The translations under genes were made by a program, and so were the position numbers. Shown one piece after another: positions 1 to 30,495 of a DNA stretch of 30,495 nucleotides (the stretch's first letter is position 1; each line of letters begins with the position of its first letter). The notes beneath the pieces are model-generated. The model did not search any database, had not been told where the DNA came from, and worked only from the letters and a program-made list of their open reading frames with translations. The stretch comes from a virus. The stretch spans positions 1 through 30,495 of the IMG/VR virus record IMGVR_UViG_3300021470_000040; one strand, written 5' to 3'.

Positions 1-1
1 G

Positions 2-2239
2 ACGATTTCCGTTACCCCCACTCTGGCCACAGGAGAACTCTCCAAGTCCGAGCAGCAGGTGACGGTGTTCAAGAAGAAGGTGTCAACGACATCAAGGGAA
101 GCTGTCTCTCTGCCTGTTTCTCTTGTAGAAAAGAAACTTACCGGCGAGGGGCAAGTCGCCACCGTCACGCAGACGCTCAACACAGCCGCATCTACAACCG
201 ACCCTGTAGGCGGGGCCACGACGCTTGAAGGGAGCGTTGACTTGCTGGGAGACGGGAACGCAATCAAGACGGAAGTAACGGTCGATGACGTTTTCCCCGC
301 AACCCAGAAATCCATCGAGAAGCCGGACCTCATACCCGCAAAGTTCAAGGGGCTGGTTCCGACAACAACGACTTCGGCGGTATCCGCAGGCACGGCAGGA
401 ACTCCCTCGCTGGCGACAGGAGAACTCGCCAAGAGTGAACAGCAGGTAACCGTTTTCAAGAAGAAGACCTCCACCACGGCGAGAGCGGCGGTTTCTCTGC
501 CGCAGACGATCACGGAGCAAAAGATCACCGGAGAAGGTCAGGTTGCTACCGTCACGCAGACGCTCAACACCGTGGGGGCTATAGGCTCGCTTGCTCCGTC
601 CGCTACGGTCGTAGATGGTCAGATCGACATTCTCGGGGACGGGAATGCCGTGAAAACGGAAGTGACGGAAGCGGTATTTGCGGCCACCCAGAAATCCGTT
701 TCCCAAGTCACCAAAATCCCCGAGCGGTTTTTTGCCACGGAGGTCACGCAGGAATCCAGTGTCGCGGAAGGAATAACAGCGGCCCCATCCGTGGGCACGG
801 GAGGGCTTGGGGTCATCGAACAATCGCAGCAGCGCGTCAACGCTTTCAAGGTCAAGACCAGCACGACGACCGTGCCGAGCACGACAATAGAGTCAGCATT
901 CGAGGTAATGACGGACAACTTCGGTGGCGGGGTAGTGAGTGTTAACGAAAAAATTACGTCCACCAACACACTTCCGGACCCGGACTATTTAACAACCACG
1001 TCAGAAGTTGAGCCGATTGGTGGGGGGAAATACATATTGAAGGTCGGCAAGGCAAAAGAGGCTTGGCCCGAACTTGTGGGCGGAAAGTATGACGCCGAGC
1101 ACGACATCACGATCCGCTACACGCAGCGGACGGTGGACGCCAGCACCGCCAGCACGTATTCCGCAAGCGACCTGACCCCAATCGACAAGTGGAGGACTCA
1201 GGTAAAGACGCTGACTTCTACGTCAGTCAACGCCCTCTCAACGTGGCGTAGAGTCACTGGAGCAAGTCCAGACATCAGCCTGCCGGATTATTTGGAAAGC
1301 ATAAAAATTCACTATAATGTTTCCGGTGATGGGCAGGCGCACAGCACGAATATAGACGCGAGATTTACCGCTGGTGACCCAATCTCTCAAACAAGTAATG
1401 TTACAATCAGTGCTGGCGAGGAAATGGTAATTAAAGATGGATACCGTGGCCCCGCAGTGGACGCTTCTACGGTTGAATTATTTGTCCCGCCCGGGAATGC
1501 GGATATTCGTTCTTATGTCCTCAATGCATTATCCGTATCGACCTGGCCCCGCTGGGGAACAAAAAGCCACAACATTGTGGTAAAAACCCTGTCAAAAGAG
1601 CTTCGTGCCAGTATGAATGCGGGTGGGGCCACAAACAATATAGCGGCTACAAATCTTTCCGCGTTAACTCTGGATCGGTTAATTGCACGGACTGTGGATG
1701 TTCAGACTGGAAATCGGAATGCGGTTAAAGTTGTGCGGATTCCGACATGCCTCCACGGCGAGTTGACGGTGATCACGGAAGTCACAAAGGCGTTGTCGGG
1801 CAATAATGTAAGCACGCTCCGCGAAAACTTGGGGGATATAGCATATAGCTTAAAGGCTTACCCAACAATGAACGTGATGTTTGACTTTTTACAAAATGCT
1901 AGATCTTTAGTATCCCCTTCAACTATTTCTATTCCGTCTGGCTGGACGGTTGTAACAAGCACTAATCCTGTAATTACAGCTATTGGAAGCGGCTACAATT
2001 CGACTTACGCAATGCTGCTTTGCTCTACAGCCCTGCAACCCAGCACCATCGTTCCGCTGGATCAGCTTTCAACACAAGCAACCGGAGGCCACTCCCCGAC
2101 AACGATTGCCTCAAACATGCCTGCAACTTGGCCGGAGAAATGCCTGAAAGAGCTGCAATTCCAGCCGTATGAAATGGGCTGGGTGAAGGTTAAGGCAACG
2201 GTTGTTGATTTGGCATCCTACCACCCTTCGACATGGTAA
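2..2239 (+). CDS. Repeat-containing phage tail/fibre protein, 5' end missing
   Basis: The reading frame is open to the left edge. A GTG at 59 would give 726 residues, but the upstream codons (SVTPTLATGELSKSEQQ) are homologous to an internal repeat (SLATGELAKSEQQ), so the real start lies outside the window. The N-terminal part is built from units of about 129 residues containing QQVTVFKKK, TGEGQVATVTQTLNT, LGDGNA.KTEVT and ATQKS; two are near complete and a third is decayed (QQRVNAFKVKTSTT). The remaining ~450 residues are non-repetitive, Ser/Thr-rich and without recognised motifs. No transmembrane segment is evident. Repeats, Ser/Thr bias and position beside a glycosyltransferase and other small virion-like genes suggest a structural tail or fibre protein. 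This is inference; no family was recognised. The stop overlaps the next start (ATGGTAA). Confidence 0.6.
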   Translation, partial: TISVTPTLATGELSKSEQQVTVFKKKVSTTSREAVSLPVSLVEKKLTGEGQVATVTQTLNTAASTTDPVGGATTLEGSVDLLGDGNAIKTEVTVDDVFPATQKSIEKPDLIPAKFKGLVPTTTTSAVSAGTAGTPSLATGELAKSEQQVTVFKKKTSTTARAAVSLPQTITEQKITGEGQVATVTQTLNTVGAIGSLAPSATVVDGQIDILGDGNAVKTEVTEAVFAATQKSVSQVTKIPERFFATEVTQESSVAEGITAAPSVGTGGLGVIEQSQQRVNAFKVKTSTTTVPSTTIESAFEVMTDNFGGGVVSVNEKITSTNTLPDPDYLTTTSEVEPIGGGKYILKVGKAKEAWPELVGGKYDAEHDITIRYTQRTVDASTASTYSASDLTPIDKWRTQVKTLTSTSVNALSTWRRVTGASPDISLPDYLESIKIHYNVSGDGQAHSTNIDARFTAGDPISQTSNVTISAGEEMVIKDGYRGPAVDASTVELFVPPGNADIRSYVLNALSVSTWPRWGTKSHNIVVKTLSKELRASMNAGGATNNIAATNLSALTLDRLIARTVDVQTGNRNAVKVVRIPTCLHGELTVITEVTKALSGNNVSTLRENLGDIAYSLKAYPTMNVMFDFLQNARSLVSPSTISIPSGWTVVTSTNPVITAIGSGYNSTYAMLLCSTALQPSTIVPLDQLSTQATGGHSPTTIASNMPATWPEKCLKELQFQPYEMGWVKVKATVVDLASYHPSTW
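23..870 (+). repeat. Tandem 387-bp coding repeats in tail gene
   Basis: The segment starting at 23 (CTGGCCACAGGAGAACTC) recurs at 410 (CTGGCGACAGGAGAACTC), an offset of 387 bp or exactly 129 codons. A third, diverged copy begins near 797 and includes the QQRVNAFK segment at about 827-850. The copies differ mostly at synonymous sites, so the protein repeat is under selection. The contig ends inside this array, a common place for assemblies to break. Confidence 0.8.
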
Positions 2240-2910
2240 TAGCAAGCGCAACACGACAGACTACCGAGGAAGGATTCCTCCAGAATACGTGGCTCGGGAA
2301 AAGTCTGCGCAGGCTTCCAGAGTTTCACGATTTCACGCTGCGACTCGCCCTAAACCGGAGTGATGGACTCCCAAAGTTCTACAACGAAGTAATCGCCGCG
2401 CACCCCGAGGAGGACATCATCACGATGCACGATGACCTGATGCTAGCGGATTCGTGGTTTGTTCCGAAGTTGAAAGAAGCTCTGAGTGAGTTCTCGGTGG
2501 TTGGCCTGTGCGGGTGCCTTACGCCTAAAGACGAGGCCCATATAGCATGGCATTCCGCAAAGCACTCCCCTTCCGGCCAGATCGGAACTGCGATTAGAGA
2601 CTCGCATGAGTCAGCTATGCAGTGCAACATTGCTACGTTTGGAGTGACGCCAGCGCGGGCCGCGGAGATGGACGGGGTGATGATTGCGTTTAACCCAAAG
2701 AACATTAGTGGCCTCCGGTTTGATGAGCGGTTCATGTATCACCACTACGATGTGGATTTCACGCTTGCTGCTGACAAGGGTGGACTGAAAGTTGGGACGT
2801 GGCCTATCTTCACAATCCACGTCAGCAACTCCGGAGACGGGTATCACAGCCGGTCTTTCCGCGAGAGTTCTGAAATGTTTTGCGCAAAGTGGGAGGCAGT
2901 AAAACAATGA
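2233..2910 (+). CDS. GT-A-type glycosyltransferase-like protein
   Basis: The 225-residue protein resembles small nucleotide-sugar glycosyltransferases. An acidic HDD motif stands at about residues 66-68 in ITMHDDLMLADSWFVPKL, where GT-A enzymes carry their metal-binding DxD. A GLCGC segment and a C-terminal FMYHHYDVDFTLAADKGG segment, reminiscent of the conserved acidic/His region of these enzymes, follow. It would transfer a sugar either to host surface glycans or to virion proteins. The start overlaps the stop of the tail gene, and the next gene overlaps its stop, so it is translated in the structural operon. The donor and acceptor cannot be read from sequence, and the assignment rests on motif pattern only. 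Confidence 0.55.
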   Translation: MVIASATRQTTEEGFLQNTWLGKSLRRLPEFHDFTLRLALNRSDGLPKFYNEVIAAHPEEDIITMHDDLMLADSWFVPKLKEALSEFSVVGLCGCLTPKDEAHIAWHSAKHSPSGQIGTAIRDSHESAMQCNIATFGVTPARAAEMDGVMIAFNPKNISGLRFDERFMYHHYDVDFTLAADKGGLKVGTWPIFTIHVSNSGDGYHSRSFRESSEMFCAKWEAVKQ

Positions 2911-3356
2911 GTCTCGGAGTTGGATCACAGTTGGATGCGCAGAACCGAGCGGATGAATATAACCGCAAATCGCGGGAGCATGCTGCACAGACAAAGATTG
3001 AGCGAGCTGTCCGTAATGAGTTGCGTGATGCGGGGGAAAAGTATGGCCGCGCCGAGGTGAAGGCAGAAATCGAGCGGCGGTCAAATCCCCCTAAGCAGGA
3101 CCAGTCCCCGATTCAAAACTCCGTGGAGTCAAACAAGGAAGCGTTTAAGCCCGTGTCGTTGGACTTAGAGCACTCCCCTGAACGTAGAACTTTACCATCT
3201 AGCAATATATCAGAATCCGGGTTTCCACTGCCTCCGCCAGACAACTCCAAAACAGCGGGACAGAGCATTCAGGACAGTGGTGGGCCAGGCTATGTGGGGC
3301 AATGGAAACCTCTCACTCTCTGTGATAATTCCGTCATTGAGGTTTGGACACGATGA
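2907..3356 (+). CDS. Hypothetical hydrophilic protein
   Basis: This 149-residue protein starts at the ATG at 2907, which overlaps the upstream stop (ATGA) and has a strong ribosome-binding site (GGGAGG at 2891-2896, 10 nt away). The N-terminal half is highly charged and probably helical (SLGVGSQLDAQNRADEYNRK onward). The C-terminal half is Pro/Ser-rich and likely disordered. No enzyme motif, signal peptide or membrane segment is visible. Its place between a glycosyltransferase and another small gene in a tightly overlapped run suggests a virion accessory or tail-assembly role, which is inference only. Confidence 0.65.
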   Translation: MSLGVGSQLDAQNRADEYNRKSREHAAQTKIERAVRNELRDAGEKYGRAEVKAEIERRSNPPKQDQSPIQNSVESNKEAFKPVSLDLEHSPERRTLPSSNISESGFPLPPPDNSKTAGQSIQDSGGPGYVGQWKPLTLCDNSVIEVWTR

Positions 3357-4015
3357 GCGCGAGACTTTCTGCTGTGCCTACCGGAAGCAGCGTGAGTCCT
3401 TGCTGCTGTCCTCCTCCTGCCCCTTGCTGCCTGTATCCATTTCCAGATCCGTCTGATAATGGAGGTCCATTTTATCGATGCGAAGATTTGCCAGATTCGA
3501 TTGAGTTCGTTATTGACGCTGACGCTCCGGTAGTGATGACTCGCGTTGATGGAGAATACCATTACACAGGGGCAGGATCGAGTGATATAACGGCTGAATT
3601 AGATGGAAGCTATTATTGGAACTGGAGTCTTAATCACGGAGCAATTCTCGGCCTTTCTAGCTGTCTGATTGGAATACAGAATGAACCTGATCATACGTTG
3701 TATTTTTATGATCAGTTTGCTGGATTACTTTACTTCTCCATCAACGGAATCGAATACACACTCACCCGCGAAAGCTTGTGCTACTGGAAAGTCTCAGCAG
3801 AAGGTCATAACGCTGCTGGGCCAGAAGGGATCTATGGGTTATATTACGAGGCGTTCACGCCTTACTCGAAAAACACAACCGTCCAACCGTATAATCTTTG
3901 TTGGGTGCTTAACTTTGTTGATCCTGACGAAAACTATTTTGAGATGGTCAAGGACGACCCGCAAAACGCTCCTGACGGAACATATGGAAGCGAGTTTCTT
4001 ACTGTAACCCAATGA
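3353..4015 (+). CDS. Hypothetical protein with Cys/Pro-rich N-terminus, possible virion protein
   Basis: Translation from the ATG at 3353 overlaps the upstream stop as ATGA and gives 220 residues. Near the N-terminus there is a Cys/Pro cluster (SPCCCPPPAPCC). The rest is rich in aromatic and acidic residues and looks like a beta-sheet domain (for example YYWNWSLNHGAILGLSSC and HTLYFYDQFAGLLYF). No family was recognised. No membrane helix is clear. The gene sits in the plus-strand tail-side operon and couples directly to the next small gene, so a minor structural or receptor-interacting protein is plausible but unproven. Confidence 0.6.
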   Translation: MSARLSAVPTGSSVSPCCCPPPAPCCLYPFPDPSDNGGPFYRCEDLPDSIEFVIDADAPVVMTRVDGEYHYTGAGSSDITAELDGSYYWNWSLNHGAILGLSSCLIGIQNEPDHTLYFYDQFAGLLYFSINGIEYTLTRESLCYWKVSAEGHNAAGPEGIYGLYYEAFTPYSKNTTVQPYNLCWVLNFVDPDENYFEMVKDDPQNAPDGTYGSEFLTVTQ

Positions 4016-4239
4016 CCTGCCCTCACCAGATCAGCATGGACAAGACCGGGCGCGGAAAATGCTCCCTCGGTCTATACGGAGGGTCACCGTGGATCTCGAA
4101 TTGCCTCGCCTGTATCAAGGCGGGGGAGAACACGCCAGAGTTTGCCGCCGAACTGTTCGCCAGAGCCGACAAGGCGCACCCGGCCAGCGCCCCCAAGGCA
4201 TCAGGCTGCTGCGATTCCAGTCTGAATCCTGCGCGTTGA
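4012..4239 (+). CDS. Small Cys-containing protein
   Basis: A 75-residue product that starts in an ATGA overlap with the preceding gene. It has six cysteines, including CLAC and a terminal CC pair, plus an early C-P-H, so metal binding is possible. The central stretch GRGKCSLGLYGGSPWISNC looks conserved-protein-like. It is the last gene of the left plus-strand run; about 55 bp without a gene follow. No function is assigned. Confidence 0.55.
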   Translation: MTCPHQISMDKTGRGKCSLGLYGGSPWISNCLACIKAGENTPEFAAELFARADKAHPASAPKASGCCDSSLNPAR

Positions 4240-4294
4240 AAAATAGTTAAAAAGATTTTGAACGAAGGTGTATCCGTCGTGTCTTACCTACACA

Positions 4295-4453
4295 ATGCTC
4301 AGACGAAACATCTCCTACCGGCCAGACCAAGTGTCCAAGATGCGGGATATCCGCAAGTGGACCGGGGAAAACATCTCGCAGCAGTTCCGCCAGTTCATTG
4401 ATTCCCTCCACGCACGACTCTCAAAAACCAACACCAAAAACCAACCAAAATAA
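4295..4453 (+). CDS. Ribbon-helix-helix-type small DNA-binding protein
   Basis: From the ATG at 4295 the product has 52 residues. Its pattern matches the ribbon-helix-helix fold: a short beta segment (RRNISYRP), a first helix (DQVSKMRDIRKWTG), a turn, and a second helix (ISQQFRQFIDSLHARL). RHH proteins bind DNA as dimers and usually repress their own or neighbouring promoters. A GTG at 4268 in the same frame would add nine residues and has AAGG just ahead of it, so the start is uncertain. The gene stands alone after a short gap and ends 4 bp before the SSB-like gene, which suits a regulator of the early genes downstream. The fold call is from pattern only. Confidence 0.5.
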   Translation: MLRRNISYRPDQVSKMRDIRKWTGENISQQFRQFIDSLHARLSKTNTKNQPK

Positions 4454-4457
4454 TACG

Positions 4458-5201
4458 ATGAGCCGCAGCAATCCTCAATCAAACACACCAAATCCCGCCA
4501 CGCGATTTTTCGAGTGGAAGGGAGCAACCGGAACCCTCTGCCACTACGACAAGGAGAAGAAGGAAAACATCACCGTGCCCAACGGGTTCACGTTCCTGGT
4601 CCTCGACCAGTTGAACTGCGTCACCGGCTACAACAAGAAGGCGAAAGTCGGATTGTTCAGCAACGAGGTCCGGGACACCACCACTGATCCCTTCGTCGTA
4701 AAGTTCTTCGATGGCGAACACATCGCGGAAGGACTCTGGGCGGCGATCAAGGAAAAGGTCGCGTTCAAGAAAGGCCAGTTCGCCAAGTCCGTTTACATCG
4801 CGTTCAAGGGAGACGACGGGAAGCTCACGCTGGGTAACATCCGATTCACAGGTTGTTCGCTGGGGCCGTGGTTTGACTTCACCAAGGCCAACCGCAAGGC
4901 TTGCGATTCCGGGGCCATCGTGATCAAGGCTGGCAAGCGGGACGAATCAGGGGATGTCGAGTTCACTCCTCCCACGTTCTCGTGCATCGAGGTTTCCGAG
5001 GAGACGAACAAGGCGGCAATCGAACTGGACCTCCAGTTGCAAGAGTTCCTCACTGGCTATTTCCAGCGCACGCACACCGACCGCGCCACTGATGGAATCC
5101 ACCAGCCTGACGCCCCGGACGATGTTCCCGAGCACCGGGAGGATACCACGGACCACACGGAGAAGGAAGTTTTCGATGAGTCTGAACAAGTCCCGTTTTG
5201 A
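4458..5201 (+). CDS. Putative single-stranded DNA-binding protein
   Basis: The ATG at 4458 follows the previous stop by 4 bp and gives 247 residues beginning MSRSNPQSN. The N-terminal ~150 residues form a likely beta-rich domain with FFEWKG, FTFLVLDQLNCVTGY and SNEVRDTTTDPFVVKFFDG. The C-terminal ~45 residues are strongly acidic and end FDESEQVPF. An acidic disordered tail finishing in a hydrophobic PF is the hallmark by which SSB proteins recruit partners. The following coiled-coil DUF1351-like gene and nearby nucleases fit a recombination/replication role. Direct OB-fold identification was not possible, so the call rests on the tail and context. Confidence 0.5.
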   Translation: MSRSNPQSNTPNPATRFFEWKGATGTLCHYDKEKKENITVPNGFTFLVLDQLNCVTGYNKKAKVGLFSNEVRDTTTDPFVVKFFDGEHIAEGLWAAIKEKVAFKKGQFAKSVYIAFKGDDGKLTLGNIRFTGCSLGPWFDFTKANRKACDSGAIVIKAGKRDESGDVEFTPPTFSCIEVSEETNKAAIELDLQLQEFLTGYFQRTHTDRATDGIHQPDAPDDVPEHREDTTDHTEKEVFDESEQVPF

Positions 5202-5204
5202 ACC

Positions 5205-5390
5205 ATGTTCACTCTGCACATAACTGAAACGCTCAACTCTCCAGACGGACTCCAATTGGAAGTGGAACGCCTCAAGATGACCGTGGACGGCCCCGTGGAC
5301 GTAATGCCCATCATTGCACTCCTTCAAAAGAAACCCAGCGCAACACGCCGGGACGCAGGAACCAAACGAAATGTCTCGCTCCAACAGTAA
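5205..5390 (+). CDS. Small hypothetical protein
   Basis: A 61-residue ORF beginning 3 bp after the SSB-like gene. It starts MFTLHITETLNSPDGLQLEV and has a basic C-terminus. Its last 20 bp overlap the start of the next gene in another frame. There is no clear ribosome-binding site, so translation would depend on coupling to the upstream gene. No family recognised. Confidence 0.45.
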   Translation: MFTLHITETLNSPDGLQLEVERLKMTVDGPVDVMPIIALLQKKPSATRRDAGTKRNVSLQQ

Positions 5391-6498
5391 ACCCACCGCC
5401 GAAACTCCCGACATGGAACTCGTCACCACGACTCCCGACCTGAGCATTATGCCACGCGCTGATGCGGCAGAAGTCTGGAAAGGGTTCCGAGAGCAGTTGG
5501 AAGCATTGAAGGAAACCGCCGACACGCTCGTTGTCACGGATGTCTCCCATGTCGAGGAGATTAAGTTGGCAAGAACCACTCGCATCACGTTCAAGAACAT
5601 CCGCTGTGCGGTTGAGGCACGCAGAAAGGAACTAGGTGATAGCCTCGTCAAAGCGACACAAAACCTGAACCGTGATGCGAGGGCGTTGAAAGAGTTCTGT
5701 GAATTGCGCGAGCAACGGCTTCTGGAGATGGAACTGTTTGCCGAGCGCAAGGAACAGGAACGGATCGCTGAGATTACCAAGGAACGGCAGGAGGCGGTCG
5801 CCCACTACGACGGGCAGATATTCGGTGTGGACTTTGGTGTGATGTCAGAGGAGGACTTTGACAAGTATCTCTCGACCTGTGAGGCAGCGCAGAACTTCCG
5901 GCTGGCAGAAGAGTCCCGTGTCGCTGCTGAAAAAGCTGCCAAGGAAAAGGCCGAGGCAGAGGAACGCGAACGGGTCCGTGTCGAGAACGAACGCCTGAAA
6001 GAGGAAGCCGCCGAACGGGATGCACTTCTCGCCAAGGAGCGGGAGGAACGGATGCTTGCCGACAAGAAGGCTTACGAGGAAAAGGTCGCACTCCAGATCG
6101 CCGCCGACAAGGAACGCGCCGACGCAGAAGCCATTCTCGCCAAGGAACGCGCAGAAGCCGCCGCAAGGGAAAAGGAAGCCAAGGATGCCTCCGACAAGGA
6201 AAAAGCCCGCCTGGAGGCCATTGCTGCCCACGCTGAAGCACAGCGACTGGAGTTGGAAGCCGAGGCCGAGCGCAAGCGGATCGCTGCCGAGGAGGAAGCC
6301 GCCAAGGTAGCCCTCGCGGAGAAACGCGCCGCCGCCGCCCCGGACAAGGAAAAACTCCTCCAGTTCGCTGCCAGTGTCCGTAACTTCCAACAGCCGATTT
6401 GCAAGACCGACGAGGGCAAGAAGGTCGCGGAAGAGGTTGCGCAGAAGACGCTCAACTTCGCCAACTGGATTGAAAAACTTGTGAAGGAAACGCTGTGA
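5371..6498 (+). CDS. Long coiled-coil protein, DUF1351-like
   Basis: From the ATG at 5371 (MSRSNSKPTAE) the protein has 375 residues. The N-terminal ~140 residues (VWKGFREQLEALKETADTLV, then KLARTTRITFKNIRCAVEAR) resemble the phage DUF1351-type domain found in recombination gene clusters. Residues ~150-320 are an extended Ala/Glu/Lys/Arg-rich coiled coil. The C-terminal ~55 residues (KEKLLQFAASVRNFQQP onward) form a separate small domain. An in-frame Met further upstream (5314) would overlap the preceding ORF and was not chosen. Position between the SSB-like gene and a second coiled-coil gene supports a DNA-recombination accessory role. The highly biased sequence produces long spurious frames on both strands. 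Confidence 0.6.
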   Translation: MSRSNSKPTAETPDMELVTTTPDLSIMPRADAAEVWKGFREQLEALKETADTLVVTDVSHVEEIKLARTTRITFKNIRCAVEARRKELGDSLVKATQNLNRDARALKEFCELREQRLLEMELFAERKEQERIAEITKERQEAVAHYDGQIFGVDFGVMSEEDFDKYLSTCEAAQNFRLAEESRVAAEKAAKEKAEAEERERVRVENERLKEEAAERDALLAKEREERMLADKKAYEEKVALQIAADKERADAEAILAKERAEAAAREKEAKDASDKEKARLEAIAAHAEAQRLELEAEAERKRIAAEEEAAKVALAEKRAAAAPDKEKLLQFAASVRNFQQPICKTDEGKKVAEEVAQKTLNFANWIEKLVKETL

Positions 6499-6851
6499 AT
6501 CTCGACAACAACGAAGTCCAGAAGATCCAACTGAGAATGCAGCAATGCACGAAGCAGTTGAACGACATGGCGGTGACAATGGGTGCCGCCAAGCAGGTCC
6601 GCGAAATGGCAAGCGACCGGCGCAAGCGTGCGCTGGCAATCGAAATGGTAAAAGCATTGAAGTGCGGAGAATCAGCTACGGCAGCGGATGCCATCGCCAG
6701 AGCATCAGATGGCTACGGAAGGGAGTTGGACGAGCAAGGCAAACAGCTTGCAGCGGCGGAATCCACTATCGCACAATGGTCAGCTACAGAGGCTTCCTTT
6801 GAGGCTTCCCGTTCGCTCCTTTCTCTCGTCAAGGCCACCATGAATTTATAG
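6495..6851 (+). CDS. Small helical hypothetical protein
   Basis: A 118-residue product starting at GTG 6495, which overlaps the upstream stop as GTGA. The sequence is helical throughout with heptad-like spacing (VQKIQLRMQQCTKQLNDMAV; later ELDEQGKQLAAAESTIAQW). No membrane segment or catalytic motif is visible. Tight overlap with the DUF1351-like gene suggests the two work together. It ends the early operon; a strong promoter follows immediately. Confidence 0.6.
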   Translation: MNLDNNEVQKIQLRMQQCTKQLNDMAVTMGAAKQVREMASDRRKRALAIEMVKALKCGESATAADAIARASDGYGRELDEQGKQLAAAESTIAQWSATEASFEASRSLLSLVKATMNL

Positions 6852-6852
6852 C

Positions 6853-6881
6853 TTGACAAACCGCAACGCTAGGGTTAAAAG
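6853..6881 (+). promoter_or_regulatory. Sigma-70-like promoter
   Basis: TTGACA at 6853-6858, a 17-bp spacer, and TAAAAG at 6876-6881. The -35 is a perfect consensus. A start point about 6-7 bp downstream of the -10 falls at or just before the candidate start codons (6882, 6889, 6894), so the transcript would be nearly leaderless. Confidence 0.6.
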
Positions 6882-6893
6882 ATGAAACATGAC

Positions 6894-7040
6894 ATGCCAA
6901 CAAAGACCAAAAACCCACACGCCGTTGCCCTTGGAAGAAAGGGCGGATCAGCCGCAACTGAACTTCAAAAAGCCGCTGCCAGGATCAACGGGAAAAAAGG
7001 TGGTCGTCCGAAAAAGACCACCAAGGAACCGCAGCAATAA
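6894..7040 (+). CDS. KGG/GRPKK-motif mini-protein
   Basis: A 48-residue very basic product, MPTKTKNPHAVALGRKGG then a helix (SAATELQKAAARIN) then GKKGGRPKK. Small proteins with this KGG ... GKKGGRPKK layout are common in phages and bacteria. The GRPKK core resembles an AT-hook, so minor-groove DNA binding is plausible. An in-frame ATG at 6882 would add MKHD. The overlapping frame from 6889 is open but, over this stretch, reads as low-quality basic sequence, so this frame is preferred. It lies directly behind a TTGACA promoter and directly ahead of an HNH remnant, the same order as at 12712-13623. Confidence 0.55.
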   Translation: MPTKTKNPHAVALGRKGGSAATELQKAAARINGKKGGRPKKTTKEPQQ

Positions 7041-7041
7041 C

Positions 7042-7227
7042 CCGTCTTGCTCTATTGAAAAATGTCCAAACAAATCTTTTGGAAGAGAAGGGTTGAAATT
7101 ATGTTGGACTCATTACAAGAGACTCAAAAAGCATGTTGAAAACCTTCAAGTGGTAACAAGATCAGAGCACATGAAAATACACCTTAAATTAAGAAGAGAT
7201 AGAAAGAAACACACCACAACATTATGA
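7042..7227 (+). pseudogene. HNH homing-endonuclease remnant
   Basis: In the frame that is open from 6889 to 7227, residues after 7042 carry a zinc-binding C-x4-C-x11-C-x2-H motif (CSIEKCPNK, then LCWTHYKRLKKH). This is followed at once by VENLQVVTRSEHMKIH, the typical C-terminal end of phage HNH endonucleases. The central part of the HNH fold, with the first catalytic His and the metal-binding region, is missing between KKH and VENL, as if deleted in frame. The stop overlaps the start of the exonuclease gene (ATGA). It could still be translated from the ATG at 6889 as a fusion with an out-of-frame reading of the mini-protein gene. Confidence 0.55.
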
Positions 7228-7892
7228 GCAATATCACTACCTTCTACGATCTGGAGTCGGGTCCAGACCGCAAACGCGCACTGGCACTGCTCCCTGAGTT
7301 TGATCCAGCCGAAATTAAGACGGGGAATCTTAAGGATCTAGATAAAATCCGCGAGAAAATCGAGTCCGCACGGGCAACCCATGAGGAGGACTGGATCTCC
7401 AAAGCGGCACTCAGGCCAGAAGTTGCCATCTGTCTCGCCATCGGAATCAAGCATGGTGACGACACAACAATTCTTCATGTCAACGGGAACGGTGGGGAGG
7501 AATCCATCATCAAGACATTTTGGATGATGCTGGAAGAGTCCCGCGCACAAAATCCTTGCTGGGCTGGTTATTGCTCAAACATCTTTGATTTACCGTTCCT
7601 GACGATCCGTTCCCGCATCCTTGGCATCCGTGTCCCGTCGGGTCTCCGCAGGGGAAGATACTGGTCGCAGGATCTCTTTGTGGATCTTCAAGACGAGTGG
7701 CTCCTCGGCAGGAACCGAATGGAAACGAAATCTTCCCTCGGCTACGTCGCCAAAGCCCTGGGAGTCGGGGAGAAGTCCGGCGACGGCAAAGACTTCGCGG
7801 ACACCTACGCCAAGGACGAGGCCAAGGCTCTCGCCTACCTTCGCAACGACATCGAATTGACCGCAGGAGTCGGGGCCAAGTTGGGATTCTGA
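7224..7892 (+). CDS. DnaQ-like (DEDDy) 3'-5' exonuclease
   Basis: The 222-residue protein shows the three exonuclease motifs of the DEDDy family. Exo I is FYDLESG with D9 and E11. Exo II is YCSNIFDLPFL with N119 and D122. Exo III is AYLRNDIELT with Y205 and D209. These acidic residues bind two metal ions that hydrolyse DNA from the 3' end. It resembles the stand-alone PolB-exonuclease-like phage proteins, which act in replication or recombination. The start overlaps the HNH-remnant stop as ATGA. It is the last ordinary gene before the integron-like block, whose first folded site begins 9 bp after its stop. Confidence 0.8.
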   Translation: MSNITTFYDLESGPDRKRALALLPEFDPAEIKTGNLKDLDKIREKIESARATHEEDWISKAALRPEVAICLAIGIKHGDDTTILHVNGNGGEESIIKTFWMMLEESRAQNPCWAGYCSNIFDLPFLTIRSRILGIRVPSGLRRGRYWSQDLFVDLQDEWLLGRNRMETKSSLGYVAKALGVGEKSGDGKDFADTYAKDEAKALAYLRNDIELTAGVGAKLGF

Positions 7893-7900
7893 TATGTGTG

Positions 7901-8002
7901 TTCCGAACGTCCGTGATGACCGGCAGCTACCCGGACACACGGCGCAACCTCGAAACCAAACTCCGACCGGGTAGCTGTTCGGTCGATCACATTGTTCGCA
8001 AT
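7901..8002. repeat. attC-like site 1
   Basis: Outer boxes CGAAC (7904-7908) and GTTCG (7994-7998) pair. After a short unpaired spacer, GTGATGACCG (7913-7922) pairs with CGGTCGATCAC (7980-7990) with one bulged G at 7985. Then CAGCTACCCGG (7924-7934) pairs perfectly with CCGGGTAGCTG (7967-7977), with TT against G between the two stems. The terminal loop is 32 nt. The 3' arm carries two more bases than the 5' arm. The 115-bp space between the exonuclease and the 58-aa gene is fully accounted for by this site. Confidence 0.7.
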
Positions 8003-8007
8003 TTATT

Positions 8008-8184
8008 GTGGAAATCAAATACTCAGCATACTGGAGAACCGAAAACGGTCATATCCGCATCACCAACGGGAAATTGGACGAGTCCGACATCAAGGAGGCC
8101 ATCGAGCGCAAAGAGGCGAGGGAAACCATCGACCACGTTCCTGTCACATTCACAAACGCCAGCTTTGACGGGGTGGATTTATGA
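8008..8184 (+). CDS. Cassette I: small hypothetical protein
   Basis: GTG at 8008, 6 bp after the cassette core GTTCGCAAT, opens a 58-residue ORF starting MEIKYSAYWRTENGHIRITN. It continues through a charged helix (KLDESDIKEAIERKEARET) to a short C-terminus ending FDGVDL. The stop codon abuts the R'' box of the next attC-like site, the usual geometry of a gene cassette. No family recognised. Confidence 0.55.
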   Translation: MEIKYSAYWRTENGHIRITNGKLDESDIKEAIERKEARETIDHVPVTFTNASFDGVDL

Positions 8185-8276
8185 TTGCGAACGCATAAGC
8201 TCATGGATGCCGACCAATTAACGCCCGAACTCGCGCAGGATGCTCCTCGGCATTCCATGCAGCGTCTTGTTAGCCC
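8184..8276. repeat. attC-like site 2
   Basis: R'' box ATTGCGAAC (8184-8192) and R' core GTTAGCCC (8269-8276) flank a hairpin. The arms are GCTCATGGATGCCGA (8199-8213) and TCGGCATTCCATGCAGC (8247-8263), fully complementary except for two extra bases on the 3' arm (C8260 and one T of 8253-8254). The unpaired spacers are GCATAA and GTCTT. R'' is the exact complement of the start of cassette I (GTTCGCAAT at 7994). The site lies inside the apparent 5' part of the Mom-like frame, so that gene must really start after it. Confidence 0.8.
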
Positions 8277-8283
8277 TCTTTTG

Positions 8284-8949
8284 GTGGTTGCGATACCCGC
8301 GAAGGAAGCCGAACCGTTCTTGCTGATGCGGCACTATGCAAAGCGCACGTGTCCGATCTCCTACGCCTTTGGAGCGTGGCGGGGAACGGAGCTTGTCGGG
8401 GTGGTGACGTATGGAACGCCTGTAAGCTCAAATCTACGGGATGGAATATGCGGCAAGGAATGGTCTGCCAACGTGCTAGAACTGAATCGCCTATGCTGTG
8501 AGAACTCCCCGAACGTGGCAAGCCTGCTGGTGGGAAGGTCACTGCGACTGCTGCCGAAACCGTCCGTGGTGGTGAGCTACGCGGACACGGCGCAAGGGCA
8601 TGTCGGCTACATCTACCAGGCAACGAACTTCATCTACACCGGACTGAGCGCGAAGCGCACAGACTGGAAAATCAAAGGCCGCGAACATCTCCACGGCGCA
8701 ACCGTAGCCGACGAAAGCCGAGGCCAAGCCAACCGCGCCGAATGGATGCGGGAGAAATACGGAGACGACTTCTATCTCGATGACCGCCCGCGAAAGCATC
8801 GCTACGTGTTCGCGGTGGGAACGAAAAAGCAACAGGCCGCAATCAGGGAGGCTCTCAAATACCCTGTGGAACCATACCCGAAAGGACAAAGCCAACGCTA
8901 TGAAATCAACGCACCGATCACCACGCAAACCGCCTTTCTCTTGGGCTAA
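8284..8949 (+). CDS. Cassette II: Mom-like DNA modification (acetyltransferase-fold) protein
   Basis: The protein resembles phage Mu Mom and related GNAT-fold proteins that modify adenines in phage DNA and so block host restriction enzymes. Visible conserved segments are FLLMRHYAKRTCPISYAFG, GVVTYGTPVSSNLRDGICG, VLELNRLCCEN, ASLLVGRSLRLLP, VVSYADTAQGHVGYIYQATN and FIYTGLSAKRTDW. The frame is open upstream to an ATG at 8203 and TTG at 8185, but those codons lie in attC-like site 2. Family members begin near VVAIPAKEAEPFLL, so GTG 8284 (or TTG 8281), a few bases after GTTAGCCC, is preferred. The length from there is 221 residues. The TAA stop lies inside the R'' box of the next site. Mom proteins need a divalent metal and act with phage or host cofactors that cannot be seen here. 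Confidence 0.8.
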   Translation: MVAIPAKEAEPFLLMRHYAKRTCPISYAFGAWRGTELVGVVTYGTPVSSNLRDGICGKEWSANVLELNRLCCENSPNVASLLVGRSLRLLPKPSVVVSYADTAQGHVGYIYQATNFIYTGLSAKRTDWKIKGREHLHGATVADESRGQANRAEWMREKYGDDFYLDDRPRKHRYVFAVGTKKQQAAIREALKYPVEPYPKGQSQRYEINAPITTQTAFLLG

Positions 8950-8997
8950 CGCAAAAGTGGCCGATCCGAAGGATTCGGCCCACTGACTTGTTCGCTA
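8943..8997. repeat. attC-like site 3
   Basis: R'' GGGCTAAC (8943-8950) contains the stop codon of the Mom-like gene; the R' core is GTTCGCTA (8990-8997). AAC pairs with GTT. Unpaired spacers are GCAAA and GACTT, 5 nt each. The arms AGTGGCCGATCC (8956-8967) and GGATTCGGCCCACT (8971-8984) are complementary but for two extra bases on the 3' arm, and the loop is GAA. R'' is the exact complement of the cassette II start (GTTAGCCC at 8269). It could also act as a transcription terminator, but it has no T-run. Confidence 0.8.
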
Positions 8998-8999
8998 TT

Positions 9000-9323
9000 A
9001 TGATCGCAATAGTAAACACAGGACCGCACGACGACCCAAACCCGCTTGGAGAACGCACCTATGAAGTGCGGATCAACTCCAAAGTCATCACGACATTCCG
9101 ACACAAGCGCGGGGATGGACTAGGGCAATGCCTGCTTGCCGCAAGCAAGGCTGTCGAAAAGCAAAAATGGGAACCCCTCATGGACTGCCAAAGCCTCACG
9201 CGCTGCTTGACCGGATACGAACCAAGCGGCCCCGCTTCTGTATATTTAGCGAACGCCGTCATCACCAACGCGGATGACGGCTCCGCAACCAAAGACCCGC
9301 ATCAATCCGCGTTTGGTGCATGA
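9000..9323 (+). CDS. Cassette III: small hypothetical protein
   Basis: ATG at 9000, two bases after the core GTTCGCTA, gives 107 residues starting MIAIVNTGPHDDPNPLGERT. The segment FRHKRGDGLGQCLLAASKAV looks like a conserved phage hypothetical protein core. The last ~25 residues (from NAVITNADDG on) are encoded by attC-like site 4 itself, so they are probably a read-through tail rather than part of the ancestral protein. No function is assigned. Confidence 0.6.
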   Translation: MIAIVNTGPHDDPNPLGERTYEVRINSKVITTFRHKRGDGLGQCLLAASKAVEKQKWEPLMDCQSLTRCLTGYEPSGPASVYLANAVITNADDGSATKDPHQSAFGA

Positions 9324-9336
9324 ACTTGTTCGGATT
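9247..9336. repeat. attC-like site 4
   Basis: R'' TAGCGAAC (9247-9254) and R' GTTCGGATT (9328-9336) flank a hairpin with arms ATCACCAACGCGGAT (9261-9275) and ATCCGCGTTTGGTGCAT (9305-9321). The arms are complementary except for two extra bases on the 3' arm (C9319 and one T of 9312-9314). Spacers are 6 nt each (9255-9260, 9322-9327). R'' is the exact complement of the cassette III start (GTTCGCTA at 8990). Confidence 0.8.
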
Positions 9337-9338
9337 TT

Positions 9339-9629
9339 ATGTTCTCACAACAACCAAAAGACAAACCAACGCTTGATTTCAACCTTCGCCACTTGCCCAA
9401 AAAGCGGCGGGATGAGATCGAGGAAACAGTCACGCTCGGAGAATTGGAAAACGACCCGAAACTGACCGGATGCAACCTCTCATGTGGTGGAGGGCAGGGG
9501 TTCTTCCTCATGCCAAACACCTACCACATCGAGCAGGCGTTGAATCAATACTACGCGCACCTTGGTGGGAAAACCTATATGGCCGTAGGCGGAATCAGGG
9601 TGGTCGTTGATAATCCGAACAGTGATTAG
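9339..9629 (+). CDS. Cassette IV: small hypothetical protein
   Basis: ATG at 9339 lies two bases after the core GTTCGGATT and opens a 96-residue ORF starting MFSQQPKDKPTLDFNLRHLP. A basic/acidic N-terminal half is followed by GCNLSCGGGQGFFLMP and a C-terminal GGKTYMAVGGIRVVVDNP that looks beta-rich. There is no signal peptide or membrane helix. The R'' box of site 5 overlaps its last codons. Family and function unknown. Confidence 0.6.
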   Translation: MFSQQPKDKPTLDFNLRHLPKKRRDEIEETVTLGELENDPKLTGCNLSCGGGQGFFLMPNTYHIEQALNQYYAHLGGKTYMAVGGIRVVVDNPNSD

Positions 9630-9645
9630 ACAACAATCGTTAGAT
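9612..9645. repeat. Short site 5: degenerate attC or attI-like junction
   Basis: AATCCGAAC (9612-9620) is the exact complement of the cassette IV start (GTTCGGATT at 9328). GTTAGAT (9639-9645) fits the classical integron core GTTRRRY and touches the start codon of the recombinase remnant. Between them only GATT (9624-9627) and AATC (9635-9638) pair, so there is no full attC hairpin. A non-folding site next to the integrase start is what an attI site looks like, if the array is read on the minus strand. Confidence 0.5.
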
Positions 9646-10047
9646 ATGCAAAAACATAATCCCATCAAAGACAAGTGGTTGTCAAGACTTAGCTCTCGTC
9701 TAAGGTTGACCAACTCCGCGTGGAAAACCGAACAGGCGTATTGTCGGACAGTCTCATGGGGTTGGGATGATGCGGACAAGATGCCGAAGGAATGGAGCCG
9801 TGAAAGAAAGGTCGAGGAATGGCTTTCCCGCATGGTGAGGGAACGGGATATTTCCGCGTCAACCCAGAACTGCCGATTCAACGCACTGATCTACTCCTTC
9901 CGGCACTGCTACGGAACCCATGTTGCTGATTCTGGCCAGAACATACGATCCTTACAAATGGCTCTCGGCCACAAATCGCTTGAAACAACAATGGGGTATG
10001 TGCATTCAGACGGATTGAACATCAAAAGCCCCCTCCAACCCGCATGA
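9646..10047 (+). pseudogene. Internally deleted integron-type tyrosine recombinase (IntI-like)
   Basis: From the ATG at 9646 the ORF encodes 133 residues, against roughly 320-340 for integron integrases. Residues 1-83 match a core-binding N-terminal domain (WKTEQAYCRTVSWGW, KVEEWLSRMVRERDISAST, QNCRFNALIYS). At about residue 84 this joins directly to the catalytic C-terminus: FRHCYGTH (R86-H87), ALGHKSLETTMGYVH (H109, Y118) and GLNIKSPLQP. The last segment resembles the GVRSPLD end of IntI proteins. The first catalytic Arg, the catalytic Lys and the IntI-specific insertion are absent, so it cannot be a working recombinase alone. The deletion is in frame, so a stable DNA-binding product is possible. 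Confidence 0.75.
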
Positions 10048-10358
10048 TCCGCCGCAAGCCCATGCGCAAGGTCGGGAGACGAGGCCGCATGAACCGTGCC
10101 GCGAACGTGGCCGGTGACAAGGTAATCACGGCTTCCGGTATTGACTGGTGCGAGTTCTCCTTTCCAGATGTTTGCATTGGGCGAGCATTGCCGCTTCAAC
10201 GGGTCCACCGGATGAAACGCCGTTACTGTGATGCGGAAGAATTGTCCCGATACGCGGTCGGGTGCAACGCTTGCCATCATCACCTTGAGTTCCTACCACC
10301 GAAAGAAATGTTTGAGATAGTCAACGCAGCCATAGAGAGAAGGAATTATCAGCCTTAG
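10044..10358 (+). CDS. Small HNH-like zinc-binding protein
   Basis: A 104-residue product whose start overlaps the recombinase-remnant stop (ATGA). The N-terminus is very basic (MIRRKPMRKVGRRGRMNR). The core has WCEFSFPDVCIGRALPLQRV, then HRMKRRYCDAEELSR, then VGCNACHHHLEFLPPKEMFE. Paired Cys residues plus H-x-x-K-R-R and CxxCHH are the pattern of the small HNH-like phage proteins near replication or nin-type genes. Nuclease activity is possible but the catalytic set cannot be confirmed. 92 bp without a convincing gene follow (10359-10450). Confidence 0.55.
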   Translation: MIRRKPMRKVGRRGRMNRAANVAGDKVITASGIDWCEFSFPDVCIGRALPLQRVHRMKRRYCDAEELSRYAVGCNACHHHLEFLPPKEMFEIVNAAIERRNYQP

Positions 10359-10450
10359 AGAAACACTGCATCCTGAAAAGCAGCCAACCCGAACCCGAAC
10401 GAACATACTGAAAGCCATGAGACGATCCACCAAGAAAGGATAAACCTGTT

Positions 10451-10732
10451 GTGAACCCATCATCCACCCCGCAACCCGCCTGGAACGACTGGAGTCGCGA
10501 CCTTTCGCTCAATCCTGACATAACCGACCTTGCCGAAGACATCCTTTCCCTGAACCGTCCCAACGAAACCCACGCGGAGGAATATCGGGAGGAGAACGCC
10601 CGTGCTGCCCGCAGGATGGCCGACATCCGCGACGGCGGGGTGGAGGAGACGAGCGAGGAATGGCTTGTCGCAGAACGCCGACAAGATCTCATCGCGGACG
10701 GACTGGAGGAGGCGCGACCGAATGTCCCGTAG
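10451..10732 (+). CDS. Hypothetical acidic helical protein
   Basis: A GTG start at 10451 opens a 93-residue acidic, probably helical protein (LNPDITDLAEDILSLN; EEYREENARAARRMADI). No catalytic motif is visible. It overlaps the next gene by 11 bp. A replication-module accessory role is likely only from its position ahead of the initiator. Confidence 0.5.
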   Translation: MNPSSTPQPAWNDWSRDLSLNPDITDLAEDILSLNRPNETHAEEYREENARAARRMADIRDGGVEETSEEWLVAERRQDLIADGLEEARPNVP

Positions 10733-11003
10733 CAACAACATCCCCTACACTCCACCTGCACCACGCGCGAGAGTCCCCCGCCCGGAGCCAATCGGCCCGT
10801 CTTTCTCCCCCAAGATGCACGACAACCACCTCCTGGGCAAGTGGGCCGAGGGTATTCCCATTGAGACGTTGCGCCGGTGGCGGGACAACCCCTGCCAGTG
10901 CCACGTCTGCCGGAAGGCCGGAGAAATGCATCTGCCTGAAAAGCAACACAGCCAACCGCGAACGGCACAACCAGCGTTAAAAGTTTCCGTTGACAAAGTT
11001 TGA
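10722..11003 (+). CDS. Small hypothetical protein
   Basis: The ATG at 10722 has a strong ribosome-binding site (GGAGGAGG at 10705-10712). The 93-residue product begins MSRSNNIPYTPPAPRARVPR, Pro/Arg-rich. It then has WAEGIPIETLRRWRDNPCQC, which could be a short helix-turn-helix-like segment, followed by a C-x-C-x2-C pattern (CQCHVC) that may bind metal. The promoter for the replication genes overlaps its 3' end. Function unknown. Confidence 0.5.
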   Translation: MSRSNNIPYTPPAPRARVPRPEPIGPSFSPKMHDNHLLGKWAEGIPIETLRRWRDNPCQCHVCRKAGEMHLPEKQHSQPRTAQPALKVSVDKV

Positions 11004-11018
11004 GGAGTAGCGTAAAAA
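10990..11018 (+). promoter_or_regulatory. Sigma-70-like promoter of the replication genes
   Basis: TTGACA at 10990-10995, 17-bp spacer, TAAAAA at 11013-11018. It sits about 115 bp upstream of the initiator start and has the same -35 and a similar -10 to the promoter at 6853. Confidence 0.6.
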
Positions 11019-11025
11019 GAGTTCC

Positions 11026-11100
11026 GAGCGTCCAACTCAATGCACACTACCGAAACACCATCCTTCCCCGTCATCCTCTGGCATGTGTGCTTGGACGCTC
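11026..11100. promoter_or_regulatory. Nested inverted repeat in initiator leader
   Basis: GAGCGTCCAA (11026-11035) is a perfect inverted copy of TTGGACGCTC (11091-11100), and GCACAC (11042-11047) pairs with GTGTGC (11085-11090) inside it. The leader of the initiator mRNA can thus form a long stem with a ~37-nt loop. It could be an operator, an attenuator or part of replication control. Confidence 0.5.
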
Positions 11101-11137
11101 ATTTTGCATGTGAGGTTGGCGGGGACTTTTTTTCACC

Positions 11138-11863
11138 GTGAGCATATATGTCTCGAAAAATGTATGGGAAAACTGCCAGCAACGTGGAGAGCGAAGACTC
11201 GTAATGCTGGCTCTTGCCGAGTTTTCCGACGACTATGGGATTTGTTGGCCTTCTCAAACTTCGCTTGCCAAGCGAACAAAATGCACAGAAAGGGGTGTCC
11301 AAAAGATGATCGACGCACTGATAAAAGAGGGTGAAATTGACCTTGTTTCAGCAGGTGGAGGAAGGGGGAATTCTGCCCGTTATTGCCTTAAACCATACTT
11401 GTTAAAGGGCGAACACGGTTCATCCATTGAATGCGAAAAGGGCGAACCTGAAATTTATGAAGTTAAACCAATAAAGGGCGAACCTGAGTGCATAAAGGGC
11501 GAACCTGGAGACGTAAAGGGCGAACAAGCTGTTCCCCCGAACCACCAAGAACCATCAAAGAACCGTCAGAAGAAAGAGAAAGAAGAAGTTCCAGAAGTTG
11601 AGATTCCCGTATCACTGAACACCACGGAATTCAGAACGGCTTGGACGGAATATCTTGGGCACCGACGAGACAATAAATTTTCGCCACTCAAACCGCGTTC
11701 CATTTCCGCTCAATTCCGAAAGATGGAAACATGGGGAGTGGTAACGGCAATCGAGGCAATCGAAGATACGATCCGAAATAATTATCAAGGAATTTTCCCT
11801 CCAAAAACAAACCAAGCCCACAATGGGCAAAAACCAAAGAAAGAAACTCCGTATGACTGGTGA
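11138..11863 (+). CDS. Phage replication initiator (lambda O-like), winged-helix
   Basis: GTG at 11138 gives 241 residues. The N-terminal ~95 residues form a helix-turn-helix/winged-helix domain of the type in phage replication proteins (RRLVMLALAEFSDDYGICWP, SQTSLAKRTKCTERGVQKMI, DALIKEGEI). Residues ~90-130 are a linker with five KGE repeats whose DNA is an iteron array. A basic/acidic stretch follows, then a C-terminal domain (FRTAWTEYLGHRRDNKFSPL, ISAQFRKMETWG) like those of replisome organisers. It would bind its own origin and recruit the helicase through the DnaC-like loader encoded next. No strong ribosome-binding site precedes it. Confidence 0.75.
   Translation: MSIYVSKNVWENCQQRGERRLVMLALAEFSDDYGICWPSQTSLAKRTKCTERGVQKMIDALIKEGEIDLVSAGGGRGNSARYCLKPYLLKGEHGSSIECEKGEPEIYEVKPIKGEPECIKGEPGDVKGEQAVPPNHQEPSKNRQKKEKEEVPEVEIPVSLNTTEFRTAWTEYLGHRRDNKFSPLKPRSISAQFRKMETWGVVTAIEAIEDTIRNNYQGIFPPKTNQAHNGQKPKKETPYDW
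11404..11525 (+). repeat. Five iterons: candidate replication origin inside initiator gene
   Basis: The 11-mer AAAGGGCGAAC occurs exactly at 11404, 11437, 11473, 11494 and 11515. The last three are spaced 21 bp, two helical turns, and share flanks (ATAAAGGGCGAACCTGRAG-like). It encodes K-G-E each time, yet the conservation covers synonymous positions as well. A purine-rich stretch follows (11566-11600). Lambda and relatives place origin iterons in the same position, in the middle of gene O. Confidence 0.7.
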
Positions 11864-12434
11864 AAACAACAACAACGAACCCATCTCCGAATTTGAAGCA
11901 GGGCAACGGATCAAGTGGTTCCATGATGCGTGCCTCCCACTTTACCGCGAGAGCGACACTTCCCGCTTTTCCAAAAAGCTCCTGACTGCAATCAATGAAT
12001 ACACGGTTACCCCACAGGGGCTGGGATTTGTTGGGAAGCCGGGAGAATGCAAGACACGGGCGATGTTCATACTGCTCCGCCGGTTAATTATGGATGATGG
12101 GGTTTACTGCAAAGCCGTAAGCACACCAAAGTTTGCAACGCTCTGCGCAAACCAGTTCTCCGACAACTTCCAAGCGAAAGAAGATGCTGAAAAAAAGATG
12201 AAGTCATTTCAATCATGCGACGTTTTGTTCATTGACGACCTTGGAAAGAACAAGATGACCGAGCGGGCAGAGGTCGAGCTTTACGACCTGCTGGAAACAC
12301 GCACGGGGAAAATGATTCCTACCCTGTGGACAGCGAACGCTGCATCAGGTGAATTGCTGGCAATGTTTTCCAAAGACAGAGGCGAGGCGATCCTGCGCCG
12401 CTTGGCAGAATTCTCAAAGGTTATCAGCTTATGA
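11853..12434 (+). CDS. DnaC-like helicase loader ATPase
   Basis: The ATG at 11853 overlaps the initiator by 11 bp and gives 193 residues; an in-frame ATG at 11823 would add ten basic residues. A Walker A motif GKPGECKT lies at 61-68 and a Walker B motif VLFIDDLG at 124-131. A sensor-like TANAAS segment and a C-terminal RRLAEFSKVI containing arginines follow. This is the AAA+ layout of DnaC/DnaI loaders, which place the ring helicase on origin DNA. Order after the initiator and before a DnaB-type gene supports the role, parallel to lambda O then P. Confidence 0.75.
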   Translation: MTGENNNNEPISEFEAGQRIKWFHDACLPLYRESDTSRFSKKLLTAINEYTVTPQGLGFVGKPGECKTRAMFILLRRLIMDDGVYCKAVSTPKFATLCANQFSDNFQAKEDAEKKMKSFQSCDVLFIDDLGKNKMTERAEVELYDLLETRTGKMIPTLWTANAASGELLAMFSKDRGEAILRRLAEFSKVISL

Positions 12435-12697
12435 CCTGCGAACACATGGAGATCAGACGGGAGAGAATGCCAGAGGGATACCCTCACTATGAGAAAATTT
12501 CGTGTCTTTCCTGCGGCAAGTTCCTTGGCTGGGGTAAAAACCCGGCCAATGCAGCCAAGGAAAAGGCGAACTACGACAAGGCCGAGCAACTGAAAGCAGT
12601 GGCAGCAAACGACAGGATACGGGATTTTCTGGCATCCGTGACGAAGCAAGACGGCAAACTGAGCCACAAGCAACAGGCTTGGCAGAACAGCTTATGA
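12431..12697 (+). CDS. Small zinc-ribbon-like protein
   Basis: An 88-residue product starting MTCEHMEIRRERMPEGYPHY in an ATGA overlap with the loader gene. CEH followed 20 residues later by CLSCGKFLGWGKNPA looks like a four-ligand metal site, seen in many short phage proteins. The remainder is helical and charged. A role in the replication complex is inferred only from overlap with the loader. Confidence 0.6.
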   Translation: MTCEHMEIRRERMPEGYPHYEKISCLSCGKFLGWGKNPANAAKEKANYDKAEQLKAVAANDRIRDFLASVTKQDGKLSHKQQAWQNSL

Positions 12698-12711
12698 GCA
12701 CAGAAAAAGCA

Positions 12712-12739
12712 TTGACAAAAACAAAGCGGTTTGTATTTT
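12712..12739 (+). promoter_or_regulatory. Sigma-70-like promoter
   Basis: TTGACA at 12712-12717, 16-bp spacer, TATTTT at 12734-12739. GGAG follows at 12742-12745, giving good spacing (6 or 9 nt) to ATGs at 12752 and 12755 but only 2 nt to the ATG at 12748. Confidence 0.55.
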
Positions 12740-12747
12740 AAGGAGAA

Positions 12748-13623
12748 ATGAATGATGACTCACGAAGAAATATCGAGGAAGGGCGGTCAGTCAATGTCAC
12801 CTGCAAAGCTGGAAGCCGTTCGGATGAATTGGAAAAAAGCGATGGCCAGTGGGAGGCTGGGCAGGCCAAAGAAAAACACGACGGATTTTGCGCCTGTGGT
12901 TGTGGCGGCAGGACTTCCGTCGCAAGATCGACTTGTAAAAAAAGGAACGTAAAAAAAGGAGATTATTACTCATATATTTTCGGCCATCAAATGAGGGGAA
13001 AGCATCATAGCCTTGAAACGAGAAATAATTATAGCCTTGCCCGAAGAAAAGAAAAGAATCCACAGTGGAAGGGCGGATTTGATTACAAGGCATGGAAAAA
13101 CAAGCCTGAAAATAAAAGAAAACAACAAGAATACAGAAAGCGAACGTATCAAAAGTTCAAAGAATATCGCAAAGTATGGAGTGCCGCAAATCCAGAAAAA
13201 ATAAAGCAACAAGCAAAGCGCGCTAGAGCCAAGAATAAAGGATACTACAAAACGTGGGCTGCATTAAATCCTGAAAAGGTTAAAAAATACCAAGCTGATT
13301 ACAAGAAAAGGTATCCTGAAAAAGATCGGGCAAAACAACACAAAAGAAGGGCGCTGAAAGCGAGGGTGCAAATTGGAGATGTCCGCTTAATTGAACGATG
13401 GGAACGAGAATGGAAAAAGAAAAAAACAGTCACTTGTTATTGGTGCAAGCAAAAGTTTACGCCAATCAAGTGCCACGCAGATCATGCCATCGCTTTGGCG
13501 ATAGGGGGGTCTCATTCTTTGGGAAATCTGGTCATTTCCTGCCGTTCATGCAATGTCCACAAACACGCAAAGACGATTGAAAGCTGGAACATGAATCTTT
13601 CTCAACCTGCTCTTTCATTGTGA
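12748..13623 (+). CDS. HNH endonuclease
   Basis: The frame is open from 12748 and encodes 291 residues. The first ~45 are an out-of-frame reading of the mini-protein gene. Recognisable HNH-protein sequence starts at about GFCACGCGGRTSVARS, then YIFGHQMRGKHH. A long Lys/Tyr-rich middle with NPEK repeats follows (AANPEKIKQQAKR, ALNPEKVKKYQADY). The catalytic end is CYWCKQKF, KCHADHAIALAIGGSHSLGN and ISCRSCNVHKHAKT, with the HxDH, N and CxxC elements in place. The ATG at 12748 is only 2 nt from GGAG, so the real start is unclear; it may be later or reached by coupling. The middle is visibly AT-richer than its neighbours, suggesting transfer. Stop and next start overlap (GTGA). Confidence 0.75.
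   Translation: MNDDSRRNIEEGRSVNVTCKAGSRSDELEKSDGQWEAGQAKEKHDGFCACGCGGRTSVARSTCKKRNVKKGDYYSYIFGHQMRGKHHSLETRNNYSLARRKEKNPQWKGGFDYKAWKNKPENKRKQQEYRKRTYQKFKEYRKVWSAANPEKIKQQAKRARAKNKGYYKTWAALNPEKVKKYQADYKKRYPEKDRAKQHKRRALKARVQIGDVRLIERWEREWKKKKTVTCYWCKQKFTPIKCHADHAIALAIGGSHSLGNLVISCRSCNVHKHAKTIESWNMNLSQPALSL
12752..12952 (+). CDS. KGG/GRPKK-motif mini-protein, fused 3' end
   Basis: In the frame favoured by the ribosome-binding site the product begins MMTHEEISRKGGQSMSPAKL, continues through a helix, and reaches GRLGRPKK. This is the same layout as the mini-protein at 6894. After GRPKK the frame continues about 25 residues (NTTDFAPVVVAAG onward), which is an out-of-frame reading of the HNH gene. 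The natural 3' end of the mini-gene therefore seems to have been replaced by the HNH gene. Confidence 0.45.
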   Translation: MMTHEEISRKGGQSMSPAKLEAVRMNWKKAMASGRLGRPKKNTTDFAPVVVAAGLPSQDRLVKKGT

Positions 13624-15458
13624 ATCTTCCGCCAAGCACAACTGCCGCCTTGAATGCAGACTATCCAGAAGGAAGCCGCCATCGTGCGAAAGTGGAATTG
13701 TGCTTGCAGCTTTTGGGAAACGGTATTCCGCCCGCCGCCGTGGAAGTGACATTGCAGGAGAAGTTCCCACAGTCAGCAAAAGGAGAGTGCTCTTCGGTCG
13801 TAAAGTGGTGTCAGGACAAAAACCCAACCCCAAGCTCATCCAGAACCCCCAGTAATGGCCTCAGGATGCCCTACACGCCACTTGACCGCAAAATGACCGC
13901 TAAGGACGCAGCCAGGGCGTTTGTGAACGGTGTCAAGGCTCCTGCGGCGAAATCCATCGAGGAAAACCATGCGATTGCCATTCTGCGGGCACTTTACAGG
14001 CCGGATGAGTTCGTCAACATTGTTTGCAAATACACGCCCACAGAGAAAAACGGCAAGGTAAAGGCGAATCCAATGGGGGCCGGGGCGATCAAGACCGGGG
14101 CGGAATGGATTGAATACATCGAAAAGGAGGGCATTCCCCAGAGTAACGCTGGGGCATGGATGCGGCCCAACCCAGTGAAAAAGGTTGGCTCCGGCCACGA
14201 GGGAGCGATCACCAACGATGACATTACCGCCTTTCGGTTCCTGCTCCTTGAATCTGATGAACTGGATACCGACCAACAACTTGCCATTTACGCGAAACTG
14301 CGGATACCAATTGCCGTAATTCTCTCAAGCGGCGGCAGATCCTGTCATGCATGGTTGCGGCTGGACGCTACCAGCGCAGACGATTACGCAGCAAAGACGG
14401 CAAGAATCTATGCTGCACTTGAGCAGTTCGGGTTCGACAAGGCAAATAAGAACCCGTCACGCCTGTCCAGGTTGGCTGGAGCCGTTCGGAAAATTGGATC
14501 TACTGGGGACGGTGTTCAGCGGTTGATTTCAATAAACCCAGAGGTGGTTGGGATCACCGACGACCAGATCACGCAACTTGAGGCCGCGACAAAACTTCCG
14601 AAATATCAACCAGTAAACTTCAAAGAAGCACTCAAGACTGCCGTCGAAACATACGACGACATATTCAAGAACAAGAGCAAGACTGGACTCAGGACTGGAT
14701 TCCAACATTTCGACACGCTCACAGGAGGATTGAAGGACGGATGGTTCACTGTAGTTGCTGGAGAGACAAATGCAGGAAAGACATCATTTGTATTGAATAT
14801 CGTTAACAACGCGCTTAAAGACGGAAAGAGCGTTGGGCTTTTCTCGTTTGAAATGGATATGCAGGAGATCGTGGACATCCTGTATGCACAGAACGCAAGG
14901 GTTAACAGGAATCACTTCAATAACGGGTATTTCACCGATGATGATTTCAGGAACATGGGTAGGGAAACAACGAATCTTATGGGTTACAAAATCCACACGT
15001 TCGACGACCCGATGATGACGATGTCCGATGTCATGGAAAGTTGCGATTACATGAAGGCTGGAGAACATGGACTTGACCTTGTAGTAATAGACTACTTGCA
15101 ACTCGCAAACACTTCTGGTGGAGTTAGCGGAAGAGAGCAGGAAGTAGCGGGGATCTCGCGCACCGCGAAACGTCTTGCAAAGAGAATCAAATGCCCAGTG
15201 ATTGGAGTGTCGCAACTAAACGAAGATGGCAAGGTTCGCGAGTCCAGGGGGATAGCCCATGATGCTAACTGCGTGATTAAGGTGTCTGTTCCTGATGCTG
15301 ACAAGCCAGAAATTGTCGAGGCTCGCGTAGAGAAGGGAAGGAGTATTCCAAAGGGTCTTTTTAACTTTCGTTTTGATCCGGTATTGTGTCTATTTACCGA
15401 CGATGGATGCGAAGATAGATTGATGAGAATGATGCCGCAACACGAACATAAGCAATGA
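13620..15458 (+). CDS. Primase-helicase fusion, DnaB-type helicase domain
   Basis: The GTG at 13620 gives 612 residues. Residues ~160-300 resemble an archaeo-eukaryotic-type primase core (AFRFLLLESDELDTDQQLAI, then AVILSSGGRSCHAWLRLDA and PSRLSRLAGAVRK). Residues ~355-600 form a RecA-like helicase domain of the DnaB family, with Walker A GETNAGKT (381-388), Walker B DLVVIDYLQL (486-495) and a following SQLNEDGKVRESRGI segment typical of DnaB motif 4. It would unwind DNA 5'-3' at the fork and prime it. It follows the initiator and loader genes, completing an O/P/helicase set. Primase activity is the less certain half. Confidence 0.8.
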   Translation: MNLPPSTTAALNADYPEGSRHRAKVELCLQLLGNGIPPAAVEVTLQEKFPQSAKGECSSVVKWCQDKNPTPSSSRTPSNGLRMPYTPLDRKMTAKDAARAFVNGVKAPAAKSIEENHAIAILRALYRPDEFVNIVCKYTPTEKNGKVKANPMGAGAIKTGAEWIEYIEKEGIPQSNAGAWMRPNPVKKVGSGHEGAITNDDITAFRFLLLESDELDTDQQLAIYAKLRIPIAVILSSGGRSCHAWLRLDATSADDYAAKTARIYAALEQFGFDKANKNPSRLSRLAGAVRKIGSTGDGVQRLISINPEVVGITDDQITQLEAATKLPKYQPVNFKEALKTAVETYDDIFKNKSKTGLRTGFQHFDTLTGGLKDGWFTVVAGETNAGKTSFVLNIVNNALKDGKSVGLFSFEMDMQEIVDILYAQNARVNRNHFNNGYFTDDDFRNMGRETTNLMGYKIHTFDDPMMTMSDVMESCDYMKAGEHGLDLVVIDYLQLANTSGGVSGREQEVAGISRTAKRLAKRIKCPVIGVSQLNEDGKVRESRGIAHDANCVIKVSVPDADKPEIVEARVEKGRSIPKGLFNFRFDPVLCLFTDDGCEDRLMRMMPQHEHKQ

Positions 15459-15655
15459 ACTCACTTGAAAAACTTATTTTGAAAGCTGAAGATAATAAAA
15501 CAGTTAAAGAACTTGCCCTTGGATACCTTCAATACGAGGCGTTGAGAAAACTTGGTCCACGATCCTTTGCGGAACTACATCGCAGAAATATCGAAGAGGA
15601 AATCAATTTTGACGAGATGGTTGTCAGACTCATCACGGAAGGTGGGTTCTCATGA
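15455..15655 (+). CDS. Small hypothetical protein
   Basis: A 66-residue helical product (MNSLEKLILKAEDNKTVKEL onward) starting in an ATGA overlap with the helicase gene. It is acidic/basic mixed, with no cysteine or membrane segment. It overlaps the VRR-NUC gene by 4 bp, so the three are made from one message. Confidence 0.55.
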   Translation: MNSLEKLILKAEDNKTVKELALGYLQYEALRKLGPRSFAELHRRNIEEEINFDEMVVRLITEGGFS

Positions 15656-16095
15656 ACGTCCTGCCAAACAATATCTTGACCAAGATGTCAGCTAAGGATC
15701 GCAAGGCAATCGGTCAGCCGTCATCCGCTGAGTGTCAGGAAAAATATGAGGCAGGGCAGGAGAAGAAACTCCAGACGGATCTGGCAAACTTCTTAACACA
15801 CAGGAGGGTATATTTCTTCCGACAACCCATGAATAAAAGGGCGCAAGGAAAACTTGGAACAGCAGACTTTTTGATCTGCTACAAGGGATACTGGGTCAGC
15901 GCGGAACTTAAGACAGAGACAGGAAAGCAACGGACGGAACAGATTCAAGACCAGGTCTTCATTGAAGCGTCAGGCGGGATCTATTTGCTGGCAAGATCAG
16001 TTTCAGACATACAGCGCGAGTTCGACCGTCTGGATGCTGTAATTAGGATCACCAAAGAAGCACTTTCAAAGACAGGTTGGACATCAAAAATATGA
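15652..16095 (+). CDS. VRR-NUC nuclease
   Basis: The 147-residue product has the VRR-NUC (PD-(D/E)xK) layout. A helix with the conserved Glu-Lys-Lys-Leu (GQEKKLQTDLANFLTHRR) is followed by GKLGTADFLICYKG with D72, WVSAELKTETGK with E85 and K87, and Q97 in the next helix. Such phage enzymes cut branched DNA, including Holliday junctions and flaps, and suit late replication or packaging. It follows the helicase operon with overlapping starts. Confidence 0.75.
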   Translation: MNVLPNNILTKMSAKDRKAIGQPSSAECQEKYEAGQEKKLQTDLANFLTHRRVYFFRQPMNKRAQGKLGTADFLICYKGYWVSAELKTETGKQRTEQIQDQVFIEASGGIYLLARSVSDIQREFDRLDAVIRITKEALSKTGWTSKI

Positions 16096-16271
16096 CATTA
16101 AACGCACACCATAAAAAGATCACCCGCGCCCTAAAACAGACCAGAAAAGGGGAGTCGCACTTGCTAACTAAAAAAATCTCTGCCTCATTCCACGCCTATG
16201 CAGCCAGTCAGGGATGGACGATGTCGTCCACTCAAGTTGGTGATCTTGTCGAGGTCAAGAGGTTAAAGTGA
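16092..16271 (+). CDS. Small basic hypothetical protein
   Basis: From the ATG at 16092 (ATGA overlap with the nuclease) it encodes 59 residues, MTLNAHHKKITRALKQTRKG onward, strongly basic, ending with a predicted beta segment GDLVEVKRLK. No family recognised. Confidence 0.5.
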   Translation: MTLNAHHKKITRALKQTRKGESHLLTKKISASFHAYAASQGWTMSSTQVGDLVEVKRLK

Positions 16272-16480
16272 GAGAGAAGAATATAAAGATCGAGGTGTTC
16301 CAATATCGCGGGTCACATTGGAATGTACAAATGCACTTTGGTTCAATTTCAATTCCATTCGCCAGGGGATCAACGGCACTGGAAGCGATTGCTGACGCGC
16401 AAGATCGAGCGGTAGAATTAGCGCGAGGGCTTACCGACATAGAGAACACATTCAGAAACGTAAAACACATTAAAATATGA
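16268..16480 (+). CDS. Small hypothetical protein
   Basis: GTG at 16268 overlaps the preceding stop (GTGA) and gives 70 residues. It starts MREKNIKIEVFQYRGSHWNV, has a beta-rich N-terminus and a helical C-terminus (EAIADAQDRAVELARGL). No motif of known function. Confidence 0.5.
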   Translation: MREKNIKIEVFQYRGSHWNVQMHFGSISIPFARGSTALEAIADAQDRAVELARGLTDIENTFRNVKHIKI

Positions 16481-16626
16481 GCAAGCATCCAAATGGGACA
16501 GAACGTCCATGCCCAGTAAATATAAAACGGTACGGAGATAACTTTGATCAGATCTTCAGGAAGAAGATATCTAGTAAAAAAGATTTGCCAGCACAATCTT
16601 CTTGTTGTTCATCTAAGCGCAAATAA
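16477..16626 (+). CDS. Very small basic protein
   Basis: A 49-residue ORF, MSKHPNGTERPCPVNIKRYG onward, with a Lys-rich middle and a CC near the end. It starts in an ATGA overlap and ends just before the convergent inverted repeat. Continued overlap coupling is the main support. Confidence 0.4.
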   Translation: MSKHPNGTERPCPVNIKRYGDNFDQIFRKKISSKKDLPAQSSCCSSKRK

Positions 16627-16649
16627 AACAAAAGATTTGTCCAATATAA

Positions 16650-16710
16650 TTAGCGGTCGCCCGTGACACGATGACCAGCCAAGATGATCAGATCAACGGA
16701 CGACCGCTAA
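16650..16710. terminator. Inverted repeat at convergence of plus and minus genes
   Basis: TTAGCGGTCG (16650-16659) and CGACCGCTAA (16701-16710) are perfect complements; CCGT (16661-16664) and ACGG (16696-16699) extend the stem after one mismatch. The loop is about 31 nt and contains GATGACCAG and GATGATCAG as a near-direct repeat. It separates the end of the plus-strand replication genes from the end of the minus-strand lysis genes, so a bidirectional terminator is the likely role. There is no T-run on either side, so it is not a classical intrinsic terminator. Confidence 0.5.
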
Positions 16711-16715
16711 AGCAT

Positions 16716-17198
16716 TTATAGACCTACCCTTTTCCTTAGTTCAACATCTCGGTTCAGCCATCCTTTTAGATATTCAGACTTACTTGGGTGCGAATTTACT
16801 ATTGCGCGATAACGATCATCACGCGCATTAATCATCTTGGATGGATCGTTGTTTCCTTTGGCTAGGATTACTTTAGCTGCCCCCATCCCACAGTTGATTC
16901 GGGTATCGAATATAATCTCTCCAACCTTGTCGATCATTGTATCGCATGAACCATACAGCCCATTCCCGTTCCAATAGTAGTCCCAATATATCTGCTCTGC
17001 TTCGGGCCATGACAATTTTGCCACTCCCTCACCATGAGTCGCGGCATCAAGTCCCCATTTGGTAGTTCCTCCAGAATCGTTTGGATCTCGCTCAACAACG
17101 ACGAAGGAATCGTCGCCATAATGACCTTTTTTATAACAAGTCTCAGCAGATTTAACAAATCCAATGAAGGCGAGGAACCGTGGAGAAAATTTACTCAT
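16716..17198 (-). CDS. Endolysin, glycosyl hydrolase 108-like muramidase
   Basis: The start at 17198 gives 160 residues (MSKFSPRFLAFIGFVKSAET). The frame opens further upstream, but that part overlaps the preceding gene. FVKSAE (E19), ERDPNDSGGTTKWGLD and LSWPEAEQIYWDYYW match the GH108 pattern (E ... DPxDxGGxTxxGI ... A..IY...YW), with IIFDTRINCGMGAAKVIL as the following conserved helix. The spacing between the Glu and the GG motif is longer than in common members. It would cut the glycan strand of peptidoglycan. No signal peptide, so it needs a holin; a two-helix membrane protein is encoded just upstream with overlapping codons. Confidence 0.75.
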   Translation of the reverse strand: MSKFSPRFLAFIGFVKSAETCYKKGHYGDDSFVVVERDPNDSGGTTKWGLDAATHGEGVAKLSWPEAEQIYWDYYWNGNGLYGSCDTMIDKVGEIIFDTRINCGMGAAKVILAKGNNDPSKMINARDDRYRAIVNSHPSKSEYLKGWLNRDVELRKRVGL

Positions 17199-17562
17199 CG
17201 TCAGGAAGGGTAAAGTCTCTTGGCCGAGGGGTTCTATCAACGATCTCCTCCTTGGTGTTTTCGGTGAGTGATGAGAGGGCTGTCTCGACCATAGATCCCT
17301 GCCGCATCTGGACGAAAGCCGTTGCCCCAACGTAGCTGGCCACGATCCCGACCATCCCGTAGAACATGACCTGATACATGACGGTCAACGCCGTTATGGC
17401 TTCCTTGGCGTTGGGCAGGGTCTCAGCGGTTCCTGCTGCGTAATAGTAGAGCCACTTCGCTGTGATATGGTAGGAGGCCCACAGGATGCCGCAGGCGATC
17501 AGGGTCATCCACAGCTTGCGGCTCGACCATGTTGCGATGATTGCTCTGGTTACTGGGTTCAC
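17191..17562 (-). CDS. Two-helix membrane protein, candidate holin
   Basis: Translation from GTG 17562, overlapping the upstream stop as GTGA, gives 123 residues. Hydrophobic segments lie at about 17-41 (LWMTLIACGILWASY) and 60-85 (MYQVMFYGMVGIVASYVGA). The C-terminal tail is charged and ends DFTLPDDE. Two membrane spans, small size and direct overlap with the endolysin start are what class II holins show, but no holin family was recognised. The frame also reads upstream into the previous gene, which is rejected as the start. Confidence 0.55.
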   Translation of the reverse strand: MNPVTRAIIATWSSRKLWMTLIACGILWASYHITAKWLYYYAAGTAETLPNAKEAITALTVMYQVMFYGMVGIVASYVGATAFVQMRQGSMVETALSSLTENTKEEIVDRTPRPRDFTLPDDE

Positions 17563-18143
17563 AGTCTTGAGGCTACAATAGCGAGGAATCCCCTCCCTGC
17601 CCCATAGAGTGTGGTGAACGACAGGATCGCAATGGCGATCTCCAGCCCGATCCCGAAAGGCGCGGCAGGAGGGTAGATTTTTACAATCCACGAAATAATG
17701 TAGCTGGAGTATGTCATCACCAGCACAGTCCCGAAGACGGCTGCGATGAGGAGGCAGATGTCCCGCTCAGTGGCGTTGCGGTGTGCCTCTGCGGTCTTCT
17801 TGGCAGCGACGAGTTTGAACGCATCCCTGTCCCGCTCTGCCTTGTCCAGAACCGCCGCCTGATCCTTGAGCATTTGCTGTTGGAGGGCGAGGTCGGCTTG
17901 CTGAGTGGTTGCCAGCTTCACTGTGGTATCCAGCTTCACGGTAAGGGAGTCGTTCTTCTGCTGGAGGAACAGGTATTCGGTGTCCTTTTGGGAGATTGCA
18001 GCTTCGTTCTGTGTGATCTGGGCGCGGAGGTCTTTGTTGATGCCAGTCAGCCCCTGCACCAGTTCACGCTCCTTGGGAGTCAGGGCCGAGGCCGTGGCAA
18101 TTACCGAAAGCAAACAAATCAGTATTAAATTGGTAGTTCTCAT
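17559..18143 (-). CDS. Signal-peptide, coiled-coil, membrane protein of the lysis cluster
   Basis: The ATG at 18143 gives 194 residues starting MRTTNLILICLLSVIATASA, a clear signal peptide. Residues ~22-120 are a coiled coil (VQGLTGINKDLRAQITQNEA; LQQQMLKDQAAVLDKAERDR). Two hydrophobic segments follow near 128-150 and 165-185. The layout recalls spanin-like or Rz-like lysis proteins that bridge the periplasm, though extra C-terminal membrane spans are unusual. Its start is reached through a chain of overlapping mini-ORFs from the upstream lipoprotein gene, and its stop overlaps the holin candidate. Confidence 0.5.
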   Translation of the reverse strand: MRTTNLILICLLSVIATASALTPKERELVQGLTGINKDLRAQITQNEAAISQKDTEYLFLQQKNDSLTVKLDTTVKLATTQQADLALQQQMLKDQAAVLDKAERDRDAFKLVAAKKTAEAHRNATERDICLLIAAVFGTVLVMTYSSYIISWIVKIYPPAAPFGIGLEIAIAILSFTTLYGAGRGFLAIVASRL

Positions 18144-18145
18144 TT

Positions 18146-18214
18146 GCGTCTCACGGGTTAAGCATATTACACGTTGCGTCTCACGGGTTAAGCATATTAC
18201 ACGTTGCGTCTCAT
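18146..18214 (-). repeat. 30-bp tandem repeat forming a chain of mini-ORFs
   Basis: The unit occurs twice in full (18146-18175, 18176-18205) plus a 9-bp third start. On the minus strand it contains ATGCTTAACCCGTGA and GTGAGACGCAACGTGTAA. From the lipoprotein stop, five mini-ORFs of 4-5 codons follow, each start overlapping or within 1 nt of the preceding stop, until the ATG at 18143. The TAATAT in each unit could also be a -10 box, with TTAACC 16 bp upstream. Confidence 0.75.
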
Positions 18215-18477
18215 TTGAGCAGGATTGCGGTCTTGTAATCCGCACGGTCGAGGTTGCCTGTCATGTCTGCGGTGAGTTTGTGCAAAGCAATATTGCTCGC
18301 TTGCAGGGCTGAGATTGCCTTGCGAATAGCTGCGCTGTCCTGCTGGCTGGATGTCAGAATGTCGATGACGCTCTGGTTATTGGCTATCGCTGCCGACAGA
18401 TCTGGTTTCGCGGAATGCGTCTTAACTGAGGCGCATGAAGTCATCAGCAGCAGTAAAATAGGGACGATGCGGTTCAT
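18211..18477 (-). CDS. Small lipoprotein, lysis cluster
   Basis: The ATG at 18477 gives 88 residues, beginning MNRIVPILLLLMTSCASVKT: a short positive start, hydrophobic core and a cysteine in a lipobox-like MTSC. The mature part is helical (SAAIANNQSVIDILTSSQQD; ISALQASNIALHKL). Small lipoproteins in lysis clusters often act as the outer-membrane spanin subunit. The start overlaps the stop of a 35-residue membrane peptide gene. Upstream in-frame Mets at 18504 and 18552 were not chosen because the lipobox would be too far inside. Confidence 0.55.
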   Translation of the reverse strand: MNRIVPILLLLMTSCASVKTHSAKPDLSAAIANNQSVIDILTSSQQDSAAIRKAISALQASNIALHKLTADMTGNLDRADYKTAILLK

Positions 18478-18581
18478 TTGCAATGATGGCAGGAGGTGAT
18501 GCATAGGCTTATTACCGACCACCAGAAGACGATGACAAACAATGTTGTGCAAGCGATGGCGAGTCTGTCTTGGTATCTCAT
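18474..18581 (-). CDS. 35-residue membrane peptide
   Basis: ATG at 18581 lies in an ATGA overlap with the upstream gene, and its TGA overlaps the start of the lipoprotein gene. The peptide is MRYQDRLAIACTTLFVIVFW, then WSVISLCITSCHHCK: one hydrophobic span followed by ITSC, which could serve as a lipobox, and a Cys/His-rich tail. Overlap at both ends is the main evidence. It may be a small holin or antiholin-type peptide; unproven. Confidence 0.5.
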   Translation of the reverse strand: MRYQDRLAIACTTLFVIVFWWSVISLCITSCHHCK

Positions 18582-18970
18582 TTTGATTCTTCGGTTGGCG
18601 TTACAGCGACCACGGCTTCAAGGGGAGTATTTATATTGACCGAAACAGTTGTTGGACATTTGGATAAAGTCGCTTCTTTTTCCTCATGGATTTTCGCAAT
18701 ATGTATTTCGTGGAGTTCTTTCCTCTGGTAATCCCGCTCCTCCCTCCATTTTCGTCGATTGTCGAGCATCATCGAAGAAGCATAAAACATCATCCCAATA
18801 AGTCCGACAGGAGCACCGACGAACAATATCCACTCGCGCATAAACATGGCCCACGGCGGCAGCACAGCTATCGCCCTTTCGGTTGTGCTGCCAGCCACGG
18901 TAGCAAATGTCGTCAACCCAGCCGAGGCGAGCATCCCAATAAATTTCTCGGTCGAGTTGCCTAATAACAT
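18578..18970 (-). CDS. Small membrane protein, possible holin
   Basis: A 130-residue protein. Hydrophobic stretches at about 10-27 (IGMLASAGLTTFATVAGS) and 46-68 (WILFVGAPVGLIGMMFYASS) are followed by a charged coiled-coil-like region (RRKWREERDYQRKELHEIHI) and a soluble tail. Holin or holin-accessory function is suggested by size, topology and its place at the head of the lysis cluster. It competes for the holin role with the gene at 17191-17562. Confidence 0.5.
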   Translation of the reverse strand: MLLGNSTEKFIGMLASAGLTTFATVAGSTTERAIAVLPPWAMFMREWILFVGAPVGLIGMMFYASSMMLDNRRKWREERDYQRKELHEIHIAKIHEEKEATLSKCPTTVSVNINTPLEAVVAVTPTEESK

Positions 18971-18986
18971 GGCGTTGGTAGGCGGA

Positions 18987-19571
18987 TTACAAGGAGGTCA
19001 CAGCATCCACGGTGGTTGCAGTGGCGAGAGTGGTTGCGCGGGTCAGAGTGGAGTCCAGCAAGGCGACGAGTGCAGCCTGTCCTGACAGGAGTGCATCCGG
19101 CACAATACAGGTTGCCACAGTTTCCTTGGCCTTGGAGATGTTTCCCGATTTTGCTGCGACATCCGCTGCTGTCAACACAGGCGAAAACTGTGCCTGCACT
19201 CCAAGAGGAAGTTGCCCGAAGAGGACGAGAGTTGCAGCGCGTCCGGTGTTGTAAATCTCCCGTGCCTTTGCAGTCTTTGCAGAGGCAAGTTTCAACGCGA
19301 GTTGCTGTGCGATCTCCGTGTCGAAATCCGTGGGCCACGAACGTTCGCTCCTTGTGTCTGGACCGTGGTTGCGAACGCAGGAAACATTACACCCATGCTC
19401 GGTGATGGTTCCGACAACTCTGAACCCAGCCCCCGTTGGTGCGGTATAAGTATCCGTCCTTACGGATTGATTTGGGTCGTCTCCAACCTGAGTGGGGGAC
19501 ACTCGTTGCGGGGTAGAAAGTGCGACTGCGAACGCCGCATCCATTGCTAAGTTGATTGCTGTTAGATTCAT
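18987..19571 (-). CDS. Hypothetical protein between tail and lysis genes
   Basis: A 194-residue Ala/Thr-rich protein starting MNLTAINLAMDAAFAVALST. The middle has GAGFRVVGTITEHGCNVSCV and a helical C-terminus (ALLSGQAALVALLDSTLTRA). The first ~20 residues are mildly hydrophobic but not a clear signal peptide. It is probably a virion or tail-associated protein from position. No family recognised. Confidence 0.55.
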   Translation of the reverse strand: MNLTAINLAMDAAFAVALSTPQRVSPTQVGDDPNQSVRTDTYTAPTGAGFRVVGTITEHGCNVSCVRNHGPDTRSERSWPTDFDTEIAQQLALKLASAKTAKAREIYNTGRAATLVLFGQLPLGVQAQFSPVLTAADVAAKSGNISKAKETVATCIVPDALLSGQAALVALLDSTLTRATTLATATTVDAVTSL

Positions 19572-19576
19572 AGATT

Positions 19577-20254
19577 TTATGTGGTGAAAGATTCAAAGTC
19601 GAGTCCGTCGCCTGAGTTGTAGAGGGCGGCGATCTCCGCGTCTGTTAATGCCCTGCCCCAAACGGAAGCGGAATCCACCCGCCCCACATAAGGGTCGAGG
19701 TTTCCGGAATCTCCCCCGATAGTCACAGGAAGCGCTACCGGGACGGGACCGGAAAAACTCCCCTCTGACGACTGTGCGTCCACAAAGAGTTTGTGTCTCG
19801 TCCCGTCATATCGCATGGCAACAAAAACCCACACGCCTTCGGCGGGGGATGGGTAAAGGGCAATCTGCGAGCCATCGAGGAATCCATAGATAGTCGCGCC
19901 GAGATTGCTTAAAAAGCAATAGTGTCCTCCAGCCTGCCCCGCGCCGAGAATCAAACCCTGCACGTTGTCTCCCACGCTTTCGACATAATGCCACGCAGCA
20001 AGGGTGAATGCCGTCCTGTCATGCAGCGAAAGATCACTGGTCAAATAACTGTCCGGCCCACCAAAGAGTGCCGAGTTTCCGAGTTTTCCCGCGGCGTATC
20101 CAACCCCATCAACTGCCTCTACCATCGTATGCCCGTTGCCCGAACTGTCCGCACGGTTCCCGCTAGTTTCGTTGAGTTTCCAGTGTGCGAGGAGTCCCAC
20201 CAAAAGCGCAGGAGGCTCGCTGTCTGTTTTCCAGAATGAAAACGGGAATGGCAT
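19577..20254 (-). CDS. LamG/concanavalin-like tail protein
   Basis: The ATG at 20254 (overlapping the upstream stop as TAATG) gives 225 residues. After a short N-terminus the LamG-type jelly roll is seen: LLAHWKLNETSGNRADSSGN, LGNSALFGGPDSYL, FTLAAWHYVE, WVFVAMRYDGTRHKLFVD and VDSASVWGRALTDAEIAALY. This is the standard Laminin G/pentraxin-like pattern of phage fibre tips, which bind carbohydrate. Start choice excludes a basic upstream extension that is an out-of-frame reading of the fibre gene. It probably extends or caps the fibre encoded just upstream. Confidence 0.75.
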   Translation of the reverse strand: MPFPFSFWKTDSEPPALLVGLLAHWKLNETSGNRADSSGNGHTMVEAVDGVGYAAGKLGNSALFGGPDSYLTSDLSLHDRTAFTLAAWHYVESVGDNVQGLILGAGQAGGHYCFLSNLGATIYGFLDGSQIALYPSPAEGVWVFVAMRYDGTRHKLFVDAQSSEGSFSGPVPVALPVTIGGDSGNLDPYVGRVDSASVWGRALTDAEIAALYNSGDGLDFESFTT

Positions 20255-21417
20255 TAGAAGTTTTGGACGACCGATCCGTAGATCGTGTTGCCGATGTTGA
20301 TGAAGGTGAAAACGTCGGTGTGTGCGCCTACAGTGAGCACAGGAGGAGTCCCGCCGGACCAGAGGATCCATGGCCATGTCGCTGTCCAGTTGTCGCCCGT
20401 GTTCGTGACGGCGACGACGATGGTTTTCCCGTCGATGATGTTTGAAAACGTGAAGGTGGTGTTTTCGATCAGCGTGATGGAAAAGACCTCCCCCACGGTC
20501 CAGTCAAGGTCATAGGCAGAGAGGGCGACCGTTGTGGTCGGCGTGAGGTAGTCGGTGCCAGCGACTGCTGCCGAGATGGTCGAGCCGTCGGATTTGACGA
20601 GGCCGGTGATTGCGAGAACCACGGGATCGGTTTCGGTGGCGATGTAATCGGTGCCAGCGACTGCTGCCGAGATGTTCCCGCTTCCGTCAGATTTTATCAG
20701 GCCTGAAATTGCTCCGACAACAGGATCGGTTTCGGTGGCGACGTAGTAGTTGTCAAGGTTTGCTCGAAGGCTTAGCAGGGGATTGTTAATGTCCCATGTG
20801 AGTCCTGTGCCGTCGCCTGTGGGCGCGAGGTAGTCGGTTCCGGAGACTGCTGCCGAGATGGTCGAGCCGTCGGATTTGACGAGGCCGGTGATTGCGAGAA
20901 CCACGGGGTCGGTTTCGGTGGCGACGTAATCGGTGCCAGCGACTGCTGCCGAGATGTTCCCGCTTCCGTCAGATTTTATCAGGCCTGAAATTGCTCCGAC
21001 AGCAGGATCGGTTTCGGTGGCCACTTCAAGACTCCACACAGCCGCATCTGTCGTGCTGTCTGTGCAAGTGTAGGCATCCCCGTTATCCAGAATCCGCCTC
21101 GACCCGACGACATAACCTTTGGTGGCATCGTCCGTTGCTGTTGGCACAGCACTGAAGCCGTATTGTTCAACGCGAATCGTAAACCCGTCCTGCCCCATAA
21201 CATAGAGTCGCCCCGCCTCCCACTTCAGCTCATAGTCTATGGAGCAGACTTGAGCGATGCCTTTGTTGCCGCCTAAGCCTGCGTCCGTTGTTCCCTCTCT
21301 CAGTTTCGATCCGTTGTGGAATATGATGTCGGCACCATCGTCCATCGTGCCGCCAGCGAGGGGCAGTTTGTCAGCTCCTCCAGACAACGCTGTTTGCAGT
21401 TGTGAAATGGAACTCAT
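20254..21417 (-). CDS. Repeat-containing tail fibre protein
   Basis: 387 residues. The N-terminus (MSSISQLQTALSGGADKLPL, AGGTMDDGADIIFHNGSKL) is typical of phage fibre heads. The middle has four copies of a ~32-residue repeat with VATETDPV, I.GL.KSDGS, ISAAV.GTDYL. The C-terminal domain (DLDWTVGEVFSITLIENTTF, then VAVTNTGDNWTATWPWILWS) is beta-rich. Such repeats form trimeric shaft segments in receptor-binding fibres. The LamG gene follows with one overlapping base pair set, so both are likely parts of the adsorption apparatus. Confidence 0.75.
   Translation of the reverse strand: MSSISQLQTALSGGADKLPLAGGTMDDGADIIFHNGSKLREGTTDAGLGGNKGIAQVCSIDYELKWEAGRLYVMGQDGFTIRVEQYGFSAVPTATDDATKGYVVGSRRILDNGDAYTCTDSTTDAAVWSLEVATETDPAVGAISGLIKSDGSGNISAAVAGTDYVATETDPVVLAITGLVKSDGSTISAAVSGTDYLAPTGDGTGLTWDINNPLLSLRANLDNYYVATETDPVVGAISGLIKSDGSGNISAAVAGTDYIATETDPVVLAITGLVKSDGSTISAAVAGTDYLTPTTTVALSAYDLDWTVGEVFSITLIENTTFTFSNIIDGKTIVVAVTNTGDNWTATWPWILWSGGTPPVLTVGAHTDVFTFINIGNTIYGSVVQNF
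20551..21024. repeat. Two ~190-bp direct repeats in the fibre gene
   Basis: The segment 20551-20742 recurs at 20833-21024, an offset of 282 bp (94 codons), with only a few base differences. Each copy holds two of the protein repeats. Near identity at DNA level indicates recent duplication or gene conversion, which lets fibre length change by recombination. Confidence 0.75.
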
Positions 21418-21419
21418 AA

Positions 21420-21872
21420 TTAATCAACTACCTCCGTGTTCGGACCTGTGATGGAAACTAGACACCATACCCCACCAATGACTCTCAGTGTAATGAGGTG
21501 CGACTTCCAGATCTCAAGCGTCACAGGAAGTACGGCGCGGACTGCTGCTGGCATTTTAATGCTGGCATCTAAATCTAGCAAGTACGCTCCATTTGCATAT
21601 TGTATCTCAAAGTACAGCACGGAGGCTGTAGGTGCTGGAGTAGGAGCAATAAGTGTCGTGTCTGTATTTATCCAGCAATACTGGTAATTTCCGTCCGCCA
21701 AATCTGGCTGGATGCCCTCGCCAGTTGGGGATGGGATCGCAAACGGGACTGTTAAGGAAAATAAATCAGACGCAGATAATTTCTCATCTTTTGTCGGCCC
21801 AGATACAGCAAAGAACTTGCCAGCAAGCGTTGAAGCTGTAGATGCCCAATTGTAAATCCGTTTATTTGCCAT
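21420..21872 (-). CDS. Hypothetical structural protein
   Basis: 150 residues, MANKRIYNWASTASTLAGKF onward, beta-rich with SVLYFEIQYANGAYLLDLDA and HLITLRVIGGVWCLVSITGP. It lies 2 bp upstream of the fibre gene and follows small head-tail candidates. Possibly a tail-fibre attachment or baseplate protein; no motif proves it. Confidence 0.55.
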   Translation of the reverse strand: MANKRIYNWASTASTLAGKFFAVSGPTKDEKLSASDLFSLTVPFAIPSPTGEGIQPDLADGNYQYCWINTDTTLIAPTPAPTASVLYFEIQYANGAYLLDLDASIKMPAAVRAVLPVTLEIWKSHLITLRVIGGVWCLVSITGPNTEVVD

Positions 21873-21877
21873 AATCG

Positions 21878-22366
21878 TTATCCTTGTATCGCAACTTCTC
21901 CTGAAGTTACACCGTCATCGTAAAGGGTTGCCCCATCTCCACTGCCATCATCAAATAGCATAAATCCAGTAGTGTCAATCCCCTCTTCAATAACTATCAA
22001 TGCAAGAACAACCAAGATTGGAAGGTCTTGGTAAAATGCAACATAGCTGCTATCTTCTCCCTTCAGTGCCGCAAGAATTCTTGCCAATGCACTCATTTCA
22101 TCCCATGAATGGAATGATGAATCGCCTGAAATCTGATTATAGATGTCGCTCCAGGCATATGTTTTTGGGAGTGACAGGTAGTCAGGCAATGATTTTTCCG
22201 AACCATACGCCACAGCAAGCAATCCATAGATGTGGTCTTTTGGCAGGAGGTAGTAGTCCTCGATTACCCCAAACCCTTGGTATCCTGCCAACCATGCAGA
22301 CAAGATAACAGCCTTCGGATTGCTTGCGAGTGCCGCTACCTCAGAGTTGAGGTCTGGCGCGGACAT
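21878..22366 (-). CDS. Hypothetical head-tail region protein
   Basis: 162 residues, helical first half (SAPDLNSEVAALASNPKAVI, LSAWLAGYQGFGVIEDYYLL), with a glycine/aspartate-rich C-terminus (FDDGSGDGATLYDDGVTSGE). It lies between the capsid-side genes and the fibre genes. A connector or adaptor protein is plausible from gene order. Confidence 0.5.
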   Translation of the reverse strand: MSAPDLNSEVAALASNPKAVILSAWLAGYQGFGVIEDYYLLPKDHIYGLLAVAYGSEKSLPDYLSLPKTYAWSDIYNQISGDSSFHSWDEMSALARILAALKGEDSSYVAFYQDLPILVVLALIVIEEGIDTTGFMLFDDGSGDGATLYDDGVTSGEVAIQG

Positions 22367-22370
22367 CGCC

Positions 22371-22637
22371 TTACGCTGCTCCCCCCATAATCTGCTTCCC
22401 GAAGTTCACAGGCTGCTTTGCTGCATCAGGTTGTTCCATAGGCATCTCGTCCTTGGGTTCACCCTTTGGTTCGGATTTCTTATCCTTCGCATCTTCCTCG
22501 TCTGGAAGTTCGATCCCAGCTAGTTTTATTGCGACAAGTTCCATCCCTTGCAACTTGAATGTGACAAGCTCCTCAAACTCTTGACCGTCTTTTGTGTTTT
22601 CTGGAACTTCGTATCCTTCAGGTATTTCTATTTTCAT
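22371..22637 (-). CDS. Small acidic hypothetical protein
   Basis: The ATG at 22637 has GGAG 10 nt upstream and gives 88 residues, starting MKIEIPEGYEVPENTKDGQE. The C-terminal third is charged and Pro-rich, likely disordered. Downstream of the capsid gene, it may be a head decoration or accessory protein, but nothing in the sequence proves it. Confidence 0.55.
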   Translation of the reverse strand: MKIEIPEGYEVPENTKDGQEFEELVTFKLQGMELVAIKLAGIELPDEEDAKDKKSEPKGEPKDEMPMEQPDAAKQPVNFGKQIMGGAA

Positions 22638-22658
22638 AATAATTTCACTCCTCAAAGA

Positions 22659-22686
22659 CTGCGCCTCCGTTTTACGGGAAGCGCAG
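22659..22686 (-). promoter_or_regulatory. Hairpin after the capsid gene
   Basis: CTGCGCTTCCCGT and ACGGAGGCGCAG fold with one bulge and one weak pair around a short A-loop in the 66 bp between the capsid stop and the next start. There is no long T-run. It may attenuate transcription or protect the abundant capsid message 3' end. Confidence 0.4.
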
Positions 22687-22703
22687 CTTGTTGAAGGTTG
22701 ATA

Positions 22704-23921
22704 CTATTCACCATAACCGCTACCCGTGGGGCAAGCGATCAGGTCGTTAGCAAGATTGCAACGAAGGTGCAAGATGTAGTAGCCCCAAGAAGGGACAATG
22801 CTCTTGACTGCGCTGCCCATTTTGGCCCTGAAGAAACCGCTGTTTTCATCTGGATTACAGGTACGGTCGTACTTGTTAACCCATTTGAGGTCGCCGGTAT
22901 AGTTCTGAGGTCCGAAGACCACTTTTGAACCAACTTTGAGGTTTGCATTCGGGACCAGCCATTCCTGCGCTTTAGGAACGAACACGATGGTCGAACCGTA
23001 CTTCGCGGACTTATAGGCCGAACTGATGATTGCCTTGGTTCCCTTGGTTGCACCAGTGGTGCTGTAAGGGGCGATTTCGACATATCCACCTTCTCCGTCA
23101 TCGTTAAACCGTTTCGGGAACGGGCGAGAGTGGAACATCAGACCAGCATAGGCTTTCTTTGGCAGCACAACTGCGCCGTTTGGCCCAAGCAGATCGTTAA
23201 CACGGTCGCTCCAGCGGACGTCCTGACGGAGGTCATCGCTAAGTTTGATGAGGTTCTCGGCACTGGCTCGGTCGGTAAGGACATGGAACACTGGTGCGCC
23301 ATCATCGGTTACCGCATCACCGTCATCTCCAGCGTTGTCCTCATAGAGGGCTTCGTGGATGCCGCGCAGGATACCCATTGTGAGTGGCGAGGTCGGCTGA
23401 GTGGACGGAAATGTCCCACCAGAGGATTCAGGCAGACCAACGGCAGCAACAACTTTGTGTTCTGCCAACTCGAAAAGATCGGCATCGTATCGATTGATCC
23501 ATTCAACATTGATGTTGTCCTGAATGCCCTTGATATAGGCGTTGACATCGTCTTCTGGGAAAGTTGATGTGCGAACGTCCTCCAGACAGATCCAGTCGCT
23601 CTCCAGGGCTTGCACCTTGAGATTAAAGGTCTTCTGGTCGAATGCATATCCGACTTTCTTGACTGGGACTTTGCACCCGTCAACGGACGAACCGTTAGAG
23701 ATATCCACATCCGTCCAGCCTGAGCCAGTGGCGATGGTGCGCTGTGCGATTGTGTTGGTCACAACCTTGCCCATGTGGTCTGGGAAGGCAGATTTGGAAA
23801 CGAGCCGCAAAAGCGGATCTTTGTAGAGTCCGAGACGATAAGTGCCTTGGGCAATGCGTCCGGTCTCCCGTTGAAAGTTGTCGTTGATTGCCTCGCATGT
23901 GAGGCCCGTAGGTGCTGACAT
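22704..23921 (-). CDS. Major capsid protein
   Basis: 405 residues, with GGAG upstream of the start. It follows the scaffold gene, separated by a terminator and its own promoter and leader, as expected for the most abundant head protein. The sequence lacks signal peptide and membrane segments, is mixed alpha/beta, and has segments such as GTYRLGLYKDPLLRLVSKSA, HVLTDRASAENLIKLSDDLR and VNDLLGPNGAVVLPKKAYAG that fit an HK97-like capsid. Assignment is by order (terminase, portal, scaffold, capsid), length and expression signals; I did not match a named family. Confidence 0.75.
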   Translation of the reverse strand: MSAPTGLTCEAINDNFQRETGRIAQGTYRLGLYKDPLLRLVSKSAFPDHMGKVVTNTIAQRTIATGSGWTDVDISNGSSVDGCKVPVKKVGYAFDQKTFNLKVQALESDWICLEDVRTSTFPEDDVNAYIKGIQDNINVEWINRYDADLFELAEHKVVAAVGLPESSGGTFPSTQPTSPLTMGILRGIHEALYEDNAGDDGDAVTDDGAPVFHVLTDRASAENLIKLSDDLRQDVRWSDRVNDLLGPNGAVVLPKKAYAGLMFHSRPFPKRFNDDGEGGYVEIAPYSTTGATKGTKAIISSAYKSAKYGSTIVFVPKAQEWLVPNANLKVGSKVVFGPQNYTGDLKWVNKYDRTCNPDENSGFFRAKMGSAVKSIVPSWGYYILHLRCNLANDLIACPTGSGYGE

Positions 23922-24098
23922 ATTGTTAGAATTCTCCTGAGTTAAGTTTGCTGAATTACACTCCAGATGATCCCTTTCGGGCTGGATTGCTACTGTCTCC
24001 GCTGCGCTGCGGACTTAGACGCAAATCACTAACTAGGAGGCGTTCTTTCCCTGCACCAACGAGGGGTGGAGACCAATTCCACTTATGTCTAGAAATAC
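23922..24098 (-). promoter_or_regulatory. Structured leader of the capsid message
   Basis: No gene is seen in the 283 bp between scaffold and capsid genes. Downstream of the promoter the leader can form CCGCAGCGCAGCGG. It can also form a hairpin with TCCAG and CTGGA arms (23962-23986 region) enclosing a CCC-GAAA-GGG GNRA-type loop. GGAG then precedes the capsid ATG. It may stabilise the capsid mRNA or regulate its translation. Confidence 0.45.
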
Positions 24099-24127
24099 TG
24101 ATTAGACGGTTTCTGAAAACTCGTCAA
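24099..24127 (-). promoter_or_regulatory. Candidate promoter of the capsid gene
   Basis: On the minus strand TTGACG (24127-24122), 17-bp spacer, TAATCA (24104-24099). The -35 matches 5 of 6 consensus bases; the -10 is weak. It lies directly after the scaffold terminator, which supports separate capsid transcription. Confidence 0.4.
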
Positions 24128-24153
24128 CAACTATTTACGTTTTTTTGATAAAT

Positions 24154-24188
24154 AAAAAAGACCCCTGCCGGATTGAACAGCAGGGACC
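24154..24188 (-). terminator. Intrinsic terminator after the scaffold gene
   Basis: On the minus strand GGTCCCTGC and GCAGGGGTC pair over 9 bp (two G-U) around a short loop, followed at once by TTTTTTATTT. This is a textbook rho-independent terminator, 17 bp past the scaffold stop. Confidence 0.75.
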
Positions 24189-24204
24189 AGTTTGTAGGGG
24201 GTGA

Positions 24205-25449
24205 TTATCGAGCCTGAAGGATGTTTCTCCCGAAGTTGGAAATGCCAAGACGGTTCACCTCTCCTGCATCATCTCCAGTGTCAACGGGCGACCGACCTCC
24301 GATGCTTGGGGTTGCCGCCGACATCGCATCTAGTTGGGATTGAAGTTCAGCAATCTTGGCATCGGTGCTTGTCTTTAGTGCATCTATCTGGGCGCGGTAG
24401 TGGGTTGCGGCTGACTCGACCAAGGGAAATGCGGCTGCACGGGACAGGATCATCGAGCGAGTCTCGACGTTCAGCGAGTCTAGGTTTGTCTCAACGCTTG
24501 CCCTTCTGGCTGAATCAAGGCCATTGTTCCATGCATCCTCACCCTGGATTGGGCGAAGATATGGGTTTCGCTCCTCCATTGCATTCCATGTTTTCTTAAC
24601 AAACACGTTTTGCATCTGCCGATCATGCTCTGTAAACTCAACTTCTTCGGCGGCTTTCTTGGCTTGTTCCTCTTCAGAGAGTTTACTTGACTGGTTTTCT
24701 AGCCGTGTCTTTTCAGGGAGGATCTCATCATGGTATTTGTCTGCCTGTTTGAGAATCGTCTGACGGTCGATGAACCTGAAGCCTTCAGTAAGCTCCTCAA
24801 TCAACTCACTGCGTTTTTCCTCGTCTGGTTCTGTGATTGCCTCATACAGCTTTACCTGATCGGCATCGTTTGCTGCGGCAATTGTGGTCACCTTTGCGCG
24901 GATGTTATCAATTGGTTTTGAGACATTCGCTTTGTATTTCGGGCTTGCCTCAACCTTTACTGCCATCATGGAATACTCAAGATCTGCAAGTGCTAGTTTT
25001 TTCTCCTCAAGTTCTGCTTTAAGTTGTTCCTTTTCAGCCCGTTCTGCATTGAGTGCCTCTTCACTGACCGTTCCGTTAGATTCCTTCTCTGATAGAAGTG
25101 TAGTAAGGCGTTTGTTCTCAGCCTTGACCTCTGCCCATGATTTCATTGCCTTTGGGCCTTGGTCGCCATCTGGCTTCTCTGAAATTACCTTGAGGTGAGG
25201 ATTTACTGGAGGTTCGTCTAGAGTGACAGGAGAATTAAGTTCCCGTGCCAGTGGTTCTTTTGAAGCCTTCTTTGGCTTAACTTGTTCTGTAGTCGGATTG
25301 GGATCTTCCTTTGGAATTGGCTCTTGTTCTTGATCTGGAACTATTGGGTCAGATGGTGCTGTATCCTGATCTTGGTTGTTGGCTGCGATGAGAAGCTTCC
25401 CGATACTTATCTCTTCGGGGAGCACTGGGTTGTCTATTGTGCTTGGCAT
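24205..25449 (-). CDS. Scaffold protein
   Basis: 414 residues, acidic, with a Pro/Glu-rich N-terminus (PIVPDQEQEPIPKEDPNP), a long helical/coiled-coil middle (AERAEKEQLKAELEEKKLAL; ENQSSKLSEEEQAKKAAEE) and a helical C-terminus (THYRAQIDALKTSTDAKIAE). Scaffold proteins of this composition lie between portal and capsid genes and drive procapsid assembly, often leaving or being cleaved later. GAGG lies ahead of the start. Its stop is followed by a terminator. Confidence 0.7.
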   Translation of the reverse strand: MPSTIDNPVLPEEISIGKLLIAANNQDQDTAPSDPIVPDQEQEPIPKEDPNPTTEQVKPKKASKEPLARELNSPVTLDEPPVNPHLKVISEKPDGDQGPKAMKSWAEVKAENKRLTTLLSEKESNGTVSEEALNAERAEKEQLKAELEEKKLALADLEYSMMAVKVEASPKYKANVSKPIDNIRAKVTTIAAANDADQVKLYEAITEPDEEKRSELIEELTEGFRFIDRQTILKQADKYHDEILPEKTRLENQSSKLSEEEQAKKAAEEVEFTEHDRQMQNVFVKKTWNAMEERNPYLRPIQGEDAWNNGLDSARRASVETNLDSLNVETRSMILSRAAAFPLVESAATHYRAQIDALKTSTDAKIAELQSQLDAMSAATPSIGGRSPVDTGDDAGEVNRLGISNFGRNILQAR

Positions 25450-25452
25450 AAA

Positions 25453-25779
25453 TTATTCCTCACGGGACTCTTTTCCCATAGCTGCCCGTTCATCATCTTC
25501 GATATCTTCTGGCGACTTGATATGGGCAAATGGTTCTGGAAGGTCTTGAATAGTAGACTCATCGATAATTCCGAGGTTCTCGATCTCGTTCAAAACCTTT
25601 TGAGATCCTTCGTAGAACCCTGCTGTTTTAATGAATACTGATGCTAGGTCTGCGCCAGCAACTAGTGGAGAGTCTCCAGTTTTGGGCTTGACTGCGTCCA
25701 TGATCGCTTTCAACCCCTTTTGCATGATTGGTTCCGTCCAAAGTGCTTTCCACGCCTTTGCGTCTTCAATGCTCCACAT
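25453..25779 (-). CDS. Small head-assembly region protein
   Basis: 108 residues (MWSIEDAKAWKALWTEPIMQ onward), acidic C-terminus (SPEDIEDDERAAMGKESREE). It lies 3 bp from the portal gene and 3 bp from the scaffold gene, so it is made with them. A head assembly or scaffold-accessory role is inferred; no family was recognised. Confidence 0.55.
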   Translation of the reverse strand: MWSIEDAKAWKALWTEPIMQKGLKAIMDAVKPKTGDSPLVAGADLASVFIKTAGFYEGSQKVLNEIENLGIIDESTIQDLPEPFAHIKSPEDIEDDERAAMGKESREE

Positions 25780-25782
25780 AAA

Positions 25783-28065
25783 TCAAGGTTGTAACGGAGG
25801 GTGACCAACAGGGTTTCCTGTGGATTTACTGGCGATAGATGTTTTTGCAACAAGGTCAGCAAGAGCCATTTTCTGTTTTATAGAGTCCATCTCCTGCTGG
25901 TGCTTCTCCTGCATATTCTTTCCTTTGATTGTCTCAAGATCGATCTGCTTCTGGAGTCGTGCGAGTTCAGCTTGTTGCTTTGGATCTCCCTGCTGCGGTT
26001 GTACCTGACCTTGTCCGCCTCCTTGTCCGCCTCCTTGTTCGCCTCCCTGCTCCATCTGCTTCTTCTGTGCCATCATCCTATTGATGACCTGTTGCTGAAG
26101 TTCAAGGATGTATGCGCTGGATTCCTGGAGCATCTTCCGCATCTCATTGACCTCGCGTACACGGACTGCGTTAGTGGAAAGCGCATCGACATGGGCTGTT
26201 GTGTGCTCAAGCGTTGGTCCAAGAACTTTCATTGCATCCTCATCAGAAACTTGCTGTTGGCGATGGGCATCAATTTGCTCGTCCATGAGAGGTTTGTGAG
26301 CCTCGATGTGGGACATGTGGTTCTGCTCGCCAGTGATTACTGGCATCCGGCCTTGGCGAAGCACATCATTCTCAAGGTTTGCAATGTCGAAATCAACGAG
26401 TTTTCTGCTACCTGCCTTTGGAACAAACAGAGAGACCTTCTGGTATCCAACTCCCTTGATACCGGCCACAGCAGCCCGTAATGCTTCAGATTTTCCCTTC
26501 TCGTCAAACCCGCTTGAGAGTTTGATCAACTGTTCGGTAGCCATCTCACCCATAACTGGGTCTCCATTTCCGATGGCGCGTGAAGCAATGACGCGATGAA
26601 ACTTGCGAACCTTGTCGAGAGACACCCCTCGTTTGATGCATCTGCGCCGAAATTGCATCGCGAGTTCTCCCCCCTTGTCACGCTGTGTTAAATTTGGGGA
26701 GAGAATCCTGCGGAACTGTTCAGTTAAAAGCTTGTCCAGAGGGGTATAGAACAAGTTCATCGCGGCTGTGCTTAAAGTGTTCTCATTCCGAGCCTTCTGC
26801 TGGGCTTCAGTAGCCGAGATAGCCTTTCCTTCGGTGGCTAGGTTGCGAGTTCGAAAGCTGCCTGTGTTCTCCTGAAGTATCCTAGAAAGCTGCTGGTATA
26901 CTGGAAGTGTCTGGCTGGAGGTGTTCGGAGTTAGGTTAAGGGGGGTTAACCCTGCTGGTATAAATGAATATGGACCTACTTCGATGTGCCGAAAGTTTTG
27001 GATCGTCTTGGCATCTCCTTGAAGCTGGACAAGCCCAGATGTAAGCGCAGATTGCGCTGCACTTGAGATGATCCGATTTGATATCTGGATAGAGGAATAC
27101 ATCTCGTATTTCAAACCGCGAATCGAATGGAATGTTCCCTCGCCAACACCATATGTGAACATGGTGAAACACTGGTTCACATGACCGTACTTACTCGGAC
27201 GTTCGTATAGAAACTTCTGATTGTCCTGTGAAGCTATTAATTGGGTGTAATTCCCATCATATTCCTTGTTGTAAGAAATAATCAGGCGAACGCGATTATA
27301 TGAGACCTCACCTGCATATAGATCGTTCTCCTTAACCTCTTTCTCAAAGTCCTCCCAATGGCTTGTGAAGTTGTTCCATTTGTAACTCTGACTGGATGCT
27401 CTCCAAATCGCCTCTTTGACAGCTTCCACATTCCATCCAATCTTTTTTGCAGCCGATGGATTTCTGATACATGCATGAAGGTCTGATACTGACATCGTCC
27501 GGTTGCAAATCGCCATCCCAACCGACTCGTCTCCAACCTTTGTGTCACGCGCAATCTTAAAATCATTTAGACCAACTGGTTCCCATAAAATCGTTCTTTC
27601 GTCAGGCCAGATAGCAACGCCGATGCCATCACCAACAAATTCACGGGCTAGCAGTTGAATATTAGTGTGAAAATCCGGCCATTCCTTGAGCAGTCGATCA
27701 AACTCGTCGGATACAATCTCCTGATCTTCCATGTCATCATCGTCATCAAGGATGACATTCGGGAGTCGCGGGACTGAGTTAATCAGTTCAATGTAAGGGG
27801 CAAGAGCCGCCTTCATCATCGCGTTTGCCTCGCCAAAGTTAGTGTTGATTATGTGGGACAACCCCTTTTCTCTCAACTCTTTATCAAGCCAAGGAGGTTC
27901 GCCATCAACGAGTGCCTGTTGCCTCGCACGGGCAGATGATGCAATCCGATCATGTTCCGCATACCTTTGGGCGATGCCAATCAACTTGCTAGGCGAAGTG
28001 ATTTTTCGCTTTGGTGCAATTCCTTTTTCTGAAAGCGTTTCCGCATCTGGGTCAATGGATGCCAT
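25783..28065 (-). CDS. Portal protein
   Basis: 760 residues, in the length range of large portal proteins. It begins with a basic/helical N-terminus (SPSKLIGIAQRYAEHDRIAS), followed by a Asp-rich loop (ILDDDDDMEDQE), a central alpha/beta region (GVAIWPDERTILWEPVGLND) and a long helical stem (NLFYTPLDKLLTEQFRRILS). The last ~90 residues are Gln/Gly-rich low complexity (GGEQGGGQGGGQGQ) and a helix. It forms the dodecameric ring at the packaging vertex. Position between terminase and scaffold, and size, are the main evidence. Confidence 0.75.
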   Translation of the reverse strand: MASIDPDAETLSEKGIAPKRKITSPSKLIGIAQRYAEHDRIASSARARQQALVDGEPPWLDKELREKGLSHIINTNFGEANAMMKAALAPYIELINSVPRLPNVILDDDDDMEDQEIVSDEFDRLLKEWPDFHTNIQLLAREFVGDGIGVAIWPDERTILWEPVGLNDFKIARDTKVGDESVGMAICNRTMSVSDLHACIRNPSAAKKIGWNVEAVKEAIWRASSQSYKWNNFTSHWEDFEKEVKENDLYAGEVSYNRVRLIISYNKEYDGNYTQLIASQDNQKFLYERPSKYGHVNQCFTMFTYGVGEGTFHSIRGLKYEMYSSIQISNRIISSAAQSALTSGLVQLQGDAKTIQNFRHIEVGPYSFIPAGLTPLNLTPNTSSQTLPVYQQLSRILQENTGSFRTRNLATEGKAISATEAQQKARNENTLSTAAMNLFYTPLDKLLTEQFRRILSPNLTQRDKGGELAMQFRRRCIKRGVSLDKVRKFHRVIASRAIGNGDPVMGEMATEQLIKLSSGFDEKGKSEALRAAVAGIKGVGYQKVSLFVPKAGSRKLVDFDIANLENDVLRQGRMPVITGEQNHMSHIEAHKPLMDEQIDAHRQQQVSDEDAMKVLGPTLEHTTAHVDALSTNAVRVREVNEMRKMLQESSAYILELQQQVINRMMAQKKQMEQGGEQGGGQGGGQGQVQPQQGDPKQQAELARLQKQIDLETIKGKNMQEKHQQEMDSIKQKMALADLVAKTSIASKSTGNPVGHPPLQP

Positions 28066-28081
28066 GAATTCTGAAGACTTT

Positions 28082-29914
28082 TTACCAAATATTCGTAAGT
28101 GTCAAGTTCTCTTTTAATTCCTTGAACGCTTCTGCTTCCCTGTCCCTCCTCTGGTCGATTGCTTCTCCCCCTGCAATTGCGCCAAAGACCTTGCGAATTA
28201 CATGCAATCCGATTGTCCATGAGTCGAATAAATCGGGAGATTTTCCTATCCGCTTCTTTACTTCCTTTTTCGTCTCCACGATGATCTTGCGCTGCCGTCT
28301 ATCTTTTTTCCTGCTGACCATTTCCTGCGCCAGTTCTGGCGAGATCCCCCTGATCTGGTCGCTCTCAAGGAAGTACCGTCCGACGAAACACAGTTCACTC
28401 GATGCGTTGTGGAATAGATCCTTTCCTACGAGCGGCTTGTCGGTCGCCTCGTCCCGCATGAAGTATTCAGCTGATACCTGAAGTTCTGAGGCAGAACCAG
28501 CAAAGGATACAGCTTGCCATCCTCGCAATGCCCCCCTCTCACCGATTGACCAGAAAATCCCACCAGCAGATGCGTCTACCCCAATATGTTCGTTATCAAC
28601 TCCGAGATCTTTAGCAATTGCTGTAACTTGCTCAATCATGTCGTACTGGAAATCATCCTCTGATCCAGCCCTGCGGTTGAGGATATACTGCTTGACCATG
28701 CCAATCCCAAATAGCCCATTGGTCATTCTTCCCCACCGAAGATGCGTTACGACGAACCTGTCACCACCCTCACTATAGGCAGGATCAACTCCAAGAACAT
28801 TGGTGAACGCTCCATCGTCTACCCAGTATACAGGATCTGTCCCTCTATGCTTCTTGATCAAGAGTTCTGTAAATATAAACGAGTCGTCCACATCTGACGG
28901 TGGCCACATTCCACGAAACTTCCTCCAATATTGAGGATTTAGTGCGCCTAGTGATTCTTTCGCTAACTTCACTTCATCTGGCTTTGGAAGGTATGGGTAT
29001 TTAATGTTTCCAGTCTTCTCAAACAGGTCATTGTTTGGACTCTTCTCTGAGTCGAACCGTAGGCAGACTCCAGCGATACCGGCTACCTTGATCTTCCAGG
29101 CAGATGAGTTTTCATCTACTGACATCCACCCCTTGATTGGAGTGTTAAATGTTCCCATCGGATCATATATCGATGACGGATTTCCACCTGCTGCAAGGAA
29201 CAGTTCCTCTGCTCCCTTGAACCCCCAAACCGCTTCATCAAAGACCGTCTTGGAACAGTCCTGCGCCTCGTCGCATAAAATGAAGATTCGCTTGTTTTTT
29301 CTGCCTTGTAGCCTCTTTTGGGCATCGTCTTTGAACTCGTCACCAGCAGCAATTAGCATGATTGACGATGCATCTGACACGCCGATCTCTGGGTTGATCC
29401 TCGCCCCCTCCTCGTCGTCCATCTTGATAATATCTATGGATTCAATCAGACGACCTACTGCAAGGTTCCTGCGACTCGCCTCCCGATAAAGCTTTACGAC
29501 ATGCGCCCAAATTCGCTGCTTTGCATCCATCTTGCTGGTGGACATGATGATCACCATTGTGTTGATTGGGTCAACAAAGTAGTTCACCAACCCCCATGTC
29601 GCCATGCTATAGCTCTTTCCTGAGTCGGTCCCACCAGCAAGACCTACCGTATTTCTTAAAAACTGCTTCCCCTCGATCTCATTGATGGAGTATCGGCAGA
29701 ATGCCTGTGCGGTAAGTTGCGCCCATTCATGCCAGTCGTAATTCGGCCAGATCGCCGTAACAACATTCTTGTAGTGGACTGCCTTTCCAAGTCCTCCTTC
29801 CTCCACGGTCAGTCCGAGTCGGAATGCCTCCATCTCGATCTGGAGGTCGGTTATCTCACTTCCTTTTGGAGGAGTCCAGATACGACCGTATTTTTCAATA
29901 CCTTGACTTGTCAT
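28082..29914 (-). CDS. terL: Terminase large subunit
   Basis: 610 residues. The N-terminal ATPase has Walker A GLAGGTDSGKSYS (91-103) and Walker B RIFILCDEAQD (209-219). The C-terminal nuclease has VLGVDPAYSEGGDRFVV (D376) and HIGVDASAGG (D446), the RNase H-like metal-binding aspartates. It packages DNA into the capsid using ATP and cuts at the end. The gene heads the minus-strand head operon, with the portal 16 bp downstream. The start codon overlaps the -35 box of the divergent small-terminase promoter. Confidence 0.9.
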   Translation of the reverse strand: MTSQGIEKYGRIWTPPKGSEITDLQIEMEAFRLGLTVEEGGLGKAVHYKNVVTAIWPNYDWHEWAQLTAQAFCRYSINEIEGKQFLRNTVGLAGGTDSGKSYSMATWGLVNYFVDPINTMVIIMSTSKMDAKQRIWAHVVKLYREASRRNLAVGRLIESIDIIKMDDEEGARINPEIGVSDASSIMLIAAGDEFKDDAQKRLQGRKNKRIFILCDEAQDCSKTVFDEAVWGFKGAEELFLAAGGNPSSIYDPMGTFNTPIKGWMSVDENSSAWKIKVAGIAGVCLRFDSEKSPNNDLFEKTGNIKYPYLPKPDEVKLAKESLGALNPQYWRKFRGMWPPSDVDDSFIFTELLIKKHRGTDPVYWVDDGAFTNVLGVDPAYSEGGDRFVVTHLRWGRMTNGLFGIGMVKQYILNRRAGSEDDFQYDMIEQVTAIAKDLGVDNEHIGVDASAGGIFWSIGERGALRGWQAVSFAGSASELQVSAEYFMRDEATDKPLVGKDLFHNASSELCFVGRYFLESDQIRGISPELAQEMVSRKKDRRQRKIIVETKKEVKKRIGKSPDLFDSWTIGLHVIRKVFGAIAGGEAIDQRRDREAEAFKELKENLTLTNIW

Positions 29915-29936
29915 GCGCGGGGATTCACTGTACTAT
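29908..29936 (+). promoter_or_regulatory. Promoter of the small terminase-like gene
   Basis: TTGTCA (29908-29913), 17-bp spacer, TACTAT (29931-29936). The start point would lie 1-3 bp before the ATG at 29945, giving a leaderless or almost leaderless transcript. The -35 box overlaps the large terminase start codon on the other strand. Confidence 0.5.
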
Positions 29937-29944
29937 CTTTCCCG

Positions 29945-30495
29945 ATGACCGAGGAATTGTCAAAGCCAAAGCGTAAGGATCTCGACAAGAACGATCCGCT
30001 ACGATCCAACCCAGAGCGCAGACGGTTGAACATCGAAGCTTTTACTATGTACTGCCGTGGGATGCAGCCAATGGATATCGCGGAACAGCTTGGCATCCAG
30101 AAGAACCAGATCTCGTTCTGGGTCACCGCTCAGAAGTGGACGAAATGCAGAGCAAGACTCGCACTTGGAGACAAGCCTAGCGGAGAACCGTGGAACATGG
30201 ATGGTGTGCCGGATACCCTTGAATTAGCGGTCGAGTTAATGGAAGTCCAGTCAAAGGCGATCAAGTGGCTCAACACCAGGACGATTGCAAAGGCAGCAGA
30301 GTTTGCCAACGACTTTACCCCAGAGGAGGCGTTCAAGAACATCAAGTTGATCAAGGCACTGACCGAGGCGAACAAGAATGTCTTCGGTGAGGTCAACGGC
30401 CCATTTGGTGGAATACATGTCACCATCGGTCAGGTCATCCACTCGATTAAGATCCCTGAAGAGAAGAAGGCTTTAAAGCCTTCTTCTCTTCAGGG
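29945..30495 (+). CDS. Small terminase-like DNA-binding protein, 3' end missing
   Basis: The frame from ATG 29945 is open to the window edge (183 codons). It begins MTEELSKPKRKDLDKNDPLR, then a helix-turn-helix (FTMYCRGMQPMDIAEQLGIQ, KNQISFWVTAQKW), then longer helices (MEVQSKAIKWLNTRTIAKAA; DFTPEEAFKNIKLIKALTEA). An N-terminal HTH plus helical oligomerisation domain next to the large terminase is the small-terminase pattern. Divergent orientation from the large subunit is unusual. Codons after about 30474 lie in the second half of a perfect palindrome and may not be real. Confidence 0.65.
   Translation, partial: MTEELSKPKRKDLDKNDPLRSNPERRRLNIEAFTMYCRGMQPMDIAEQLGIQKNQISFWVTAQKWTKCRARLALGDKPSGEPWNMDGVPDTLELAVELMEVQSKAIKWLNTRTIAKAAEFANDFTPEEAFKNIKLIKALTEANKNVFGEVNGPFGGIHVTIGQVIHSIKIPEEKKALKPSSLQ
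30454..30495. repeat. Perfect 42-bp palindrome at the right edge
   Basis: The sequence from CCCTGAAGAG to CTCTTCAGGG is its own reverse complement over 42 bp, centred on TTTAAA, and stops at the last base. Each half is 21 bp. This is most simply an assembly fold-back at the contig end; a hairpin telomere is a less likely alternative. Confidence 0.7.

Follow-up and report, generated by a model that had tools for sequence, protein, structure and literature searches.

Integrons are regarded as bacterial devices whose cassettes are expressed from a promoter that diverges from intI, and their best-known role is to collect antibiotic-resistance genes. Once integrated into an array, a cassette is expected to keep complementary boxes, one per end. 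The integrase of Treponema denticola is reportedly turned relative to the normal array. In this reverse integron, intI and the array run in the same direction (PMC4909258). Qi et al. (2023, PMC9892861) reported integrons and attC clusters with methylase cargo in 21 phages and showed phages to be able to capture pieces of chromosomal integrons; most of the complete phage integrons in their list are fragments of host or class 1 integrons. According to the same paper, two attC sites of phage TJE1 recombine with attI1 in the laboratory. No description of gene-inverted phage cassettes or of dedicated phage IntI lineages was found in the accessible portion of the open-access literature, preprints excluded.

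The window analyzed here is a stretch of 30,495 nucleotides (IMG/VR virus record IMGVR_UViG_3300021470_000040, positions 1 to 30,495); this record is linear and incomplete. An integron cassette array in this phage genome, proposed by the initial annotation, was supported by an attC model, an exact box chain and an IntI remnant. The annotation had also expected such an array to be unusual for a lytic-type phage; integrons in phages do have precedent (PMC9892861). The locus is very probably best explained as a compact phage-borne integron, with an IntI lacking its catalytic center, attI upstream and four gene-inverted cassettes captured singly. Its features are listed below, with cassette limits taken from the box positions, by setting crossovers at plus-strand AA^C.

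7224 to 7892, plus strand: phage exonuclease (DNA_pol_B_exo2; Pfam 1.5e-8), left flank, ending 9 bp before the array
7902 to 8000, minus strand: attC site 1, attI-distal array end; plus-strand boxes TCCGAAC / GTTCGCA; scanner score 15.0
7908 to 8191, minus strand: attI-distal cassette, 284 bp, containing ORF1
8008 to 8184, plus strand: ORF1, 58 aa, best codon score of six frames
8186 to 8275, minus strand: attC site 2; plus-strand boxes TGCGAAC / GTTAGCC; scanner score 13.0
8192 to 8949, minus strand: cassette, 758 bp, containing mom
8278 to 8949, plus strand: mom-like DNA modification gene (Pfam Mom 1.1e-38, PHROG 1384 2.8e-52)
8944 to 8996, minus strand: attC site 3; plus-strand boxes GGCTAAC / GTTCGCT; scanner score 10.0
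8950 to 9253, minus strand: cassette, 304 bp, containing most of ORF3
9000 to 9323, plus strand: ORF3, 107 aa, by codon score, extending past the cassette boundary
9248 to 9334, minus strand: attC site 4; plus-strand boxes AGCGAAC / GTTCGGA; scanner score 15.5
9254 to 9619, minus strand: attI-adjacent cassette, 366 bp, containing ORF4 minus its last three codons and stop
9339 to 9629, plus strand: ORF4, 96 aa, by codon score, with its stop codon within the putative attI
9614 to 9645, minus strand: putative attI, box TCCGAAC (minus-strand GTTCGGA) plus ATTAGACAAC, immediately 5' of intI
9646 to 10047, plus strand: intI remnant, 133 aa, N-terminal SAM-like domain fused to the C-terminal box II / tyrosine region

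With bacterial integrons, both class 1 and sedentary chromosomal, the window shared the IntI family, here as a remnant, a putative attI beside intI, attC hairpins carrying two extrahelical bases, cassette ends with complementary boxes, and an array lying 5' of intI, its attC polarity directed away from that gene. It differed from them in having genes antisense to attC and pointing at intI, cores that were mostly GTTCGNN, an IntI without its center, and an array placed in a phage operon. The phages of Qi et al., as far as the available part of their text describes them, resembled the window in attC arrays within phage genomes, DNA methyltransferase cargo and similar model scores; in Tetrasphaera phage TJE1, which we rescanned, three sites scored 32.1, 24.1 and 23.9 bits. 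However, TJE1 has genes in attC polarity and no IntI, and gene-inverted cassettes are unmentioned in that part of PMC9892861. The scanner found no array in Polaribacter phage P12002L and Pseudoalteromonas phage H101, both tested by Qi et al. The reverse integron of T. denticola has co-directional intI and cassette genes, as the window does, but in the window the gene is turned inside each cassette. The integron of a bacterial MAG (L051; JAAUTS010000001, titled Blastochloris sp.) had most cores GTTCGNN and the attI pattern CGAAC-N4-ATTAGACAAC in common with the window, whereas its IntI was intact and its gene direction canonical.

The window hairpins are attC sites, far above chance. The scanner, which required AAC/GTT boxes, spacers of 4-6 nt and a stem with single bulges, found four two-bulge sites in the window, compared with a mean of 0.061 and a maximum of 2 in 1000 dinucleotide shuffles of it. 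All four sites had the outer AAC/GTT boxes, unpaired spacers and two extrahelical bases noticed from the letters alone. A covariance model trained on 34 attC sites from bacteria and plasmids, and on none from the window, placed the four hairpins on top within the window, site 4 with 36.8 bits, site 3 with 27.3, site 2 with 24.9 (over 8216-8275) and site 1 with 16.2, followed by the next match at 10.9 bits. An attC signal above background, which had been proposed as a test of the array, was therefore found. The structure of the model was hand-written and its E-values, 5e-7 for site 4 and 0.07 for the marginal site 1, are rough by construction. The fold of site 1 beat all shuffles and that of site 2 was no better than shuffles; RNAalifold found no shared fold in the attC alignment, and an Rfam search returned no fitting family. 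None of the window cores (GTTCGGA, GTTCGCA, GTTAGCC, GTTCGCT) was a full GTTRRRY match. Bacterial arrays with full box chains also deviate from this consensus, L051 most of all, so it is not strictly required.

Within a single window site, the boxes matched at only 5-6 of 7 positions. Across each cassette, by contrast, the end boxes were exactly complementary, in 4/4 cases:

GTTCGCA at 7994 and TGCGAAC at 8186, 7/7
GTTAGCC at 8269 and GGCTAAC at 8944, 7/7
GTTCGCT at 8990 and AGCGAAC at 9248, 7/7
GTTCGGA at 9328 and TCCGAAC at 9614, 7/7

Three links of this exact chain, and a fourth at attI, compare with 0 in 1000 shuffles. Complementary box chains were also present in the bacterial and plasmid control arrays.

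The array had been read in the direction of its genes, with each gene followed by its site. This direction has to be reversed, as the attC model, the extrahelical bases, the box flanks and attI all give the minus strand, and the true polarity puts each hairpin upstream of its own gene. The model matches of all four sites were on the minus strand. In every site, both extrahelical bases lay on the plus-strand 3' arm, and attC therefore reads on the minus strand; a class 1 control with genes on the minus strand carried them on the same arm. In all four sites, C precedes R' and AA follows R'' in the minus reading only, and C stood before R' in 49/49 control sites. The site at 9614-9645, with the attI motif and no hairpin, supports the same polarity. 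Crossovers should fall at minus-strand G^TT, which is plus-strand AA^C. Because model strand, extrahelical bases, box flanks and attI position agree, attI, attC and intI are in ordinary geometry, with the array extending leftward from attI. In every cassette, the open and best-scoring frame by codon score was on the plus strand, and for mom the homology gives this strand as well. All four cassette genes thus run in the same direction as intI and the phage operon and are antisense, or inverted, relative to attC.

Ordinary cassettes of plus polarity, each gene followed by its own attC, would need a crossover at plus-strand GTT, an atypical extrahelical arm and a damaged last attC. They would hold all four ORFs completely. 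Three of these would begin 10-14 nt past a GTT box, and mom would have its stop codon within its own R'' box, a frequent arrangement in ordinary cassettes. We nevertheless consider them improbable, since the attC model, extrahelical bases, box flanks and attI position all indicate the minus strand, the last site has no hairpin, and the insertion junction in other phages of the same layout lies at AAC. With gene-inverted cassettes, mom ends exactly at its cassette boundary, ORF3 70 nt past it and ORF4 10 nt past it.

The initial annotation placed a folded site after each of the four genes; after the fourth, at 9614-9645, no fold above shuffles was found, and by its box and motif, this site appears to be attI. 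The box is the exact complement of the other box of the attI-proximal cassette, and the motif CGAAC-N4-ATTAGACAAC had identical spacing here and in the attI of the L051 integron. Motifs similar to it were present 5' of intI in many phage integrons. A search of the viral contigs with the attI pattern gave 29 matches, 0 of them beside an array, and the L051-type attI occurred only in L051's own genome among 388 genomes of its phylum.

The recombinase remnant beside the array was confirmed as IntI-like, with TIGR02249 as its best NCBIfam family (61 bits in two stretches, XerC 37) and matches to Pfam PF13495 and PF00589. Aligned with full-length IntIs, it was collinear at both ends, and ~185 central residues were missing. 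With the central catalytic region gone, this IntI should almost certainly be inactive, and the phage itself can hardly shuffle the window cassettes any more. The deletion could be an assembly error.

Among the cassette genes, the mom frame is open from 8185, with its first ATG at 8203, and the homology starts directly after the box at 8269. ORF3 resembled an 80-aa protein of Aeromonas phage 4_L372X (E 3e-5), while ORF1 had no Pfam match and ORF4 no match in phages. Searches of the viral contigs with the exonuclease or the IntI remnant gave no close relatives. Six relatives were found by their terminase (L002-L007), without attC in any of them; L002 is the same phage and stops short of the region. 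No other contig covering the window array was found.

An IntI profile search of viral contigs, all metagenomic, gave 442 IntI-like stretches, and the best 80 were kept. In the scanner arrays, bacterial and plasmid loci had 26 genes in attC polarity and 2 opposed, compared with 14 in attC polarity and 72 opposed in the viral loci (best 80 of 442 IntI stretches). Ten of these 14 were supplied by one locus (L148) with a canonical array of 12 sites and an IntI placed among the bacterial ones; it counts as viral in the scanner numbers and was left out of the model-based ones. When sites were called by the model in 74 viral loci (best 80 of 442), 122/126 attC matches were antisense to intI. The array genes of these loci, again from the best 80 of 442, were opposed in 105 cases and in attC polarity in 10, as called by a self-trained codon model that can fail in GC-rich contigs (L139, L159). 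Compared with the 2:26 of the bacterial and plasmid loci, this gave a Fisher p of 3e-18 for genes that are not independent, related phages sharing cassettes. Counted by locus (best 80 of 442), 27 had opposite genes only, 4 same only, 2 were mixed and 9 were without called genes.

In the window and most viral loci, attC lay 5' of intI and antisense to it, and the genes ran with intI and the phage genes. This gene-inverted layout is widespread in viruses, suggesting a version of the integron system that belongs to phages. A second layout, in which the array lies downstream of intI and its genes follow attC polarity, was present in two of the four 'same' loci (L157, L188) and, by the scanner, in Virus Rctr41k; all three resemble the reverse layout of T. 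denticola. In both layouts, intI, cassettes and neighboring phage genes have one direction, which suggests selection for co-transcription. One candidate for a 'same' locus, L175, was rejected, as it shares identical DNA with L178, an 'opposite' locus.

The comparison of related phages for single-cassette differences, which the initial annotation had proposed, gave a result in other phages of the same layout. Two near-identical phage pairs were one gene-inverted cassette apart, inserted exactly at attI. L177 and L189 were identical on both sides, and L189 had one additional 520-bp cassette at attI, joined at AAC; L141 and L144 differed by one cassette of ~340 bp, also at attI. Several cassettes differed between L137 and L138. 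These comparisons place the crossover of such arrays at plus-strand AAC and show that inverted cassettes are gained singly in these phages. In phages with an intact IntI, related layouts show arrays of this kind growing by single cassettes.

Most viral IntIs fell into two groups, one of 43 viral rows and one MAG contig (support 95) and one of 31 viral rows (support 81); the window remnant is too short and fast-evolving for a sure place in either. The quick IntI tree (best 80 of 442 viral stretches) had 9 label changes, compared with 40 in shuffles. In the viral contigs, the arrays neighbored portal, terminase, tail, primase and phage integrase families. Recognizable cargo was mainly for DNA modification, and the majority of cassette proteins were unknown. 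The cargo included Mom (2 members, with that of the window), Dam (2), N6_N4 methylases (2), several other DNA methyltransferase families and PAPS reductase-like proteins (2).

The window array may also be a fragment of a host chromosomal integron, caught by chance via illegitimate recombination and without a role in any phage system. Phages can capture such pieces (PMC9892861), the bacterial MAG L051 shares the core type and attI, and the window IntI has decayed to a short, fast-evolving remnant (end branch 3.96) with bacterial rows as its nearest neighbors in the tree, in an unsure placement. We find this origin unlikely, because genes of bacterial and plasmid arrays follow attC 26 to 2 and all four window genes oppose attC and run with the phage genes, many other phages show this layout, and the array of L051 itself is canonical. 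Chance hairpins, terminators or another intergenic phage repeat are highly improbable, even though intergenic hairpins are common in phages and site 2 folds no better than shuffles, given the shuffle test, the exact box chain, the attC model, the adjoining IntI remnant and the lack of a fitting Rfam family.

The compact phage-borne integron in the window looks like a decayed member of a widespread phage form. Its array would have been built by an intact IntI that inserted the cassettes, in the form of single-stranded hairpins, into attI one after another. Gene-inverted cassettes may have been kept because only that orientation puts their genes under phage transcription, and cargo such as mom may protect phage DNA from host nucleases. 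A later IntI deletion would have fixed the window array, although its sites could still be used by a different IntI present in the cell. It is likely, in our judgment, that phages own an integron system with its own IntI lineages and its own pool of gene-inverted cassettes, which are transcribed with the phage operon, collect DNA-modification genes among many unknowns and would be antisense in a bacterial integron; the window would be a member with a dead integrase.

IntI-driven gene capture would then serve viruses too. DNA modification, and perhaps other counter-defense genes, would be supplied one cassette at a time, from a phage cassette pool separate from the bacterial one. This raises the questions of how gene-inverted cassettes arise, whether the pools exchange cassettes, and whether phage IntIs recombine their sites during infection. 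The inverted architecture may be misread by screens that assume genes in attC polarity.

The window's integron may have come from a donor related to a bacterial one, in a MAG titled Blastochloris sp. (JAAUTS010000001, locus L051):
L051, 2269-6686: bacterial integron; most cores are of the GTTCG type, and its attI motif (insertion site beside intI) is that of the window.
Among 388 genomes of the phylum of L051, this attI motif was found in one, that of L051 itself.

Besides the main phage layout, in which the attC sites lie antisense to the integrase gene intI on its 5' side, a second layout was observed. Here, in three phage loci, intI is followed by a downstream array whose attC sites and genes point the same way as intI:
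L205 (Virus Rctr41k), 4680-10101: integron of the second layout.
L157, 7961-10824: integron of the second layout.
L188, 6636-8230: integron of the second layout.
This arrangement, with the array downstream of intI and everything in one direction, resembles the Treponema reverse integron. In the IntI tree, L157 and L188 were part of a viral group of 11 rows, with a support of 100.

Several phage cassettes have a common leader, approximately GTCCGAAGCGA-AGGA, directly after the box on the plus strand:
L178, 5792-7490: cassettes with the common leader.
L196, 6856-6880: cassette region with the common leader.
The 3' end of the leader is likely a ribosome-binding site, and attC plus leader look as if they had one common source.

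In the flanks of phage integron loci among L126-L181, phage integrase families were matched by 11 of the 50 genes scanned (counted for the set, not gene by gene); therefore, a temperate lifestyle seems likely for many of these phages, with another tyrosine recombinase encoded near IntI. A stretch of 9 kb was identical between L077, a contig assigned to a Rubrivivax MAG, and two viral contigs with IntI (L202 and L204); this is a hint that one of these phages has a host in the Burkholderiales.

The window covers less than a complete genome, because contig L002, identical to its right part (18916-30474), extends ~1.8 kb past its end. The structural region has a repeat pair:
20537-21024: two 206-bp copies, 95.6% alike and 282 bp apart.
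20254-21417, minus strand: ORF enclosing the pair.
Weaker, shorter copies accompany the pair, all inside this one gene.
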